From the NCBI GenBank assembly GCA_943788425.1, contig CALSQF010000015.1:1-64000 (forward strand): a stretch of 64,000 nucleotides of DNA. The letters are read 5' to 3'. Each line of letters opens with the position of its first letter. Within the stretch, counting starts at the first letter, position 1. The stretch comes from an uncultured Planktomarina sp. (lineage in GTDB: Bacteria > Pseudomonadota > Alphaproteobacteria > Rhodobacterales > Rhodobacteraceae). The notes under the pieces are model-generated. The model had not been told where the DNA came from. It saw nothing but the letters and a program-made list of their open reading frames with translations, and searched no databases. The position numbers and the translations under genes are program-made. Shown one piece after another: positions 1 to 64,000 of the stretch.

Positions 1-2
1 CC

Positions 3-764
3 GTTCAGGGCATTGGGCTGGCCATAGCGACGGCTTTGGCCCGGCAAGGCGCGCGGATTGCGCTTCATGGGCTCGCGGATGCAGATCAGATCGCCGAGGC
101 CAGCCGGATCATCCGCGCGGCTGGCGCAGATGACGTGCGCTTCTTTGAGGGGGATATGCGCGATCCGGATGCCATCGAAACGTTGGTCTCTGATGTTGAG
201 GATTGGGGCCCCTTGGATATATTAGTCAATAACGCAGGTATTCAACGCACTGTTAGCTTGGAAGATTTGACCCGCGAGACCTGGGACGCGATTATTGCGG
301 TCAACCTCTCAGGTGCCCTGCATACGATGCGGCAGGCTTTGCCGAATATGGCGCGGCGTGGTTATGGCAGGGTGATAAATATTGCATCCGTACATGGTTT
401 GGTGGCCTCCAAAGAAAAAGCGCCCTATGTGGCTGCAAAATTTGGCTTGGTTGGCCTGTCGAAAGTGGCCGCATTGGAATATGCGGCTGTGGGCAGTGCT
501 GAGACCGGTGGGGTGACGGTGAATTGTATTTGTCCCGGCTGGACCGATACCCCCCTGATTGAACCGCAGATTATGGCGCGGGCTGAGAAATATGGTGGTG
601 ACTGGGCCGCAGGAAAGGTGGAATTGGTGGCGGAAAAGCAACCGTCCGCGCGCACCGCAGATCCTTCGGAGATTGGTGCCTTGGCGGTTTGGCTCTGCGC
701 ACCGATTGCCCATAATGTTACAGGTACAAGCATTCCCATTGACGGAGGATGGACCGCGCAATAG
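3..764 (+). CDS. bdhA: 3-hydroxybutyrate dehydrogenase (SDR family), 5' end outside window
   Basis: Short-chain dehydrogenase that oxidises 3-hydroxybutyrate to acetoacetate with NAD+, used in polyhydroxybutyrate and ketone-body turnover in the cytoplasm. The reading frame is open to the window edge and enters within the nucleotide-binding loop (VQGIGLAIATALARQGA), so only about the first 10 residues are missing. Visible SDR motifs are DILVNNAG, the catalytic serine in INIASVHG, the YVAAK Tyr/Lys pair and ICPGWTDTPL. The stretch around HGLVASKEKAPYVAAK and the end TGTSIPIDGGWTAQ are very close to known BdhA proteins. No neighbour in the window belongs to the same pathway; the upstream context is not visible. 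Confidence 0.85.
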   Translation, partial: VQGIGLAIATALARQGARIALHGLADADQIAEASRIIRAAGADDVRFFEGDMRDPDAIETLVSDVEDWGPLDILVNNAGIQRTVSLEDLTRETWDAIIAVNLSGALHTMRQALPNMARRGYGRVINIASVHGLVASKEKAPYVAAKFGLVGLSKVAALEYAAVGSAETGGVTVNCICPGWTDTPLIEPQIMARAEKYGGDWAAGKVELVAEKQPSARTADPSEIGALAVWLCAPIAHNVTGTSIPIDGGWTAQ

Positions 765-801
765 CGCATATCTGTTGGTATTGGTCGGCCTATAGGGTTC
801 G

Positions 802-833
802 CTTAACCCTCCAGTAAGTAGAGGCTTTAGGAG
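802..833 (+). promoter_or_regulatory. CueR-type promoter with long spacer and dyad operator
   Basis: TTAACC (803-808) and TAGGAG (828-833) are separated by 19 bases, the overlong spacer typical of MerR/CueR-activated promoters. The spacer carries an imperfect dyad, ACCCTCCA then TAGAGGCT, the layout of CueR boxes. It lies 21 bases upstream of the copA remnant and reads towards it and cueR. The -10 match is poor, as is usual for this class. Confidence 0.6.
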
Positions 834-854
834 GGGCGAAGCTAGGAGAGATTT

Positions 855-1241
855 ATGCGCGCGCCTGATACATTTGTGATGTCTGTGAGTAACATGAGCT
901 GCGCGTCCTGCCCCGGGCGGGTGGATAAGGCCTTGCGGCAATTGCCCGGCGTTTTTGCGGTAGATGTGAACCTTGCCACCGAGACGGCACAGGTGACCTA
1001 TGCGCCAGATCAGGCCAGTCGCGCCGATTTTCTTGGCGCGACCACTACGGCGGGCTATCCGGCGCAAGAGCATTCCGAAGACAGTCATGGGCAAGTACAG
1101 GCGCACAAACAATAGCTCGCCGAAGTCTATGGCCGGCGCAGCCGGCTGGCGGCGTTTCTGGCAGCAGCGGCTATGGCGCTGTCGTCCATCTTTGTTTTGG
1201 CCAATGCGCTGCGCTTGCGCTATGTTCGAGCGGCCAGATGA
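855..1241 (+). pseudogene. copA: Internally deleted copper-translocating P-type ATPase (copA remnant)
   Basis: CopA normally is an inner-membrane Cu(I)-exporting ATPase of 700-800 residues. Here the first roughly 70 residues form an N-terminal heavy-metal-associated domain with a metal-binding CxxC (MSCASC). A TAG follows at 1113-1115, and the same frame then continues as a typical CopA C-terminus: AAAAMALSSIFVLANALRLR, ending with TGA at 1239-1241. Everything between, meaning the membrane helices, CPC motif, DKTGT phosphorylation site and ATP-binding domain, is absent. The 5' part alone could be translated as an 86-residue HMA peptide and might act as a small copper chaperone, but the retained 3' end shows it is a deletion product. 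It sits between a CueR-type promoter and cueR, the usual copA-cueR arrangement. Confidence 0.8.
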
Positions 1242-1268
1242 GGGATTGTTAAGACGGAGGGTCGCGAT

Positions 1269-1658
1269 ATGAATATTGGTGAAGTGGCAAAAATGGCGGA
1301 CTTGCCGATCAAAACCATTCGCTACTATGAAGAAATTGGCTTTATTCAGCCCAAGCGCAGCGCCAATGGATATCGCAGCTTTCGCGAGAGCGATGTGCAT
1401 AAATTGGCATTTCTGGGCCGGGCGCGGTCTTTGGGGTTTTCTATCGAAGATTGCCGGGCCTTGCTGCAATTATATGCAAATGACACGCGTGCCAGTGCCG
1501 ATGTGAAGCAAATTGCCCAGGAACATTTGACGCGCATCGATGCCAAGGTCAAAGAATTGCAGGCCATGCGCAACACCCTATCGCATCTGATCGAAGCCTG
1601 CGCCGGCGATGACCGCCCCACGTGCCCAATCCTGTCCGATCTTGCGACGCTGAGTTGA
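1269..1658 (+). CDS. cueR: Copper-responsive MerR-family regulator CueR
   Basis: Cu(I)-sensing transcriptional activator of copper-export genes. The N-terminus (MNIGEVAKMADLPIKTIRYY) is the MerR winged helix-turn-helix, followed by a dimerisation coiled coil. Near the C-terminus two cysteines are separated by seven residues in ACAGDDRPTCPIL, the CueR Cu(I)-binding loop. Length is 129 residues, normal for CueR. The start is supported by GGAGGG about seven bases upstream. It follows the copA remnant in the same direction and presumably recognised the dyad at 803-833. With copA deleted here, its surviving target must be elsewhere or lost. Confidence 0.92.
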   Translation: MNIGEVAKMADLPIKTIRYYEEIGFIQPKRSANGYRSFRESDVHKLAFLGRARSLGFSIEDCRALLQLYANDTRASADVKQIAQEHLTRIDAKVKELQAMRNTLSHLIEACAGDDRPTCPILSDLATLS

Positions 1659-1710
1659 CCGATCACTGGCCCTAGGGCCTGTTGGCCGTGCTGCCGACGC
1701 GTCGCTGCGT

Positions 1711-1950
1711 TCAGCCTCCACCAACGAAACGGTCTGTTGGGCGATAGAAGGTTTTTTGGTTCCACAATCGTCCGAGCAGATCGCGCAACTCTGTGATCTC
1801 AGACTTAATCTCGTCAGGAAAAGACGCGTCTGGAGACGTTGCGGCTTCGATCATGCGCCGGGATCGGCGCGACACTTTTGCGCCAAGCGCGTCTTCGATG
1901 ATCTCCAAGTCGCGGACCGACAGGGTGAAGGTTTCATTTGGTTTTGTCAT
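1711..1950 (-). CDS. Conserved hypothetical protein, 79 aa
   Basis: Small, charged, probably cytoplasmic protein. I do not recognise a named domain. The start at 1950 (MTKPNETFTLSVRDLEIIEDALGA as its first residues) is preferred because GAGGAC lies just upstream; a start 15 bases earlier is possible. The middle is helical and rich in Arg/Glu (SRRSRRMIEAA), with a poly-Gly C-terminus. It is followed by a second small leftward gene of similar type upstream (1992-2192), suggesting a two-gene unit. No function can be assigned. Confidence 0.55.
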   Translation of the reverse strand: MTKPNETFTLSVRDLEIIEDALGAKVSRRSRRMIEAATSPDASFPDEIKSEITELRDLLGRLWNQKTFYRPTDRFVGGG

Positions 1951-1991
1951 GTGCTGTCCTCTCACGTGGAGCGAGTCTAAATCGGGCGAGG

Positions 1992-2192
1992 TTACACGCC
2001 GACCTGTTTCTGGGCGTCAAGCTTGCCAAGAAGCACACTGATCTCGCAGACCTCAGAATTGATACGTTTCATCGCTGAGGCTTTGTCTAAATTCCGGCTT
2101 TTAAAGGTCAGGTGTTTCAAGCGGTCATTCATCACCGCGGCGATGTGGTCGATTTCGGTATTGTCGAGGCGGTGCGCGTTCTGAACAGTCAT
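1992..2192 (-). CDS. Conserved hypothetical protein, 66 aa
   Basis: Small hypothetical protein beginning MTVQNAHRLDNTEIDHIAAV. The ATG at 2192 has an AGGGA ribosome binding site about five bases upstream, supporting real translation. It is predicted helical, with no signal peptide or membrane segment and no motif I recognise. It lies about 40 bases upstream of the other small leftward gene and may be co-transcribed with it. Confidence 0.5.
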   Translation of the reverse strand: MTVQNAHRLDNTEIDHIAAVMNDRLKHLTFKSRNLDKASAMKRINSEVCEISVLLGKLDAQKQVGV

Positions 2193-2400
2193 TGCGGTCC
2201 CTTTTTTCTGTTTCCGTTGACGGTTAAATTATAGGTGAGTCGTAAAAAGTAAAGGAATACAATGGAATACTTTAAAATCCTTGTGGTTTCATAGGCTTCG
2301 CTCGATGTTGAAATCTCAAAGTCTTTTTCGCTTGGGCTTTTCTTTCGACGGATGCATCTTAGTTAAAAACGCTCAGGTGAAGCACGAGGACAAAAACACT

Positions 2401-2619
2401 GTGGGCGCCACATCGAAGATTTTGAGTGAAAAAGACATCAGCGAGGTTATTGAAATGGCCCTGTCTGACCATGTGTCGTTCTCTGATATCCAAAACCTAC
2501 ATGGGCTGCGCGAGGCAGACGTGAAGCTGTTGATGCGCAAGACTTTGAAGGCTGGCAGCTACCGGGCCTGGCGCAAAAGGGTGCATGATTTTGGCAGCCG
2601 GCGGGCGCATTACAAATGA
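2401..2619 (+). CDS. TIGR03643 / DUF2805 family protein
   Basis: Small conserved protein of unknown function. The conserved core is plain: SEVIEMALSDHVSFSDIQ, then GLREADVKLLMRKTLKAGSY and RAWRKRV. I place the start at GTG 2401, giving 72 residues, which matches the family length, with GAGGA ten bases upstream. An in-frame TTG at 2281 would add 40 unconserved residues, and a TTG at 2422 is also possible. Its stop overlaps the start of the following DUF2256 gene (ATGA), so the two are translationally coupled. In other proteobacteria these two families often sit near photolyase/cryptochrome genes; none is visible here. Confidence 0.75.
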   Translation: MGATSKILSEKDISEVIEMALSDHVSFSDIQNLHGLREADVKLLMRKTLKAGSYRAWRKRVHDFGSRRAHYK

Positions 2620-2792
2620 AAATGCAAAAGAAATCTGATCTGCCCTCGAAGATTTGCCGAACCTGTGCGCGGCCCTATGTATGGCGCAAAAAATGGGCGA
2701 AGACATGGGATGAAGTGCGATATTGTTCGCAGAAGTGCCGCATGATGCGAAAGCCGACCGCTGTGGTCGCTGGAGGCGATGAGAAAAATTGA
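2616..2792 (+). CDS. DUF2256 family zinc-ribbon-like small protein, 58 aa
   Basis: This short gene begins at ATG 2616, overlapping the upstream stop by four bases. It encodes MKMQKKSDLPSKICRTCARP followed by YVWRKKWAKTWDEVRYCSQK and CRMMRKP. The pattern KSDLPSKIC-x2-C, RP-Y-x-WRKKW and YCS-x2-C is diagnostic of DUF2256, and the four cysteines suggest a small metal-binding ribbon. The function is unknown. The coupled upstream TIGR03643 gene is its frequent neighbour. A strong hairpin terminator follows at 2800. Confidence 0.85.
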   Translation: MKMQKKSDLPSKICRTCARPYVWRKKWAKTWDEVRYCSQKCRMMRKPTAVVAGGDEKN

Positions 2793-2799
2793 AGCTGTG

Positions 2800-2825
2800 C
2801 CGAGCGGGATGCATGTCCCGCTCGG
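2800..2825. terminator. Bidirectional hairpin terminator
   Basis: A perfect 10-bp stem, CCGAGCGGGA (2800-2809) with TCCCGCTCGG (2816-2825), closes a 6-base loop and is followed by TCGTCTTT. It lies between the convergent ends of the DUF2256 gene (stop 2792) and the isocitrate dehydrogenase gene (stop 2840). Confidence 0.75.
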
Positions 2826-2839
2826 TCGTCTTTGCGTGT

Positions 2840-5029
2840 TTAGTCTATGATGGCGTTTAACGTGGCAGAAGGGCGCATCACCGCAGCGGTTTTATCGGCA
2901 TCTGTCCGATAATATCCGCCAAGATCCGCCGCCGTACCCTGAACCGCTGCGAGTTCTGCCAAAATGGCCTCCTCTCCGTCCGTCAAAGCTTTTGCGATGG
3001 GCGCGAAATGGGCTGCGAGCTCTGCATCACTGTTTTGCGTCGCAAGCGCATTGGCCCAGTAGCGCGCGAACCAATAATGGCTGTTGCGGTTGTCAGGCTC
3101 ACCAACCTTGCGGGAGGGTGAGCGGCTTTCGTCCAAAATGGACTGGGTGGCCGCATCAACGGCTTGTCCCAAAACACGGGCCTTGCTGTTGTTTTTTGCT
3201 TCAGCCAGGAAGGTCAAGCTTTCGCCTAAGGCGCAGAATTCGCCCAGGCTGTCCCAACGTAGATGGTTCTCCTCGTTGAGCTGTTGAACGTGTTTGGGCG
3301 CAGAGCCGCCTGCGCCAGTTTCAAACAAACCGCCACCGTTCATCAGTTTTACAACCGATAGCATTTTTGCCGATGTGGCCAATTCCAAGATTGGGAACAG
3401 ATCGGTGAGGTAATCGCGCAAAACATTTCCGGTGATGGCAATGGAGTTTTTGCCCTTCGTGATGATTTCAAGCGATGCCCTGGTGGCGTCGCGTGGCGTC
3501 ATGATGTCAAATTTATCTGCCACGCCTTTGGCGTCCAAGAGTGGTTTGACATAGGCAATCAATTCCGCATCATGGCCGCGGTCGGCGTCAAGCCAGAAAA
3601 TCGCGTTACAATTCTCGGCTTTTTGCCGGGAAATCGCGAGGTTTACCCAATCTTCGATCGGTGCTTTTTTGGTTGAGGCCGAGCGCCAAATGTCACCGGC
3701 TTCGACGGTATGTTCGTGCAATACGGTTCCATCGGCCAGGATCATTTTGATCGTGCCGGCCTCTGGCACTTCAAAGGTCGTAGGGTGTGAGCCGTATTCT
3801 TCGGCTTTTTGAGCCATGAGGCCGACGTTTTGCACCGTACCAGCGGTAGCTGGGTTCAACTTGCCGTTCTGTTTAAAGAATTTGATGGTCTCGTCGTAGA
3901 CCGGGGCATAGGAATTGTCAGGAATGACGCAATTGGTTTCTGATTCCTGCCCGTCTGGGCCCCAGCCTTTGCCGCCTGCGCGGATCAGCGCGGGCATGGA
4001 GGCGTCGATGATGACATCGGAGGACACATGCAGATTGCTGATGCCCTTGTCGCTGTCGACCATATACATAGGCGGTCGTGCGGCGATGCAGTTGTTGATA
4101 TCGGCGAGAATTTCCGCGTTGTCTTTGACGCGCTCGAGCAAGTCACCCAAACCGAAATTGGGGTTCACGCCGAGCTCAGCAAGCGCGCTGCCATGGGCTT
4201 GGAAAACCGGGGCGAGGAAGGTTTTGACCGCATGGCCGAAAATGATTGGATCGGAGACCTTCATCATCGTTGATTTCAGATGCAATGAGAATAAAGTGCC
4301 GTCGGATTTTGTGCGCTCAATTTCTGCTGCCAAAAATTCTTTGAGAGCCGCGGCACTCATGAAGGTGGCGTCAACCACGGTTCCGGCGGTGTAGAGGATA
4401 TCATCCTTCAGGATGATTTCGCCATCGGCAGTTTCCAAAACGATTTTTGCGGTGGTATCTTCTGGTAGTGTGGCAGATTTTTCATTTGAAAAGAAATCGT
4501 TGCCGTTCATGGAGGACACGCGTGTCTTGCTGTCGGCGGCCCAATCGCCCATGCGGTGGGGATTGTTTTGTGCGAAATTCTTAACGGCCTTGGCCGCACG
4601 GCGATCAGAATTGCCTTCGCGCAGAACCGGGTTTACCGCGGAGCCTTTGAGGGCATCATATTTTGCGCGGACGGCTTTTTCGGCGTCCGTTTGCGGCGCT
4701 TCAGGATAGTCGGGCAAAGCATAGCCTTTGGCTTGTAATTCCTTCACGGCTGCAACCAGTTGCGGCACGGACGCGGAGATATTTGGTAGTTTGATGACAT
4801 TGGCATCGGCCGTTTTCACCAAGCGGCCCAGCTCGGCCAGATCATCGGGTTGGCGTTGCTCTTCGCTGAGGTAATCTGGAAAGGCTGCCAGGATGCGCCC
4901 AGCCAAGCTGATGTCTTTGGTGCCGATGGTCACGCCCGCTGCAGCGGAAAATTTTTGGAGAATCGGGAGGAAGGATGCGGAGGCAAGCTCCGGCGCTTCA
5001 TCAACTTTTGTATAAATAATATCAGTCAT
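2840..5029 (-). CDS. icd: Isocitrate dehydrogenase (NADP+), monomeric type
   Basis: TCA-cycle enzyme converting isocitrate to 2-oxoglutarate and CO2 with NADP+. At 729 residues it is the monomeric class (usual length about 740), unrelated in length to the dimeric enzyme of about 400 residues. Recognisable family blocks are near [51 protein letters not shown], and [20 protein letters not shown] followed by [10 protein letters not shown]. The start at 5029 has AAGGAA upstream. The gene stands alone, between a terminator and a leftward transporter gene. Confidence 0.97.
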
Positions 5030-5144
5030 AGTGCATTCCTTGCGGCTAGATTTGCCCTCTCATAGCGAATAAGAATGCAAAGGTCGATGGTATACCGTGG
5101 TATGCGAAATATTTTTTTAATAAGATATGACGCTGTGGATAGGC

Positions 5145-6053
5145 CTAAAGCGGAGATTGTGCGCGGTTGCGGTTGCGACCCAAGCGCTGCTCTCGCCAGA
5201 GGATCACCACGCCGGAGGTGATGATGACCAAGGCGCCGGTTATGGTCCAAGCGGTTGGGATCTCGCTGAACCAGAAGTAGGCCAATGCCAAGGCCAGCAA
5301 CATTGAAGTGTAGTCAAAAGGGGCCACCACTGAGGCTGGTGCATTGCGATATGCAGCGGTGAGGCAAATCTGCCCAATTCCGCCGATCACACCGGCGGTG
5401 ACCAGCATCGCGGTCGCTTCGACGGAGGGTTTGACCCAACCGAAAGGCAGTGTGAACAGGGACAACACAGTGATGAGCAACGAGAAATAAAAGACAATCT
5501 GCGCTGTTCCCTCTGTTGCCACCATTCGCCGGACGAAAATTTGCGCCAAGGCAGCCAAAGCGGTTGATCCCAAGATTGCAGTGGCGCCGATTACTTCTAT
5601 TGTGCTGCGTGCACCGTCCATATTTAAGGTCGGCCAAAGGACGATAAGTACACCAACAAAGCCCAAAGCCACGGTTGTGAGGCGGAAGGCCCGCACGGTC
5701 TCTCCCAAGATCAACGCGGCTAAAACTGTCAGAATCAAAGGAGTGGTAAAGCCCAGGGCGGCCACCTCTGGAAAGCTCAGCACCCCAAGAGCGAAAAATC
5801 GCAAAGACATAGAGGCCGCGCCGGCCAGGCCGCGCCATGTGTGGTCTAAAATATTGGACGTGCGCAGAGCTTTTGGAAAATCCCCGCGTATCGAGAGCCA
5901 GCCAATCACCACCAAAAGCGTGAAGAATGCCCGAAAGAACACTTGTTGCCCGGTCGGCACCTCTTGGGATGTGGCTTTGATCAGCGCCATCATAAAGGTA
6001 AATATCGAAACCGCTGTCACTTTCAGCGCGATGCCGCGGATGTTATCGGTCAT
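5145..6053 (-). CDS. EamA/DMT-family transporter
   Basis: Inner-membrane protein of the drug/metabolite transporter superfamily. It has 302 residues, the usual length, with about ten hydrophobic segments arranged as two EamA repeats. The second repeat is visible in VVAPFDYTSMLLALALAYFW and the terminal helix near ITGALVIITSGVVILW. The C-terminus is short and basic (REQRLGRNRNRAQ). Such proteins export or import small metabolites; the substrate cannot be read from sequence. It is not linked to an operon. Confidence 0.85.
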   Translation of the reverse strand: MTDNIRGIALKVTAVSIFTFMMALIKATSQEVPTGQQVFFRAFFTLLVVIGWLSIRGDFPKALRTSNILDHTWRGLAGAASMSLRFFALGVLSFPEVAALGFTTPLILTVLAALILGETVRAFRLTTVALGFVGVLIVLWPTLNMDGARSTIEVIGATAILGSTALAALAQIFVRRMVATEGTAQIVFYFSLLITVLSLFTLPFGWVKPSVEATAMLVTAGVIGGIGQICLTAAYRNAPASVVAPFDYTSMLLALALAYFWFSEIPTAWTITGALVIITSGVVILWREQRLGRNRNRAQSPL

Positions 6054-6292
6054 CTCTGTCCAATCTGGCCCTTTGGATTGCAGCCTGTGTGAGTTTACGC
6101 CAGCCTAGGAAGATGCAAAACGCGGCGATTGACAAGCCCTGTAAATTTTACCGAATTTTCAAAGGAAGGGTCTGGTTAATAGATCAAAGCGCAGAGTTCC
6201 TATAATATTACATTCATACATGCGCATTTATGATTGCATTATTGGCTTGTTTCTTGTTTCCTGTGCAGGTGTCAATAAGGGAGGACGGGTTC

Positions 6293-6997
6293 TTGCACCG
6301 CAATCGTGGAACATTTTTTGTGCTTGCGGCTTTCTTTTTAACCGGAATGGCTCAGGCTAGCGGCATGGGAGATCCGGCTCTGGGCGCTGCTGTTTTTAAG
6401 AAATGCCAATCGTGCCATCAAGTTGGCGACCAGGCGAAAAACCGAGTGGGCCCACAACTGAATGATATTTTGGGACGCACTGCCGGCGGGCTGGGAGGGG
6501 CCAAATACTCTAAGAGTATGATCCAAGCCGGGCAAGATGGGCTGGTTTGGTCTGAAGACACTTTGGACAGCTTTCTTGAGAGACCAAAATCTTTGGTGGC
6601 CAAGACTCGGATGAGTTTCCGAGGCCTTAAGGATCCAGAAGATCGGGCAAATCTGATAGCTTATCTGCGGTCGTTTTCTAAGGGATCGATCGGCGCGTCA
6701 AACATGCAAGAGACAGGGCAGGGGATCGACATAAAGCTTGATCCCTCGGTGCTGGCCATGGTGGGAGACGCAGAATATGGTGAATATCTCTCCAGTGAAT
6801 GTTTGACCTGTCATCAAAGCAGCGGGTCCAATGATGGCATCCCTGGAATCACCGCGTGGCCTACAGAAGATTTTGTGATTGCCATGCATGCCTACAAACA
6901 AAAAATTAGATCACACCCTGTCATGCAAATGATGGCAGGGCGTCTGTCTGATGAAGAGATCGCAGCACTTGCGGCGTATTTTAGTGACCTGGAATAA
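6293..6997 (+). CDS. Diheme c-type cytochrome, SoxE/FccA-like electron acceptor
   Basis: Periplasmic electron-transfer subunit for the flavoprotein encoded directly downstream. I choose the TTG at 6293 because GGGAGGA lies seven bases upstream and the protein then begins with a proper signal peptide (MHRNRGTFFVLAAFFLTGMA, cut near QAS). An in-frame ATG at 6230 would put an extra hydrophobic stretch before it. Domain 1 is a class I cytochrome c with CQSCH and KTRMSFRGL near the methionine ligand. Domain 2 has CLTCH and resembles the cytochrome subunit of sulfide dehydrogenase (MQMMAGRLSDEEIAALAAYF). Gene order with the FccB/SoxF gene, 26 bases apart, supports a joint complex. Confidence 0.85.
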   Translation: MHRNRGTFFVLAAFFLTGMAQASGMGDPALGAAVFKKCQSCHQVGDQAKNRVGPQLNDILGRTAGGLGGAKYSKSMIQAGQDGLVWSEDTLDSFLERPKSLVAKTRMSFRGLKDPEDRANLIAYLRSFSKGSIGASNMQETGQGIDIKLDPSVLAMVGDAEYGEYLSSECLTCHQSSGSNDGIPGITAWPTEDFVIAMHAYKQKIRSHPVMQMMAGRLSDEEIAALAAYFSDLE

Positions 6998-7023
6998 CAG
7001 GCAAAACTCTGGGAGGAGAACAC

Positions 7024-8289
7024 ATGAAACTGAATAGACGTGTATTTATGGGCAGTGGCGCCGCAGCGGCAACCGCTTTGGCAGCGCCCATGGCCTTCGC
7101 CGGTGGCCATGGAAAGCCGCGGGTTGTGGTTGTTGGCGGCGGGGCCGGCGGTGCGACCGCGGCGCGCTACATCGCCAAAGACAGCAAAGGCGCGGTTGAC
7201 GTCACCTTGATCGAACCTTCGCGCATGTACTACACTTGCTTCTTTTCGAATCTTTATCTCGGTGGGATCAAAACCATTGATGATCTCGGACATTCTTACG
7301 GCACAATGGCCGCCGGCGGTGTGAACGTTGTGCATGATTGGGCTGTTGGCGTGGACCGCGATGCGAAGACAGTGACATTGGCCGGTGGTGCATCGGTGCC
7401 TTATGACCAGCTCATTCTCTCTCCTGGGATTGATTTTGTCGAAGGGGCTGTTGCCGGCTGGGATCTGTCGTCGCAAAACGCCATGCCTCATGCCTACAAA
7501 GGTGGTTCACAAACAGAATTGCTCAAAGCGCAAATTGCCGCGATGCCCCAGGGCGGCACTTTCGCCATGGTTGCGCCGCCCAATCCCTACCGCTGCCCTC
7601 CTGGGCCTTATGAGCGGGTCTCAATGGTGGCGCATTATCTGAAGGCCAATAATCCGACCGCAAAGATCATTGTGGCAGATCCGAAACCGAAATTCTCGAA
7701 GCAAGGCTTGTTCCAAGAAGGTTGGGGCAAACATTACAGCGGGATGATCGATTGGATTGGCGATGATTTCGGTGGCGGAAACGTTTCGGTGGACCCCGGC
7801 GCCATGACGGTGACAATTGATGGTGAAGTGACCAAAGTTGACGTCTGTAACGTGATCCCCGCCATGAAAGCGGGCCGTATCGCCGAGCTTGCTGGTGTGA
7901 CCGACGGCAAGTTTGCCCCGGTCAACGCGATTGACATGTCCACGAAAGCGGATGCGGATGTCTATGTTCTGGGCGATGCCTCTCAACAAGGCGACATGCC
8001 AAAGTCAGGCTTCTCTGCAAATAGCCAAGCCAAGGTCTGCGCTAATGCCGTGCGCGGGGCGTTGACGGGATCTCGCGTTTTCCCAGCAAAATTCTCGAAC
8101 ACATGCTGGTCTTTGATTGACACCAATGATGGTGTGAAAGTCGGTGCAACTTATGAAGCCACCGATGAAAAGATTGCAAAGGTCGATGGTTTCATCTCAG
8201 CTACAGGCGAGACCGCCGAAGTGCGCAAAGCCACCTACGAGGAATCCGAAGGTTGGTATGCAGGCATCACCGCGGATATGTTCGGCTAA
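7024..8289 (+). CDS. fccB: Flavocytochrome c sulfide dehydrogenase flavoprotein subunit (FccB/SoxF)
   Basis: Periplasmic FAD enzyme oxidising sulfide to sulfur species and passing electrons to the cytochrome encoded upstream. It has a Tat signal (RRVFMGSGAAAATALAAP), an FAD-binding Rossmann motif (VVVVGGGAGGATAARYI), and TCFFSN, where the cysteine matches the covalent FAD attachment of FccB proteins. Two further cysteines, in YRCPPGPYER and SNTCWSLI, match the redox-active pair. The C-terminal FCSD domain carries GWYAGITADMFG. At 421 residues the length is normal. GGAGGAG precedes the start. No other sox genes are in the window, so this is a stand-alone SoxEF/FccAB unit. Confidence 0.9.
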   Translation: MKLNRRVFMGSGAAAATALAAPMAFAGGHGKPRVVVVGGGAGGATAARYIAKDSKGAVDVTLIEPSRMYYTCFFSNLYLGGIKTIDDLGHSYGTMAAGGVNVVHDWAVGVDRDAKTVTLAGGASVPYDQLILSPGIDFVEGAVAGWDLSSQNAMPHAYKGGSQTELLKAQIAAMPQGGTFAMVAPPNPYRCPPGPYERVSMVAHYLKANNPTAKIIVADPKPKFSKQGLFQEGWGKHYSGMIDWIGDDFGGGNVSVDPGAMTVTIDGEVTKVDVCNVIPAMKAGRIAELAGVTDGKFAPVNAIDMSTKADADVYVLGDASQQGDMPKSGFSANSQAKVCANAVRGALTGSRVFPAKFSNTCWSLIDTNDGVKVGATYEATDEKIAKVDGFISATGETAEVRKATYEESEGWYAGITADMFG

Positions 8290-8296
8290 ACCTCTT

Positions 8297-8330
8297 GGGG
8301 GGCTTTGATGATGGTCATAGTCCCCCTTAT
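8297..8330 (+). terminator. Probable hairpin terminator after fccB
   Basis: GGGGGGCT (8297-8304) pairs with AGTCCCCC (8319-8326), with one G-T wobble across a 14-base loop, followed by TTATTAA. It lies just downstream of the sulfide dehydrogenase stop at 8289. Confidence 0.5.
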
Positions 8331-8376
8331 TAATTTGATACTGGCCCGAGCCTAACTGCGCGCATTGCGCCAAGAC

Positions 8377-8826
8377 TTAGCGGATATTGATTTCAACACT
8401 CTCCGCCAAAGTATTTGCTATAAAGCAATAGCGATGCGCTCGGTCTTGCATCTGAGCTAAGTCCTCATCTTTCACAGCAAAGCCCGTATCAAAGCGCACC
8501 ACGGGATGCAGATCAATGCGTGTGACCGACATCTGACCTTTGGGATTTTTGCCCAGATGGGCTTCTGCATAGTCATGATAGCTGGCCACCGGCCATCTGG
8601 CTTTGGCAGCCAATGCGAGAAAGGTCATCATGTGACAACTGGACAGGGCAGAGGCCAAAGCTTGCTCGGGATTGGTATGCGCCGGATCACCGCCCCAATC
8701 TGGAGCTGAATCCACGTCAATTTCATGCAATCGGTTCATTTGAACGATGTGAGAATTTGAGTAAGTGCCTGTGGCGAACACGGGCGTTGTGCGCTGCCAA
8801 TGAAGCTCAATAGAAAGATCAGACAT
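8377..8826 (-). CDS. OsmC-family peroxidase-like protein
   Basis: Cytoplasmic thiol protein of the OsmC/Ohr fold, members of which reduce organic hydroperoxides. The two conserved cysteines are visible in LSSCHMMTFL and HRYCFIANTL. The pattern GGDPAHTNPEQALASALSSC is characteristic of the YhfA/OsmC-like branch. The start at 8826 (MSDLSIELHWQ) gives 149 residues, the normal length; a longer reading begins in unconserved sequence. It lies 70 bases downstream of the DmdA-like gene in the same direction, so it may be part of that transcript. Confidence 0.85.
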   Translation of the reverse strand: MSDLSIELHWQRTTPVFATGTYSNSHIVQMNRLHEIDVDSAPDWGGDPAHTNPEQALASALSSCHMMTFLALAAKARWPVASYHDYAEAHLGKNPKGQMSVTRIDLHPVVRFDTGFAVKDEDLAQMQDRAHRYCFIANTLAESVEINIR

Positions 8827-8896
8827 AGGGATTCCAATTATAGGAAGGAGAGATGGGCGGCCTTCCGTGTCGCGCAAGGACAGGCCGCCAGGTTTG

Positions 8897-10039
8897 TTAT
8901 GCGGCTGCGATCTGCTTTTTGGGATCATAAAATGGCCGCTCAACCACAGTGGCTTTGACCATTCCAGTGTGGATTAAAACCTCGACTTCCGCTCCCAAAA
9001 TGGCCGCATCGGTGGCAACCATGGCCAGCGCTATGTTTTGCTTTAAGCGTGGTGAATAAACTGCGGAGGTCACTTTTCCGATGGTTGCGCCATCTTGTTG
9101 GATGCCCCAGAAGGTGGTGTTCGGGCCGGTAAGCGGGGCGCAGTCGAGGACCAGCCCGACCTGTTTGCGTTTCGGGCCGTCGTGCTTGATCTGGCGCAGC
9201 GCAGCTTTGCCGATGAATTCTGCATCCATGTCGAGGTTAACGAGGCGATCAAAGCCCAGCTCGAAGGGGTTTGTCTCAATATCCGCATCCGCATGGTAGG
9301 AGAGCATCCCACCTTCAATCCGCCTGATCGAAGAAGTATGACCGGGCTTCAACCCATGTGGCGCGCCCGCAGTCATGATCAATTCCCAAAGCTGATCGCC
9401 TTTTGACCCATCGCGCAGATAGAGCTCATATCCCAATTCGCTGGACCAGCCTGTGCGTGACACGACGAGGGGGATTCCCTCCAATTCCAGCTCGCGCAGC
9501 CAGTAGTATTTTAGATCTGCAATGCTGTCTCCGAAGAGCGCTTGCATAATCAGGCCTGAGTTCGGACCCTGAAGTTGCAGCGGTGAAACATCCGGTTCTT
9601 TGATTTTCACATTGAGGCCGGAATGCACCGCCACGCCCTGTGCCCATAGTAAAATATCGCTGTCCGCTAGGGAAATCCAAAAATGATTTTCTGCCAAACG
9701 CAGCAGTATCGGATCGTTCAAAATGCCACCATCGGCATTGGTGATCAGAATATATTTGCACTGGCCAACGGCCATCGTGGATAGATCGCGGCATGTCAGC
9801 ATCTGTGTGAATTTTGCGGCGTCCAGTCCGGTGATTTCGACCTGGCGTTCCACGGCAACATCACAAAGGATTGCTTGATCCACAAGGTTCCAGAAATTTT
9901 GTTCAGGATCGCCAAAATCACGCGGGATATACATGTGATTATAGACCGAAAAAGCCTCAGCACCCCATCGGACGGTCGCGTCAAAATAAGGGGATTTGCG
10001 GATCTGAGTTCCGAAGCCAAAATCATCTGCCTGTTTCAT
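8897..10039 (-). CDS. DmdA-like aminomethyltransferase (GcvT fold), candidate DMSP demethylase
   Basis: Tetrahydrofolate-dependent methyltransferase of the glycine-cleavage T-protein family, 380 residues. ATG 10039 has AGAGGG upstream. From memory, blocks match DmdA better than GcvT: VYNHMYIP, CDVAVERQVEI, RDLSTMAVGQCKY, GGILNDPILLRL, SLADSDILLW, EPDVSPLQLQGPNS and IRRIEGGMLSY. DmdA moves a methyl group from dimethylsulfoniopropionate to tetrahydrofolate. The region DmdA usually writes as SKQGGYEIY is here SSELGYELY, so this could be a divergent clade or a paralogue with another methylated substrate. An Lrp-family regulator lies directly upstream and an OsmC gene downstream. The family call is firm; the DMSP call is tentative. 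Confidence 0.7.
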   Translation of the reverse strand: MKQADDFGFGTQIRKSPYFDATVRWGAEAFSVYNHMYIPRDFGDPEQNFWNLVDQAILCDVAVERQVEITGLDAAKFTQMLTCRDLSTMAVGQCKYILITNADGGILNDPILLRLAENHFWISLADSDILLWAQGVAVHSGLNVKIKEPDVSPLQLQGPNSGLIMQALFGDSIADLKYYWLRELELEGIPLVVSRTGWSSELGYELYLRDGSKGDQLWELIMTAGAPHGLKPGHTSSIRRIEGGMLSYHADADIETNPFELGFDRLVNLDMDAEFIGKAALRQIKHDGPKRKQVGLVLDCAPLTGPNTTFWGIQQDGATIGKVTSAVYSPRLKQNIALAMVATDAAILGAEVEVLIHTGMVKATVVERPFYDPKKQIAAA

Positions 10040-10203
10040 TTTGCGCCCTCTTTGCTGCTGGCCAATCTGGCCAAGGAAAACTGAATTCTGGCCCATACTT
10101 AACTTGATCGTGTCGCAATCATGGTCCGATTACTGGCAAGAAAGCGGCCGACTGGACTGATTTACTGGGCAAGTTTAGCCTGTTTGGTCTTTTCCCCGTG
10201 ATT

Positions 10204-10689
10204 TTAAGATGTTGTGGTGAGTTTTGCGAGATTTGGATGGGAGCTTTTGACTTGGCGAGTCGCGATGTAAGTCATATAGCGCTCAATCGCGAGATCCGCT
10301 GACAACATCTCTTCCATGAGGCGTTGGAACGCGGCCAAATTGGGCGTTACCACCGTCATCACATAGTCCATGCCACCGCCGGTCGCGATGCATTGGGTCA
10401 CTTCGTCTAAGTTGCGAATGTGCAGCTCAAAGCGTTCGAATTCGATTTTTCGGTGTGAGCTCATCGCCACGGTGACCACAACCTGTGTGAAATCTATGAT
10501 GCGCTCCAGGGCGATATCCGCGTGAAAGCCACGAAGAATCCCCGCGGACTTCAAGCGATCAAGCCGTGCCCAGCACGGTGTCGGCGAGAGGTTAACCAGC
10601 TCTGCGAGACGCGTCTTGCTCAGGTGTCCATGCTGTTGAACGGCACTTAATATGCGAATATCCGTAGCATCGAGCCCCAATTTCTTCAT
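10204..10689 (-). CDS. Lrp/AsnC-family transcriptional regulator
   Basis: DNA-binding regulator with an N-terminal AsnC helix-turn-helix (ATDIRILSAVQQHGHLSKTR, then LAELVNLSPTPCWARLDRL) and a C-terminal RAM ligand-binding domain (GGGMDYVMTVVTPNLAAFQR). At 161 residues from ATG 10689 it has normal length; a start 33 bases further out is also open. It lies 164 bases upstream of the DmdA-like gene in the same direction and is a likely local regulator of it. A 19-base palindrome at 10749-10767, upstream of its own start, could be an autoregulatory site. Confidence 0.88.
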   Translation of the reverse strand: MKKLGLDATDIRILSAVQQHGHLSKTRLAELVNLSPTPCWARLDRLKSAGILRGFHADIALERIIDFTQVVVTVAMSSHRKIEFERFELHIRNLDEVTQCIATGGGMDYVMTVVTPNLAAFQRLMEEMLSADLAIERYMTYIATRQVKSSHPNLAKLTTTS

Positions 10690-10748
10690 ATGTATCCGTC
10701 TTTCATGAAACCGTTTACGCACATGTCATAACCCATATATTAGAGTTT

Positions 10749-10767
10749 TCTAGGTCTGGATCCTAGA
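10749..10767. promoter_or_regulatory. Palindrome upstream of the Lrp-family gene
   Basis: TCTAGGTCTGGATCCTAGA has 6-bp perfect arms (TCTAGG, CCTAGA) around a 7-base centre, 60 bases upstream of the regulator's start codon. Lrp/AsnC proteins bind such short palindromes and commonly autoregulate. A separate 14-base palindrome centred on GGCGCC lies at 10780-10793. Binding is inferred only. Confidence 0.3.
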
Positions 10768-10936
10768 CATATAATTGTCCGCAGGCGCCTGCGCAAAAGC
10801 CAACAGCACGGTTTGGCCACAAAACCCTCAGGTCACAGTTTACGCCCCTGAAATGGGTGAAAAAACGGCTCGCCGAAGGAACCCGTCATGCGCAGTCACG
10901 CAACACCGGCTTGGCGGGTGTCCTTGGCGCGCAAGG

Positions 10937-12061
10937 TTATGTGACCAGCGCGGCCCCTTCGGTCAAAGCGCTCAGCTTGGCGTAAGCGATACTGGGATCG
11001 ACTGTACCAAAGCCTGCGAAGGTCCCAAAGCCGCAGTCACTGCCAGCGATCACCCGTTCATGACCGACAATATCGACAAATCTTTCAATCCGCTGCGCCA
11101 CCAACTCTGGATGCTCGACAAAATTTGTTGTCGTATCGACCACCCCTGGGACCAAAATCTTTGTATCCGGGATATCAGCCTTGCGGTCGCGAAAAACGGT
11201 CCACTCATGCCCGTGGCGTGGGTTTGAGGTTTCAAATAACACATAGCGCGCTTTGGCGGACATCAGCGTGTCAAACATTTTCGACATCGGAATATCACAG
11301 ATATGTGGCCCTTCATAATTGCCCCAGCAAATATGAATTCTCACACGGTCTTCGGGCACATTCGACAGCGCATGGTTCAGCGCCTCCACATGAGTGGCGG
11401 CAACCTTCAGAAATTCGTCATCGCTCATGTCGGTGAAGAGCATGTGCCGGGAGAGCGCAAGATCCGGACAATCCAATTGCAGGTCAAGGCCGGCAGCTAT
11501 GATGGTTTCATATTCCTGCTTCATCGCATCCGCCAAAGCGGCGAGGTAAGCCTCGCGATTTGGATAGTAGCCATTTTGCAAGAATAAGGATATCACACCG
11601 GGGCTGGCGGCATTCATAAAGCCGCGCTCGATCCCCTGTGCGGCCATCGCAGATTTGAGATTGGCGATATCCTTCCCCAATTCACCTTGTCCTTTTGATG
11701 TGACCTCACCCACGCACATGGGGCGCGCATAAGTGGGGGTGCCGCCGCCATCGGCCAAGCGCTTGAGAAAGCTCGGAAACATCGCCAAATCTGCTGGTGC
11801 ATTGCGGTCACTGTCGCCTGCAAACCCTGTGTAGCGGTCTTTGACATAGGTGGCATAGGAGATCTTGGATGTCTCACCATCACTCACGATGTCGATTCCA
11901 ACCTCTTTCTGCCGGGTCACGGTCTCAGCGACAGCAGCGGACATGGTCTTGTCGAACTCTGCTTGATCATAAGAGGTTTCATTTTCACGCGCAAAGATGA
12001 AATCGACAACCTCCTGTGTTCGGGGCAATGATCCGGTATGCGTGGTCAATACTTTAGACAT
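10937..12061 (-). CDS. Cobalamin-independent methionine synthase (MetE C-terminal) family protein
   Basis: Zinc-dependent methyl- or alkyl-transferase of the MetE catalytic-domain family, 374 residues, about half of full MetE and lacking its N-terminal domain. It begins MSKVLTTHTGSLPRTQEVVD. All zinc ligands of the family are visible: His and Cys in HICWGNYEG, Glu in LFETSNPRHG and Cys in SDCGFGT. The start at 12061 overlaps the upstream hydrolase stop. It is the last gene of the long leftward catabolic operon, so a role in demethylating the substrate or recycling a methyl group is more likely than methionine synthesis. Related short MetE-like proteins include enzymes acting on non-methionine thiols. 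Confidence 0.8.
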   Translation of the reverse strand: MSKVLTTHTGSLPRTQEVVDFIFARENETSYDQAEFDKTMSAAVAETVTRQKEVGIDIVSDGETSKISYATYVKDRYTGFAGDSDRNAPADLAMFPSFLKRLADGGGTPTYARPMCVGEVTSKGQGELGKDIANLKSAMAAQGIERGFMNAASPGVISLFLQNGYYPNREAYLAALADAMKQEYETIIAAGLDLQLDCPDLALSRHMLFTDMSDDEFLKVAATHVEALNHALSNVPEDRVRIHICWGNYEGPHICDIPMSKMFDTLMSAKARYVLFETSNPRHGHEWTVFRDRKADIPDTKILVPGVVDTTTNFVEHPELVAQRIERFVDIVGHERVIAGSDCGFGTFAGFGTVDPSIAYAKLSALTEGAALVT

Positions 12062-12794
12062 GTTCAATCTCCTTAGGGGGCAGGGGTGGGGCGTTTGTAG
12101 CACCATCGAGCCAGATGCGCAGCGCGGTGGTGGTGGCCTCGGGCTGTTCAAGTGTCGGCAAATGGCCAGCCCCATCAATAACTTCAAGCTGTGCCCCAGG
12201 AATGAGCTGGGCCAACAACACATGTCGATCGAGCGGACATAATCGATCCTCTTTGCCGCAAAGGATCAGGCTTGGCACATTCACCAGCTTTAGATTGTCT
12301 TGTTGGTCTGGGCGGGTGGCTAGCGCTTCAGATTGGTTGAGGAAGACCTCGGGGCCAAGGTCCATGGCCATGGTCATGCAGAGATCTAAAATATCGTCCT
12401 TATGGGCGCTATCTGTCAGGTAATTTGGTTTCATCTCATCGCGCAGAACTGCACGCAGATGGCCTTGGCGTACCTGCGCCTTTTGATGCTCTCGATTGGC
12501 GCTTACGGCTGGGTCTTCTGCTTTGGGGTTTGTGGCCATCAAGGCGAGATGAGTCACGCGTTCAGGTGCATGGCGCATGATCTCCATCGCGACGATCCCC
12601 CCCATCGACAGCCCTGCGAGCGCAAATTGCGGCGGCGCAGATTTCAAGACCGAATGCGCCATGCCGGCGATTGTATTGGTGCCCGTTAAGGGGGGCACCA
12701 AAACCGCTCGGCCGGCAGAAAGCGCAGCTATCTGCGGCGCAAAAAGCCGCGCATCGCACATCATACCGGGCAAAAGAACGAGAGAGCCAGCCAA
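12054..12794 (-). CDS. Alpha/beta hydrolase
   Basis: Cytoplasmic esterase or lactonase of the alpha/beta hydrolase fold, 246 residues. The oxyanion region is LVLLPGMMCDARLF and the nucleophile elbow is GLSMGG. The acid is probably the Asp of GKEDRLCPLD and the histidine is in DGAGHLPTLEQP, so the catalytic triad is complete. It resembles 3-oxoadipate enol-lactonase-type hydrolases. It lies four bases after the bicupin gene and overlaps the MetE-like gene, so it probably hydrolyses a ring-cleavage or lactone intermediate of the same pathway. Confidence 0.82.
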   Translation of the reverse strand: MAGSLVLLPGMMCDARLFAPQIAALSAGRAVLVPPLTGTNTIAGMAHSVLKSAPPQFALAGLSMGGIVAMEIMRHAPERVTHLALMATNPKAEDPAVSANREHQKAQVRQGHLRAVLRDEMKPNYLTDSAHKDDILDLCMTMAMDLGPEVFLNQSEALATRPDQQDNLKLVNVPSLILCGKEDRLCPLDRHVLLAQLIPGAQLEVIDGAGHLPTLEQPEATTTALRIWLDGATNAPPLPPKEIEHV

Positions 12795-12797
12795 GGA

Positions 12798-13763
12798 TCA
12801 AGCCACCCAAGTGGGGCCAGCAGGGTCATCGGTGGCAATGATATGATAGAGCGCGGCTTCCCCCGTCATGGACGGCACTGCGCTATGTGGAAGATGTTCC
12901 GGCACGGACATAGTATCTCCCGGAGCCAGCGTTGTGGCCCCCCCCTCCCAGGCAATCCGCCAGTGGCCTTTGACAGGCATCAAGACGCTTGGCCGATCAT
13001 GTGCATGCGGCTGATCAGTAGCGCAATGGCGGGTAATCAAATCAATCTCAAAACCAGGGCGATCTCGGATCAACCCTTTTTCGCCAATGACTTTGACCGC
13101 GCCGCTGTGTGCCAATGCCACCATATCAAGATAGCGCCGCACATAGCCGCCCACCACCTCCATCGGGGTTGGTACATTGACCTGATTCAATTCTGCTTCA
13201 GTCAAAACCGCCATCGGTGCCACCCCATCTGGGAGGCGCTCACCAGTCTTGGTATCATAGAGTTTGCCATTCTCTCCAAGGATCAGACCATGGTCTTTGG
13301 CATCTTCAATCACATGCGGCGCCCAGATCACGCCGCCGCCGGCGTCATCTCCACCCAAAACGGCCATAATCATCCCATAATCTGTTCCGATATTTTCAAA
13401 GCCTCGGAACATATTGGTGGGGATGTTAACAATATCGCCCTCTTGCAAGATCACCTCACCAGCATCGCCCCGCTCGCCCCAAAAAAAGCGCCAGCGGCCG
13501 GATAAAACAAAGAAAACTTCTGCTGTACGATGATTGTGTAATGAATTTCGACATTTCGGAGGCTGTCCTGCTGCCCCAATGTTGAACCCATGCGGCACAG
13601 CAATATGCACATGTTGGTCAGGTGATTCAGACACCCCTCCGCCAATAATCGTGAAATTTTCTTTTTGATCGCTTCCAGGCGTGTGGGCGTCGATAAAGGC
13701 TGTTTTGCATGGAATGAGATCGCCATAGCGGACAATGCGTTTTTCCATCTCTTCTGGGGTCAT
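12798..13763 (-). CDS. Bicupin protein, gentisate-1,2-dioxygenase-like
   Basis: Two cupin domains in 321 residues. The first holds SLHNHRTAEVFFVLSGRW, with GDIVNIPTNMFRGFENIG, and the second QPHAHDRPSVLMPVKGHW, with PGDTMSVPEHLPHSA. The histidine pairs are suitable metal ligands for Fe(II). Length and two-domain plan resemble gentisate-type ring-cleaving dioxygenases, but bicupins also include isomerases and lyases, so the reaction is inferred. It sits between the hydrolase and a SnoaL-like gene in the catabolic operon, consistent with oxidative cleavage followed by hydrolysis. Confidence 0.72.
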   Translation of the reverse strand: MTPEEMEKRIVRYGDLIPCKTAFIDAHTPGSDQKENFTIIGGGVSESPDQHVHIAVPHGFNIGAAGQPPKCRNSLHNHRTAEVFFVLSGRWRFFWGERGDAGEVILQEGDIVNIPTNMFRGFENIGTDYGMIMAVLGGDDAGGGVIWAPHVIEDAKDHGLILGENGKLYDTKTGERLPDGVAPMAVLTEAELNQVNVPTPMEVVGGYVRRYLDMVALAHSGAVKVIGEKGLIRDRPGFEIDLITRHCATDQPHAHDRPSVLMPVKGHWRIAWEGGATTLAPGDTMSVPEHLPHSAVPSMTGEAALYHIIATDDPAGPTWVA

Positions 13764-13798
13764 CCTATGTTCCTTTTTGCAAGATCCAAAAACGCAGC

Positions 13799-14767
13799 CT
13801 AATGGCCCGCCATCAAAATCTGTTTCCAGATCGCGATTTCGTCATAAAGCGCATATTCACGGCGCAGGCCCCAGGGTCCAAATTCTGCATGACACATACC
13901 AAAGACATGCACAGGCTTGCCTGTGGGCGCTCCAAAGCTGCCCCAGCCCTCATGCAGACCGTCCAGGGACCAACGGATCGCCGCGCGTGGGCTGAGCATG
14001 CCACCTTCCATGCCAATTTGGTGATGAATTTTAAAGTCCGCCTTGGGAAAAGAGGCCCTTAGACCCAGCCAAAAGCCAATGCTGTCATCGCGGCCCAATG
14101 TGGTTTTGCCCCCAGCATAGTCTCCGATGACCGCTCGGTCATAGCATTTGAAAATATGGTTGAAATCTTGGGCCATAATCCGATTGAGAATATCGGCATA
14201 TTTTTGGCCCCATGCGTTATCATTTCCCCGGCCGTGATAGCCTCCGTCCATGTCATTTTCTGGCAGAAAAACCGACTGCGCGGCCTCAGGACCGCCTTCT
14301 TTTTCAATAAGCTGCGCTGCAAATTCTGCTGGATCATATCCCAGTTGGCGCACAATGCCGCCATAGTCGCGCACGAGCCATTCATCATAGATGGTTTCCC
14401 CTTTGGCTGCACAATCAGCAATAACCCGAACGGTCCATGGCTTGCCGGTTGCCTTGCCAAATTGTCCGTCTTGCAAATGGGTCGCTTTGGTAATCAACCT
14501 ATGCGATGACAGGTGGCCATTTTCTGGCGTTTCAGACCAAATCACATCTTCCCCAAAGAGTTGACGATCTGGGAACTCGTGAACCGTTGTCATCGTTGAG
14601 GCTTTCACGCTTTCATTGCCTCTTTGAATGCCCATAGGGCTGCGCACGACGATATCGGGGGCATAATAATGATTGAGGCTTTCAATACCTCTGTCTTCCC
14701 AGATTTGCTTGGTAATGCCGATTATGTAATCGGGAAAATCTTGCCAATTATTCGCATAGGGTTTCAT
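13799..14767 (-). CDS. Two-domain SnoaL-like / NTF2-fold protein (first of three)
   Basis: 322 residues, about twice the length of a single SnoaL-like cyclase. The N-terminal half reads IGITKQIWEDRGIESLNHYY and DIVVRSPMG; the C-terminal half repeats the plan with RAAIRWSLDGLHEGWGSFG and ends with a Trp-rich helix. SnoaL folds bind hydrophobic or cyclic substrates in polyketide cyclases, dehydratases and epoxide hydrolases; no specific reaction can be assigned. The start overlaps the 3' end of the LacI gene by 20 bases, indicating translational coupling. It is more distant from the two other SnoaL-like proteins of the island than they are from each other. Confidence 0.75.
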   Translation of the reverse strand: MKPYANNWQDFPDYIIGITKQIWEDRGIESLNHYYAPDIVVRSPMGIQRGNESVKASTMTTVHEFPDRQLFGEDVIWSETPENGHLSSHRLITKATHLQDGQFGKATGKPWTVRVIADCAAKGETIYDEWLVRDYGGIVRQLGYDPAEFAAQLIEKEGGPEAAQSVFLPENDMDGGYHGRGNDNAWGQKYADILNRIMAQDFNHIFKCYDRAVIGDYAGGKTTLGRDDSIGFWLGLRASFPKADFKIHHQIGMEGGMLSPRAAIRWSLDGLHEGWGSFGAPTGKPVHVFGMCHAEFGPWGLRREYALYDEIAIWKQILMAGH

Positions 14768-15785
14768 TTGTCCATCCTTCTGGAAGTCGCACCGAGCGAC
14801 GAATTATGAGAGGTCCATCCAGCGCGACTCGGCTGGGTGTGCTGTCGGGATCATCAATTTGCCGCAGCAGGGTCTCAACAGTTCTAGCCACCATTTGATT
14901 GACGGGCTGGCGCACAGTCGTCAGATCATAGGCCCGCCAGGCCGCTGTCGGCACATCGTCATAGCCGACTACAGAAACATCATGCGGCACAGATAGACCG
15001 AGTTCAAAGCGCAGCGTATCCATCACCGCAAAGGCCATATGATCATTTGCGACAAAGATCGCATCTGGTGGATCCCCGCGATCAAACATCTCCAGCGTGG
15101 CTTGGCGGGCACTGTCCATATGAAAATTGCCAATCGTGCGCAGATCTATATCGCGCCCGTCCTCTGCGAGCCTTTGACGAAATCCAAATTCGCGGTCACG
15201 CTGCGTCGAGGCCCCCTCCCAACCGGCGATATAGCCAATGCGATTTGGCGCTGTGGCCAATAGAAACTCAGCAACTTTTCGACCGCCTTGAAGATTGTCT
15301 GAGGTGACGGAAGACAAAGATTGCAAATCTTGGCTGCGGTTGAATAAGACCACAGGCACCCCGGCGTTTTGACATCGATCAAGGAGCTGTGAGGAGAGCG
15401 CCACGGAGGCGGCAACAATTCCGTCTACCTGATAGTCTAAGATTTCATCAAGGATTTCATCCAGGTTGTCCGTGGCGGTATTGGCCATGAAAATCAGCAC
15501 ATGATAGCCACGATCTTGCAGCATTGCCGAGAGTTTTTCCAAAGCCTCTGGGTAGAATTGGTTTTCCAAATAGGCCACCACCAAACCAATGATCCGACTT
15601 TTGCCACTGACCATGGCGCGCGCGATGCTATTGGGACGATATCCCAATTTCACCGCTGCTTCCCGAACTTTAAGCGCGGTTTTTGCCGAGGCCGACGCGC
15701 CGGGTGTGAAAACACGGCTGACGGCAGATTGGCTCACCCCAGCCAGGGCGGCGACATCGGCAGAGGTGACTTTAATTTGCGACAT
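14748..15785 (-). CDS. LacI-family transcriptional regulator
   Basis: 345-residue repressor-type protein. The N-terminal LacI helix-turn-helix is SADVAALAGVSQSAVSRVF, the hinge region is LGYRPNSIARAMVSGKSR, and a periplasmic-binding-protein-like effector domain follows (VGYDDVPTAAWRAYDLTTVR, QPVNQMVARTVETLL). ATG 15785 overlaps the SDR stop by one base (TGATG). Being inside the operon it presumably controls, it would be autoregulated. Two matching operator-like palindromes lie in the divergent promoter region at 23329-23400. The effector is probably the imported compound or a derivative. Confidence 0.92.
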   Translation of the reverse strand: MSQIKVTSADVAALAGVSQSAVSRVFTPGASASAKTALKVREAAVKLGYRPNSIARAMVSGKSRIIGLVVAYLENQFYPEALEKLSAMLQDRGYHVLIFMANTATDNLDEILDEILDYQVDGIVAASVALSSQLLDRCQNAGVPVVLFNRSQDLQSLSSVTSDNLQGGRKVAEFLLATAPNRIGYIAGWEGASTQRDREFGFRQRLAEDGRDIDLRTIGNFHMDSARQATLEMFDRGDPPDAIFVANDHMAFAVMDTLRFELGLSVPHDVSVVGYDDVPTAAWRAYDLTTVRQPVNQMVARTVETLLRQIDDPDSTPSRVALDGPLIIRRSVRLPEGWTNETLCE

Positions 15786-16549
15786 CAGTCTGCTGTCCAA
15801 CCTCCATCAATCATCACGGCGGTGCCGGTCACCAACGCCGCAGCGTCTGAGGCCAGATAAACCGCCGCCCCCATGATATCTTTCACGTCCCCAGCACGGC
15901 CCAATTTGATTTTATCTAAAACCCAGGCACGCTTATCTGGATCATCAAAGGTTGGCTGAGTAAGTTCTGTTAAGATGAAGGTGGGGCAAATGGTATTGAT
16001 CCGAATATTATGTGGCCCAAATTCAATCGCCATAGCTTTCGTGAACCCTTCAACGGCGAATTTAGAAGCGCAGTAGACCGCGCGCTCCATGCCGCCGACA
16101 TGGCCCATTTGGCTCGAGATATTGATCAAAGATCCTGGCTGCCCCGCCGCGATTAACCCCTTTGCCACAGCTTGGGACAGGAAATACGCGCCGCGCAAAT
16201 TGACAGTCATCACAGCATCAAAGTCTTCAGCCGTGGTGTCAGTGGCTTTGGAATGGCGGGCCGTTCCGGCGGAATTGATCAAAATGTCAAAGGGACCATG
16301 GCGCTCCACCGCACTTGCTGTGGCCTCTATATCCCCGACATCTAGCGCAAGCACCTCGGCGGTTTGACCGGCATCCCGCAATTGCGCTGCCGTCTCTTCC
16401 AGTTGATCGACGCGCCGTGCGGCCAATGTGACCGCAGCACCGTAATCGGCAAGCGCAACGGCGCAGGCCCGGCCAATGCCGGAAGATGCCCCGGTGATCA
16501 GAGCCCTTTTGCCAGTCAAAAGAAAACTTGGGGTTTGCGGCAAATTCAT
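15785..16549 (-). CDS. SDR-family oxidoreductase
   Basis: 254-residue classical short-chain dehydrogenase. Motifs are TGASSGIGRA (cofactor binding), ILINSAGTAR, ISSQMGHVGG with the catalytic serine, YCASK, and NTICPTFILT; it ends VTGTAVMIDGGWTAD. Acidic or basic selectivity after the second strand (AARRVDQLEE) leaves the cofactor open. It is nested in the operon with overlaps at both ends (four bases with the SnoaL-like gene upstream, one base with lacI). It likely interconverts an alcohol and ketone of the imported substrate. Confidence 0.9.
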   Translation of the reverse strand: MNLPQTPSFLLTGKRALITGASSGIGRACAVALADYGAAVTLAARRVDQLEETAAQLRDAGQTAEVLALDVGDIEATASAVERHGPFDILINSAGTARHSKATDTTAEDFDAVMTVNLRGAYFLSQAVAKGLIAAGQPGSLINISSQMGHVGGMERAVYCASKFAVEGFTKAMAIEFGPHNIRINTICPTFILTELTQPTFDDPDKRAWVLDKIKLGRAGDVKDIMGAAVYLASDAAALVTGTAVMIDGGWTAD

Positions 16550-17586
16550 GACGGCATTCCATTGTTAAGGCTGATGGATCCACCGGGCTTGGCTTTGTTG
16601 AATTCCGCGAGCCGTGCGAAGACATCAATTCCGACCTGGCGGTAAATATCCAGCAAATCGACCAAGACCCAATTTTCTCGAATAAGCCCGTTTTCCACAC
16701 GCCAAAAATCTAAACTGCGCATCAGTACTTCCTGGCCCAGCGGCGGCAAGCCCATCCAACCATCGCCGCTGAGGGTCAGGCGCATATTCGGCCAGCCGGT
16801 TTCACAGACATACTCGCCTTCACCGATCCAATGCGACATCAAATCGCCCATCGCATCAAGCTTTCGGTCTGGCATGCCGCGCAGGAAAGGAATTTGATGC
16901 CAATGCCGGAAGCCAGCAATGCCGCGTCCTGTGCCTATGCCCGTTGGTCCGTACCAGTTGAAACGCGGATGCCAATGGGTCTCAAGCTGCATGATCTCTG
17001 GGCCACCCTCAGCAGGGTGACGGCATAGATCGGTCAGCATCGAGACAACACGTTCCATCGCCGCGTCGCCATTGCCGGACAGGCGCAACCCGTCTTGGGT
17101 CATCGGCGCTGGGGTGCACAGAAACGCCCCAAGCTGCGGCGCCATGGGCCAGGCGTTTGCCTGCGCCATGACTTCCGGAATGTCCCAGATCGCCTGCATT
17201 TCGGTGACCTTCCCCTCTTCGAGGCGGTAAAATTCGTGAAAGCGCATATGGGTGAGATGGCCCGTTGGCGGTATACCAAGCCAGGGCGCTAGAAAGCTGC
17301 CCATATAATTGCCCATTATGCCGACCCAGTCTTGCCCCTGCGGTGTTGTGCCTGCCATCGTGATCATCTCGCGCCGTTCCAAATCAGGAAGAGCGGCGAA
17401 GAGCGGCGCATAGGCCGTTTCGTACAGCGCTTCAGGGCCGCACAGCATCCCGAAGGGGTGACATAACTGAATATTGGCTGTCTGCGAAAACACATTCTTG
17501 AGGCTGGACCGGACCGGGGCTTCAGCGAAATTGGCCATTGCCAATTGAAGAGGCGCAAGGCAGGCTTTCGCCGCGGCAGGGGTCAT
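16546..17586 (-). CDS. Two-domain SnoaL-like / NTF2-fold protein (second of three)
   Basis: 346 residues from ATG 17586, which overlaps the upstream dehydrogenase stop (ATGA). The N-terminal half has [20 protein letters not shown], a typical SnoaL-like core, and the C-terminal half repeats it with [20 protein letters not shown] and [19 protein letters not shown]. It is clearly paralogous to the divergent protein at 23413-24441, which has WWGPAGIGA and ENWIFIDLLHFWKGLGVDI at the same places. A longer reading starting at 17682 would overlap the dehydrogenase gene with unconserved sequence and was rejected. The reaction is unknown; ester cyclase, dehydratase or isomerase are options. Confidence 0.78.
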
Positions 17587-18893
17587 TTGGCGCCCCCCCC
17601 GTAAGGTACATTCTGCCCACCATAGCGGCGCACCCGGATATTGCATTGTTCGGCATGGCCCACAAACCCTTCCAGCAGACAAAGCCTCGAACCATAGGCG
17701 CCAATCATCGCCGCGGCCTCATCGGTGAGGATCCTTTGATAGCTATGGGTCTTAAGAAATTTTCCGACCCATAGCCCGCCCGTGTAGCGCCCGGCCTTTT
17801 TTGTTGGCAGGGTATGGTTGGTGCCGATGACCTTATCACCGTTGGAGACATTCGTGCGCGGGCCCAAAAAGAGCGCCCCATAACAGGTCATATGCTCCAA
17901 AAACCAATCATCGCGATCCGTCATGACCTGCACATGTTCGGAGGCGATGTCATCAGCGATTTCAAGCATTTCTTGATAAGTGTCGCAACAGATCACCTCG
18001 CCATAATCCCGCCAACTGACGCTTGCGGTCGGGGCGGTCGGTAGGATCGTAAGCAAGCGGTCGATCTCGGCCAGCGTTGCTACGGCCAATTTGCGCGAAT
18101 TGGTTACTAAGATGGCTGGAGAATTATAGCCATGCTCCGCTTGCCCCAGCAAGTCAGTGGCACAGAGCTCGGCATCCACTGTTTCATCGGCAATCACCAT
18201 GGTTTCGGTCGGGCCTGCAAAAAGGTCAATTCCAACCCGACCAAAGAGCTGGCGCTTGGCTTCTGCCACAAAGGCATTGCCAGGACCGACCAGCAGGTGA
18301 ACTGGTTCAATGCTCTGTGTGCCCAAAGCCATGGCACCAACGGCCTGAATACCCCCTAATACATAAATCTCATGTGCCCCGCCCAGATGCATTGCAGCTA
18401 TGACGGCCGGATTGGGCTTGCCGTTAAAGGGCGGCGTGGCTGCAATGATCCGCGGCACCCCGGCAACGCTGGCTGTGGCCACGGACATATGCGCGGAGGC
18501 GACCATTGGAAACTTACCCCCAGGAACGTAGCAGCCTACGGATTGTACCGGGATGTTTTTGTGTCCGAGGATTACACCTGGCAGGGTCTCAACCTCGATA
18601 TCTTGCATACTGTCCCGCTGGGCCTGGGCAAAATTGCGCACCTGCTCTTGGGCAAATTTGATGTCGGCCATATCTTGCAGGCTGACCTCAGCCATCAGCA
18701 CCTCGATTTCCGAGGCGGTGAGCCGATAGCTTTCGCGGTCATAACCATCGAATTTATTGGCCAATTCCCGAACAGCCACATCTCCCCGAGCCTCGATATC
18801 TTGCAAAGTTGCGGCGACCACCTCCGCCGTTTTTGCATCTTCTTCAGCACGAGCGGCATCTGACTTGCCGTGTTTGAGATATTCTATTGCCAT
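17583..18893 (-). CDS. Histidinol-dehydrogenase-family enzyme, HpsN-like alcohol dehydrogenase
   Basis: NAD-dependent four-electron alcohol dehydrogenase of the HisD family, 436 residues. Family blocks are [66 protein letters not shown] and [10 protein letters not shown]. The sequence [14 protein letters not shown] resembles sulfopropanediol 3-dehydrogenase (HpsN) rather than biosynthetic HisD, and the gene sits among catabolic genes, not his genes. It probably oxidises a primary alcohol of the substrate to a carboxylate. It begins 49 bases after the importer permease gene. The substrate need not be dihydroxypropanesulfonate, as no sulfo-lyase gene is nearby. Confidence 0.82.
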
Positions 18894-18942
18894 TTTTACC
18901 CTCTAAAATTCTGAGCGAACCCGGTTGCCTGTCATGTCTGAA

Positions 18943-19824
18943 TCATCCTTTCACCGCGCCGGCCGTCAAACCCGAAACGATTTGCCTTTGGAAAAACATA
19001 ACCAAGACAAAGAGCGGAGCAGTGGCTGAAACCACCGCAGCCACTGCGAACATCACGTTGCCCTCTTCAAACGTAGATCCCAAAAACCCGGCAATGGCTG
19101 GCACCATCGTTTGGTTGTCCTTTGACAGGAGCATCGAGGTCACCGCAAAATCGTTATAGGCGAGAAGGAAGCTGAACAGTCCGGTGGTGATAACGCCAGG
19201 CCACATGACAGGAATTATAACATGGCGGAAGGCTTGGAACTGGGTGCAGCCATCCACCTTGGCACTTTCATCCAAATCTTTAGGGATATTGAGGAAGAAA
19301 GAGTGCAGCATCCACAGAGTGAAGGGTTGGTTGATTGCAACCAGCACGATGATGGTGGTGGGCAAATGCCCCCAAAGGTTCCATTCAAAAAACGGCAGAA
19401 GGTAGCCTGAGACCAAGGTAATATGGGGCATTGCGCGAAACACCAGAGCAATCATCAAAAGCCAAAATGCATAATTGTGGCCAGAACGGGCCAAAGCATA
19501 GCCGCCTAAGGTCCCAAGGGTGAGTGAAATGAGCACCGTGAACAGCACCACAATCGCGGTGTTGAGCGCGGCGCGCCAGAACTCCTGCTGCACCCAAGCG
19601 CCCTCGTACCCGGCGCCGGTGAACAGCCCGCCCGTTTCAATCGCTGTGCGCGTCCCATTGAGCGCATAGCGCCAATCGGCTTTTGAGAAAAAATCACCCT
19701 GCACTTTGAAGGAGCCCCAAAGCGTCCAGACAAATGGAAATGCCGCAATAAAGACCCAGATCAGCACAAAGCCGGTTGAGGCGATCATCAGTGGCTTTGA
19801 AGCTCTGTTTGCGCGGCTGGTCAT
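18943..19824 (-). CDS. ABC transporter permease, MalG/UgpE type
   Basis: Inner-membrane permease of a carbohydrate-type (CUT1) importer, 293 residues with about six hydrophobic segments. The cytoplasmic coupling loop is visible in DLDESAKVDGCTQFQAFRHV, an EAA-type motif, followed by IIPVMWPGVITTGLFSFLLA. The start at 19824 overlaps the stop of the other permease gene (TAATG). It works with the permease, binding protein and ATPase encoded just upstream. Confidence 0.93.
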   Translation of the reverse strand: MTSRANRASKPLMIASTGFVLIWVFIAAFPFVWTLWGSFKVQGDFFSKADWRYALNGTRTAIETGGLFTGAGYEGAWVQQEFWRAALNTAIVVLFTVLISLTLGTLGGYALARSGHNYAFWLLMIALVFRAMPHITLVSGYLLPFFEWNLWGHLPTTIIVLVAINQPFTLWMLHSFFLNIPKDLDESAKVDGCTQFQAFRHVIIPVMWPGVITTGLFSFLLAYNDFAVTSMLLSKDNQTMVPAIAGFLGSTFEEGNVMFAVAAVVSATAPLFVLVMFFQRQIVSGLTAGAVKG

Positions 19825-20852
19825 TATATCGCCTTCCCTTTGAAATCCCGCCATGTGCGGATCAAAACTGGCAAAAGCAAGATCGTCACGCCCAGTATTG
19901 TCAAAACCGATGTGGCCGCAGCAGAGTTGAATCGCATGACATCGCCCCGCAAATCATTAAAAATGATGAAGGATAACGATGTAGCATTCGCCTGGGCGGA
20001 AAAGCCCACGATGGGCTCAAAGACGCGAAAATTATCCATCAGTTGGATTAACGAGATAAAGATCACCAAAGGCATCAGATGTGGGATCACCACATAGCGC
20101 AATTGCTGCCAACGGTTTGCGCCGTCGATCTGCGCCGCTTCCAAGGAATCCGAATTTACTGTTTGCAAGCCCGCGTAAAACACCACAAAGGCAAAAGGGG
20201 CTGAATGCCATATGCCATAAACGATCAAGGTCATCCAGGTCAGCGCCGGAGAGGCTTTGAGCGACAGCTCAGGATCGTCGAAAAGATATTGCAAAGATTT
20301 GCCGATGATCCCCTGCGCATCGATCATCCAGAATAAAATGAGAGAGCCAATTAATGGGGTAACGATCATGGGCAAAAGGGACACAAAGATTGTTGGCCCT
20401 TTCAGGATCGGAGTGACCCGGTTCACGCCCAGCGCAATTACAAGTCCCAGCAAGATGACCAGCGGCGTGACAACGAAAGTGTAGACCAAAGTAAAGCCAA
20501 TAGCCTTATACAATGGCAAATTGTAAAGATCGGCCAAGAACCCGCCCAATGAGCTTCGTTCTTGCCAGGCCTGCGCGACTTCCGCTGTGGCCAGATGGCC
20601 GCGGTCAAAATAGGTGTTCAATCCATTGAAGCGCCCCAAAGGTTTTTGGTCGCGCAGCATTTGCGTCGCTTCGGCGTTCACGGTTGTTTCTTCTTTGCAT
20701 CCAAAGGGACCGCAATTTTTTGTGACCTTCAGGACTTGTTCATGTTCAATATGCAACGATTGCACCGCCACAGAAACAAGCGGCAAAGCAATGAACAGGA
20801 GCATTGCGGCCAAAGAGGGCAAAATAAACCAAAAGAAGGTGCGATGTGCCAT
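19824..20852 (-). CDS. ABC transporter permease, MalF/UgpA type
   Basis: Inner-membrane permease paired with the MalG-type protein. I choose ATG 20852 (MAHRTFFWFILPSLAAMLLF), which starts just before the first membrane helix; a GTG at 20909 is also open but lies inside a hairpin. It has 342 residues. Between the first two helices is a long periplasmic insert with a Cys pair (NCGPFGCKEE). The EAA-type loop is DSLEAAQIDGANRWQQLRYV. No strong ribosome binding site is seen, so translation may be weak compared with the binding protein. Confidence 0.9.
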   Translation of the reverse strand: MAHRTFFWFILPSLAAMLLFIALPLVSVAVQSLHIEHEQVLKVTKNCGPFGCKEETTVNAEATQMLRDQKPLGRFNGLNTYFDRGHLATAEVAQAWQERSSLGGFLADLYNLPLYKAIGFTLVYTFVVTPLVILLGLVIALGVNRVTPILKGPTIFVSLLPMIVTPLIGSLILFWMIDAQGIIGKSLQYLFDDPELSLKASPALTWMTLIVYGIWHSAPFAFVVFYAGLQTVNSDSLEAAQIDGANRWQQLRYVVIPHLMPLVIFISLIQLMDNFRVFEPIVGFSAQANATSLSFIIFNDLRGDVMRFNSAAATSVLTILGVTILLLPVLIRTWRDFKGKAI

Positions 20853-20885
20853 GCGTGGGTTTGAATCCAAATTCGGTGGGGAAAC

Positions 20886-20911
20886 GGGTGAAGCCTCAAA
20901 AGGCTTCACCC
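20886..20911. promoter_or_regulatory. Intra-operon stem-loop between binding-protein and permease genes
   Basis: GGGTGAAGCC (20886-20895) and GGCTTCACCC (20902-20911) form a perfect 10-bp stem with the loop TCAAAA. It lies between the binding-protein stop (20928) and the permease start (20852) and lacks a U-tract in the transcribed direction. Such hairpins in importer operons stabilise the upstream mRNA or attenuate read-through, giving more binding protein than permease. Confidence 0.65.
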
Positions 20912-20927
20912 AGATCTGTGGCAGGTC

Positions 20928-22160
20928 TTACTGTAGGAAGCCTTTTTCCTTAGCTGCTGCGGTATAGGCCGCTTCAACATCAGCTAAGGCTTGCTCCGCG
21001 GTTTCTGAACCTTGCAGAAATTCGGTGATTTCCGCGCCCAAAGCACCATGCAGCAAGCCCATGTAGGGCAGCATTGGATATGGGTTTGCGCCAGACATGG
21101 CTGTTGCCGATACACCAGCGGAAGCGGCGCTGGGCTCATAAACTGCGCTGAGCCATACGGCGGCGTCATTATTGGTACGCACCACATCATCTGAAATACC
21201 GTTGACCAAGGCCACAAAGGTGGCTTCAGCATCTGCATCACTGACATTGGCCGAAATAGTAAAGCCATCCCACCAGAGTGTTGAGGCCACATTGTCGCCC
21301 ATCAATGTTGGAGCACTGGTCAGAACGGTGGAGCCGGTCACCTCCTCGGTTGAGCCTTCGTCATCCAAAATTGGGCCGCCGCGCGATCCCCACATGATGC
21401 CAAGCGCGGCTTGGCCGGCTTCCCACACTGCGGCGGTGGCGTTGGAATCATAGGTCAAATAATCCGGGTTGGAATATTCGGTCAAAGATTTCAGCATATT
21501 GAGCGCTGCAACCCCGTGATCGTTATTGATTGCTACCTCTGCGCTCCCCGCTTTGAAGAATGGCGCGCCTGTGCCCATATACATGTTCACAAATTCCTCA
21601 CCCAGGTTCCAGCCGGTCTTGGTGTTCATGATCACCGGGTGATCCATGAGCCCTGCGGATTTGATTTTCGCAGCTGCGGCCAAAACTTCTTCATAGCTCT
21701 TGGGAGGCTGTACACCAGCGGCCGCCAGCACATCTGATCGGTAGAACAAATGCTGTGCGTTGGCCATGAAGGCCACGGCCATGACTTTACCATCAATGGT
21801 GATCAGTTGAGAAGGCTGAAGGCCTTGTCCATGTTTGGCAACAAGATCATCCAAGGAACGGATAAGCCCATCATTGAGCAAGGGCACAATTGAGCTATTG
21901 GCGACAATGGCGGCAGAATACTGCGCCGGATTAGCGGTCAATGCTGCGACCTGGAGATCTCGGTGTTCCGTGGTGAGGTTCGCGCTGACGGTCACGCCAT
22001 CCCCCGCGCATTCGCCTGCACCGGCCACGACCGCTTGGATCGCGGCAAAATCATTGCCCAGAATATTCACATTTCCTGCGGACAGACCACAACCGGCAAG
22101 CGCCGTTGTCCCTGAAAGCACGGTCACCGCTCCGGCGAGTGCTAGTTTCTTTAAAAACAT
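20928..22160 (-). CDS. ABC transporter substrate-binding protein, MalE/UgpB type
   Basis: Periplasmic binding protein of the importer, 410 residues. ATG 22160 is supported by GGGAGA eight bases upstream and by a signal peptide (MFLKKLALAGAVTVLSGTTA, cut near LAG). The mature protein has the CUT1 pattern: LITIDGKVMAVAFMANAQHL, AAGVQPPKSYEEVLAAA, AALGIMWGSRGGP and a C-terminal helix with EQALADVEAAY. A Cys pair (CGLSAG, GAGECAGDG) in the N-lobe may form a disulfide. A sugar, polyol or similar neutral solute is likely; the exact ligand cannot be read. Confidence 0.92.
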   Translation of the reverse strand: MFLKKLALAGAVTVLSGTTALAGCGLSAGNVNILGNDFAAIQAVVAGAGECAGDGVTVSANLTTEHRDLQVAALTANPAQYSAAIVANSSIVPLLNDGLIRSLDDLVAKHGQGLQPSQLITIDGKVMAVAFMANAQHLFYRSDVLAAAGVQPPKSYEEVLAAAAKIKSAGLMDHPVIMNTKTGWNLGEEFVNMYMGTGAPFFKAGSAEVAINNDHGVAALNMLKSLTEYSNPDYLTYDSNATAAVWEAGQAALGIMWGSRGGPILDDEGSTEEVTGSTVLTSAPTLMGDNVASTLWWDGFTISANVSDADAEATFVALVNGISDDVVRTNNDAAVWLSAVYEPSAASAGVSATAMSGANPYPMLPYMGLLHGALGAEITEFLQGSETAEQALADVEAAYTAAAKEKGFLQ

Positions 22161-22244
22161 TTCATTCTCCCTATGTTTTGATGCGCTCTGCAATTTGGCA
22201 TCTATTGTCCCGCGGCACATTTATGCCGAGGGTATGAACGGAGA

Positions 22245-23297
22245 TTACTCTCCAATGCGCGTACCTGTTTGATGATCAAACAGATGACAAATCTTTGTTC
22301 GAACTTCGATGGATACCTCATCGTGTATCGTGGCTCGAAAGCCCTTATCAGCCTTAACGCTGACCAGAGCCTCATTGATACGGATCGTGACCATAGTGGC
22401 ATCGCCCAACAGCTCGATGGAATAGATAGGCGCGCGAATCTGTCCGCTCCCCTCTTGCGCGATTTGGGCATCCTCTGCCCGAAAACCCAAGGTGACCGGG
22501 CCATCAGGGCCGTGCAATTCGTCAATCTCCACCCCTGGCGCCGTGAAGCGACCATTTTGCAAGTGCCCCTCAATTAAGTTCATGGCGGGACTGCCAATAA
22601 AACTGGCAACAAAACTATTGGCAGGGCGATCGTAAATTTCTGTTGGACTGCCAACCTGCTGAACAATGCCTTTTTCCATCACAACCACGCGATCTGCCAA
22701 AGTCATGGCCTCGATTTGATCATGGGTCACATAGACGGTTGTGACCGCCAATTCATGACTGAGATTCTTGATCTGCGCCCGCGTCGAGACGCGCAATTTT
22801 GCGTCAAGATTGGACAGAGGCTCATCCATCAAAAACACATTTGGTTCACGCACAATCGCGCGGGCCAGAGCCACCCTTTGGCGCTGCCCTCCGGACAACT
22901 CTGCGGGCTTGCGGTGTAAGAAGGGATCAAGCTCGACCATTGCGCTGGCGCGGCGGACCTTGGCGTCATGAGTTTTGGGATCAACCCCACGCACCTTTAG
23001 CGGAAAACGGATGTTTTCATAGACATTCATATTTGGGTAGAGCGCATAGGATTGAAAGACCATCGCGACATCCCGATCCTTCGGCTGCAGGTCGTTCACC
23101 ACTTTGCCATCAATCAAAATATCGCCTTCAGTCGCATCTTCTAGCCCGGCAATCATGCGCATGGTGGTGGTCTTGCCACAGCCCGAAGGGCCGAGCAGAA
23201 CCAAAAACTCTTTATCCGTAATGGTCAGATCAAAGTTATCAACCCCGACGAAAGTGCCCCATCTCTTGGAAAGATTCCTCAGCTGAATTTCAGCCAT
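22245..23297 (-). CDS. ABC transporter ATP-binding protein, MalK/UgpC type
   Basis: ATPase energising the importer, 350 residues. Walker A is GPSGCGKTT, the signature is LSGGQRQRVALARA, Walker B is NVFLMDEPLSNLDAKLR, and the H-loop is YVTHDQIEAMTL. A C-terminal TOBE/regulatory domain follows (VTLGFRAEDAQIAQEGSG), typical of CUT1 importers. The start at 23297 has GGGAGAG upstream. It is the first gene of the 12-gene leftward operon; the promoter with LacI-type operators lies directly upstream. Confidence 0.95.
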   Translation of the reverse strand: MAEIQLRNLSKRWGTFVGVDNFDLTITDKEFLVLLGPSGCGKTTTMRMIAGLEDATEGDILIDGKVVNDLQPKDRDVAMVFQSYALYPNMNVYENIRFPLKVRGVDPKTHDAKVRRASAMVELDPFLHRKPAELSGGQRQRVALARAIVREPNVFLMDEPLSNLDAKLRVSTRAQIKNLSHELAVTTVYVTHDQIEAMTLADRVVVMEKGIVQQVGSPTEIYDRPANSFVASFIGSPAMNLIEGHLQNGRFTAPGVEIDELHGPDGPVTLGFRAEDAQIAQEGSGQIRAPIYSIELLGDATMVTIRINEALVSVKADKGFRATIHDEVSIEVRTKICHLFDHQTGTRIGE

Positions 23298-23328
23298 TGT
23301 TTGATACTCTCCCGCAGCCAGAATCATT

Positions 23329-23344
23329 TTGCAAACGTATTCAA
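23329..23344. promoter_or_regulatory. LacI-type operator, site 1
   Basis: TTGCAAACGTATTCAA is an imperfect palindrome with the central CG step of LacI/GalR-family operators. It lies 32 bases upstream of the importer ATPase start. Site 2, 56 bases away, has the same pattern, so looping by the LacI-family protein encoded at 14748-15785 is plausible. Confidence 0.6.
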
Positions 23345-23384
23345 ATTACACTAGACAGCGCCCCCTGATTTAGGCAAGAGTTTT

Positions 23385-23400
23385 TTGCAAGCGTATGCAA
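23385..23400. promoter_or_regulatory. LacI-type operator, site 2
   Basis: TTGCAAGCGTATGCAA has perfect TTGCA/TGCAA arms about a central CG. It ends 13 bases before the start of the divergent SnoaL-like gene, where bound repressor would block that gene. It shares 14 of 16 positions with site 1. Confidence 0.65.
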
Positions 23401-23412
23401 AAAAGGTGACTT

Positions 23413-24441
23413 ATGGACTTTCGGGCTGAAAAACAGGTTGTTAGAGATTATTACGCCGAACTTGACCGAGCTGAGGGTGCGGATATCGCACGGGTCACGC
23501 AGCGCTATTGCGTGCCAGATTATCTTTGGCGCGGTTTTCATCCCTTTAATGAGCAAACCTCAGCTCAGGCTGTGGCTGAGTGCTTTTGGCTGCCATTGCG
23601 TGCCTCCCTAACGCGCATGCAACGGCGCATGGATATCTTCTTCGCCGGCAAGAATGAAATGGATGGGTTTCAATCGACATGGGTGATGTCGATGGGGCAT
23701 TTGATGGGATTGTTCGATCATGATTGGCTCAAAATACCCTGCACGGGCAAAATGGCTTTTCTGCGATATTGTGAGTTTAATCGGGTTGAACAGGGCAAAA
23801 TCGTTGAGACTGCCATGTATTTCGATATTCCCCATCTGATGATTCAGGCGGGGGTTCATCCTTTCCCGCCTCAAACCGCTGCGCATTTGGTGCAGCCGGG
23901 CCCAATGACCCATGATGGGTTGCTATATGACGCGCAACCCGAAGCTCAAGGCGCCGCGACCCTTGCATCCATCAACGCAATGATCAGCGACTTGGGGACC
24001 TGGGGGCTGGGATTGCCTTTGGAAGAAGAATTGGCCCGCTCTTGGCATGACGATATGATTTGGTGGGGTCCGGCCGGTATCGGCGCGACATACACGATAG
24101 AGCGCTATGCCAAGCAGCATTCCGGTCCCTTCCGCGCCGCTTTCACCGACCGCTCCAAAACCAACCATATCTGCCGTATGGCCGAGGGCAATTTTGGCGG
24201 GTTCTTCGGCTGGCCAAATTTCACCGCCATCCATGCCGGCGGCTTTATGGGCATGCCCGCCAGTGACAAACGTGGTGAAATGCGCGTTATCGATATTTAT
24301 CGCCGTGAGGGCGAAAAACTAAGTGAAAATTGGATCTTCATCGATCTGTTGCATTTTTGGAAAGGGCTTGGTGTCGATATTCTCACCCGCACCGCGCAGA
24401 TTGCGCCCCAGCGATGCAGCGGAGCTGATAGACAGCACTAG
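23413..24441 (+). CDS. Two-domain SnoaL-like / NTF2-fold protein (third of three), divergent
   Basis: 342 residues with two SnoaL-like halves. The first contains FHPFNEQTSAQAVAE and LRYCEFNRVEQGKIVETAMY, the second MIWWGPAGIGATYTIERYA and ENWIFIDLLHFWKGLGVDI. It is paralogous to the product of 16546-17586. It is transcribed away from the importer operon and shares its control region with two LacI-type operators, so it is very probably part of the same regulon. The function is unknown. Its extreme C-terminus (QRCSGADRQH) is unlike the paralogue, and an insertion-sequence scar begins about 80 bases downstream. Confidence 0.75.
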   Translation: MDFRAEKQVVRDYYAELDRAEGADIARVTQRYCVPDYLWRGFHPFNEQTSAQAVAECFWLPLRASLTRMQRRMDIFFAGKNEMDGFQSTWVMSMGHLMGLFDHDWLKIPCTGKMAFLRYCEFNRVEQGKIVETAMYFDIPHLMIQAGVHPFPPQTAAHLVQPGPMTHDGLLYDAQPEAQGAATLASINAMISDLGTWGLGLPLEEELARSWHDDMIWWGPAGIGATYTIERYAKQHSGPFRAAFTDRSKTNHICRMAEGNFGGFFGWPNFTAIHAGGFMGMPASDKRGEMRVIDIYRREGEKLSENWIFIDLLHFWKGLGVDILTRTAQIAPQRCSGADRQH

Positions 24442-24520
24442 CGTTAAGCCAGTTGCCTGAATGGATCGCAACGTCGACATTTTTACAAAACAAACACGTC
24501 GGGTTTTCCCTTGATCTCCG

Positions 24521-24805
24521 ATGAATGCTGAAGTGTTTCAAAAGTGGCTTACCAAGGTAGGCATAAAACCAATTCGTATTTACCCCGGTTCGCCATGGGA
24601 AAACGGATATAATGAGAGATTTAATGGAACACTTAGGCGAGAGATTTTAGATGCAGAGTGGTTTGTGACGACAAAACAAGCCCAAACGGCCATCAATGTA
24701 TGGTTAAAACAGTACAATCACATCCGCCCTCACCAAGCTCTGAACATGAGGCCACCAGTTCCAGAAACTCTATTGAGAAATGGTACATAAATTGGGGGCT
24801 GGACA
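24521..24805 (+). mobile_element. IS3-family transposase 3' fragment with probable right end
   Basis: The open frame 24521-24790 encodes 89 residues of the C-terminal integrase core of an IS3-family OrfB: QKWLTKVGIKPIRIYPGSPW, then ENGYNERFNGTLRREIL (with the last catalytic glutamate) and YNHIRPHQALNMRPP. The two upstream catalytic aspartates and OrfA are missing, and a stop (TGA 24512) lies just upstream in frame. Downstream, the sequence up to ATTGGGGGCTGGACA (ending 24805) looks like a right terminal repeat ending in CA. It is a dead remnant, not a complete element. Confidence 0.78.
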
Positions 24806-25222
24806 GGTCTGGGTGGAGCTTTTGCATCCAAAACCGTATTGTTTTTTGCATTGTTTCTGCCACCATTCGTTACTGCAGGCGCGGGGGAGGCCAGTGTCCA
24901 AGCCCAGTTGTTGATCTTAGGAATTCTTGTGCCGCTGACCGCTATTCCGTCGGATATTGTCATGGCGTTATTGGGGCGTACAGTGACCAAACCCATCAAT
25001 GAAAATACCCGCGCGCGGCTGATCATGGCTTGGATTTCCGGGCTCCTGTTGATGGCTATCACCTTGAATTTGCGTCTGCAATTTATCAAATTTTTGCGGT
25101 CTGATCCAAGGGGCATGCGGTTGGCATCTCTCTTGGCGTGCTGTGCCGATGCGCGTTGCCTTTGCACGTCTGGGGCCATGCGGTTTGACAATTTTGTTCA
25201 CAACGCGCACACCAACAGTTAA
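24806..25222 (+). pseudogene. 5'-truncated LysE/RhtB-family exporter gene
   Basis: Starting directly after the insertion-sequence end, the frame reads GLGGAFASKTVLFFALFLPP and continues through helices (LLILGILVPLTAIPSDIVMA, LIMAWISGLLLMAITLNLRL) that match the C-terminal half of LysE/RhtB amino-acid exporters. The N-terminal half, about 100 residues, is missing. After LNLRLQ the frame runs on into unrelated, Cys-rich sequence to a stop at 25222, so the 3' end is probably also altered. It is a non-functional remnant. Confidence 0.7.
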
Positions 25223-25315
25223 TGAAACCTTGAACAGGCTGAGGTTAGGGCCGCCAGCGCTCGCGCGTGTATTTATGGCCTGAATCGATGTGTGGTTAAC
25301 AATGGGGTGACAGTA

Positions 25316-25768
25316 ATGGAATTGAAAGACGAGATCATCATCAATGCACTGCAGGACGTGGTTTATGCTGCATTGAACGATGTGGAGATTCTGAAACAGT
25401 GTATTCCTGGTTGCGAGGAGTTGGTCAAACATTCTGATACGGAATTGGAGGCCAAGGTTGTGCTGAAAGTAGGACCAGTTAAAGCGAAATTTAGCGGCAC
25501 AGTGACTTTAAGCCCCGACGCGCCGCCAGCGCGGTTTTCACTTACAGGCGCGGGCAATGGTGGTGCGGCCGGTTATGCCAAAGGCGGGGCAGAGGTGCAT
25601 TTGGAAGCCCATCCGGACGGGACACTGCTGCGCTATGTGGCCAAGGCTGAAATTGGAGGCAAATTGGCGCAATTGGGCAGCCGGTTGATCCAGGGCACGG
25701 CGAAAAAGCTTGCAGCGAAGTTTTTCAGCAGCTTTGCCGAACAGGTTGGCGCCAAGAATGCTGGCTGA
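25316..25768 (+). CDS. coxG: CoxG-family (SRPBCC) protein
   Basis: 150-residue protein of the carbon monoxide dehydrogenase subunit G family. The start at 25316 has GGGGTGA upstream. Family blocks are VYAALNDVEILKQCIPGCEE, KVVLKVGPVKAKFSGTV, GGAAGYAKGGAEVHL and GGKLAQLGSRLIQGTAKKLA. CoxG helps recruit or mature molybdenum hydroxylases at the membrane. Here no large, medium or small hydroxylase subunit gene is adjacent; only an XdhC-like gene follows, overlapping by 11 bases. Confidence 0.88.
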   Translation: MELKDEIIINALQDVVYAALNDVEILKQCIPGCEELVKHSDTELEAKVVLKVGPVKAKFSGTVTLSPDAPPARFSLTGAGNGGAAGYAKGGAEVHLEAHPDGTLLRYVAKAEIGGKLAQLGSRLIQGTAKKLAAKFFSSFAEQVGAKNAG

Positions 25769-26687
25769 AGGTCGGATCCTTTATGCCGAGCATGCGCAGG
25801 ATATTCTCGCAACCACCCTGGATTTGATGCGCTCAGGTGAACCCTGCGCCTTGGTCACCAGCTTAAATATTGAAGGCGGCGCGGCGCGGCAGCTTGGCTC
25901 TTTGGCGGTGATCACTGCTACGGGAGATATGATTGGTTACCTGTCCAATGGCTGTATTGATCGCGATATCATCCATCACGGCATGGCCGCGATTGATAAT
26001 GGTCAGGTCAAACATTTGCGCTACGGGGCAGGCTCGCCCTATTTAGATCTCAAATTGCCCTGTGGTGGCGCTTTGGAATTGGTGATCGATCCAGCACCAG
26101 ATTTAACCGTGCTTGAAGCGGCTTTGGCGCGCCTGCTGAACCGCCAGAAAACGGCGCTATCTTTCGCGGGTCTCGATGGGCCGGTGCATATAGAATATGC
26201 GCCAAAACCCGCGTTGATCCTCGTTGGGCGGGGTGCAATTTTTCGCACGACCGCGCAGCTGGCTGCGCACATGGATTTTGAGCTGCATCTTGCCTCCCCT
26301 GATCTAGAGGATCTTGCGAGCTCGAAAGTGCTTAACCCCACAACCCAGAAATCGATGACCACCCCGACCGCCGCGATCGATTTGTCGATAGACGCATATT
26401 CTGCGGTCCTTCTCGTCTTTCATGATCATGAATGGGAGCAGGCAGTTTTGATGCAGGCTGCGCACCAGCATCCCTTTTTTATTGGCGCGTTGGGTAGCCG
26501 CAGAACGCATGCTATGCGGGTTGAGCGGCTCAAGCAGGCCGGGCTAAGCGAGGCACAATGCGCTCAGGTCCACGGGCCAATTGGATTGGTGCCTTCGCTG
26601 CGCAATGCCTCTTTGATTGCCGTGTCAGCGCTGGCTGAAATCACAGCAATATTGCCGCCATCTCAGGTCCGCTTGTCCTCATCATAA
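25758..26687 (+). CDS. XdhC/CoxF-family molybdenum-hydroxylase maturation protein
   Basis: 309 residues from ATG 25758, overlapping the coxG end. XdhC proteins bind molybdenum cofactor and add its sulfido ligand for xanthine- or CO-dehydrogenase-type enzymes. The N-terminal XdhC/CoxI domain shows GEPCALVTSLNIEGGAARQ, LSNGCIDRDI and LPCGGALELVID. The C-terminal Rossmann domain shows ALILVGRGAIF, VLLVFHDHEWEQAVL and FFIGALGSRRTH; normally this loop reads GxGxxG, so VGRGAIF is slightly degenerate. No client enzyme gene is visible. Its 3' end overlaps the convergent MFS gene by six bases. Confidence 0.85.
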   Translation: MLAEGRILYAEHAQDILATTLDLMRSGEPCALVTSLNIEGGAARQLGSLAVITATGDMIGYLSNGCIDRDIIHHGMAAIDNGQVKHLRYGAGSPYLDLKLPCGGALELVIDPAPDLTVLEAALARLLNRQKTALSFAGLDGPVHIEYAPKPALILVGRGAIFRTTAQLAAHMDFELHLASPDLEDLASSKVLNPTTQKSMTTPTAAIDLSIDAYSAVLLVFHDHEWEQAVLMQAAHQHPFFIGALGSRRTHAMRVERLKQAGLSEAQCAQVHGPIGLVPSLRNASLIAVSALAEITAILPPSQVRLSSS

Positions 26688-27938
26688 AACCGATGTGGCC
26701 CGATTGGTAGAATTGAGTGGCAGGGCGCGCTCTTTAATTGGTAGGTGTACGATGGTGCTGAACAGACCCACTCCGACCCCAAACCACCAAACAACTGTAT
26801 AGGTGCCATAGATGTCATACATCTTGCCCCCCAGCCAAACCCCAAGGAAACTGCCGAGCTGGTGGGAGAAAAAGACAATTCCGAAGAGCGTGCCCGTATA
26901 TCGCAACCCATAGATATGCGCGACCAAGCCCGAAGTTAGGGGCACTGTGGCAAGCCAGAGAGACCCCATGACGACAGAAAATACAATCACAGAGATCGGC
27001 GTGATTGGCAGGGCAATAAAAAATGCCGCGACAATCGTCCGGGCCAAATAGATACCCGCTAAGAGATATTTTTTCGAATAGCGTTTCCCCAGATAGCCGG
27101 CAGCAAGCGTGCCGGCGATATTGGCCAGTCCGATCAAAGAAATGGCCAGCGCGCCAAGGCGGGAGGTGGTGGTGATACCCACGGAATAGAGCGCACCACC
27201 GGGCGTAATGGGGCCGCAGAGTTCGGTGATGAAGGCCGGGAAATGTGCGGTGATGAAGGCTAATTGATAGCCACAGGAAAAGAAGCCCAGAAAAATGAGC
27301 ATATAGCTTGGGTCTTTGAATGCTTTGATCAACACCTCACCGATGCTCTCCTCCAGTTCGGACCTACTGGCTACCCGCTCTGTCTTCATCATCGGCAGGA
27401 AGATCAGCGAGCCGATGATAATGGCTGCGAAAGTGATGAAAACATGCTGCCAAGGCATCAACCCCAGCAGGTACTCTGCCAATGGGGCTCCGATCACCTG
27501 ACCGACCGAGCCTGCAGCAGTGGCGATGGCCAGCGCCATGGATCGATGCTCATCAGAGGCCGCCCGACCCACCACGGCCAAAATCACACCAAAGCCTGTG
27601 CCGGCGATGCCAAAGCCGATCAATATCCCATAGGCCTGCATCGCGCCGGGGGTGACTGCATAGGAGGATAGAACCAGTCCAAGCGCATAGACCAAGCCGC
27701 CGAGCGTAATGGCTTTGCGATCTGTCACCTTGTCTGCGATTGCCCCGAAAATGGGCTGGCCGATACCCCAAAACAGGTTTTGAATGGCAATGGCCAAAGA
27801 GAATTCTGTGCGCAGCCAGCCGAATTGTTCTGCAACTGGAATTTGGAAAATACCAAAGGAAGCTCGCACCGCAAAGCTCAACATTACGATGATGCAGCCG
27901 GCGATTAAAACGGGAGTGAAGAGGGCGGTAGTCTTCAT
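26682..27938 (-). CDS. MFS transporter
   Basis: 418-residue major facilitator protein with about 12 membrane segments, starting MKTTALFTPVLIAGCIIVML. Motif A-like sequence is GAIADKVTDRKAITLGG, and the second-half equivalent is GYLGKRYSKKYLLAG. The general look (FGIFQIPVAEQFGW, FRTEFSLAIA-like pattern) resembles monocarboxylate or oxalate/formate-type carriers. A longer reading to 28265 overlaps zapE on the other strand and has no conserved sequence, so it was not used. The substrate is unknown. Confidence 0.87.
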   Translation of the reverse strand: MKTTALFTPVLIAGCIIVMLSFAVRASFGIFQIPVAEQFGWLRTEFSLAIAIQNLFWGIGQPIFGAIADKVTDRKAITLGGLVYALGLVLSSYAVTPGAMQAYGILIGFGIAGTGFGVILAVVGRAASDEHRSMALAIATAAGSVGQVIGAPLAEYLLGLMPWQHVFITFAAIIIGSLIFLPMMKTERVASRSELEESIGEVLIKAFKDPSYMLIFLGFFSCGYQLAFITAHFPAFITELCGPITPGGALYSVGITTTSRLGALAISLIGLANIAGTLAAGYLGKRYSKKYLLAGIYLARTIVAAFFIALPITPISVIVFSVVMGSLWLATVPLTSGLVAHIYGLRYTGTLFGIVFFSHQLGSFLGVWLGGKMYDIYGTYTVVWWFGVGVGLFSTIVHLPIKERALPLNSTNRATSVL

Positions 27939-28030
27939 GCTCAGATTGTACTGCCAAAAATAGGATCTGCAAGAACCCCAAAGACGGGCGCGCGATTGCA
28001 CCCAGCGCGGCGCGCAGCTATTGGAGGGGC

Positions 28031-29086
28031 ATGAAGTTGCTTGATATCTATCAGAATGCCGTCGCCTGCGGTGAGTTGCAGCCTGACCCGGCGCAGGAAG
28101 CCGCGCTTTGCGCTTTGGAGCGGTTGCGGCTGGACTTAAGCCGCCCGCGCAAACGGGGGTGGTTTCGAAGGGCCGCGCCTGCGCCCGATGGGATTTACCT
28201 TTGGGGCGGCGTGGGGCGTGGTAAGTCAATGCTGATGGATATGTTTGCCCGCAGTCTTGGTCCATCCGTGCGGCGCGTGCATTTTCATGGCTTTATGCAA
28301 GAGGTTCATGAAGGCATCGCTCGGGCCAAGGCGCAAGGTGCGGTGGATGCCATTCAACCTGTGGCCGAACAGATGGCCAGGGGCATCCGCTGTTTGGCGT
28401 TTGATGAAATGCAAATCACCGATATCACCGATGCAATGCTAGTGGGGCGCTTGTTTGAGGCGCTATTTGCGGCTGGTATTGTAATTGTCGCGACGTCAAA
28501 CCGTCACCCGGAAGATCTTTATAAAAATGGGTTAAATCGGCAGCTGTTTTTGCCCTTCATCGCTCTGTTACAGCAAAAAATGCTGGTGCATGAGCTGTTG
28601 TCCCCAAAGGATTACCGTCAAGACAGGATGGCGGGGCAGGGTCGATATTTCACGCCTCTCGGCCCGGCCGCGCGGGCTTACATGGATCAAATCTGGATGG
28701 ATTTAGCAGGTGGGCCGGGGCAGCACTTCACCCTTGAGGTGAAATCCCGCCGGGTGATGATTCCAGAATTTCGCAATGCAATTGCCAGAATGTCTTTTGC
28801 AGAGCTTTGCGGCGCTGCTTTGGGTGCGGTGGATTATCTCGCCCTGGTTCAAGAGGCCAAGGTTTTGATGCTGGATGATATCCCGATGCTCGGGCGTGCA
28901 AATGCCAGTGAGGCCAAACGCTTTGTCACGCTGATAGATGCGGTCTATGAGGCGCAAATTGGGTTTGTCGCCTCCGCAGCGGCTGCGCCAGAGGCCCTCT
29001 ATCCCAGTGGCACTGGCAGTTTTGAATTTGAACGCACCGCTTCGCGCTTGGCTGAAATGCAGGCGGTGGGATGGGGGCGAGGCTAG
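28031..29086 (+). CDS. zapE: Cell division protein ZapE (AFG1-like ATPase)
   Basis: 351-residue P-loop ATPase that binds the FtsZ ring during late constriction. Walker A is GGVGRGKSMLMDMF, followed by VRRVHFHGFMQEVHEGI; Walker B is RCLAFDEMQITDITDAML, and sensor VATSNRHPEDLYKNGLNRQL is typical. The C-terminal part (DYLALVQEAKVLMLDDIPML, RFVTLIDAVYE) matches AFG1/ZapE. GGAGGGG precedes the start. The stop codon lies in a run of five GGCGA/GGCTA repeats at 29076-29100. Confidence 0.95.
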   Translation: MKLLDIYQNAVACGELQPDPAQEAALCALERLRLDLSRPRKRGWFRRAAPAPDGIYLWGGVGRGKSMLMDMFARSLGPSVRRVHFHGFMQEVHEGIARAKAQGAVDAIQPVAEQMARGIRCLAFDEMQITDITDAMLVGRLFEALFAAGIVIVATSNRHPEDLYKNGLNRQLFLPFIALLQQKMLVHELLSPKDYRQDRMAGQGRYFTPLGPAARAYMDQIWMDLAGGPGQHFTLEVKSRRVMIPEFRNAIARMSFAELCGAALGAVDYLALVQEAKVLMLDDIPMLGRANASEAKRFVTLIDAVYEAQIGFVASAAAAPEALYPSGTGSFEFERTASRLAEMQAVGWGRG

Positions 29087-29100
29087 GCGAGGCGAGGCTA
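29076..29100 (+). repeat. Short tandem pentamer repeat across the zapE stop
   Basis: Five consecutive 5-base units: GGCGA, GGCTA, GGCGA, GGCGA, GGCTA. The zapE TAG (29084-29086) is formed across the second and third units, and folC ends at 29103 on the other strand. Probably slippage-prone and of no function. Confidence 0.6.
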
Positions 29101-29102
29101 GT

Positions 29103-30386
29103 TTAGGCGTCGGGGTCATTCTCGCGCATTACATGCCCCGCCAGATATAACGAACCGCAGATTAAAATCCGCGCCCGTGGGTGGCGTTGGGACAGGTCCT
29201 GCAGGGCTGCTTGCACATCGCGCGCCTCGCGTGACGCGATGGCACAGCTCCGGCCTAATTCTGCCAGATCCGCGCTGGGAACAGCGTTGATTTCATTGGG
29301 GATGGTCACTGTCGTGAGCGACGCGCACTGCGTTGCAATCGGCGCTAAAAACCCTTTTACATCTTTGGTATTGAGCATGCCGCAGATGATATGGGTCTCG
29401 CGTTTGGGCAGAGTGGTGAGGGTTGCAGCGATAGCGCGTCCGGCGGCGGGGTTATGTCCGCCATCGAGCCAAATCTCATGGCCAGGAAGGCTGTCCACCA
29501 GCGGGCCCTCGCGCAACCGTTGCATGCGTGCGGGCCAATAGGCTTGCGACATAGCGGCAATGCAAGCTTCTTCGCTCTGTCCGAGATACCGCAAGGTGGC
29601 GATCGCCGCGCCGGCATTTTGAATTTGATGCGGACCGGGCAGGCACGGCAGGGGCAGATCCAGCAGGCCGGTTTCATCTTGATAGATCAAGCGCCCCATC
29701 TCAGTGCTGACATGCCAATGCTGCCCGTATATCTGCAAATCTGCACCAATTTTTGCCGCCTGACCTTCGATCACCTCTAGGGCTTCTTCTGGTTGTGGGC
29801 CCACAATAGCCGTGACCCCGCGCTTTACGATGCCCGCTTTTTCAAAGGCAATCTTGGCCAGCGTATCCCCAAGGAATTGTTGGTGATCCAGGTCAATGGG
29901 TGTCAGGACACAGGCCGCCGGGGCCTCGACCACATTGGTCACATCTAACCGACCACCCATGCCGGTTTCCAGCAAGGTATAATCTGCCGCATGTTCAGCA
30001 AAGCCCTGCAATGCGGCGCATGTGGTAATTTCAAAATAGGTAATCGTCTCACGGCCATTGGCGCTGTAGCAGCGATCAAGCAACTCTGTGAGCGCCGCTT
30101 CGCTGATCAAATCGCCAGCGATGCGGATGCGTTCATGAAATTTCGCGAGATGCGGCGAGGTATAGGCGTGAACCGTTCGCCCAGCGCCTTCGAGACCTGC
30201 GCGGATCATCGCCTGTGTGCTGCCTTTGCCGTTGGTGCCGGCCAGATGAATGACTGGTGGCAGCCGGTCTTGTGGATTGCCCAATGCGCGCAAAAGCCGC
30301 CAAACCCGGTCCAAGGTCAAATCAATGACCTTAGGATGTAGGGCCATCATCCGCTCGAGGATGATGTCAGAATTTTTTGATGTCAT
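29103..30386 (-). CDS. folC: Bifunctional folylpolyglutamate synthase / dihydrofolate synthase
   Basis: Cytoplasmic ATP-dependent ligase adding glutamate to dihydropteroate and to folates. It has 427 residues, the normal length. The P-loop is [15 protein letters not shown], the Mur-ligase-like region has [31 protein letters not shown] and [16 protein letters not shown], and the C-terminal domain has [16 protein letters not shown]. The start overlaps the accD stop by four bases (ATGA), the usual accD-folC pair of proteobacteria. Confidence 0.96.
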
Positions 30387-31303
30387 TTCGCGCTAGTCGT
30401 TTTGACAGAAGTCTCATTGGCCGAGGGTTTCGGTAAATCTCCTTTGATCGCGGGAGATTGCTTCAAAAGCATTCGGGTGATGGTGATCAATTCATCGCGC
30501 ATATTGGTGCGATGAGTTACACGGTCCAACATCCCGTGATCCAGAAGATATTCGGCACGTTGGAACCCTTCGGGCAATTTTTCACGAATGGTTTGCTCAA
30601 TGACCCTTTGGCCCGCGAAGCAGATCAAAGCATTGGGTTCGGCGATATGCACATCGCCCAGCATCGCATAGGAGGCCGTGACCCCTCCAGTGGTGGGGTG
30701 GGTCAGTACAACGATATAGGGAAGGCCAGCCTCTTTGAGCATTTGCACCGCAACGGTCGTGCGAGGCATTTGCATCAAAGATAAAATGCCCTCCTGCATG
30801 CGTGCTCCGCCGGCGGCTGAAAATAAGATCAGCGGGCGCTTGAGCTCAACGGCGCGCTGGGCCGCCGCGATGATGGCGTTGCCAACATACATGCCCATAG
30901 ATCCACCCATAAAAGCAAAATCCTGGCACGCGGCGACAATACCCGTGCGGCCCATTTCACCTTCCACGACCAGCATGGCTTCCGCCTCACCGGTTTTCTT
31001 TTGCGCCGCTTTCATCCGGTCTGGATATTTCTTTTGATCGCGGAAATGCAGCGGGTCGGTGATGGGTTTTGGTACGTCCACTTCAACAAAAATACCACCG
31101 TCAAACAGGGCTTCCAGCCGCGCGCGCGGGCTAATCCTCATGTGGTGATCGCAATGGGTGCAGACGTTCAAATTCTCCGACAGCTCTCGGTGAAACAACA
31201 TCGTGCCACATTCGGCGCATTTGGTCCAAAGATTTTCGGGAACTTCGCGGCGTGAAAACAGCGAGTTAATCTTTGGCCTGACGTAGTTAGAAATCCAATT
31301 CAA
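30383..31303 (-). CDS. accD: Acetyl-CoA carboxylase carboxyltransferase subunit beta
   Basis: Transfers the carboxyl group from biotin to acetyl-CoA to form malonyl-CoA, first step of fatty acid synthesis, together with AccA (not in this window). The N-terminal zinc ribbon is [12 protein letters not shown] and CTHCDHH. The carboxyltransferase core shows [30 protein letters not shown] and [19 protein letters not shown]. Length is 306 residues. It is followed by folC with an overlap. The C-terminal tail ([15 protein letters not shown]) is variable among relatives. Confidence 0.97.
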
Positions 31304-31366
31304 CGCGTGTGTTTCCTGTTTTGTATGACTTAAGGCCAGTTAATCATCTGCGGGACAAATTGCAAC

Positions 31367-32248
31367 TCACCTGCGCAGCGTGAAGCGGACAGTGAGATAG
31401 GCCAGCAGAAGAAAGGCAGCGTCATATGGCACGAGTGAGATTAACTTCTCCTCATCCATGATGGAAAAATCATAGGTAAAAAGCGCCAGCCCGCCGAGGT
31501 AATCTGGAAACCCAAATAGAATAATAGCATAAAAGTTCCAAACAAAATGAAGCGCGATGGCCGGGCCAAGCGTGCCACTTCGCGCAGTGAGGTCGCCGGC
31601 GCACATGCCAAAGAGTGTTGTGGACAGAGCGATCCACGGCGCCGCTGCCCCCACGACGGCGGGGTCATAATGCAAAAGGCCAAAAATCGCCGAAGGGATC
31701 ACGATCCAGACAAGTCTATGCAGGCCAAGCGCTGCCAACTGGCTTTGCAAATATCCGCGAAATACCAATTCTTCGGCACTGACCTGAACGAGCAAGAACA
31801 CCAAGGAGAGGGGCAGCAGGCTGAGCCATTGGCTGAGCGGCAGGTTCGGTAGGAGCGTGATGCCATAATTTGCAATAGCAGCTACGGCGGTGGCCAAAGC
31901 CAACAGACCACCTAAGGATCGTAGAAACTGTCCTTTTGCGCGGGCGAAATCGCCGATGAGCAAAACTGGGTTGTAATTATGCAGGCTCCAGACCGTGAAA
32001 CTAACCGCGGCCGTCATAAACCCAAAACTGCCCAGCAGCACAAACATTTGACTTGGGCTGCTGGGGCCGGGCATTTGCATCGTTTGCTCACACCAAGCTT
32101 GGCCCATGATGGAGATAAGCCCCTTCCAGACCAGGCCTAAAAATAGTGAGTAGAGCAGAGTTGTGACCATAATTCCGAGCATCAGCCTCAGGAGGCTTGC
32201 CTTCGGACGCGCCCGGGCGATGAGAGCTTCATAGGGTTCGTAAGACAT
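31367..32248 (-). CDS. CPBP-family intramembrane glutamic endopeptidase
   Basis: 293-residue inner-membrane protein with about eight hydrophobic segments, starting MSYEPYEALIARARPKASLL. The Abi/CAAX-protease motifs are present: EELVFRGYLQSQL (EExxxR), FGLLHYDP (the histidine motif), and a last motif near ALHFVWNFYAII. Bacterial members process membrane proteins or act in self-immunity; the target is unknown. A longer reading to 32740 runs through the divergent ilvD promoter with unconserved sequence and was rejected. Confidence 0.88.
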   Translation of the reverse strand: MSYEPYEALIARARPKASLLRLMLGIMVTTLLYSLFLGLVWKGLISIMGQAWCEQTMQMPGPSSPSQMFVLLGSFGFMTAAVSFTVWSLHNYNPVLLIGDFARAKGQFLRSLGGLLALATAVAAIANYGITLLPNLPLSQWLSLLPLSLVFLLVQVSAEELVFRGYLQSQLAALGLHRLVWIVIPSAIFGLLHYDPAVVGAAAPWIALSTTLFGMCAGDLTARSGTLGPAIALHFVWNFYAIILFGFPDYLGGLALFTYDFSIMDEEKLISLVPYDAAFLLLAYLTVRFTLRR

Positions 32249-32386
32249 AAGATAAAGGATACCGCGCCCGCGTGGTACTGGCCAGAGTGAAAGGCATCGC
32301 TGCGCATAGCTTAGGTGACCTTCACTCTTGTCCCAAGCTCGTGAAGCGCTTAAACAACCGCAAAGCTTTATACAAAGGGTCTCGCA

Positions 32387-34120
32387 ATGAATAAGCCTGT
32401 CTTCGATAAATCCAATTTGCCCAGCCGCCATGTGTCGGTCGGTCCTGCGCGTGCGCCGCACCGATCCTTTTATTATGCGATGGGCATGACAGCCGAAGAA
32501 ATCGCACAGCCTTTTGTGGGCGTTGCCACCTGTTGGAACGAGGCAGCACCCTGTAATATTTCGCTCAACCGTCAGGCCCAGGCCGCTAAGATCGGTGTGA
32601 AACATGCTGCAGGAACCCCTCGGGAATTCACCACAATCACGGTGACGGATGGGATTGCGATGGGACATGAGGGGATGCGGTCCTCCCTGGCCAGTCGTGA
32701 GGCGATTGCCGATACGGTTGAGCTGACCGTGCGCGGTCATTGCTATGATGCGCTGGTGGGGCTTGCAGGTTGCGATAAATCCCTACCTGGTATGATGATG
32801 GCGATGGTGCGGCTAAATGTGCCATCAGTATTTATCTATGGCGGATCCATCTTGCCGGGCACGATGAATGGCAAAGACGTGACGGTACAAGATGTGTTTG
32901 AAGCCGTGGGCCAGCACCAGGCCGGTCAACTTTCAACTTGTGAGCTTGAAAAATTGGAAGCGGTGGCCTGTCCCTCGGCGGGCGCTTGCGGCGGGCAGTT
33001 TACGGCCAATACGATGGCCTGTGTTTCTGAGGCGATTGGCCTGGCCTTGCCAAACTCCACAGGGGCTCCCGCGCCTTATGAATCGCGCGACCAATATGCA
33101 GTTGCCTCCGGTGAAGCGGTGATGAACTTGCTGGATAAGAACATTCGCGCCCGCGATATCGTGACACTGAAATCTTTGGAGAACGCGGCGCGGGTTGTGG
33201 CTTGTACGGGCGGATCGACCAATGCTGGCTTGCACCTGCCAGCGATTGCCCATGAGGCGGGCTTGGAATTTTATCTTGATGATGTCTGCGATATTTTCCG
33301 CGATACACCTTACTTTGTCGACTTGAAGCCCGGTGGGCAATATGTTGCCAAAGACCTCTATGAGGTTGGTGGTGTTCCGGTTGTAATGAAGGAGCTGCGC
33401 AAAGCGGGTTTGATGCACGAAGATTGCATGACCGCAACTGGGCGTTCAATGGGTGAAGAGCTGGACTTGATTGAACGGGAAGCCGATGGGCGGGTGATCT
33501 ATCCGGTCGAAACTCCCATCACAAAAACAGGTGGCGTTGTGGGCCTCAAAGGCAATCTTGCTCCTGAAGGCGCGATTGTGAAAGTGGCGGGTATTGCGGC
33601 GCAGCATCAGATTTTTACCGGCCCTGCGCGGGTTTTTGATTGCGAAGAAGACGCGTTTGAGGCCGTTAAAGAGCGTGCCTATGAAGAAGGTGAGGTATTG
33701 GTGATCCGCAATGAAGGCCCATCAGGCGGTCCGGGCATGCGCGAAATGCTCTCCACCACAGCGGCGCTTTCGGGCCAAGGCATGGGCAAAAAAGTTGCGC
33801 TCATCACAGACGGTCGGTTCTCCGGTGCGACCCGTGGTTTCTGCGTTGGCCACGTTGGGCCTGAGGCGGCGGCCGGTGGTCCGATCGCTTTGATTGAAAC
33901 AGGCGACTTAGTCACGATCAATGCGATGTCTGGTGAGTTGAATGTTGATTTGACCGACGAACAATTGGCCGAACGCAAAGCCAAATGGAAAGGCTCGCGC
34001 GAAACCATCTACGCCAGCGGCGCGCTTTGGAAATATGCCCAATTAGTGGGTCCAACCTACCGAGGTGCGGTGACCCATCCCGGCGGCAAAGCAGAGCGTC
34101 ACGAATATTTTGATCTCTAG
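32387..34120 (+). CDS. ilvD: Dihydroxy-acid dehydratase
   Basis: Iron-sulfur enzyme of valine, leucine and isoleucine synthesis, dehydrating 2,3-dihydroxy-3-methylbutanoate to 2-oxoisovalerate. It has 577 residues, typical. Cluster cysteines lie in [23 protein letters not shown] and [17 protein letters not shown]; other family blocks are [38 protein letters not shown] and [18 protein letters not shown]. Sugar-acid dehydratases share the fold, but these blocks fit IlvD. The three genes immediately downstream are degraded. Confidence 0.93.
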
Positions 34121-34331
34121 GCTTCTCTGGGCAGCCAGCCTGTTTGCCATGGCTGGCTGCCAAACATATGTTTTTGACAGGGTAGAATCTGCGCGCGCTC
34201 CAGGCGCCCAGGTATCTTTGCCCAGCGGCATCACAATTGCTGCACCCAAGGGTTATTGCCGCGATCGTCGCAGCGGTCGCCGGGGTGCGGTGGTCTTTGC
34301 ACGCTGTTTCAATTTGAGGGCAGTTTTCTGA
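34110..34331 (+). pseudogene. 3'-truncated small lipoprotein gene
   Basis: The frame overlaps the ilvD end and begins with a lipoprotein signal ([20 protein letters not shown], lipobox AMAGC). The next part, APGAQVSLPSGITIAAPKGYC, resembles a small Rhodobacteraceae lipoprotein usually found downstream of ilvD. After about residue 66 the expected sequence stops and the DNA passes into the remnant of the next gene in another frame. A truncated 73-residue lipoprotein might still be made. I recall the intact homologue only loosely. Confidence 0.55.
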
Positions 34332-34613
34332 CTCTTGCCATTGATCTGCCTATCTGGGGCAATTTTTGCAGAGCGTCCGGCGGGTTTTACGGTACGTTTG
34401 AACATCAAACATGGGCCCAATACCGAACAACTCATTCAGGCGCATGATCTCAATCATTCAGAGATTGGAGCGGAATTTGATCTTGCGCATTTGAACATCA
34501 ACGTGAAGCGCGTGGAAAAAGTTTGGCTGGATCTGGTGTTTGAGATCCCGAATTTTAACCGCATTTCAGTGACCGATCTCGCGTTTCACAAGCGACCGAG
34601 GGGAGGAATTTGA
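34307..34613 (+). pseudogene. Remnant of a DUF6478-like gene, 5'-deleted and frameshifted
   Basis: One frame gives FQFEGSFLTLAIDLP; the frame one base away then gives GFTVRLNIKHGPNTEQ, EIGAEFDLAHLNINVKRVEK and VWLDLVFEIPNFNRISVTDL ending KRPRGGI. Together these match the C-terminal part of a conserved Rhodobacteraceae protein of about 250 residues (DUF6478 as I recall it). The N-terminal 150 or so residues are absent, apparently lost in a deletion that joined it to the lipoprotein gene. The frame break lies near 34350. Confidence 0.6.
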
Positions 34614-34629
34614 TGACGAGGATCGCACT

Positions 34630-35024
34630 ATGAGTCACCTCACGCATTCCGAGCTGAGAAATGGAATTTGGTTAAGGCGGCTGGAGGGCATCTCGGAGAC
34701 GCCAGCTGTGATCGTAACCTACCAGGGGGTTGAGATTGCGGGTGTATCGGTGAAGCCCATTGCCGATAATATATTTGGGGCTTGGACCTCTCCCTACCGC
34801 TTGAGATGCTGCCAGACGGTGTTCACAGCTGTATAATCTCATTGGCGACCGGTGAGAAAATCGGTAATTTGACGGTGATCGCGGGTGACGTATTGGCCGG
34901 TGATTTGCGCGCCGAAATAGAGCAGTTACGCGCGGAACTGAATCTGCTCAAAACGGTTGTGCGTCGCGGATTGAGCGAACCTAAGGACGCGCCGGCACCA
35001 AAATTACTTCGACCCGACGATTGA
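34630..35024 (+). pseudogene. Frameshifted conserved hypothetical gene
   Basis: Two consecutive frames read as one protein of about 130 residues. The first frame from 34630 gives MSHLTHSELRNGIWLRRLEG and VEIAGVSVKPIADNIFG. From about 34785 the sequence continues in another frame as LDLSLPLEMLPDGVHSCIIS and LAGDLRAEIEQLRAELNLLK. The C-terminal coiled-coil motif is typical of a small Rhodobacteraceae protein that follows the DUF6478-type gene. A single-base error in the sequence would give the same picture, but the two upstream neighbours are also broken. Confidence 0.55.
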
Positions 35025-35886
35025 TCTCGCGCCCCTCTGGCGTGGCGTTGCTGGCCAAGGGTGCGAAATATCCGATCCCCTCACAGCTGATACGCGTCGG
35101 GGAAATCTGGGGAAATTGACGGAGTAACATGCTCCGCACCGCCTCGGCTCTTTGTTTGGACAGTTCAAGATTGGCCTCATGTGATCCGCTGGAATCCGTG
35201 TGACCTATGAGGGCGATGGATTGATCGCCGTGGCGGGTCAAATAGGCACCTAAAGCCTGTAGGGAGGCGAAACTTGCCTTGTCCAAACGTGCCGATCCGG
35301 CGTCGAAGGTGAGATCTGCCAGCACATAGCGCCCGGTGGTGTTGAGATCTGTTTCCAAAAACCCACTGGCAGATGCCGGCAGCGCCGCTGACAGCTGAGG
35401 CATCGGCGTGCCGGACTGTCTAACTCGGGTGAGTTGTACATGGGTTTGACTGAGAGAGCGGCTGATCAATATCCATAGGCCATGAGTATTGTTTTTCTGC
35501 CCACTCAAAAAGACGTAGTCGCCAAGATCCACGAACATCTGCGGGGGTGGCAAAACCGGCAGGGTGAAGCGGAACTCATAACCGCCACAGGTTTGATCTA
35601 CGCAGTGAAGGGCTAGCTCATAGCCCTGTGCTTCCAGTTGCGGCCAAATAGCGGCGGCCACGACATCGGGCTTGCGGCTCTCGCTCGAGTGAAACGTGGC
35701 TGTCGTGATCTGTCCCGTGAGTGTGATGCTGGGTACCTCGGAGCCGTTCCACACTCCGGTGGGTAATGTCAGGGTCGCCAAGCCCTGTTCACTTTCGCTG
35801 CTTTGAATCAGCCCCATGGGCATAGCCAGCTCAAGCGCTTGAGCGGACATAGGCAGAAAGAACAAAAAAGCGAAGCTGCGTAGCAT
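34981..35886 (-). CDS. OmpA-family protein
   Basis: Exported protein of 301 residues with a signal peptide (MLRSFAFLFFLPMSAQA, cut near ALE) and a C-terminal OmpA-like peptidoglycan-binding domain (IALIGHTDSSGSHEANLELS, KQRAEAVRSMLL, EGREINRRVEVILV). The N-terminal 170 residues include a Cys pair (CVDQTCGGYEF) and are not a classical barrel. AGGA lies eight bases before the start at 35886. The 3' end overlaps the frameshifted gene on the opposite strand. Confidence 0.87.
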   Translation of the reverse strand: MLRSFAFLFFLPMSAQALELAMPMGLIQSSESEQGLATLTLPTGVWNGSEVPSITLTGQITTATFHSSESRKPDVVAAAIWPQLEAQGYELALHCVDQTCGGYEFRFTLPVLPPPQMFVDLGDYVFLSGQKNNTHGLWILISRSLSQTHVQLTRVRQSGTPMPQLSAALPASASGFLETDLNTTGRYVLADLTFDAGSARLDKASFASLQALGAYLTRHGDQSIALIGHTDSSGSHEANLELSKQRAEAVRSMLLRQFPQISPTRISCEGIGYFAPLASNATPEGREINRRVEVILVPARP

Positions 35887-35893
35887 CTGTGTC

Positions 35894-36460
35894 CTAGCGG
35901 TGTTGTGCGTGGTACTGCGCATTTGGGCGCATATCAGTGGCGCTGGCAATCCGGTTGGTCATGTTAAAAAATCCTGTCACTGCTGAAATATCCCAAATGT
36001 CGCGGTCCGAAAACCCCACAGAGCGCAGGGTGGCGCGGTCCGCCTCTTCAATATGATGGCTGCTTTCCGTCATTAGGGCGGCAAAATCAAGCATGGCTTT
36101 CTGCCGGGCGTCCAAATCGGTGCTGCGGTAATTCATTACCAATTGCTCCCCCAAGATGGGATCTCCTGAAAGGGCGCGTACCGCCGCCCCATGGGCCGTG
36201 AGGCAATAAAAGCACTTATTTATCGAGGATACGACGACAGCAATCATCTCTCGCTCGAGTTTCGACAGGCCGCTGTCAGCCAGCATGACATCGTTATAGA
36301 GCGTGGTGAACGCATTTAATTTATCAATGTCAAAGGCATAGGCCTGCAATACATTCGGAACCATGCCTAGTTTTTCTTGACAAATGTCAAAATATTTTTG
36401 CGTCGCCTCAGGTAAAGGCGAGACCGCGGGAAGGTTCAAAGCGGTGGGGGAATCAGTCAT
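35894..36460 (-). CDS. AhpD-like peroxidase-related protein (carboxymuconolactone decarboxylase family)
   Basis: 188-residue cytoplasmic protein with the AhpD redox motif CFYC in INKCFYCLTAHGAAVRALSG, a CxxC followed by the conserved histidine. Other blocks are EREMIAVVVSSIN and LDFAALMTESSHHIEEADR, fitting the uncharacterised peroxidase-related subfamily. It probably reduces peroxides with a thiol partner. Its start overlaps the stop of the GNAT gene by four bases, so it belongs to the leftward unit that also includes the CinA-type gene. Confidence 0.88.
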   Translation of the reverse strand: MTDSPTALNLPAVSPLPEATQKYFDICQEKLGMVPNVLQAYAFDIDKLNAFTTLYNDVMLADSGLSKLEREMIAVVVSSINKCFYCLTAHGAAVRALSGDPILGEQLVMNYRSTDLDARQKAMLDFAALMTESSHHIEEADRATLRSVGFSDRDIWDISAVTGFFNMTNRIASATDMRPNAQYHAQHR

Positions 36461-37182
36461 GTGGTGTCCTTTATACGATAGTGATAATGCCCCACGGGAC
36501 GCATGCCCAAAGAGCTATAAAGACGATTTGCGGCTTGATTGTCGCGGGTCGTCATCAGGGCCATATATTTTGCACCGTGATCTTCGGCCCATTTTGCGGC
36601 CTGTGCCATTAGCTTTCTTGCCACGCCCATGCGGCGGAAGGCCGGCAGGACCTCAACCGCATGCAGCATGGCAATCTCCTCATCAAGCGCTAGGAATCCG
36701 ACTCCGGCCGGAGAGTCTCCACTGCGGGCGAGGAGCGCGGTTTTTGGGGTCTGCACTCGGTGCATCAGAGCGATGCGTGGCTCGTGAACGCCGCCTGCTG
36801 CCCAAATCTCCCGCATGATGTGCAAGGGTTCCCAAATACAATAGCTTTGCGCCCGGGGCAGGGACGCGGGACGCAAACGCGCGGTTTCACATAGATAAAG
36901 GATCACCGGATCGATGATCTCATAGCCGCGGGCTGCAAGTGCCGCATCGAGGATCGCATCGCCGTCGCGGATCATAAATAGGTGTTCTTGCCCCATCGTC
37001 GTTAGGGTTGCTTCGATCCACTCTATATTGGCCAAGTCCTTTTGGGCCAATGTGACAGCCGACACACGTTTACCACCACCCGCCCCATCGCGAATCTCCC
37101 AGCCCGCCTCTTGGCGGGTCGTGCGTGCCGGCCAAGTGGTTGCGGTGGCTTCATACAATCGGTGGGCGGTGGGTAGGGTCAT
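36457..37182 (-). CDS. GNAT-family N-acetyltransferase
   Basis: 241 residues with the acetyl-CoA-binding motif in the C-terminal half (VEVLPAFRRMGVARKLMAQA, followed by MALMTTRDNQAANRLYSSLG). The N-terminal half is probably a degenerate GNAT repeat. The substrate is unknown. The gene overlaps its neighbours on both sides by four bases, so it is translated as part of one unit with the CinA-type and AhpD-like genes. Confidence 0.85.
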   Translation of the reverse strand: MTLPTAHRLYEATATTWPARTTRQEAGWEIRDGAGGGKRVSAVTLAQKDLANIEWIEATLTTMGQEHLFMIRDGDAILDAALAARGYEIIDPVILYLCETARLRPASLPRAQSYCIWEPLHIMREIWAAGGVHEPRIALMHRVQTPKTALLARSGDSPAGVGFLALDEEIAMLHAVEVLPAFRRMGVARKLMAQAAKWAEDHGAKYMALMTTRDNQAANRLYSSLGMRPVGHYHYRIKDTT

Positions 37183-37901
37183 TGTGGAAATTCACCCTGC
37201 AAGGCCGCCAGTGCGTTTTGCAGCTGGGTTTCATCTGTGCCACGAAAGACGATATTTGCGCCAAATAGCCCGTCTTTTTGGAACGGATAGCAGCCGATTG
37301 ACAGCTCGGGGAAGGTCTTGGCCAAGAGGCCAAGTGGGGTGGCGATATCTCCCTCCCCGCGATCCACCCGATAGGTGACACTCAGCAGCGGCTTGCCGCC
37401 TGTGAGGCTGGGAAGCACGCTGGCAACCATGGCCTGAAAAATCGAGGGCACCCCGGCCATCACATGCACGTTTTGCAACGTAAAACCGGGCGCTTTGCTC
37501 ACTGGATTGTCGATCAGGTGCGCGCCATCGGGGATACGCGCCATGCGCAGACGTGCTTCATTTAGAACTTGGCCATTGGCGTCATAATGGGCTTGTAATA
37601 TGGCGCGGGCATCGGCACGCACACCGATTGAGACGCCGAAGGCTGCCGCGATGCAATCGGCGGTGATGTCATCATGGGTGGGGCCAATGCCCCCGCTGGT
37701 GAACACATGGGTATAGGCGGCGCTGAGTGCGCGCGTCGCATGGACGATCGCTTCCCTGTCATCGCTGATCACACGCACTTCTTTGAGATCAATGCCCTGT
37801 TCGGTAAGTTGGCTGGCAAGATGATACATATTGGCATCTTGGGTGCGTCCCGATAATATTTCATCGCCAATGACAAGCATCGCGGCTGTTGGATTTGGCA
37901 T
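37179..37901 (-). CDS. CinA/MoaB-type molybdopterin-binding domain protein
   Basis: 240-residue protein of the competence/damage-inducible protein A N-terminal family. The MoCF domain shows MLVIGDEILSGRTQDAN, VFTSGGIGPTHDDITADCI and MAGVPSIFQAMVASVLP. It lacks the C-terminal PncC amidohydrolase domain of full CinA, as is common in alphaproteobacteria. The likely activity is nucleotide pyrophosphatase (ADP-ribose or FAD type). The start at 37901 has AAGGA six bases upstream; a longer frame to 38363 overlaps sfsA and was rejected. Confidence 0.88.
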   Translation of the reverse strand: MPNPTAAMLVIGDEILSGRTQDANMYHLASQLTEQGIDLKEVRVISDDREAIVHATRALSAAYTHVFTSGGIGPTHDDITADCIAAAFGVSIGVRADARAILQAHYDANGQVLNEARLRMARIPDGAHLIDNPVSKAPGFTLQNVHVMAGVPSIFQAMVASVLPSLTGGKPLLSVTYRVDRGEGDIATPLGLLAKTFPELSIGCYPFQKDGLFGANIVFRGTDETQLQNALAALQGEFPQ

Positions 37902-37946
37902 TGGGCATCCTTGCGCTCGAATATCCGTTAGGTATAGGCCTGCTCT

Positions 37947-38669
37947 ATGCGCTTTCAAACCCCCCTTGTGCCAGGTCGGCTGATCAAACGTTATAAACGC
38001 TTTTTGGCAGATATTATTTTGGATGATGGTCGGCAGGTGACCGCTCATTGTGCCAATCCTGGCGCTATGACTGGCCTTCAGGAACCGGGTCTGCGTGTCT
38101 GGCTTGAACCCAATGATGATCCCAAGAAAAAGCTCAAGTTTGGCTGGCGCGTGGCGCAGCTGGATAGCGGTGCATGGGTTGGGATAGACACCAGCTTGCC
38201 GAATAAAATCATTCATGAGGCTTTGCGCGCGCAAAAAATTGCTGAACTTGCCGAGTATGACACCATCCAGCCCGAGCAAAAATATGGCGCAAACTCGCGG
38301 GTAGATTTTTTGTTGAGCGCGCCCACACTGCCGCAAGCCTATGTTGAGGTCAAGAATGTGCATCTTTTGCGCAGCGGCGATTGGGCCGAGTTTCCCGATA
38401 CGGTCACAGCGCGCGGGTTAAAACATTTGGACGTTTTGGGAGATATGGTAGAGGCGGGCCATCGTGCAGTGTTGATCTACTGTGTCCAGCATACTGGCTG
38501 CGCGCGGTTCCGATTGGCGACAGATTTGGATCCCGCCTATGCGGAGGCGAGCAAACGCGCCCTGCAGCGCGGAGTGGAGATGCTGTGCTACAGCTGTGCG
38601 GTGAGTTGTGAGCAGATCACCCTTGAGCGCGCGTTACCGCTTCATATACATAGCCCTGCGCAGAGTTGA
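37947..38669 (+). CDS. sfsA: SfsA family DNA-binding protein
   Basis: 240 residues, the standard length for SfsA, described as a sugar fermentation stimulation protein with a nuclease-like fold. Recognisable blocks are PLVPGRLIKRYKRFLADI, HCANPGAMTGL, KYGANSRVDFLL, AYVEVKNVHLL and EFPDTVTARGLKHLDVL. It diverges from the CinA-type gene with 45 bases between and is followed by map. Confidence 0.93.
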   Translation: MRFQTPLVPGRLIKRYKRFLADIILDDGRQVTAHCANPGAMTGLQEPGLRVWLEPNDDPKKKLKFGWRVAQLDSGAWVGIDTSLPNKIIHEALRAQKIAELAEYDTIQPEQKYGANSRVDFLLSAPTLPQAYVEVKNVHLLRSGDWAEFPDTVTARGLKHLDVLGDMVEAGHRAVLIYCVQHTGCARFRLATDLDPAYAEASKRALQRGVEMLCYSCAVSCEQITLERALPLHIHSPAQS

Positions 38670-38745
38670 ATTTTTCCTGTCATGGACTGGCTGTGCGCGT
38701 GACCTTGGCCTATAGAGAATGAAGATCTGATTTAGGAGCATTCAC

Positions 38746-39555
38746 GTGACCTCAGCCCGTGGACGACTGACCAAAGATGGTATCCGAATTTTTGAACCCG
38801 GTGACTTTGCGGGCATGAAAGAAGCTGGCCGGGTCGCTGCGACAATTTTGGATGACATAATTCCCTATATTACCCTTGGGCAAACCACCGGGGAGATTGA
38901 TCGGGTGATTACCGACATGGTGTCCGCACATGGGGCGATCTCTGCTACGATTGGGTATAAAGGCTATCTGCACGCCAGCTGTATTTCGGTCAATCATGTG
39001 GTCTGCCACGGCATTCCGGGAAACAAGCGCATAAAAGATGGCGATATTCTGAATATTGATGTGACTGTGATCGTTGATGGTTGGTATGGGGACACCAGCC
39101 GCATGTATGTGGCTGGTACACTGCCGCGCAAATCTGAACGGTTGATTCAAGTAACCCATGACGCATTGTTCAAAGGGATTGCCGCGGTCAAACCCGGCAA
39201 TACGTTTGGCGATATTGGTCACGCCATTCAAACCTATGTGGAAGCGCATCGCATGAGCGTGGTCAAAGATTTCTGTGGTCACGGCTTGGGGCAAGTGTTT
39301 CACGCGCCGCCCAATGTATTGCATTATGGCCGTGCCGGCACAGGCCCTGTTCTGGAAGAGGGCATGTTCTTTACCATTGAGCCTATGGTCAATCTGGGGC
39401 GGCCTGAAACCAAAGTTCTTGCTGATGATTGGACTGCTGTGACCCGTGATAAATCCTTATCTGCGCAATTTGAGCATTCGGTGGGCGTGACAGAGACGGG
39501 TGTGGAGATTTTTACACTGTCGCCAAAGGGTCTATTTCACCCAACCTATAGCTAG
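38746..39555 (+). CDS. map: Type I methionine aminopeptidase
   Basis: Removes N-terminal methionine from nascent proteins; dinuclear metal enzyme of 269 residues. It starts with GTG 38746 preceded by AGGAG. Active-site blocks are CISVNHVVCHGIPG, LNIDVTVIVDGWYGDTSRMY (Asp ligands), CGHGLGQVFHAPPNV (His ligand), FFTIEPMVN and QFEHSVGVTETG (Glu ligands). Single gene followed by a hairpin terminator. Confidence 0.96.
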   Translation: MTSARGRLTKDGIRIFEPGDFAGMKEAGRVAATILDDIIPYITLGQTTGEIDRVITDMVSAHGAISATIGYKGYLHASCISVNHVVCHGIPGNKRIKDGDILNIDVTVIVDGWYGDTSRMYVAGTLPRKSERLIQVTHDALFKGIAAVKPGNTFGDIGHAIQTYVEAHRMSVVKDFCGHGLGQVFHAPPNVLHYGRAGTGPVLEEGMFFTIEPMVNLGRPETKVLADDWTAVTRDKSLSAQFEHSVGVTETGVEIFTLSPKGLFHPTYS

Positions 39556-39623
39556 GTCTCCATAGGAAAGACCTCTGGTTCACAGAACATTATAGCAGAT
39601 ATTCTCCGTCCGATGGTGACGCT

Positions 39624-39653
39624 GGGCCACGCCTACCCAGGCAAACGTGGCCC
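39624..39653. terminator. Hairpin terminator after map
   Basis: GGGCCACG (39624-39631) and CGTGGCCC (39646-39653) form a perfect 8-bp stem, with an inner CCT/AGG pairing around ACCC, followed by TCGTTTG. It lies between the convergent map and DEAD-box helicase genes. A weaker inverted repeat, GAAATCG/CGATTTC, follows at 39667-39701. Confidence 0.6.
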
Positions 39654-39735
39654 TCGTTTGAGTGCCGAAATCGGTTTATGCGCAGACCTTTAAGCGATTT
39701 CCCCGATCTAGACATTTATCCGAAAGCTAAGTTTC

Positions 39736-41265
39736 CTAGGCTTGTGGGCGCCGTAGTTTTGCGTTGCCGCCCATGTTTGGCTTGCCCTTGGGCTTGCCGC
39801 CGCGCCCTTTGGGCTTACCGGCAAATTTGGCACCTGACGGACCGCGATGTGGTCGGGCGCCATGGCCAACTGGCCCCTGTGCCTGGTCCGACGATTGTCC
39901 TTTTGACTTGCGGCTTTTGGGCTTTGGCGCTTGCAGGGCTGGACCATCATTTGTGGGATCCCAACGTCCTTCGGGCGCGGGTTTGGCCTCAGCGCGTGCC
40001 GTATGGGCCTTTGGAGCGCCGCCGCGCCCGCCGCGGGGCTGCTCCTTGCCCCAATTGTCGTCATGGCGCCGCCCGCCGCCGCCACGTCCGCTGGGTTGTT
40101 TGCGCTTTGGTTTGCGGGTGTCCACGCCGGGCACAAGATCCCAACGCCGACCGGAGGCAATTGGAATTTCCATTTTCAAAACTTTTTCAACATCCTTCAA
40201 CTCGCCCATCTCATCGGGTGCCACAAATGCAATCGCCCGACCATCCCGGCCAGCGCGCGCGGTGCGGCCAATGCGATGCACGTAGTTTTCTGGCACATTG
40301 GGCAGATCGTAATTGTAAACGAAACGCACATCAGGGATGTCGAGGCCACGGGCCGCAACATCGGTCGCGACCAACACTTTGATCGTCCCACCGCGCAGCG
40401 CATCAATGGCGCGCTGTCTTTGGCCTTGGGATTTATTGCCATGCACCGAATCGGTGGCATAGCCCGCTTTGCTCAAAGTTTTCATCAGACGCTCAGAGCC
40501 GTGTTTGGTTCGGGCAAAAACGATGGCAGCATCGCCGCGATGTTCGGCGAGTTTCTCAATCAGAAAATCGGTCTTCGCAGCCCCTGCCACGAAATGCACC
40601 TCTTGGGTGATTTTGTCAGCAACCTCGCCGGGGCGGGAGACCGCAACGCGCTCTGGGTTTTTCAAATAGGTCGCGGCCAGTTCGTTCATATGTTTCGGCA
40701 TTGTGGCCGAGAACAACATGGTTTGACGTTCTGCGGCCAGTAACGGTGCGATTTGGCGCAGCGCGTGGATGAAACCAAGATCCAGCATTTGATCGGCCTC
40801 ATCCAAGATCAAAAATTGCGTCTCGGACAGGTCAACGGCCTTGCGTTCGATCAGGTCAATAAGACGGCCAGGGGTGGCAATCAACAAATCGGTGCCACGG
40901 GCCAGACGGTTGATCTGCGCGCTGATCGACATGCCGCCAACAACCAGGCCAACTTTGATATGCGTTCCTTGCGAATAGGCGGTGAGATTGTCTTTAATTT
41001 GTCCAGCCAATTCGCGCGTGGGTGCCAAAATCAAACCGCGCACGGTTTTTGGAGCTGGTTTTTTGCCAACCTTCAGCAGATGATTCATGAGTGGCAATCC
41101 AAAGGCGGCGGTTTTTCCGGTCCCGGTTTGCGCCAGCCCCATCACATCACGCCCCTTGAGGGCATGGGGGATGGCTTGGATTTGAATCGGAGTTGGATCA
41201 ACAATACCTTGCTCTTGGAGTTGTTCCACAAGGCGGGGCATAAGGCCCAGTTCTTCAAACGTCAT
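39736..41265 (-). CDS. DEAD-box ATP-dependent RNA helicase, RhlE-like
   Basis: 509-residue RNA helicase acting in ribosome assembly or RNA decay. All motifs are present: MGLAQTGTGKTAAFGLPLM (I), LAPTRELAGQI (Ia), LDEADQMLDLGF (II), LFSATMPKHM (III), VATDVAARGLDIPDVRFV (V) and HRIGRTARAGRDG (VI). After about residue 380 comes a low-complexity tail rich in Gly, Lys, Arg and Pro, as in RhlE, which binds RNA non-specifically. The start has AAGGGA upstream. The 351 bases upstream probably contain its promoter and leader. Confidence 0.95.
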   Translation of the reverse strand: MTFEELGLMPRLVEQLQEQGIVDPTPIQIQAIPHALKGRDVMGLAQTGTGKTAAFGLPLMNHLLKVGKKPAPKTVRGLILAPTRELAGQIKDNLTAYSQGTHIKVGLVVGGMSISAQINRLARGTDLLIATPGRLIDLIERKAVDLSETQFLILDEADQMLDLGFIHALRQIAPLLAAERQTMLFSATMPKHMNELAATYLKNPERVAVSRPGEVADKITQEVHFVAGAAKTDFLIEKLAEHRGDAAIVFARTKHGSERLMKTLSKAGYATDSVHGNKSQGQRQRAIDALRGGTIKVLVATDVAARGLDIPDVRFVYNYDLPNVPENYVHRIGRTARAGRDGRAIAFVAPDEMGELKDVEKVLKMEIPIASGRRWDLVPGVDTRKPKRKQPSGRGGGGRRHDDNWGKEQPRGGRGGAPKAHTARAEAKPAPEGRWDPTNDGPALQAPKPKSRKSKGQSSDQAQGPVGHGARPHRGPSGAKFAGKPKGRGGKPKGKPNMGGNAKLRRPQA

Positions 41266-41617
41266 AATTTATCCCTTGCGCCAGGCGGCGCAGTTGTAGC
41301 GGATCACTTCGATCATTTGGGCGGGATTGCCCTTTGACTGTAACACGCACCCCTAAGGACAGCCCCTAGGGTCGGTCAGGTCAAAGTGCTGCAGGTGCAG
41401 TCATAATTGCCAACCGGACAAGGCCGCAGCTAGGCCCACATGCAGCGGAAGTCAATCCCGCAGGTGATATGACATTCTATGAAAAGACCTCTGCATAACT
41501 CCCGATTCTGTGTGCTTGTGGCAAGCGCCAGCCCCTCGGCGGGTGCAGTGACCGATTTAAGCTATTGAAATATTGAAAGTAACAAGATTATTGCAACCGC
41601 TTCCCCAAAAGCCCTCC
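41266..41617. other. Gene-poor stretch upstream of the helicase and downstream of rsmD
   Basis: This 352-base gap holds no gene I can support apart from a possible 15-codon leader frame (41269-41316, minus strand, MIEVIRYNCAAWRKG) ending three bases before the helicase start. An imperfect inverted repeat, CCCTAAGG with CCCCTAGGG, lies near 41350-41372. The rest probably carries the helicase promoter and a 5' untranslated region. I see no recognisable RNA gene. Confidence 0.4.
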
Positions 41618-42178
41618 CTAGCTTTTGGCCGGCGCTTGGATAGGTTGCAGAAATGTCATCGTCGTTCCGCCAAATTTCCGGCTGTCGCGCAGGACAAATC
41701 CTTTGGGCGTCATGGCGCTGGCCTCCTCAAAAATGATCCATGCATCGGCTGCAATCCAGCCCTGAGACAAAGCGCTGCTCAAGGCCTGATGCCCAAGGGA
41801 TTTGCCATAGGGGGGGTCCAAAAATATCAAATCACAGGGGGCGCCAGGTGGCAATTTTGTAGCGTCTTGGGCCATGAGTTTACAGCGGTCTTGGGCGCGC
41901 ATTTTTGCTATATTTTCGCCGATCAGCTTTTGCCCAACACGGCCGTTCTCCACGAAAGTGACATGCTGGGCACCCCGCGATAAGGCCTCCAAACCAAGCG
42001 CACCGGTCCCTGCAAAGAGATCTAGGACCCTGAGATCTTGAAAATCGATCCAATTGCGCAAAACATTAAACAGAGACTCACGTACCCGGTCAGTGGTGGG
42101 GCGCAGATGTGCAGCGGGATCGCCCTTGCCAATTTCAGCCAAGCGCAACCCGCGGTTTTGGCCGGCGATAATCCTCAT
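41618..42178 (-). CDS. rsmD: 16S rRNA (guanine(966)-N(2))-methyltransferase RsmD
   Basis: Methylates G966 of 16S rRNA in the small subunit. 186 residues. The start MRIIAGQNRGLRLAEIG is typical of RsmD; then come the SAM loop LDLFAGTGALGLEALSRGA and catalytic motif LIFLDPPYGKSLG. The start overlaps the stop of the upstream oxidoreductase gene by four bases, so the two are co-translated. Confidence 0.95.
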   Translation of the reverse strand: MRIIAGQNRGLRLAEIGKGDPAAHLRPTTDRVRESLFNVLRNWIDFQDLRVLDLFAGTGALGLEALSRGAQHVTFVENGRVGQKLIGENIAKMRAQDRCKLMAQDATKLPPGAPCDLIFLDPPYGKSLGHQALSSALSQGWIAADAWIIFEEASAMTPKGFVLRDSRKFGGTTMTFLQPIQAPAKS

Positions 42179-43380
42179 CCGCGCAGCAGGGCTTTAAGGT
42201 CACTGCTGGGGTCTGCCACAAGGGTGGGATCGACGGTTTTGCCCGCCTCAATCAGGCGTTTGGCCACCATATAGGCCCGTGGATCATTCATCGCATCAAC
42301 CGCTAACAATTGCCCGCCCTTGTAATGCCAATGCGAGCGTCCCGCGTCTCCTTGTCGTGTGACAACCTTGTCGAAACCCTGATTGAGCCCAGCAATCTGC
42401 AATTTGACGTCATATTGATCCGACCAAAACCATGGGGTGGCATGATACTCTTTCGCCGCGCCAAGCATATTTGCCGCAACCACCTCGGCTTGATCGATGG
42501 CGTTGGGCACGCTCTCCAAGCGAATGCGCCCATCTTTGTAGGGGAAACTTGCACAATCGCCAGCGGCCCAAATGTTGGGTCCAGAGGTCTGACCCAAGGC
42601 ATTTGTTTCAATTCCGTTATTGAGTGTCAGGCCAGCCGTTTCTGCCAGCCCCGTATTGGGTTGGATACCGACGCCAACCAGCGCAAAGTCAATATCTAGG
42701 GTCGTACCATTGCTGAGGGTCGCGCCTGTGACATGCTCCGCGCCAGTCAAACGCGTCAATCCGACCCCTTCAAGGAGCGTCACGCCATGGCTTAAATGTA
42801 GCTCGCGAAAATAATCTGAGGTCTCCGCGCAGGCCACCCGCTGCAAAATGCGGTCTGCCATTTCAACCAATGTGACCTTAAGGCCGCGTTTTGCCGCCAC
42901 TGCCGCGGCCTCCAAACCGATATACCCTCCGCCGATAATCAATACATGCCCGCCGCGTTCAAAGGCCGGGCGCATGGCATCGACATCTGCCAGCCCACGC
43001 ATCGCAAATACATTCTTTAATCTGCCACCAATCGCCTCGGGCAGCAGACGTGGGGTCGAGCCGGTGGTCAAAGCCAGTTGATCGTAGTGCACTGTTTCTG
43101 CATCCAAAGAAATCATCCCTGCCACCGGATCAATGGCGGTGACCTGCGTGCCCAGGCGCAGCTCAATGTTCTGATCGCGGTAAAGCTCCTCGGGTCGTAA
43201 GTAGAGGCGCTCCAGAGCTATTTCACCCAAAAGATAGGTCTTTGACAGGGGGGGGCGTTGGTAGGGCGCATAGGGCTCCTCGCCAATCAAAGTGACCGTG
43301 CCTTGATAGCCTAAGGCCCGCAATTTGGTTGCTAGGGAGGACCCGGCTTGGCCTGCTCCGATAATAACAATTCCCGACAT
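42175..43380 (-). CDS. FAD-dependent NAD(P)H ferredoxin/rubredoxin-type reductase
   Basis: 401-residue pyridine-nucleotide disulfide-fold flavoprotein without the disulfide. The FAD motif is IVIIGAGQAGSSLATKLR, followed by PYAPYQRPPLSKTYLLG typical of putidaredoxin/ferredoxin reductases; the NAD motif is VLIIGGGYIGLEAAAVA; and the second FAD motif is NIWAAGDCASF. A C-terminal reductase domain follows (FWSDQYDVKLQIAGLNQGFD). It would pass electrons from NAD(P)H to a small iron-sulfur protein, but no such gene is adjacent. It overlaps rsmD. Confidence 0.9.
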   Translation of the reverse strand: MSGIVIIGAGQAGSSLATKLRALGYQGTVTLIGEEPYAPYQRPPLSKTYLLGEIALERLYLRPEELYRDQNIELRLGTQVTAIDPVAGMISLDAETVHYDQLALTTGSTPRLLPEAIGGRLKNVFAMRGLADVDAMRPAFERGGHVLIIGGGYIGLEAAAVAAKRGLKVTLVEMADRILQRVACAETSDYFRELHLSHGVTLLEGVGLTRLTGAEHVTGATLSNGTTLDIDFALVGVGIQPNTGLAETAGLTLNNGIETNALGQTSGPNIWAAGDCASFPYKDGRIRLESVPNAIDQAEVVAANMLGAAKEYHATPWFWSDQYDVKLQIAGLNQGFDKVVTRQGDAGRSHWHYKGGQLLAVDAMNDPRAYMVAKRLIEAGKTVDPTLVADPSSDLKALLRG

Positions 43381-43460
43381 TGCGCGCGACCTCTGGTAAG
43401 TTGTTTCGAGTAATCTATAACTAAGGTCTCATGATTTTCAATTAACGAAGGAATACCAAA

Positions 43461-43952
43461 ATGGCAATATCGCAAGGTGACAAACTGCCCGATGCATTGC
43501 TGCGACGGATGGGAGATGACGGGCCCGAAGAGACCAGCATTGCGGCATTGACTGCAGGCCGAAAAATCATCTTGTTTGGCCTGCCTGGCGCCTTCACACC
43601 GACGTGTTCATCGGCCCATGTTCCATCCTTTATCCGAACCAAAGATGCATTCTTTGAAAAGGGCATCGAAGAGATTATCTGCGTGTCCGTCAACGACGTG
43701 CATATCATGCGCCAATGGGGCGATGTCACTGGGGCCACGGCCGCCGGTTTGAGCATGTGGGCCGATCCAGCCAGCGAATTTACCACGGCTATTGGCATGA
43801 ATTTTGACGTAGAGGTGCTCGGGTTTTACGGGCGCTCGTCGCGTTATGCGATTATCGTGGAAGACGGGATCGTGACGCAGCTCAATCAGGAAACCCAGCG
43901 CGGTGTCTGTGACATTACTGGCGGCGAGGCGCTGTTGGAAAGTCTCGGGTAG
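43461..43952 (+). CDS. Peroxiredoxin, Prx5/AhpE-like (redoxin family)
   Basis: 163-residue thiol peroxidase reducing H2O2 and alkyl hydroperoxides, probably with glutathione or glutaredoxin. The peroxidatic cysteine is in GAFTPTCSSAHVPSF, the Prx5 signature. Further blocks are VSVNDVHIMRQWGD and NQETQRGVCDITGGEALL, whose cysteine could resolve. GAAGGA precedes the ATG. Single gene divergent from the ferredoxin-reductase-like gene. Confidence 0.93.
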   Translation: MAISQGDKLPDALLRRMGDDGPEETSIAALTAGRKIILFGLPGAFTPTCSSAHVPSFIRTKDAFFEKGIEEIICVSVNDVHIMRQWGDVTGATAAGLSMWADPASEFTTAIGMNFDVEVLGFYGRSSRYAIIVEDGIVTQLNQETQRGVCDITGGEALLESLG

Positions 43953-43970
43953 ATCTCCCACCGATGCAAA

Positions 43971-44258
43971 TCAACTGGCTGCGGCATCCATTTGCTGGGC
44001 CAGTTTGACATCCAATTCAGACAGGCCATCGCAGTCATGGGTGGTTAAAATCACCGTGACGCGATTGTATGTATTGGACCATTCGGGATGGTGATCTAAT
44101 TTTTCTGCCCAAAGTGCCATTTCACTCATCCACCCCCAGGCGCTGCGGAATGATTTGAACTTAAAATTTTTGCGCAATGCGTCGCGCCCTTCGACCATCT
44201 CCCATCCGGAAGCGAAAAGGTCGGTCAAAGCGCTGCGGTCTTTCAAGGCTTGGGTCAT
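43971..44258 (-). CDS. phhB: 4a-hydroxytetrahydrobiopterin dehydratase
   Basis: 95-residue pterin carbinolamine dehydratase that recycles the pterin cofactor of aromatic amino acid hydroxylase. The active-site motif is seen in [20 protein letters not shown], with the His-His pair, and [16 protein letters not shown] completes the family pattern. No phenylalanine hydroxylase gene is in the window. The start overlaps the FemAB-like gene by four bases. Confidence 0.93.
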
Positions 44259-45442
44259 TGTTGTTCCTCTCGGGTTACGGTTTTGAACGGCCCATAGCTT
44301 GTGAGCACATTGATCTCATCATCCACCGCGTCGCGTTCAGCCTCAAGATAGCGGGCGACGGCTTGGGAAAACCCGGCATCGCCAAACCAATGCAGGGAAT
44401 GGGTGGCCACGGGCAAATAGCCTCTGGCCAATTTATGCGCACCCTGCGCGCCGGCTTCTACCCGCTGCAATCCCTGCGCGATGGCGAAATCGATGGCCTG
44501 ATAATAGCACAGTTCAAAATGCAGGCAGGGAAAATCTTCTGTGCAGCCCCAATATCGGCCAAAAAGCGTATCTTGGCCAATAAAATTCAGAGCGCCCGCG
44601 ATATAGCGCCCCTCGTATTTGGCAAGCACCAACAGCATATCGCGGCGCAAATGCGCGTGCGCCTCGTCAAAAAACTGCCGTGTGAGATAGGGCGTGCCCC
44701 ATTTTCGCGCGCCGGTGTCCTGGTAAAAAACCCAAAACGCATCCCAGTGGTGCGGCTCGATGTCATCGCCGGTAAGCACTTCGAATTCGCCCCCAAAATT
44801 CTGTGCTTGAGCGCGCTCCTTGCGGATGTTTTTGCGTTTGCGACTGCTGAGGCTCGCCAGAAAATCATCAAAATTTTTGTAGCCGTTATTAATCCAGTGG
44901 AATTGTTGCGAACGGCGCGGCATGAGCCCCATCTGCGCACCTGCCTCGGCTTCGTCCCCTGTGCAAAAAGTGATGTGTAGCGAAGACAGATCATTTTCCG
45001 CGGCGAGCTTGATGGCGGCTTGCACCAAGGCGGATTGCGCCACCTCCTGATGCTCAGGGCGCACCAGCAGCCTGCGTCCGGTGGCTGGTGTATGTGGCAC
45101 GGCCATTTGCAGTTTTGGATAATAGCGCCCGCCAGAATTCTCATAGGCCTGGGCAAAATTATGGTCGAAAATATATTCGCCCTGACTGTGGGATTTGCCA
45201 TAGAGAGGCGCGACACCAATGGTGTCACTGTCGCGCTTGGCTTGCAAGTAATGTGGCGTCCAGCCTGTGCCTGGTCCCACCGATTGGCTATCTTCCAGCG
45301 CTTTTAAAAAACGGTAGGTGGTGAACGGGTCAAACGGGGCCCGACCCACGGCCTCCGGGCAGGCGCAGCGGTCCCACTCGGTCTCAGGAATTTGAGACAG
45401 GCTGGTGAGCACGTCGATCTCAATTTGCGTATCTTTGCTCAC
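44255..45442 (-). CDS. FemAB/GNAT-like protein (DUF482, peptidogalycan biosynthesis type)
   Basis: 395-residue protein of the family annotated as GNAT N-acetyltransferase or peptidogalycan biosynthesis protein. Typical blocks are [74 protein letters not shown] and [17 protein letters not shown]. The fold is a tandem GNAT like FemX; the substrate is not established. It overlaps phhB downstream. Confidence 0.88.
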
Positions 45443-45493
45443 GAAGGTCTCGATTTATTGCCTAATCACAAAATGCGTCATGTGAGCGAAAGG

Positions 45494-46249
45494 TCAAGGT
45501 AGATATCCCTCGAAAGTGACATTGTCCGCGATGCTGCGCGCGCGGCGCTCTTCATCTCGTGATCTGACGGTCCAACAGAGCACGGGAACCCCTTGTGCTT
45601 TGAGCGCGCTCACAGGAAGATCGTCTAATTGTGTTTGATTGTGAGAAATAAACCCCGCACCGGAGGCGCCAAAATCTAAAATCTGACCGAGGTGTTCGCG
45701 CCGATCGGCGTTGAGGTCTGGCCAACCCTCTGGCTCAAAACGATCCGTGACCAATCCCAGCGGGATATCTGCTCGGATCTCGCCGAATGCGCTTACCGAA
45801 TGCGGATTGAAAGACATGACCGCGACCGGCCCGCGATAGGGCCGCAAAGCCGTTGCCACCGCGGCTTCAAGCGGGCCGACGTCTTGTCCCATATTGCCGT
45901 CTTGATCTTTGATTTCAACGAGGAGCGGGACGCGGCCTGCGATCAAATCTAAGACCTGTTTGAGATCGGCAATGGTGTCGTGCCCACCACTCAGTTTGAT
46001 GCCCGATAGATCTGCAGCCAGTCTTTGCGCGATGGGGCCAATCTGATCGGTGAGGCGGTCAAGGTGGTCGTCATGAAACACCATCGCCGCCCCGTCGCTG
46101 CTCATTTGCACGTCCAGTTCAATCCCGTATCCCGCCGCGATGGCTGCGCGAAACGCCGCGAGGGAATTTTCTGGCCGCCCGTCGGATGCGTCATGCAAGC
46201 CGCGATGCGCAATTGGGTGGGTCAAAAAACAGGCGGGAAGGGCTGTCAT
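45494..46249 (-). CDS. Glycerophosphodiester phosphodiesterase
   Basis: 251-residue GDPD with a TIM-barrel fold, hydrolysing glycerophosphodiesters to glycerol-3-phosphate and an alcohol. The catalytic region is IAHRGLHDASDGRPENSLAA with ELDVQMSSDGAAMVFHDDHL, including the two histidines and metal-binding Glu/Asp. There is no signal peptide, so it is cytoplasmic like UgpQ. The start overlaps the RidA-family gene by four bases. Confidence 0.92.
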   Translation of the reverse strand: MTALPACFLTHPIAHRGLHDASDGRPENSLAAFRAAIAAGYGIELDVQMSSDGAAMVFHDDHLDRLTDQIGPIAQRLAADLSGIKLSGGHDTIADLKQVLDLIAGRVPLLVEIKDQDGNMGQDVGPLEAAVATALRPYRGPVAVMSFNPHSVSAFGEIRADIPLGLVTDRFEPEGWPDLNADRREHLGQILDFGASGAGFISHNQTQLDDLPVSALKAQGVPVLCWTVRSRDEERRARSIADNVTFEGYLP

Positions 46250-46710
46250 GCGATTTGGAAAATACCTTCAATCTCAACCGCAACACCCAATGGCAAAGAG
46301 GGGGCAGAGACCGCGGCGCGGGCATGCCGGCCAGCATCGCCGAGGGCTTCGACCAAGAAGTCTGAGGCGCCGTTGATAACTTTTGGTTGCTCTGTGTAAT
46401 CTTGTGTGGAATTCACAAAACCGGACAATTTTACCACGCGCACAAGCCGGTCGAGATCACCGCCACAGGCGGCTTTGACCTGTGCCAAAAGCGAGATCGC
46501 GCAGGTGCGTGCAGCGACGACGCCCTCTTCGGTGCTCATCGTGTCTCCCAGCTTGCCGGTGATAAAGCCATTGGCGTCCTGGCTGATTTGACCAGAAACA
46601 AAGACCAAGTCCCCCACCTGTACAAAAGGTACATAATTGGCCGCAGGTGCCGGAGCATCTGCCAGGGTCACGCCCAATTCCGCGAGGCGGGTTTCAAATT
46701 TTCCGGTCAT
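46246..46710 (-). CDS. RidA-family protein (YjgF/YER057c/UK114)
   Basis: 154 residues from ATG 46710, with AAGGAG upstream. The fold is chorismate-mutase-like trimeric. Blocks are YVPFVQVGDLVFVSGQISQD, GLDRLVRVVKLSGFVNSTQD-like (here GDLDRLVRVVKLSGFV) and GDAGRHARAAVSAPSLPLGV, with the conserved Arg in HARAAV. The longer size and position of the arginine fit the YjgH/TdcF-like subgroup rather than classical RidA; enamine/imine deaminase activity is possible but not certain. It overlaps the GDPD gene. Confidence 0.85.
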   Translation of the reverse strand: MTGKFETRLAELGVTLADAPAPAANYVPFVQVGDLVFVSGQISQDANGFITGKLGDTMSTEEGVVAARTCAISLLAQVKAACGGDLDRLVRVVKLSGFVNSTQDYTEQPKVINGASDFLVEALGDAGRHARAAVSAPSLPLGVAVEIEGIFQIA

Positions 46711-46776
46711 ATCGTCACTCCTTTGAACTGTTTGACCACAGCGATAGGCGGAAACATGCGGTGAGAAAAGCAAAAA

Positions 46777-48046
46777 TTAATATTCCCGCAGCGCTTGCGT
46801 AAAATAGTTACGGATGGGTTCAAGCATATAGTCCAAAGGGCTGCGGTTGTGCGTGCGAATAAATACCTGTGCTGGCATGCCCGGACGCAAGAGAGGCGTC
46901 CCGCCTTTTAGAGAGGTATTTTCGCGCGGGGGCAAAGCAATCTCAACCATATAATACGGCGGGCTGTCTGGTCGGCTTTGAAAGGTATCGGCTGAAATTT
47001 TATGTAGCCGGCCTTTTAAGTCTTGCACCGCCCCTTTGTGCAGAAGTTTAATGATGCTGGCTTGTCCCACAAAAAGATGATTGATCTCCTCAGGGACGAT
47101 TTTGGCCGTGATCACAAAGGGTTGGTCATTGGGTGCAAGATGCAAGATTGGTTTGGCCGGTTGTACGACCGCTTGCGCACCGGAAATGGTCAACCCATGG
47201 ACAACCCCGTTGATCGGCGCGGTGAGGGTGAGCCCCGCCAGCTCTTGTTTCAGTCGGCGGCGATCTGCGCGCAGCCGCAGCTCTTGCGGGTGCAGATCGC
47301 GCAGGGCTGTAATGGCCGCCTTATGATCGGCAGCAATCTGGCGCAACCGGTCGATTTCAATTTCGTGAAGCTGCGTTTGTGCTTCGGCGCGTTTGGCGCG
47401 AAGTTGCGGGATCTTGCCGAGGAGCGCAGCCTCCTGCTGCTGAAGTGCGGAGCGCTGTGCCCGGTCGGCGAGCCCTTTGGCGCTCAAAGAAAATTGAGCC
47501 ACCAGTTCTTTGCCCAAAAGCGCAAGCTGTCGCTCCGTGGCTTGGACCTGGGCGCTCAGGCCTTCAATTTCCAGGCCCATTTGTGCGGTTTGATTGTGTA
47601 ATTTTTTCAGTTTGAAGCCGATATGCGAGATGGGTTTCGAAAAGTTGTACTTGTCCTTGGAGCATAAGCTGCAGGTCTGGATCCTCCGCCGCTTTGGTCT
47701 GTAAAACCGGATCAAATTCGATGGAGAGGCGATCATCACGCTCGGACAGTAAACGTGCGCGCCGCGCCATGATCTCCAACAGGTGCCTCTCCGTGAGATC
47801 CAGATCCACGTTTTGTGCTTGTCCACCCAATTGCAATAAGGCTGTGCCCGTTTGCACAACATCGCCCTCTTTGACCCATAGAGTGGCCACCTGATCGCCT
47901 GTTGGATGTTGGATCGCGTGGTTGTGTCCCATGGGGGCGACCTGTCCCCAGGCAACCACCGCTCCTGACAAGGTGACAGAGACCGACCAAAGCGCAAAAC
48001 CACCGACAAAACCTATGGTGCATAGGCTCCCTCCCTATGGCGACAT
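46777..48046 (-). pseudogene. Broken HlyD-family membrane fusion protein of a type I secretion system
   Basis: The intact protein would bridge an ABC exporter and TolC. Reading from ATG 48046, codon 4 is TAG (48035-48037). The same frame then gives a membrane helix (TIGFVGGFALWSVSVTLSGA), the biotinyl-lipoyl-like part (NHAIQHPTGDQVATLWVKEG) and coiled coil (VQLFETHLAYRLQTEK). At a run of six T (47602-47607) the frame must shift by one base to continue as LHNQTAQMGLEIEGLSAQVQ, then APINGVVHGLTISGAQAVVQ and LRPGMPAQVFIRTHNRSPLD to the stop at 46777. Nonsense and frameshift together make a pseudogene, next to a deleted exporter gene. Confidence 0.85.
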
Positions 48047-48057
48047 ATTTTGTGACA

Positions 48058-48786
48058 CTAAATTGCATGCGGCGCCTGACTACGGGATGACAGTGCGGAA
48101 ATATCCGCATGATTTTTAACCATTTTACGAAGGATGTCTTCCTTGGGGCCAAAGGCTGTGATTTGGCCGCTTTCAATCACCATGAGGGTATCGCATTCTT
48201 GAATAGCCGCTGGGCGATGAGCGATGATGAGCACCGTATTGCCTTTGCGCTTGAAGCGTCGCACCGCAGCGTTGAGCGCCGCAACGCCCTCATTGTCCAA
48301 ATTGGAATTTGGTTCGTCCAGAACCAAAAGCACCGGGTCGCCAAAAAGGGCACGCGCCAAACCAATACGCTGTGCCTGCCCGCCGGACAATTGGCACACA
48401 TCCGTGTCAAATCCTTGTGGCAATTGGGTGATCATTTCAAAGGCGCCTGCATTACGGGCGGCCGTGAACAGCAGGTCTTGCGGCGGGTCTGTCTGATATC
48501 GGGTGATGTTTTCGGCCACTGTGCCTGGCAATAGCTGCATTTTTTGTGGCAAATATCCGATGTATTGTCCCAGGTTATCCGTGTCATAGGCGGTAAGGGC
48601 TGTTCCTCCTAATTGCACGGCGCCATAGGGTAGAACGTGGTCATAGACATGCAGCATATAAAGCGGGCCGGTCAGCAGTAAGAGATTGACCAAAAAACTG
48701 AACAGGCCCACGATCACGAAAAGATGTCGTAAGCTGGCACGAACGTGCCCTAAGTCATTTCTCTCATATTGATATTTGTCTTTCAT
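48058..48786 (-). pseudogene. Internally deleted type I secretion ABC exporter (PrtD/HlyB-like)
   Basis: An open frame of 242 codons, where the family has 550-700. The N-terminus is the first part of the membrane domain (LFSFLVNLLLLTGPLYMLHV, YDHVLP), which then joins directly to the middle of the nucleotide-binding domain (AVQLGGTALTAYDTDNLGQY, IGYLPQKMQLLPGTVAENIT). The rest is a normal ABC domain: LSGGQAQRIGLARALFG and LLVLDEPNSNLD. Missing are most of the membrane helices and the Walker A motif, so it cannot bind ATP normally or form a channel. The deletion is in frame, which hides it as an intact gene. The broken HlyD gene follows. Confidence 0.87.
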
Positions 48787-48918
48787 GCCCTAACTCTTTC
48801 GAGAAGCCGGCGCGCAATGCTGTAACCGATTTGCCACAAATTATTAGGGCAGCATGCTTAACGTTTGCCCAACAGAGCACGAGAACCTATTACGAAGTTC
48901 AAAGCCAAAGGTGAGTCC

Positions 48919-49650
48919 ATGATGGAACGGTTGTCAATTTTCGCGGTCGCATCTCTCGTGATGGTTGTGTCTGCCTGTAGCCCCGCTCAGGGCCCTGTCG
49001 CGGATGATCCCTTCGAGCGGATCAATCGTGGCACCCACGCTTTTAACAAAGGCTTGGACCGCAACATCCTATCGCCGATCTCCAAAACCTATACAGATGT
49101 CTTTCCTGATCCTGTGGAAAACAGTGTGTCGAATTTTGCACGCAACCTCAGCTTGCCAGGAAAGGTGGTCAACAACGTATTGCAATTGGATCTATCGTCT
49201 GCGGCGCGCAATACGGGAAGGTTTGTGCTCAACAGCACCATCGGTTTGGCAGGTCTGTTTGATCCCTCGCAAAAGATTGGACTTGTGGAAAAAGACACTG
49301 ATTTCGGCGAGACTTTACAAGGTTGGGGCGTGGGCGAAGGCGCTTATGTAGAATTACCTGTGTTCGGCCCGTCAAACCTGCGTGACGGGATGGCGCTCTT
49401 TGTCGATATGCTCCTGTTGGATCCAGCTAGTCAAATACTAAAACCGCCAGTTTCAGAGTATCGCACCGCTTCTAATTTGGGAGAGCTGTTACAAAAAAGA
49501 CAAATTTATAGTGCCCAGATCGATGAAGTTCTCTACAGTAGCGCCGACAGTTACGCCCAATCGCGGCTGGTTTATCTCCAAAGCCGTCGTTTTGAATTGA
49601 AAGACATTTCCGACGATGCCTATATCGATCCCTATGCCGAATTCGAATAA
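48919..49650 (+). CDS. mlaA: MlaA (VacJ) lipoprotein, phospholipid retrograde transport
   Basis: Outer-membrane lipoprotein that removes misplaced phospholipids from the outer leaflet. 243 residues from ATG 48919, with AAGGTGAG upstream. The lipobox is MVVSAC (residues about 14-19). Family blocks are DPFERINRGTHAFNKGLDRN, FPDPVENSVSNFARNLSLPG, NTGRFVLNSTIGLAGLFDPS and DFGETLQGWGVGEGAYVELP. It is followed by mlaC, overlapping by about 35 bases. Confidence 0.93.
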   Translation: MMERLSIFAVASLVMVVSACSPAQGPVADDPFERINRGTHAFNKGLDRNILSPISKTYTDVFPDPVENSVSNFARNLSLPGKVVNNVLQLDLSSAARNTGRFVLNSTIGLAGLFDPSQKIGLVEKDTDFGETLQGWGVGEGAYVELPVFGPSNLRDGMALFVDMLLLDPASQILKPPVSEYRTASNLGELLQKRQIYSAQIDEVLYSSADSYAQSRLVYLQSRRFELKDISDDAYIDPYAEFE

Positions 49651-50239
49651 ATCACATATTGCCCGCCGTACAGTTTTGTCGGGGCTTGCATCTTGCGCCT
49701 TGGCCGGCCCCGTCTTTGCTTTGGACAGACGAGAAGCGACCCAATTGGTCGATCAATTGGTCGGCCAGATCAATGCGGCGATTGACTCGGGCATATCTGA
49801 AACGAAGTTGATCGGCCGGTTTGAACGCATTTTCGCGGATTATGCCGATGTGAACATCATTGCCCGCTCAGCGCTTGGTCCTGCGGCCCGCACGGCCAAA
49901 CCTGCGGAGATCGAGGCCTATGTCGTGGCGTTTCGAGGATATATTGCGCGAAAATACGGCAAGCGGTTTCATGAATTTGTGGGCGGTAAAATCGTGGTGA
50001 CCGGAACCAGTGATCGTGGCAAATTCTATGAGGTGATGGCCGTGACCGAATTGCGCGGTTCTGCGCCCTTTGAAGTCGCCTTCCGGGTGTCCGACCGTTC
50101 GGGGCGGAATTTATTTTTTGATATCATCATAGAAGGCATCAGCCTTTTATCCTCGGAGCGGGTGGAGATCGGTGCTCTGCTCGACGCGCGCAACGGAAAT
50201 ATTGCGAAGTTGACCCAGGATTTAGCGCGCCTAGGATGA
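49616..50239 (+). CDS. mlaC: MlaC/Ttg2D-family periplasmic phospholipid-binding protein
   Basis: Shuttles phospholipid between MlaA and the inner-membrane MlaFEDB complex. The N-terminus carries an export signal (IARRTVLSGLASCALAGPVF, cut near ALD). The mature part has LIGRFERIFADYADVNIIAR, YVVAFRGYIARKYGKRFHEF and FFDIIIEGISLLSSERVEIG, the MlaC pattern. ATG 49616 gives 207 residues; ATG 49634 is an equally possible start, since neither has a strong ribosome binding site. The gene overlaps mlaA and is probably translated by coupling. mlaFED are not here. Confidence 0.88.
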   Translation: MPISIPMPNSNKSHIARRTVLSGLASCALAGPVFALDRREATQLVDQLVGQINAAIDSGISETKLIGRFERIFADYADVNIIARSALGPAARTAKPAEIEAYVVAFRGYIARKYGKRFHEFVGGKIVVTGTSDRGKFYEVMAVTELRGSAPFEVAFRVSDRSGRNLFFDIIIEGISLLSSERVEIGALLDARNGNIAKLTQDLARLG

Positions 50240-50269
50240 CGGGCATCTGCCGCTAGGCCCGTCGGTGGT

Positions 50270-52405
50270 CTAATTTTCTTTTGAGAAGAGTCCGAAAAGA
50301 AGCTGCGTGAGGGTTTTTACTTTGGGCTTTTCTGGAGTGCCGTCGATCGGTGAGCGTCCGGCTCCCTCCGGGATGCGATCGCGCAACATCGGTAACGCAC
50401 CAGGTTTGGCTTGCTCTGTTATGGCCAGCATGGTTTCCCGCCAGATATCCGCTGGGATACTGCCGCCTGTTACGCCTTTGAGTGGTCGGTTGTCATCGTA
50501 GCCCATCCAAACGCCTATAACAAAATCAGAGGTAAATCCAATAAACCAGGCATCCCGCGCCGCTTGGGTGGTTCCAGTTTTTCCCGCAATTTCAATGCCG
50601 TCAATCTGAGCGCGCTGTCCGGTGCCCTTTTGGATGACCTCATGCATCATATAGGTAAGCTCTCGGGCTGTTTTGGTGCGAATGACGCGCTCGCCAATGC
50701 CCCCTGTGCGGCCTGCCAGTGGCTCACTTTCTCCCAAGAGCCTCAGCGACGTGATGCCATAGGGTTGAACGGATGTGCCGCCGTTTAGGATGCCCGCATA
50801 GGCACTAGTCATTTCGATCAAGGTGCTTTCTGATGTGCCAAGGGCCAGTGCAGGGCCATCTGCGAGCGCATCTTGTAAGCCAAAATCCCAAGCAATTTTT
50901 TGAACCGTGTCGCGGCCAATGTGCTCAGAAATCTTCACAGCTGGAATATTGAGCGATTCGGCCAGGGCTTGAGTATAGGTCACGTCTCCGGCGAAAGTTT
51001 TGCTGTAATTAGACGGGCTCCAAGCGCCGGATCCGGGAATATTGAGGGTGATTGGCTCATCACGAACGCGATCGAAGGGCGTATGGCCAAGCTCAAGCGC
51101 GGCGGCATAGACGAAGGGCTTGAAGGCAGATCCGGTTTGTCGTCGCGCCTGAGTGGCACGGTTGAACGCCCCGGTCGTGCGCGTGTCACGCCCGCCGATC
51201 ATGGCCCGAACGGCGCCCTCTTTGTTCATTACCACAACCGCGACTTCTGCTTTGGAACTCTTCGAGATTTTGTCATCGAACACCCGGCGGACGGCCTGCT
51301 CTGTCGCGGTTTGAATGGTTTGATCCAACGTGGTTTGGATCAGTACATCTTCCGTGGTGTTGCGGGTGAAATACCTTGGACCTGTCGTCATGATCCAATC
51401 TGCAAAATACCCCCCCGCGCGGGCAGTGGCTGCAGGGCTGAGGGCCGCGGGGTTGGCAATGGCAAAGCTGGCCTCGGCAGCAGAGAGGTAATTCTCCCGC
51501 AGCATCAGCCCAAGGACCACGTTCGCACGCGCTTGTGCTCCCATCAGATTATGGGTGGGCGCTAGCCGCGATGGTGCTTTGAGCAAGCCGGCCAACATGG
51601 CTGCCTCCGCCGCATTTACTTGATTGGCAGATCTACTGAAATACCTTTGAGCGGCTGCTTCAAAGCCGCGTGCGCCGGCGCCCAATGCGACGCGGTTGAG
51701 GTAGATTGTCAGTATCTCATCTTTGGAGTAGCGCAGTTCCATCGCAAGCGCGAAGCTTGCTTCTTTGATCTTGCGCCAGAGTGTGGTGCGGCGGCATTGC
51801 CGCTCATATTCGCGTTCAGAGGGCCAATCATCCGTATTGAAGGCGACGCCCAAGCACAACAGCTTTGCAGTCTGCTGTGTGATGGTAGAGCCACCATGAC
51901 CGGACAAAGGACCCCGTCCCTCACTCAAGTTGATCCGAATGGCAGAGGCCATACCGCGGGGGCTGATGCCAAAATGACGATAAAAGCGTCGATCTTCTGT
52001 GGCTACGACCGCGGCTTTCAAAAATGGTGAAATCGTCTGGGCGGTAATCATGCCGCCAAATTGGTCGCCGCGCCATGCGAAGACTGCACCAGTGCGGTCC
52101 ATAAGAGTAACCGACCCGGCCGCCCGCCCGTCGATCATCTCATGAGCTTCGGGTAGAGTTGACGCGAAATAGGCAACACCGAGACTGATCAATAAACATA
52201 CCACCAGCCCAAGCCGCCAGATGAGAGCCCAGAGCATGCGAAAGGGCAGCAAGAAAGCGCGCCACAGCAGGGCGCGGAGCTGCGCAAACCATCCCTTTGC
52301 AGGGGGTTTTTGCGGGGTTTGCCCCGGTTTTGGTTTGCGGGCGGGCAGCGGTCCTCTGCGATCTGCGACGAGGGGTTTGCTTGGCCCTGAATATTTCTTT
52401 GCCAT
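50270..52405 (-). CDS. Class A penicillin-binding protein (PBP1A family)
   Basis: Bifunctional peptidoglycan synthase, 711 residues from ATG 52405. A basic N-terminus (RRGPLPARKPKPGQTPQKPP) precedes one membrane helix (LGLVVCLLISLGVAYFAS). The glycosyltransferase domain has VATEDRRFYRHFGISPRGMA and GGSTITQQTAKLL. The transpeptidase domain has RQTGSAFKPFVYAAALE (catalytic SxxK), ESLNIPAVK (SxN) and IAGKTGTTQAARDAW (KTG). It polymerises and cross-links glycan strands. A longer reading to 52519 is not needed. Confidence 0.95.
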   Translation of the reverse strand: MAKKYSGPSKPLVADRRGPLPARKPKPGQTPQKPPAKGWFAQLRALLWRAFLLPFRMLWALIWRLGLVVCLLISLGVAYFASTLPEAHEMIDGRAAGSVTLMDRTGAVFAWRGDQFGGMITAQTISPFLKAAVVATEDRRFYRHFGISPRGMASAIRINLSEGRGPLSGHGGSTITQQTAKLLCLGVAFNTDDWPSEREYERQCRRTTLWRKIKEASFALAMELRYSKDEILTIYLNRVALGAGARGFEAAAQRYFSRSANQVNAAEAAMLAGLLKAPSRLAPTHNLMGAQARANVVLGLMLRENYLSAAEASFAIANPAALSPAATARAGGYFADWIMTTGPRYFTRNTTEDVLIQTTLDQTIQTATEQAVRRVFDDKISKSSKAEVAVVVMNKEGAVRAMIGGRDTRTTGAFNRATQARRQTGSAFKPFVYAAALELGHTPFDRVRDEPITLNIPGSGAWSPSNYSKTFAGDVTYTQALAESLNIPAVKISEHIGRDTVQKIAWDFGLQDALADGPALALGTSESTLIEMTSAYAGILNGGTSVQPYGITSLRLLGESEPLAGRTGGIGERVIRTKTARELTYMMHEVIQKGTGQRAQIDGIEIAGKTGTTQAARDAWFIGFTSDFVIGVWMGYDDNRPLKGVTGGSIPADIWRETMLAITEQAKPGALPMLRDRIPEGAGRSPIDGTPEKPKVKTLTQLLFGLFSKEN

Positions 52406-52585
52406 ATGCCTGCTTGGTATTGCTTTATGAACGCAGTTTACCGCGCTGGAGTGCATTTGTTGAGCCCAGTGTGGCATGCTCGGCGGTAATTGACCATCTC
52501 CGGCTGTCTTGGCCTTCAATAAGCTTCGGCGTGCCCGGTTTCTGGCAGGTGCGATCCCGCCAGAAGGGCTGAATTTTACTGAATT

Positions 52586-53770
52586 TTATTTGAGGGCCGT
52601 AGCCAACGCTTGTGCCAAAATTGGCACGGTTTGCGCGTTGAGCCCGGCAATATTGATCCGGCTGTCACCGACCATATACACGCCATTGTCTGCACGCATG
52701 GTTTCGACCACTTCAGGCGAAACCCCCAAGCGCGAGAACATCCCACGATGTTTTGCGATAAAATCGAAACGGTCAGAATTTGTCCGCAGGCGCAGCTCGT
52801 CGGCCAGCTGCTGACGCAGGCCGAGCATGCTGAGGCGGGTATCTTCCAGCTCGCTGGCCCAGCTGCTGCGCAGTTCGGTATCGGCCAAAATCATCGTAAC
52901 CAGCCGTGCACCGTGGTCGGGTGGAAATGAGAAATTTTGACGGTTCAAAAACGCCATATTGCCTTGGGTTGTCGCTGTCAGGGCGGCGCTTGGGGAGATG
53001 GCGATCAAAATCCCGGTACGCTCTCGGTAAATGCCGAAATTCTTTGAGCAGCTGGCCGCAATCAGGCATTCGGGCAATTGACTGGCAATTTTGCGGGTGA
53101 AACGCGCATCGTCTTCAAGCCCGTCTCCAAAGCCTTGGTAAGCGATGTCAACGAATGGAATCGCGCCATTGGCCGCAAGGGCGGCGATGATCTGATCTTC
53201 TTGCTCTTCGGTCAGGTTTGCACCGGTTGGATTGTGACAACATCCATGCAGCAAGACGATATCGCCGGCGGGAATGGCTTTGATATCCGTCAGCATGGAG
53301 TCAAAATCCACATCACCTGTTTGGGAGTCAAAATAGCGATATTCTGCCAAGGGCATGCCAAGATATTTGACGATCGAAGGATGGTTGGGCCAGGTCGGAT
53401 TGGACAGCCAGACCGTAGCTGTTGGCGCTGCGATTTTCACCAGCTCGAGTGCTTGGCGCACGGCTCCTGTGCCGCCGGGGGTGGCGACGGCTGAAAGCCG
53501 ATCTGCGGCCACAGTTTCCCCCAGTACCAATTCGATCATGGCTGCGGAAAATTCAGGAGCTCCGGCCAAGCCGACGTAGGCTTTGCTCTCTTGGGTCTGC
53601 CACAAAAGCTCTTCAGCGGATTTGATGGCGCGCATGACGGGGGTTGCGCCTGTGGCGTCTTTATAAACCCCAACCCCGAGGTCGATCTTGGTTTCCCTCG
53701 GGTCGGCTCTATGAGCGGCCATGAGGGCCAAAATTTTGTCTTGTGGTTGGGCGGTCAGGTTGCTGAGCAT
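52586..53770 (-). CDS. Aromatic/aspartate aminotransferase, class I
   Basis: PLP-dependent aminotransferase of 394 residues, similar to TyrB/AspC. The N-terminus has KIDLGVGVYKDATGATPVMR, the glycine-rich region GTGAVRQALELVKIA, then LHGCCHNPTGANLTEEQ. The PLP lysine lies in LIAASCSKNFGIYRERTG and the substrate-carboxylate arginine near NIAGLN. It likely converts aromatic amino acids or aspartate with 2-oxoglutarate. Its start touches the sseA stop. Confidence 0.93.
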   Translation of the reverse strand: MLSNLTAQPQDKILALMAAHRADPRETKIDLGVGVYKDATGATPVMRAIKSAEELLWQTQESKAYVGLAGAPEFSAAMIELVLGETVAADRLSAVATPGGTGAVRQALELVKIAAPTATVWLSNPTWPNHPSIVKYLGMPLAEYRYFDSQTGDVDFDSMLTDIKAIPAGDIVLLHGCCHNPTGANLTEEQEDQIIAALAANGAIPFVDIAYQGFGDGLEDDARFTRKIASQLPECLIAASCSKNFGIYRERTGILIAISPSAALTATTQGNMAFLNRQNFSFPPDHGARLVTMILADTELRSSWASELEDTRLSMLGLRQQLADELRLRTNSDRFDFIAKHRGMFSRLGVSPEVVETMRADNGVYMVGDSRINIAGLNAQTVPILAQALATALK

Positions 53771-54627
53771 CAGCTATCTCCAGTGGCGACGTTAAGGGTT
53801 GGGAACTGGCCCCATTCGGTCCAACTTCCGTCATAAAGGGCGTGATCGGTCTTGCCGATGCGTTCGAGGGCGAGTGATAATACGGCGGCCGTGACACCCG
53901 ATCCGCAGGTTGTAATTGCAGGCTTTGATAAATCGACGCCAGCTTTGCGAAACTCTTCACTCAGCTCGTCTGTTGTTTTCATCGTATGATCGCCGTTGAG
54001 CACTTGGGTAAAGGGAAGGTTTTTTGAGCCCGGAATATGGCCGGTCCGCAGGCCCTGGCGTGGTTCTGGTGCATCCCCGCGAAAGCGCGCGGCGGCGCGG
54101 GCATCAATGATCTCGTGATTGCGCAGTTTAGCGGCATGGGCGACCTGTGTGACGTCGCGCACCATATGGGGGCGCAGCTGGACGGTCATGTGGCGATCTC
54201 GAATGATCGGAGCACCTGTATCCACCGGATTGCCATCGGCGATCCATTTCGGCAGACCTCCATCCAGCACGGCAATTGCGTCATGGCCCATCATGCGAAA
54301 GAGCCACCAGACCCGCGCAGCAGAAAACAGGCCTTTGGAATCATATACCACAATTTGATGCCCATCACCGACACCCAAAGCGCGCACTCGGGACATGAAT
54401 TTTTCAACCGGTGGCACCATATGCGGCAGACTAGAGCGGTGATCTGAAATATCATCGATATCAAAAAACCGCGCGCCCGGAATATGGCTCTTTTCAAACT
54501 CAGCGAAAGCATTGCGATCTTCATTTGGCAAATGCCAGCTGGCATCCAGAACGCGCAGGTCGGGATGTTTCAAATTGTTCTTGAGCCATTGTGTCGAGAC
54601 AAGTGTTTTTGGATCGTCCTGTGCCAT
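53770..54627 (-). CDS. sseA: 3-mercaptopyruvate sulfurtransferase
   Basis: Two rhodanese domains in 285 residues. The first is non-catalytic (LRVLDASWHLPNEDRNAFAE, VVYDSKGLFSAARVWWLFRM). The second carries the catalytic loop TTCGSGVTAAVL, whose CGSGVT pattern is diagnostic for 3-mercaptopyruvate rather than thiosulfate sulfurtransferases. It transfers sulfur from 3-mercaptopyruvate to a thiol or cyanide. It forms a pair with the downstream aminotransferase, which could supply mercaptopyruvate from cysteine, although that coupling is inference. Confidence 0.94.
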   Translation of the reverse strand: MAQDDPKTLVSTQWLKNNLKHPDLRVLDASWHLPNEDRNAFAEFEKSHIPGARFFDIDDISDHRSSLPHMVPPVEKFMSRVRALGVGDGHQIVVYDSKGLFSAARVWWLFRMMGHDAIAVLDGGLPKWIADGNPVDTGAPIIRDRHMTVQLRPHMVRDVTQVAHAAKLRNHEIIDARAAARFRGDAPEPRQGLRTGHIPGSKNLPFTQVLNGDHTMKTTDELSEEFRKAGVDLSKPAITTCGSGVTAAVLSLALERIGKTDHALYDGSWTEWGQFPTLNVATGDS

Positions 54628-54722
54628 GCAGCCCCCTTGGGATGGCTTCCGATTTAACGGCAGCAGAGTAACAAAACAAGAGGGATAAGGCCTATAGTTT
54701 GCAGCTCGCTTGCAGCGACGGT

Positions 54723-55199
54723 CTAGATGCCTTGCTTCAACAACCGTTGTTTTTGCCGACCCCAGTCGCGCTTCGCCTCTGTCGCCCGTTTGTCGTGGTT
54801 CTTTTTGCCCTTGGCGATGCCCAATTTAATTTTCACACGGCCCACATGGTTGAAATACATGACCAATGGCACGAGCGTCATTCCCTCGCGTTGGGTGGCA
54901 TTCCAAAGCCGCGACAGCTCGCGTTTGGACACCAATAACTTGCGTCGACGCTTCTCGACATGCCCCCAGGTCTGCGCTTGCTCATAGGGGGCAATGTAGG
55001 AGTTCACCAACCACAGCTCTCCCTCTTCAACCGCCGCATAGCTTTCGGCGATGTTGCCAGATTTTTCCCGCAGAGATTTCACCTCAGAGCCCATGAGCAT
55101 AACGCCGCATTCGATATCGCTTTCAATTGCATAGTCGTATCGCGCCCGGCGATATTCAGCGATGATTCGGTAATTGGGATCTGATTTTGTTTGGGCCAT
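54723..55199 (-). CDS. smpB: SsrA-binding protein SmpB
   Basis: Binds tmRNA and brings it to stalled ribosomes for trans-translation. 158 residues from ATG 55199. Blocks are [53 protein letters not shown] and [20 protein letters not shown] with a basic C-terminal tail. It follows dapA in the same direction by about 80 bases, the common dapA-smpB order in alphaproteobacteria. The tmRNA gene is not in the window. Confidence 0.96.
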
Positions 55200-55281
55200 G
55201 GTTCCGCCTATATAGGTGGGGCAAATCGGCTTGCCAATGGGCCGGCCGCCTATTGCGCAATCACATTGCCCCAAACCGAGC

Positions 55282-56175
55282 TTATGGCTTGGGGCAATGG
55301 GCTGAGTTGATCAATCCGGCGTGGCGCAGGGCAGCGTCCATGGCGGATTTCGCGTTATCGCTCAAACCAACCAAAGGTGACCGCACCTCTTGCGTGCACA
55401 GCCCCAATTTGGACAGGCCGTATTTGGCACTGACCAGACCGGGTTCTTGGAATGTGGCGAGGTGGAGCGGCATCAATTTGTCCGTAATTTTGAGCGCGGT
55501 TGCGTAATCGCCAGCCAACGTCGCCTGTTGCATTTGCGCGCAAAGAGCCGGGGCCATATTGGCGGTCACTGAGATGCAGCCGATGCCGCCATGGGCGTTG
55601 AAGCCAAGGGCTGTTGCGTCTTCGCCAGAGAGTTGAATAAAGCCTTCGCCGCAGCTAAGGCGTTGTTTTGGAACGCGCGACAAATCGCCTGTGGCATCTT
55701 TTACGCCGATGATGTGTTTGTGATCCGCCAGCTCGCCCATGGTTTCAACACTCATATCCACTGCGGAACGGCCGGGAATATTGTAGATGATTATATCTAT
55801 GCCGCAGTCGGCTGCGGCGAGAAAATGTGCCTTCAATCCGGCCTGCGTGGGTTTGTTGTAATAGGGCGTCACCACCAAGGCTGCGGTGGCGCCGGCCTCT
55901 TTGGCCGCTGTGACCAGGCGTACGGTTTCGGCTGTATTGTTAGAGCCGGCACCGGCGATCACAGGAACCCGTCCGGCCGCTTGTGCGACCACAACTTCCA
56001 CAACCATGTCATGCTCTTGATGTGTCAAAGTGGGGCTTTCGCCGGTTGTGCCCACTGGCACCAACCCATGGCTGCCCTGGTCAATGTGCCAATCGACCAG
56101 CTTCTTGAGCGCGTCGACATCCACTTTGCCGTTTGCAAACGGCGTGACAAGTGCAGGCAGAGATCCTGTAATCAT
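55282..56175 (-). CDS. dapA: 4-hydroxy-tetrahydrodipicolinate synthase
   Basis: First committed enzyme of lysine and diaminopimelate synthesis, condensing pyruvate with aspartate semialdehyde. 297 residues from ATG 56175, with AAGGAAG upstream. Blocks are [67 protein letters not shown] (Tyr) and [11 protein letters not shown] (Schiff-base Lys). It runs divergent from the lytic transglycosylase gene. Confidence 0.96.
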
Positions 56176-56297
56176 TGCGCTTCCTTTCATCTGGGGCGTA
56201 AGTGCCCGGGCAGTCGTCGGCGGACACTAGCTTGCCGCATCGGTTTTGCCAAGATTTGCGATTGAAAGTTTTTGCCTCAGAGCGCAAGTTGAAGCTC

Positions 56298-58292
56298 ATG
56301 CGCATTCTCCTTTATCTCGTGGTCTCTTGGTGCTTCGCAACATTTACCTTGGCGCAGGACGGGGCCGCTTTGGCCTCTTTGCGCGCTGCCTATGTCGCGC
56401 AAGCGAAGGGCAAATGGGACGAGGCGCTGGATCTTGCCAAACCGGCGGGGCAGGTGGCGGTTGACCTCATTCAATGGGATCGCCTGCGCGCGGGGCGCGG
56501 CCAATTTTCTGAGGCCACTGCGTTTTTAAAGCGTCGTCCGGATTGGCCCGGTTTGCCCTATTTGCGCCAGCGCTCTGAGGCGACCATCGAGCCAGATGCC
56601 GCGCCGCAGGATGTGATTTCTTTTTTCTCTAACCATCCGCCGAAGACCGCAAAGGGCGCTTTGCGACTGGCGCAGGCGCTCAATAAAACTGGGCAGAAAG
56701 CGAGCGCCATCACGGCGGCACAATGGGGATGGAGAAGTTTTAACATGCTCGCCAGCCTCGAGGACGCGTATCTTGAGATGTTTGGGCCGCATTTGAAAGC
56801 ACAACATGCCGCACGCTTAGATCTTTTGCTCTGGCAGGGTGATTTGGCCAGTGCGGAACGACTGCTGGGGCGCGTCACCGCCGGGCAGGCGCATTTGGCC
56901 CGGGCCCGAATAGCGCTGCAAAGGAAAGAAAACGGTGTCACGCGGTTGCTGGCCAATGTGCCAAAAAGCCTGAAATCCGATCCCGGTTTGGCCTATGACA
57001 GATTTCAATGGCGGCTTGCACGCGGGCACACAGAGGGTGCCATCGATCTGATGCTGCAAAGATCCTCCTCAACCTTGGCATTGGGACGACCAGAGAAATG
57101 GGCTGGCCTTCGTATGTCTATTGCGCGGGATCTTCTGTGGGATGGGGCCCATGCAAAAGCCTATAAGCTGGCCGCAAGTCACCATTTGGCACCGGGAGAT
57201 GACTACGCGGCCTTAGAGTGGCTGGCGGGCTTTATTGCTCTGCGAAAACTGAAACGCCCCGAGACAGCGTTGGTGCATTTTAAGAATCATGGATCGGCTG
57301 TTGGCAGCGAAATTTCATTGGGCCGGACCCATTATTGGCAAGGTCGGGCATTCAAGGCCTTGGGCCAAGCAGATAAGGCGCAGCAGGCTTTCGCTCAGGG
57401 CGCGCGCTTTCAAACTTCGTTTTACGGATTGCTCGCCGCCCAAGAGGCAGGGCTGCCGATGCAGCCCAGTTTGGCTGGAACTGAGGTGGAACTAGAGTGG
57501 CGGCAGGCAGACTTTGTGAAGTCCAGTGTCTATGAGGCTGGACTTCTATTGATTCAGGTCGACCGTTCGCGGTTTGGCGTGCGATTTTTGACCCATTTGG
57601 CTGAAAGTCAAAGTCCGAAGGGGTTGGCGCAAATGGGCCGTATGGCCGAAGAGATGGATCATCCTTACTTGGAGCTTATGCTGGGCAAGCGCGCTTCACG
57701 CTATGGGACAATGATGGAACGGCATTTCTACCCGTTGACCTCGCGATTGATGCGGCCCGGCGCAATCGCGCCTGAGTTAGCTTTGGCGATCGCCCGTCGG
57801 GAAAGTGAATTTTTTGCGGGCGCAATTTCGGGGGTAGGCGCGCTGGGCTTGATGCAGGTCATGCCCCGAACAGCCAAAGAAATGGCCAGTAAGTTGGGGG
57901 TAGGCTATTCGCGCAGCAAGTTGCTGAAGGATCCAGACTATAATGCAAAAATCGGCATTCGATATCTTGAGGAGCTGACAGAAGAATTTGGCAATAGCCC
58001 CGTTTATATCGCCGCCGCCTATAATGCTGGCCCCAGCCGCGCCCATGCTTGGACCGCCAAACTCGGCGATCCGCGCTCGCCGGCGGTGGATGTGATCGAT
58101 TGGATCGAACAAATTCCGTTCAGCGAGACCCGCAACTACGTGATGCGGGTGACGGAAAGCCTGCCCAATTATCGCGCGCGTCTGGCGGGCCAAGCGTTGC
58201 CTTTGCGGTTTTTGCAAGAATTGAAGGGCGCCTACAGCCCAGAGCCGATTTTCGCCGCTCCGGCAATTTCGCTGCGCCCGATTAGCCGGTAG
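56298..58292 (+). CDS. Soluble-type lytic murein transglycosylase (Slt)
   Basis: Periplasmic peptidoglycan lyase of 664 residues. The start at 56298 gives a signal peptide (MRILLYLVVSWCFATFTLAQ); a longer frame from 56202 would not. A long helical superhelix domain fills residues about 30-480 (KWDEALDLAKPAGQVAV, TAKGALRLAQALNKTGQK, RTHYWQGRAFKALGQADKAQ). The C-terminal SLT domain has ALAIARRESEFFAGAISGVG with the catalytic Glu, ALGLMQVMPRTAKEMA and YIAAAYNAGPSRAHAW. Confidence 0.94.
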   Translation: MRILLYLVVSWCFATFTLAQDGAALASLRAAYVAQAKGKWDEALDLAKPAGQVAVDLIQWDRLRAGRGQFSEATAFLKRRPDWPGLPYLRQRSEATIEPDAAPQDVISFFSNHPPKTAKGALRLAQALNKTGQKASAITAAQWGWRSFNMLASLEDAYLEMFGPHLKAQHAARLDLLLWQGDLASAERLLGRVTAGQAHLARARIALQRKENGVTRLLANVPKSLKSDPGLAYDRFQWRLARGHTEGAIDLMLQRSSSTLALGRPEKWAGLRMSIARDLLWDGAHAKAYKLAASHHLAPGDDYAALEWLAGFIALRKLKRPETALVHFKNHGSAVGSEISLGRTHYWQGRAFKALGQADKAQQAFAQGARFQTSFYGLLAAQEAGLPMQPSLAGTEVELEWRQADFVKSSVYEAGLLLIQVDRSRFGVRFLTHLAESQSPKGLAQMGRMAEEMDHPYLELMLGKRASRYGTMMERHFYPLTSRLMRPGAIAPELALAIARRESEFFAGAISGVGALGLMQVMPRTAKEMASKLGVGYSRSKLLKDPDYNAKIGIRYLEELTEEFGNSPVYIAAAYNAGPSRAHAWTAKLGDPRSPAVDVIDWIEQIPFSETRNYVMRVTESLPNYRARLAGQALPLRFLQELKGAYSPEPIFAAPAISLRPISR

Positions 58293-58307
58293 CGCTGCCG
58301 CCGCAAA

Positions 58308-58326
58308 GCCGCCCCGAGGGGGCGGT
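58308..58326. terminator. Hairpin terminator between convergent genes
   Basis: CCGCCCC (58309-58315) pairs with GGGGCGG (58319-58325) around a GAG loop, followed by TTTA and preceded by AAAG, so it can act in both directions. It separates the transglycosylase gene (stop 58292) from the leftward EamA gene (stop 58343). Confidence 0.6.
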
Positions 58327-58342
58327 TTAGCTCTCGCGTGTC

Positions 58343-59215
58343 TTAGCTCTTGGCTACTCTTGCACGCCACAGGGTAAACAGCCCGGCCGCGACAACCAAA
58401 AGCGCGCCGATGGCCACATTTGGGCGTACAACTTCACCAAAAACCAAAACGCCGATCGAGGTGCCGAACACCAATTGCAGATAGGTGAAGGGTTGCACGG
58501 CACTGGCCTCAGCCACCTCGTAACAGCGAATGAGTAACCAGTGTCCCACCGCCCCGGTGCAGCACAGGCAAAGCATCAAGATCCAGTCGCTTGGGCTCAT
58601 ATTCTCAAAATGAAACGCGCCGATGACACTCATCAACAGGCACCCCATGACGCCGGTCCAAAAGAAGCTGGTTGCGGTGCTGTCGAGGCGGGCGACATAT
58701 CGCGTGAGCAGGCTGTAAAGTGCGAACATGAAAGCGGCCAGAACGGGGATGATCGCATAGGGGGAGAACACTCCGAATCCTGGCTCTAAAATCATCAGCA
58801 CCCCACAAAACCCGACGGCAATTGCGAGCCAACGCCGCCAACCGACGGTCTCGCCGAGAATGGGCCCCGAGAGCGCCGCGACGATGAGGGTATAGGCTGA
58901 AAAAATTGCAAGGCTTTCGACCATGCCAAGCAAGGTAAAGGCGGTGACCATGACGCAGATTTCTGCAGCCAAGAGCACCCCGCGAAAGGCCTGAAGTACG
59001 GACTGTTTGGTGCGTGCCGCATTGCGTAAACCGCCAGCTTGCTTGGCTGAAACGGTCATCACGAAAGCTGCAAAGAACCAATAGCGCACCATAACCACCA
59101 TATAAACATTGTAGTTGGAGGAAAGATGCAGGCTCAAACCATCTTGTACCGAGAAGATCAGGGTTGTCGCCACCATCAGCAGAACGCCAAGCCGTGTATT
59201 GGTGCCGGCACTCAC
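58343..59215 (-). CDS. EamA/DMT-family transporter
   Basis: 290 residues, about ten membrane segments in two EamA repeats. The first repeat starts LLMVATTLIFSVQDGLSLHL, and the second has FMFALYSLLTRYVARLDSTA and VQPFTYLQLVFGTSIGVLVF. It shares the family with 5145-6053 but is not a close copy. The substrate is unknown. The start overlaps the mnmD stop by four bases, so it is translated together with mnmD. Confidence 0.86.
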   Translation of the reverse strand: MSAGTNTRLGVLLMVATTLIFSVQDGLSLHLSSNYNVYMVVMVRYWFFAAFVMTVSAKQAGGLRNAARTKQSVLQAFRGVLLAAEICVMVTAFTLLGMVESLAIFSAYTLIVAALSGPILGETVGWRRWLAIAVGFCGVLMILEPGFGVFSPYAIIPVLAAFMFALYSLLTRYVARLDSTATSFFWTGVMGCLLMSVIGAFHFENMSPSDWILMLCLCCTGAVGHWLLIRCYEVAEASAVQPFTYLQLVFGTSIGVLVFGEVVRPNVAIGALLVVAAGLFTLWRARVAKS

Positions 59216-59874
59216 GGTTTAATTCCCTGGGTCATATGCCTTTTGCGTCCAAAACCTGGGCGCCGGATGACCTCAAATCCACCTGCTTGCAATCCGCGGC
59301 GGACAAAGCCTGCGGCCGTGTAAGTGGCGCAGCTTCCGCCGGTTTTGGTATGTGCGGCCACCTCAGCCATGAGGTTGGCTTCCCAGAGCTCTGGATTTTT
59401 GGCGGGAGAAAACCCATCTAGAAACCAAGCATCCGCCTGGCCTGACCATTTGGGCAGGGTGTCGCGGGCGTCGCCTAAAATCACCTCAAAGCGCAGATTG
59501 GGCAGGGTGATGCGGTTGCCCCACAAGGGGGCCAATTCCGCAGCTATGTCCTGCAATGGCGCAAAGGCTTTGTGGGCTGTGATCATTTGATCTGGTGATA
59601 AAGGAAAGGCCTCAAAGCTTGTGTAGTGTAAAACGCCGCTTTGCCCGGATCGGCGCCAAGCGGCCAAGGAGACCAAAAGGTTCAAACCCGTGCCAAACCC
59701 CAATTCGGCGATATGAAATCCATCGCAATAACGGTCTGGCAGATGGTTGCCTGCAAGAAACACATGCTCCGTTTCCGCCAACCCATCGTCGAGTGAGTAA
59801 TAAGGGTCATCAAATTTTGTGGAGAAGGGCGTGTCTGCGCGCCATTCTATGCGATTGGGCTGGTGGTTGAGCAT
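59212..59874 (-). CDS. mnmD: tRNA U34 5-methylaminomethyl-2-thiouridine methyltransferase domain protein (MnmD)
   Basis: Methyltransferase for wobble uridine in tRNAs for Lys, Glu and Gln: it methylates nm5s2U to mnm5s2U using SAM. 220 residues, equal to the N-terminal domain of bifunctional MnmC. Blocks are DDPYYSLDDGLAETEHVFLA, FHIAELGFGTGLNLLVSLAA, WFLDGFSPAKNPELWEANLM and GGSCATYTAAGFVRRGLQAG. The DGFSPAKNPELW motif is diagnostic. The FAD oxidase that forms the other half of MnmC is encoded divergently 39 bases away. Confidence 0.93.
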   Translation of the reverse strand: MLNHQPNRIEWRADTPFSTKFDDPYYSLDDGLAETEHVFLAGNHLPDRYCDGFHIAELGFGTGLNLLVSLAAWRRSGQSGVLHYTSFEAFPLSPDQMITAHKAFAPLQDIAAELAPLWGNRITLPNLRFEVILGDARDTLPKWSGQADAWFLDGFSPAKNPELWEANLMAEVAAHTKTGGSCATYTAAGFVRRGLQAGGFEVIRRPGFGRKRHMTQGIKP

Positions 59875-59913
59875 GGTCTACCCTAAGTATTTTGATGACC
59901 ATGCAGAAGGGCG

Positions 59914-60975
59914 ATGATTTTGGCAACTGCTGATGTAACGATTCTTGGGGCTGGTGTGTTTGGCCTGTCGATTGCGTTTTGTGCCGCACAACGGGGGGCG
60001 CGGGTGCGGGTAATCGATCTGGCTGGTGTGGCGCAGGGCGCCAGCGGCGGGCTGGTTGGAGCTTTAGCGCCCCATACGCCGGATCTATGGCTGCCCAAAA
60101 AGCAATTCCAGTTGGAAAGCCTCCTGCTTGCACGTGAATTCTGGCCGGAGGTGGAACGCCTATCAGGGCTTCCGACTGGCTATGCCAATCATGGGCGACT
60201 GCAACCGATCAATGAAGAAAGATTGATTGCGCTTGCGCTTTCACGCATCGCGGATGCTGCGGCAAATTGGGGAGATGCTGCGGTTTGGGAGGTCATTTCA
60301 ACCAGCAAGGCGGGGCCTTGGGCACCACCGTCTGCAACAGGTCAGCTGGTGCGCGATACCCTCTCGGCTCATATTCATCCGCGGCAAGCCACCAGGGCGC
60401 TGGGGCAGGCGGTGTTGGAGTTGGGCGGGGTGATCACAGCCGCGGGCGCGCATCAGGGCGCGATTGTCGATGCGCGTGGTTGGAGCGGCTTGGTAGAGAT
60501 GTCACAGACTTTGGGCAAAGAGATTGGCAATGGGGTTAAGGGGCAAGCGGCCTTGTTGGATCTGGCCCGACCTGGCGCGGCGCAGCTGTTTGCCGAGGGG
60601 CTGCATGTGGTGCCGCATTTGGATGGCACTGTGGCCATTGGATCGACTAGTGAGCGGTACTTTAAATCGTCAGATCAGACGGATGGCCAGCTTGATGATT
60701 TGATAGCCAAGGCCAAGCGTTTGTTTCCTGAGCTGCGCGACGCACCCGTGATCGAGCGCTGGGCGGGCGTGAGGCCCCGAGCCTTTACCCGCGCACCCAT
60801 GTTGGGCCGGCATCCGGTTCATCCCGATTGGTTTATCGCCAATGGTGGGTTTAAGATCGGCTTTGGCATGGCCCCAAAGATAGCTAAAGTTATGACGGCG
60901 CTCATCCTAGATGGCGAGGATCACATCCCTGACGATTTTCGAGCAGCGGCAAGTTTGAGGCGCAAAAATGATTGA
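59914..60975 (+). CDS. FAD-dependent oxidoreductase, DadA/MnmC-oxidase-like
   Basis: 353-residue D-amino-acid-oxidase-type flavoprotein. The FAD motif is VTILGAGVFGLSIAFCAAQRGARV (residues about 7-30, shown in part), then VAQGASGGLVGALAPHTPDL. The C-terminus has RWAGVRPRAFTRAPMLGRHP and NGGFKIGFGMAPKIAKVMTA. It lies divergent from mnmD, and together they make up the two halves of MnmC, so it may cleave the carboxymethyl group of cmnm5s2U. A glycine or sarcosine oxidase-like role is the alternative. It overlaps the VOC gene downstream by eight bases. Confidence 0.78.
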   Translation: MILATADVTILGAGVFGLSIAFCAAQRGARVRVIDLAGVAQGASGGLVGALAPHTPDLWLPKKQFQLESLLLAREFWPEVERLSGLPTGYANHGRLQPINEERLIALALSRIADAAANWGDAAVWEVISTSKAGPWAPPSATGQLVRDTLSAHIHPRQATRALGQAVLELGGVITAAGAHQGAIVDARGWSGLVEMSQTLGKEIGNGVKGQAALLDLARPGAAQLFAEGLHVVPHLDGTVAIGSTSERYFKSSDQTDGQLDDLIAKAKRLFPELRDAPVIERWAGVRPRAFTRAPMLGRHPVHPDWFIANGGFKIGFGMAPKIAKVMTALILDGEDHIPDDFRAAASLRRKND

Positions 60976-61378
60976 TAACCCCCCCCCGATGATCGCCAGC
61001 CTGGATCACCTGGTCTTGACGGTGACGGATATCATGGCAAGCGTCGCGTTTTATCGGGATATATTGGGAATGCAGGCGCTTCAATTTGAGGCGGCTGATG
61101 GCAGCAGGCGTTGGGCTTTGGCCTTTGGCGCGCAAAAAATCAATTTGCACCCGGCACAGGCCCCGTTTACGCCCCATGCCGCAGAGCCGCGTGCCGGGTC
61201 GTCGGATCTGTGCTTTTTGTCGCCAACCCCGCTGGACGCGTGGGCTGCATATTTCGAGGCTTGTGGTCAAGAGGTGTTAGATGGGCCTGTGCAGCGCAGC
61301 GGGGCGCTTGGGCCGATTGTCTCGCTTTATATTCGTGATCCGGATGGGAACCTTCTGGAAATTGCCAACCAGATTTAG
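60968..61378 (+). CDS. VOC-family protein (glyoxalase/bleomycin-resistance fold)
   Basis: 136-residue vicinal oxygen chelate protein. Metal-binding residues are in IASLDHLVLTVTDIMASVAF (His) and SLYIRDPDGNLLEIANQI (Glu), with middle His/Gln region INLHPAQAPFTPHA. The pattern is typical of YaeR/virulence-type VOC proteins close to glyoxalase I. The reaction is unknown. It overlaps the flavoprotein gene, so is co-transcribed. Confidence 0.85.
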   Translation: MIDNPPPMIASLDHLVLTVTDIMASVAFYRDILGMQALQFEAADGSRRWALAFGAQKINLHPAQAPFTPHAAEPRAGSSDLCFLSPTPLDAWAAYFEACGQEVLDGPVQRSGALGPIVSLYIRDPDGNLLEIANQI

Positions 61379-61398
61379 AAGGGCTCTTGGATCAGCCT

Positions 61399-61764
61399 CT
61401 ATGTGCGGTCGCCTTGATAGGGCAAGAACGCCTCAATAGCTGCGCTGGCAATGACGATGACATTGCCAGTATCCGGATTGGTTACATTTTGCCCGCCAAA
61501 AACTGCACGCACCTCCGCCCGGCCGCGCGGCAGGGTTGAGACCAGCTCTGCGGTGTCCACTTGCGCCGGATCTTGGACACCAATGGTCACCTGAACGCGC
61601 ATCTCTTGCGGGGTGAGGCCAAGTGCGGGTTCGAGTGCTTGGAACATAGGAATGGCGGAGTGCCGAAAGGCGTCTTCAATCGCACGGCCCGCGGCCTTGG
61701 TATAATCCTGACCATATTGGTCATTGCCCATGCCCATTTCGATGATGAATCTTTGATCGTTCAT
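61399..61764 (-). CDS. Lin0512-family (TIGR02058) hypothetical protein, copy 1
   Basis: 121 residues starting MNDQRFIIEMGMGNDQYGQD. The MGMG-x-D-x-YGQDYT-x-AA start and VTIGVQDPAQVD middle are typical of the lin0512 family, whose function is unknown. It shares the same plan as the neighbouring gene at 61761-62108 (GMGNDQYGQDYTKAAGRAIE versus GMGASLRRQDYTQAAVRGVK). The two overlap by four bases, so they probably form a heteromer. cobO lies directly upstream. Confidence 0.8.
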   Translation of the reverse strand: MNDQRFIIEMGMGNDQYGQDYTKAAGRAIEDAFRHSAIPMFQALEPALGLTPQEMRVQVTIGVQDPAQVDTAELVSTLPRGRAEVRAVFGGQNVTNPDTGNVIVIASAAIEAFLPYQGDRT

Positions 61765-62108
61765 GAGGCCAACTCCAGATCTAATGACACAGAAATTGCA
61801 ATATTTGCCATCACGGTGGGCAGGCTATCTCGCCGCGGCACATCCAAGCCACCAGGGACCACGGTGACCTGTACTTGGCCGTAAGGAAAGATTTCTGCCA
61901 CAGCGTTAATGTCCACTGCCTCGGGGTTTTGCACGGCCACTTCCACATCAATGAGCATATCGGTTTTGGCTTTGCCGAATAATTCTGCCAGGTTAATCGA
62001 ATTGTGCCACATTGCATCTTTGACACCGCGCACTGCGGCTTGTGTGTAATCTTGCCGGCGCAGGGAGGCGCCCATGCCAAACTCTGTCAGCAATCGTTTT
62101 ACGGCCAT
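61761..62108 (-). CDS. Lin0512-family (TIGR02058) hypothetical protein, copy 2
   Basis: 115 residues starting MAVKRLLTEFGMGASLRRQD, a divergent paralogue of the next gene downstream, with matching LIDVEVAVQNPEAVDINAVA and GQVQVTVVPGGLDVP. The tandem overlapping arrangement suggests a recent or conserved duplication making two subunits. It lies about 20 bases downstream of cobO in the same direction, so a link to cobalamin metabolism is possible but not shown. The function is unknown. Confidence 0.78.
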   Translation of the reverse strand: MAVKRLLTEFGMGASLRRQDYTQAAVRGVKDAMWHNSINLAELFGKAKTDMLIDVEVAVQNPEAVDINAVAEIFPYGQVQVTVVPGGLDVPRRDSLPTVMANIAISVSLDLELAS

Positions 62109-62129
62109 GGCTATGCTCTCGCTTTAATT

Positions 62130-62738
62130 TTAAAATTCAACGCCGATTTGCGCCTTGATGCCGGAACGAAAGGGATGTTTGATCAGCTCCATTTCCGTCA
62201 CCAAATCGGCCGCTTCAATCAAATCTGCATGGGCGTTGCGCCCGGTGAGTACCACATGGGTCATGGCAGGTTTTTCGTCGCGCAAAAAGGCGATGACCTC
62301 TTGGATATCAAGATAGTCATACCGCAGAGCGATATTAATTTCATCCAACAGCACCATGTGATTGCTCTCATCAACAATCAGCTCTTTCGCTTTGGCCCAA
62401 GCGGCCTGCGCCATTTCGGTGTCGCGGGTCTTGTCTTGGGTTTCCCAAGTGAAGCCCTCACCCATGGTGTGAAAGGCGCAAAGATCGGTGAAATGCTCTA
62501 AGATGAGATCCCTTTCGCCTGTGCTCATTCCGCCCTTGATGAACTGTACCACCGCGCATTTGCGCTTATGGGCAATATGGCGAAAAATCATGTTGAAGGC
62601 CGCTGAGGATTTGCCTTTGCCCTTGCCGGTATGCACAATCACCAGGCCTTTTTCGTCTGTCTTGGTTGCCATGATCTTGTCGCGCGCGGCTTTTTTCTTT
62701 GCCATTTTCATGGCATGACGGTCAACATCTTCACTCAT
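62130..62738 (-). CDS. cobO: Corrinoid adenosyltransferase (CobO/CobA type)
   Basis: Adenosylates cob(I)yrinic acid diamide or cobalamin with ATP, a step in coenzyme B12 formation. 202 residues. The P-loop is IVHTGKGKGKSSAAFNMIFR, followed by CAVVQFIKGGMSTGER, then LIVDESNHMVLLDEINIALR and VVLTGRNAHADLIEAADLVT. The N-terminus is basic. It heads a leftward unit with the two lin0512-family genes. Confidence 0.95.
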   Translation of the reverse strand: MSEDVDRHAMKMAKKKAARDKIMATKTDEKGLVIVHTGKGKGKSSAAFNMIFRHIAHKRKCAVVQFIKGGMSTGERDLILEHFTDLCAFHTMGEGFTWETQDKTRDTEMAQAAWAKAKELIVDESNHMVLLDEINIALRYDYLDIQEVIAFLRDEKPAMTHVVLTGRNAHADLIEAADLVTEMELIKHPFRSGIKAQIGVEF

Positions 62739-62828
62739 GCTGGGCTCCTGTAGTTTGGCGGCAGTTTACTGGCTCGGGGCGCGGACGCAAGCAAGGCTTT
62801 GTTAACCAAGTTTGTGCATGGTCTTTTT

Positions 62829-63233
62829 ATGCGCTTTCTTTGGATCCTTTTGCCGCTTTTAGCCTGCAATACGCCCTCCTTTGAATTTTCTGGCGTGCCG
62901 GCACAGCGGGTGATTGTCGGCAAATCAGTTCTTGATGTGCGAATGGTTGGGGACCGGGCTGAAGCGATACGCATTAATCGGGAATGGGCACCAAATTTGA
63001 ACTACACGGCCGTTCGGTTTGCCCGCGCGTTTGAAGCGGTCAGCGGTTGCGAATTGCGCCCCAATTCCATGCAGGGCGATCAGGTGGTGATGCAGGCGCG
63101 GTTAAAGTGCGACGTCCCGCGGCGCAGCAATCCGTTCCCTCAACGGCGCACGCTCGATTGCAGCATCTTTGACTCCACCCCGGGGATGATGATTTGTGAT
63201 GAAATCTATCCGGTGGCGGTGCCGGGTGGGTAG
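62829..63233 (+). CDS. Putative lipoprotein, conserved hypothetical
   Basis: 134 residues from ATG 62829. The N-terminus (MRFLWILLPLLACNTPSFEF) is a short hydrophobic segment ending in a possible lipobox LLAC, so it may be a lipoprotein. The mature part contains IRINREWAPNLNYTAVRFAR and two cysteines (SGCELRP, LKCDVP) plus a CSIFDSTPGMMICDE pair. I recognise it as a Rhodobacteraceae hypothetical without assigned function. An upstream start at 62799 is possible but would spoil the signal. Confidence 0.65.
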   Translation: MRFLWILLPLLACNTPSFEFSGVPAQRVIVGKSVLDVRMVGDRAEAIRINREWAPNLNYTAVRFARAFEAVSGCELRPNSMQGDQVVMQARLKCDVPRRSNPFPQRRTLDCSIFDSTPGMMICDEIYPVAVPGG

Positions 63234-63255
63234 CGAGCGCCTGTGTGCCGGGGAT

Positions 63256-63999
63256 TTAGGACACCAAATGGCAAGCGGTGCGATGCCCGGTCTCGTCGGA
63301 CACCAACGTGGGTTCCTGCTGATGGCAAAGCTCTTGCGCCATTGGGCATCGATTGGCGAATCGGCAACCTTTGGGCAGGTTCACCGGGTCCGGCGGGTCG
63401 CCGGGGATTAAAATGCGTTTTTGGCTGGCCCTTTTGACCCGGTCAACGGTGGGCACGGCCGATAACAGCGCTTGCGTATAGGGATGGCGCGGCGCTGTGA
63501 ACAAACTCATGCGGTCTGCGTGTTCAACGATCCGGCCCATATACATCACCGCGATGCTATCACTCATGTGCTGCACCACGCCGAGGTCATGGCTGATGAA
63601 TAAATAGGTCAAGCCAAAGTCTTTTTGCAATTTGCGCAACAGGTTTAAGATTTGCGCCTGCACAGCTACATCCAAAGCGGATACGGGCTCATCGCAGATA
63701 ATCAACTCAGGCTGGGTGGCCAGGGCGCGGGCAATACCAATGCGTTGGCGCTGACCGCCTGAAAATTGATGCGGAAAGAGCCTTTGCTGTTCTGGTCGCA
63801 GGCCCACCGCCTGAAATAAACCCTCGACAATTTGGGTTTTCTCAGCCGCGGATTTACTCGACAGGCTGTCCAAAGGCTCACGGACGATCGCCTCTGCGCG
63901 CTGGCGCGGGTTGAGGCTGGAATAGGGGTCTTGGAAGATGAATTGTACTTTTTGGCGGAACGCGCGCAGGTCCTCATCTTGGGTTTGCAGCACATCTTC
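63256..63999 (-). CDS. Oligopeptide/dipeptide ABC transporter ATP-binding protein, 5' end outside window
   Basis: C-terminal part of an OppF/DppF-type ATPase; the frame is open to the window edge, so Walker A is not seen. The visible part has VQFIFQDPYSSLNPRQRA (Q-loop), FSGGQRQRIGIARALA (signature), LIICDEPVSALDVAVQAQIL (Walker B), LFISHDLGVVQHMSDSIAVM (H-loop), PRHPYTQALLSAVP and the C-terminal cysteine cluster GCRFANRCPMAQELC of oligopeptide importers. Permeases and the binding protein would lie beyond the window. Confidence 0.92.
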   Translation of the reverse strand, partial: EDVLQTQDEDLRAFRQKVQFIFQDPYSSLNPRQRAEAIVREPLDSLSSKSAAEKTQIVEGLFQAVGLRPEQQRLFPHQFSGGQRQRIGIARALATQPELIICDEPVSALDVAVQAQILNLLRKLQKDFGLTYLFISHDLGVVQHMSDSIAVMYMGRIVEHADRMSLFTAPRHPYTQALLSAVPTVDRVKRASQKRILIPGDPPDPVNLPKGCRFANRCPMAQELCHQQEPTLVSDETGHRTACHLVS

Positions 64000-64000
64000 A

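Follow-up and report, generated by a model that had tools for sequence, protein, structure and literature searches.

The window, a stretch of 64,000 nucleotides from an uncultured Planktomarina sp., carries an island of thirteen genes with which an ocean bacterium most likely takes up and degrades a small sugar-like compound. We regard the island as probably inducible and dedicated to the catabolism of a single small metabolite, one that would be sugar- or cyclitol-like, neutral or zwitterionic, polyhydroxylated and methylated, and whose most likely source is phytoplankton or algae. The open reading frames and Pfam families confirm the layout and the families named in an initial annotation of this DNA, namely a leftward operon of twelve genes and one divergent gene:

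10937..12061, minus strand, MetE-like zinc methyltransferase-family protein (MetE; PF01717)
12054..12794, minus strand, alpha/beta hydrolase, PcaD/BioH-like (ABH; PF12697)
12798..13763, minus strand, two-barrel cupin (PF07883)
13799..14767, minus strand, SnoC, two-domain SnoaL-like protein (PF07366 and PF12680)
14748..15785, minus strand, LacI-family repressor (PF00356 and PF13377)
15785..16549, minus strand, short-chain dehydrogenase, KduD-like (SDR; PF13561)
16546..17586, minus strand, SnoB, two-domain SnoaL-like protein (PF07366 twice)
17583..18893, minus strand, histidinol-dehydrogenase-family protein with the motif GKFPM (HisD; PF00815, 430.7 bits)
18943..19824, minus strand, ABC permease B (PermB; PF00528)
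19824..20909, minus strand, ABC permease A (PermA; PF00528)
20928..22160, minus strand, periplasmic substrate-binding protein, sugar-type (SBP; PF01547)
22245..23297, minus strand, ABC transporter ATPase, UgpC/MalK type (NF008653 UgpC)
23329..23344, unstranded, candidate LacI-type operator, copy 1 (one mismatch to TTGCANNCGNNTGCAA)
23385..23400, unstranded, candidate LacI-type operator, copy 2 (exact TTGCANNCGNNTGCAA)
23413..24441, plus strand, SnoA, divergent two-domain SnoaL-like protein (two PF07366 stretches)

With the start codons chosen here, genes overlap at six of the eleven junctions (PermA/PermB, HisD/SnoB, SnoB/SDR, SDR/LacI, LacI/SnoC and ABH/MetE), and the remaining five are separated by gaps of 84, 18, 49, 35 and 3 bp. 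The upstream starts at 12223 (MetE) and 17682 (SnoB) in the list of open reading frames are mechanical; the starts used were our own choice. Since the same order recurs in relatives, the arrangement is more than chance. A search of the own genome with the DNA of the whole island returned eight extra pieces, all inside the part of the query taken up by the ATPase gene, and no second island copy.

The island is not peculiar to this genome. SnoB was found in 18 of 20 genomes of the genus, evidently Planktomarina, in which the gene set is syntenic, as it also is on roseobacter and Paracoccus plasmids; this conserved order supports a single catabolic unit. Ruegeria conchae and Phaeobacter italicus are among the roseobacters with the island, and orthologues of its binding protein exist in R. 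conchae and Planktomarina temperata. At least 581 related loci exist, of which the best 80 were kept for analysis, and records whose titles name Pelagibacteraceae or uncultured Alphaproteobacteria contain a diverged form. The search of other genomes that had been proposed with the initial annotation found the set to be widespread, in many marine bacteria, with signs of mobility and horizontal exchange. Of the 54 loci in relatives that span 20 kb or more, 30 hold the complete set of nine (SBP, the two permeases, HisD, SnoB, SDR, LacI, SnoC and cupin), and 28 hold MetE in addition; presence was scored with identity cut-offs of 45–50 %, at which diverged permeases count as missing. The locus sets overlap, L110 and L111 being, to judge by their length, contigs of the genomes G001 and G015. 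RraA (38 of 54), a lactonase-like amidohydrolase (22) and a one-domain SnoaL protein (29) accompany the set in these loci. In the own genome, which is 93 % complete, searches for RraA, the lactonase-like amidohydrolase and a stand-alone one-domain SnoaL gave no match, although one of them was run without its own positive control; this suggests that the island of the window may be a trimmed version. SnoB stretches without HisD or SDR also occur (L133, L137, L140 and L141, the last two ending at contig ends), so these steps may not be universal. Handling of a methyl group may likewise be dispensable, as MetE was not found in the stretches of L066 (Paracoccus) and L180 (S. medicae). Threonine/glycine genes were seen by eye beside the loci of Halomonas (L122) and Ensifer (L064), a hint only.

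The LacI protein combines a helix-turn-helix and a ligand-binding domain, and a palindrome with a central CG adjoins its own operon. Two operator-like sites in the window alone are unremarkable, as 6 of 100 shuffles reach two. In the relatives, a palindrome of the type TTGCAtaCGtaTGCAA is present exactly in 48 of 53 SnoA/ATPase gaps and the exact operator is absent from five; the two copies in the window are spaced by 56 bp, and 24 site pairs of the relative loci are spaced by 54–56 bp. Exact sites number 87 over 2.04 Mb, and 79 of them lie inside or at most 20 bp from the 17.6 kb of divergent gaps, with 36 of 90 such gaps devoid of the exact operator. Apart from copy 2, the longer exact pattern turns up in the own genome at just two places, both on contig C1 and centred on ACCGGT. 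The local LacI gene and the conserved predicted operator strengthen the earlier claim of LacI control and support the reading of the set as one unit. We infer that LacI would occupy the palindrome pair between the divergent genes and silence the two promoters, and that binding of the substrate or of an early product to the repressor would lift this block.

All parts of a CUT1 importer are present, with a binding protein, two permeases and a UgpC/MalK-type ATPase including its C-terminal domain. The ATPase scores above the cut-off of the UgpC model NF008653 (445.1 against 432 bits), and the top-scoring solved chains for the binding protein are named sugar or oligosaccharide binders. By resemblance, the ligand would be of the carbohydrate type, and the importer named initially is borne out as such by Pfam, the UgpC score and the binding-protein matches. 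The types of the binding protein and ATPase point towards a sugar-like substrate. A sugar-type MFS protein family lies near HisD in three congeners, one of which was run through Pfam; in one congener an 'MFS/sugar transport' family protein precedes HisD according to Pfam, which fits a sugar-like compound. A Na+:solute symporter in another relative is neutral in this respect. For comparison we take UgpBAEC and SmoF to be the relevant types of LacI-regulated CUT1 sugar operons. The island has the binding protein, two permeases, the MalK/UgpC-type ATPase, a LacI gene and a palindromic site with central CG in common with them, whereas its conserved set contains neither a glycoside hydrolase nor a kinase and its catabolic enzymes are SnoaL, HisD-family, cupin and MetE-like proteins.

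Residue counts for these enzymes refer to copies pre-filtered by coverage and identity (at least 60 % for HisD, 55 % for cupin, 65 % for MetE and 50 % for SnoB), without those containing stops or N and with identical ones merged, a filter that favours conservation. The closest solved relatives of the HisD-family protein are HpsN structures (8v35, E 1.8e-116). Its residues E319, H320, D353, Q251, H254 and H413 are kept in 78 of 78 filtered island copies and match the catalytic Glu318, His319 and Asp352 and the zinc-binding Gln248, His251 and His411 of HpsN; Lys354 aligns with HpsN Lys353. The motif G-R-Y-A/S-H with His126, given for HpsN in PMC11382572, is replaced by GKFPM, in which 77 of the 78 copies have Met at position 130 and one has Leu, and of the HisD motif G-S-A-P-L only Gly and Pro are retained. 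Judged by these positions, the enzyme keeps the catalytic residues, yet is not HpsN, and GKFPM appears to expose a third type of histidinol-dehydrogenase-family enzyme. The earlier assignment as an HpsN-like alcohol dehydrogenase is therefore right at the family level but fails at the signature His. Counting 'hpsN' or 'hisD' by family alone in metagenomes could mislabel the GKFPM enzyme and inflate sulfonate turnover.

Catabolism of dihydroxypropanesulfonate (DHPS; HpsN/HpsO/HpsP in roseobacters and Cupriavidus) resembles the island in that a HisD-family dehydrogenase is combined with an SDR in a cluster for regulated uptake and oxidation. The own genome holds a separate HisD-like gene in two frames on contig C7, and on contig C3 a GRYSH protein with an SDR-like frame, a zinc alcohol dehydrogenase and a ThDP-type gene (Pfam for three of the four), which looks like the real DHPS locus. 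The DHPS pathway was rejected on account of the GKFPM motif and this separate HpsN-motif locus. A variant of it, in which the HisD-family enzyme serves as HpsN, the SDR as HpsO and the ABC importer in place of TRAP, could draw on the HpsN structures as best solved relatives, on the aligned lysine and on HpsO, which is an SDR like the island enzyme (PMC11131964). It is nevertheless very improbable: besides the motif and the contig C3 locus, Pfam found among the 13 island genes the SDR, but neither the zinc alcohol dehydrogenase HpsP of an hpsO/hpsP neighborhood nor a sulfolyase, and the island has ABC uptake together with SnoaL, cupin and MetE-like genes.

According to PMC11382572, enzymes of the HpsN type act on a terminal CH2OH beside a zinc-bound hydroxyl. 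This mode, like the UgpC-type ATPase and the sarcosine oxidase genes and purU adjoining a Vibrio cluster, would suit a glycerol ether or glycerol glycoside such as a betaine-lipid head group or glycosylglycerol, with the HisD-family enzyme oxidizing the glycerol end and C1 enzymes acting on N-methyls. As the conserved set is devoid of a glycosidase or lipase and the sarcosine oxidase link comes from one record only, such a substrate is unlikely. Outside the island, HisD-SDR pairs appear again alongside genes for TAXI-TRAP and for aldolases of the HpaI and/or RraA type (HpaI of locus L173 confirmed by Pfam), which suggests a logic of oxidation followed by aldol cleavage. Family genes of the pyruvate aldolases RraA (HMG/CHA type) and HpaI lie in or beside the cluster or the HisD-SDR pair of relatives; the RraA relative reaches 28.5 bits against the cut-off of 304.5 of the LigK model. 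The SDR and the alpha/beta hydrolase also stay below the cut-offs of TIGR01832 (212.2 against 338.85 bits) and TIGR02427 (100.4 against 255.85 bits), respectively.

In SnoB, D136, D311, E119 and E305 are conserved in all 97 filtered copies, and the SnoaL Asp (D136/D311) is presumably the catalytic residue. SnoA shows 34 % identity to SnoB and is present in 38 of the 54 loci. The predicted structure of SnoB (pLDDT 93.3) exhibits an NTF2-type fold with matches in the SnoaL family; Lsd19 ranks first in the fold search, its chain of ~280 residues being aligned over ~330 columns. The fold is common to the cyclases and epoxide hydrolases SnoaL, IdmH and Lsd19, but the island proteins stand in a catabolic context, and superposition of both domains on Lsd19 is poor (TM 0.30–0.40, rmsd about 17), therefore domain packing differs. 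Since the family and fold matches are mostly polyketide-pathway proteins, one could think of SnoaL-like polyketide cyclases and a methyltransferase that build a secondary metabolite. This is hardly credible: no polyketide synthase, carrier protein or exporter was found among the 13 genes (Pfam for the synthase), while importer, binding protein and local LacI are present and relatives hold aldolase-family genes. With the importer present and the synthase absent, a biosynthetic cluster was rejected.

In the first barrel of the cupin, H76, H78, E82 and R120 are found in 66 of 66 filtered copies, Arg120 occupying the usual position of the second-motif His. Ring-cleaving bicupin dioxygenases, by comparison, bind their metal through three His, or three His and a Glu. 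They are also invariant in a wider alignment of 31 sequences that includes relatives of 33–41 % identity, in which H51 and H53 vary. A conserved metal site was not found in the second barrel of the filtered copies, whose His is not conserved, so candidate metal ligands appear to be conserved in the first barrel only; other ligands are possible. The model (pLDDT 91.6) has quercetin dioxygenase and oxalate decarboxylase among its nearest folds. Of the earlier label 'bicupin dioxygenase-like' the two-barrel cupin stands, but the remainder is overstated for a protein with no conserved metal site in its second barrel. Ring or C−C cleavage by the cupin is unproven, given Arg120 in place of His and a decarboxylase besides dioxygenases among the fold neighbors.

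The MetE-like protein belongs to the catalytic-domain family of cobalamin-independent methionine synthase II and has its conserved His-x-Cys and Cys. H242, C244, E276 and C342, which we take to be the MetE zinc ligands (His, Cys, Glu, Cys), are kept in at least 97 % of 66 filtered copies. It differs in lying far under the cut-offs of all seven methionine-synthase models listed (92.5 bits against 406 for the best) and in its location in a catabolic cluster. It is present in 46 of the 54 relative loci, and three sphingomonad clusters that contain a GcvT-type protein, MTHFR and PurU pair its homologues (51–53 %) with a gene of the NTF2 family; on these grounds, handling of a methyl group is proposed. 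Gene content around further homologues outside the island, in Dietzia (L176), Halobaculum (L177), Halocatena (L187) and Pantoea (L188), does not narrow the substrate.

From these gene families we infer a sequence of reactions. The CUT1-type importer would bring the substrate into the cytosol, where the SnoaL-like enzymes, with two domains each and an Asp and a Glu in each half of SnoB, could catalyze a non-redox proton transfer, i.e. a dehydration, isomerization or retro-aldol step. The HisD-family enzyme would convert a primary alcohol (CH2OH) into the carboxylate with NAD+, the SDR a secondary alcohol (CHOH) into the ketone, and the hydrolase might open an ester, lactone or amide, a task for which some relatives add a lactonase-like amidohydrolase or an amidase. 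In relatives, RraA or HpaI aldolase would cleave the resulting oxo-acid; in the own genome, in which RraA was not found, the final cleavage would proceed by other means. The MetE-like protein would hand on the methyl group.

A more specific idea, which we consider a long shot, is that the substrates are mycosporine-like amino acids or UV screens of the gadusol type, for which the island would be the first route of breakdown. Here the importer would take a zwitterionic, sugar-sized compound and the SnoaL enzymes would cleave the cyclohexenone or rearrange it. From the ring CH2OH, the HisD-family enzyme would produce a carboxylate attached to a tertiary carbinol, and known substrates of the RraA family are tertiary alcohols of this carboxylate-bearing kind. 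Cupin or hydrolase would open the ring, and RraA in relatives would yield pyruvate, with the O-methyl passing to the MetE-like protein and the glycine or threonine moiety to general metabolism. These steps are argued from general chemical knowledge.

Overall, the initial interpretation is partly supported. Its statement that no described pathway has this combination agrees with the open-access matches listed, among whose titles and abstract beginnings (bioRxiv lying outside the scope) no pathway matching the gene set was found, which argues only weakly that none exists. In marine bacteria, a conserved and exchanged set apparently under LacI control points to a metabolite whose fate is unaccounted for, and with related sets in many, often marine, bacteria the substrate could be a common ocean metabolite. 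Binding protein, LacI operator and GKFPM motif offer three direct handles on it. Sulfatase genes near some relative loci (firm by Pfam for L091 and L113, by eye for L089 and L138) lie outside the conserved set, and this lead was set aside for that reason.

The gene content described in the initial annotation was confirmed by the open reading frames of the window and by Pfam assignments. The island (window 10937-24441) comprises 12 leftward genes and one divergent gene. They encode an ABC importer (ATPase, binding protein and two permeases), a histidinol-dehydrogenase-family enzyme (HisD, PF00815), an SDR, a LacI regulator, a cupin, an alpha/beta hydrolase, a MetE-like protein (PF01717) and three proteins with two SnoaL-type stretches apiece (SnoA, 23413-24441, plus strand; SnoB, 16546-17586, and SnoC, 13799-14767, both minus strand). 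With 445.1 bits the ATPase scores above the curated UgpC cut-off of 432. The MetE-like protein and the hydrolase score far under the cut-offs of the models listed, and the SDR exceeds none among the 25 of 234 models listed, the nearest being a broad glucose-dehydrogenase subfamily (208.8 versus 215 bits). The functions of these three proteins cannot be read from their family names.

The same gene set recurs in other genomes. Counting the window's own, 18 of 20 congeneric genomes have SnoB (G005 and G006 lack it), as do 4/17 genomes of other genera within the family and, as a marginal match (E 5.3e-4), 1/24 genomes of other families. Syntenic copies lie on named plasmids of Octadecabacter, Marinovum, Ruegeria conchae and Paracoccus alcaliphilus, and looser versions were found in Ensifer, Vibrio, Phaeobacter and the archaeon Halobellus. 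At least 581 stretches encoding SnoB relatives turned up when genome contigs were scanned; among the best 80 of these, 54 loci span at least 20 kb and were used for gene counts (see table). The binding protein, both permeases, HisD, SnoB, SDR, LacI, SnoC and cupin occur all nine together in 30 of the 54.

Table. Presence of island genes and associated families in the 54 loci of at least 20 kb.
SnoC, 49; PermB (permease), 49
MetE-like, 46; binding protein, 46
HisD, 45
LacI, 43; ATPase, 43
cupin, 40
SDR, 39; PermA (permease), 39
RraA (aldolase family), 38; hydrolase, 38; SnoA, 38
one-domain SnoaL, 29
amidohydrolase, 22

For an IlvD-like housekeeping protein (window 32387-34120), identity ranges over 86-99% in 18 of 19 other genomes of the genus (congeners), G018 having a distant paralogue only, whereas SnoB identity among congeners is 53-66%, with the exception of G002 (99%). 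In other genera SnoB reaches up to 74% among the matches listed (L071), a value from a different aligner than the congener values. Together with the plasmid copies, this contrast suggests horizontal exchange of the island. At 53.6%, its G+C content differs little from the 54.7% of the remaining window, pointing to a source that is not compositionally distant or to a transfer that is not recent.

Putative LacI operators, palindromes of the type TTGCAtaCGtaTGCAA, lie between SnoA and the ATPase gene. A palindrome search gave two operator-like sites in the window:

23385-23400, exact operator-like site
23329-23344, operator-like site with one mismatch, 56 bp from the former

Taken alone, the window gives a weak signal (expected number 0.53; two sites reached in 6 of 100 shuffles). 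Sites were also counted over 108 loci, some overlapping, with 2,044,047 bases. There, 79 of 87 exact sites fall inside or within 20 bp of divergent gaps totalling 17,579 bases; 54 of 90 divergent gaps have an exact site and 25 have two. An exact palindrome is present in 48 of 53 SnoA/ATPase gaps (all except L041, L053, L062, L105 and L127), where neighbouring exact sites are spaced by 54 bp (13 times), 55 bp (10 times), 56 bp (once) or 126 bp (once). Within the window's own genome, a longer exact pattern occurs in the island gap and, centred on ACCGGT, twice on contig C1, and nowhere else. The C1 pair, TTTGCAACCGGTTGCAAA palindromes separated by about 7.5 kb (111797-111814 and 119356-119373), is present in several congeners as well and probably belongs to another LacI regulon. 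Judged by exact sites, the regulon would be the island itself.

The dehydrogenase (17583-18893) had been called HpsN-like, and structures of HpsN, the known dihydroxypropanesulfonate (DHPS) dehydrogenase of this family, are indeed its best solved relatives. The likeness does not extend to the substrate motif. In HpsN, sulfonate is recognised by G-R-Y-A/S-H including His126, to which G-S-A-P-L corresponds in histidinol dehydrogenases (PMC11382572); the island enzyme has G-K-F-P-M instead. Among 78 filtered copies, 77 carry Met and one carries Leu at the His126 position, none varies at Glu319, His320, Asp353, Lys354, Gln251, His254 or His413, and conservation reaches 97% or more at 210 positions. 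Of 11 motif matches in HisD genes that lie outside the island or only partly within it, ten read GKFPM (one of them, L184, in an island copy) and the remaining one, in L178, reads GKYPL. Two further family members exist in the own genome. The one on contig C7 has a different motif and is spread over two frames. The other, on contig C3, carries GRYSH and adjoins an SDR-like frame, a zinc alcohol dehydrogenase and a split ThDP-type gene (L191 5968-10111; Pfam on three proteins), which is probably the DHPS locus of this genome. DHPS oxidation is thus probably served by a separate gene, and the island enzyme would represent a third type of the family. Despite the kinship with HpsN, we regard DHPS as a very improbable island substrate.

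HisD and SDR also occur as a pair outside the island. On Antarctobacter, Sulfitobacter and Marinovum (pMaD2) plasmids a LacI-type regulator gene and a TAXI-TRAP importer precede the pair, accompanied in Antarctobacter by RraA and aldolase/citrate lyase genes and in Sulfitobacter by a gene of the HpaI aldolase family. Agrobacterium larrymoorei has the pair by itself. In Roseibium both TRAP and ABC importers stand ahead of HisD-SDR-LacI-cupin-hydrolase-RraA, and S. medicae has ABC, HisD, SDR, LacI, cupin and RraA homologues in a run, followed by an amidase. The pair could convert a terminal diol into a 2-oxo acid, which an aldolase would then cleave. Amidase genes lie inside or adjoining three cluster versions (L076, L178, L180), a hint that some substrates contain an amide bond.

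The SnoB model (pLDDT 93.3, 35 sequences) comprises two SnoaL-type stretches (Pfam), and its nearest solved folds are Lsd19, IdmH, SnoaL2 and relatives; Lsd19, however, fits poorly across both halves. As D136, D311, E119 and E305 do not vary in any of the 97 SnoB copies counted, both halves of SnoB may be active. A long gene judged MetH-like by eye sits immediately upstream of a one-domain SnoaL gene and SnoB in a Granulosicoccaceae record (L146 5572-11498). Folds similar to the cupin model (pLDDT 91.6) include those of quercetin dioxygenase, oxalate decarboxylase and salicylate dioxygenase. The cupin keeps candidate metal ligands in the first barrel only, with Arg at the usual His position.

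His242, Cys244, Glu276 and Cys342 are retained in the MetE-like protein. On three sphingomonad plasmids its homologue (51-53%) adjoins NTF2-family and IclR genes, near a GcvT-type protein, MTHFR and PurU; two of the three also carry protocatechuate 4,5-cleavage route genes. This setting supports, without proving, the proposed handling of methyl groups. It is absent around four other homologues inspected (Dietzia, Halobaculum, Halocatena, Pantoea), the Pantoea one having an NTF2-family gene nearby.

No RraA match was obtained in the own genome (93% complete), nor one for the lactonase-like amidohydrolase in a search without positive control, and a search for one-domain SnoaL recovered the island's paralogues alone. 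Within the genus RraA occurs at 58-80% identity in 13 of 20 genomes, and some RraA match in 17. For the window copy this leaves three options: it is trimmed, genes absent from the assembly complete it, or its route ends differently.

Facts relevant to the substrate are the carbohydrate-type importer, the MetE-like gene and SAM-methyltransferase genes in 10 loci (Pfam on one). The binding protein (20928-22160) has five Trp positions conserved in at least 97% of 77 copies. A sugar-type MFS protein lies near HisD in three congeners (L046, L048, L058; Pfam on L046), and a Na+:solute symporter occurs in L078 with a relative in L089. Hosts are in many cases marine, some hypersaline, and also soil- and plant-associated. 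Ranked by judgement, a methylated sugar, cyclitol or similar compound has about an even chance of being the substrate; glycerol conjugates are unlikely, and a mycosporine or gadusol type slightly more so. The metabolite is probably sugar-like, and the island itself is real, conserved, apparently LacI-regulated and catabolic. The view that no described pathway combines these genes is supported within the open-access literature searched, where no matching one was found; so far as this literature shows the island is new as a pathway, assembled from known families. In the congener locus L045 the transporter half of a split island adjoins two genes judged by eye to resemble a GH42 beta-galactosidase and an aldose epimerase.

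In the window, the MetE-like end of the island adjoins a GcvT-type protein (8897-10096) similar to DMSP demethylase (367.5 bits, cut-off 410), possibly a methyl-to-folate enzyme, accompanied by Lrp (10204-10722) and OsmC genes. Further neighbours are a paired cytochrome c and flavocytochrome c sulfide dehydrogenase flavoprotein (6230-8289) and CoxG and XdhC/CoxI family genes (25292-26687), which are usual accessories of molybdenum dehydrogenase.
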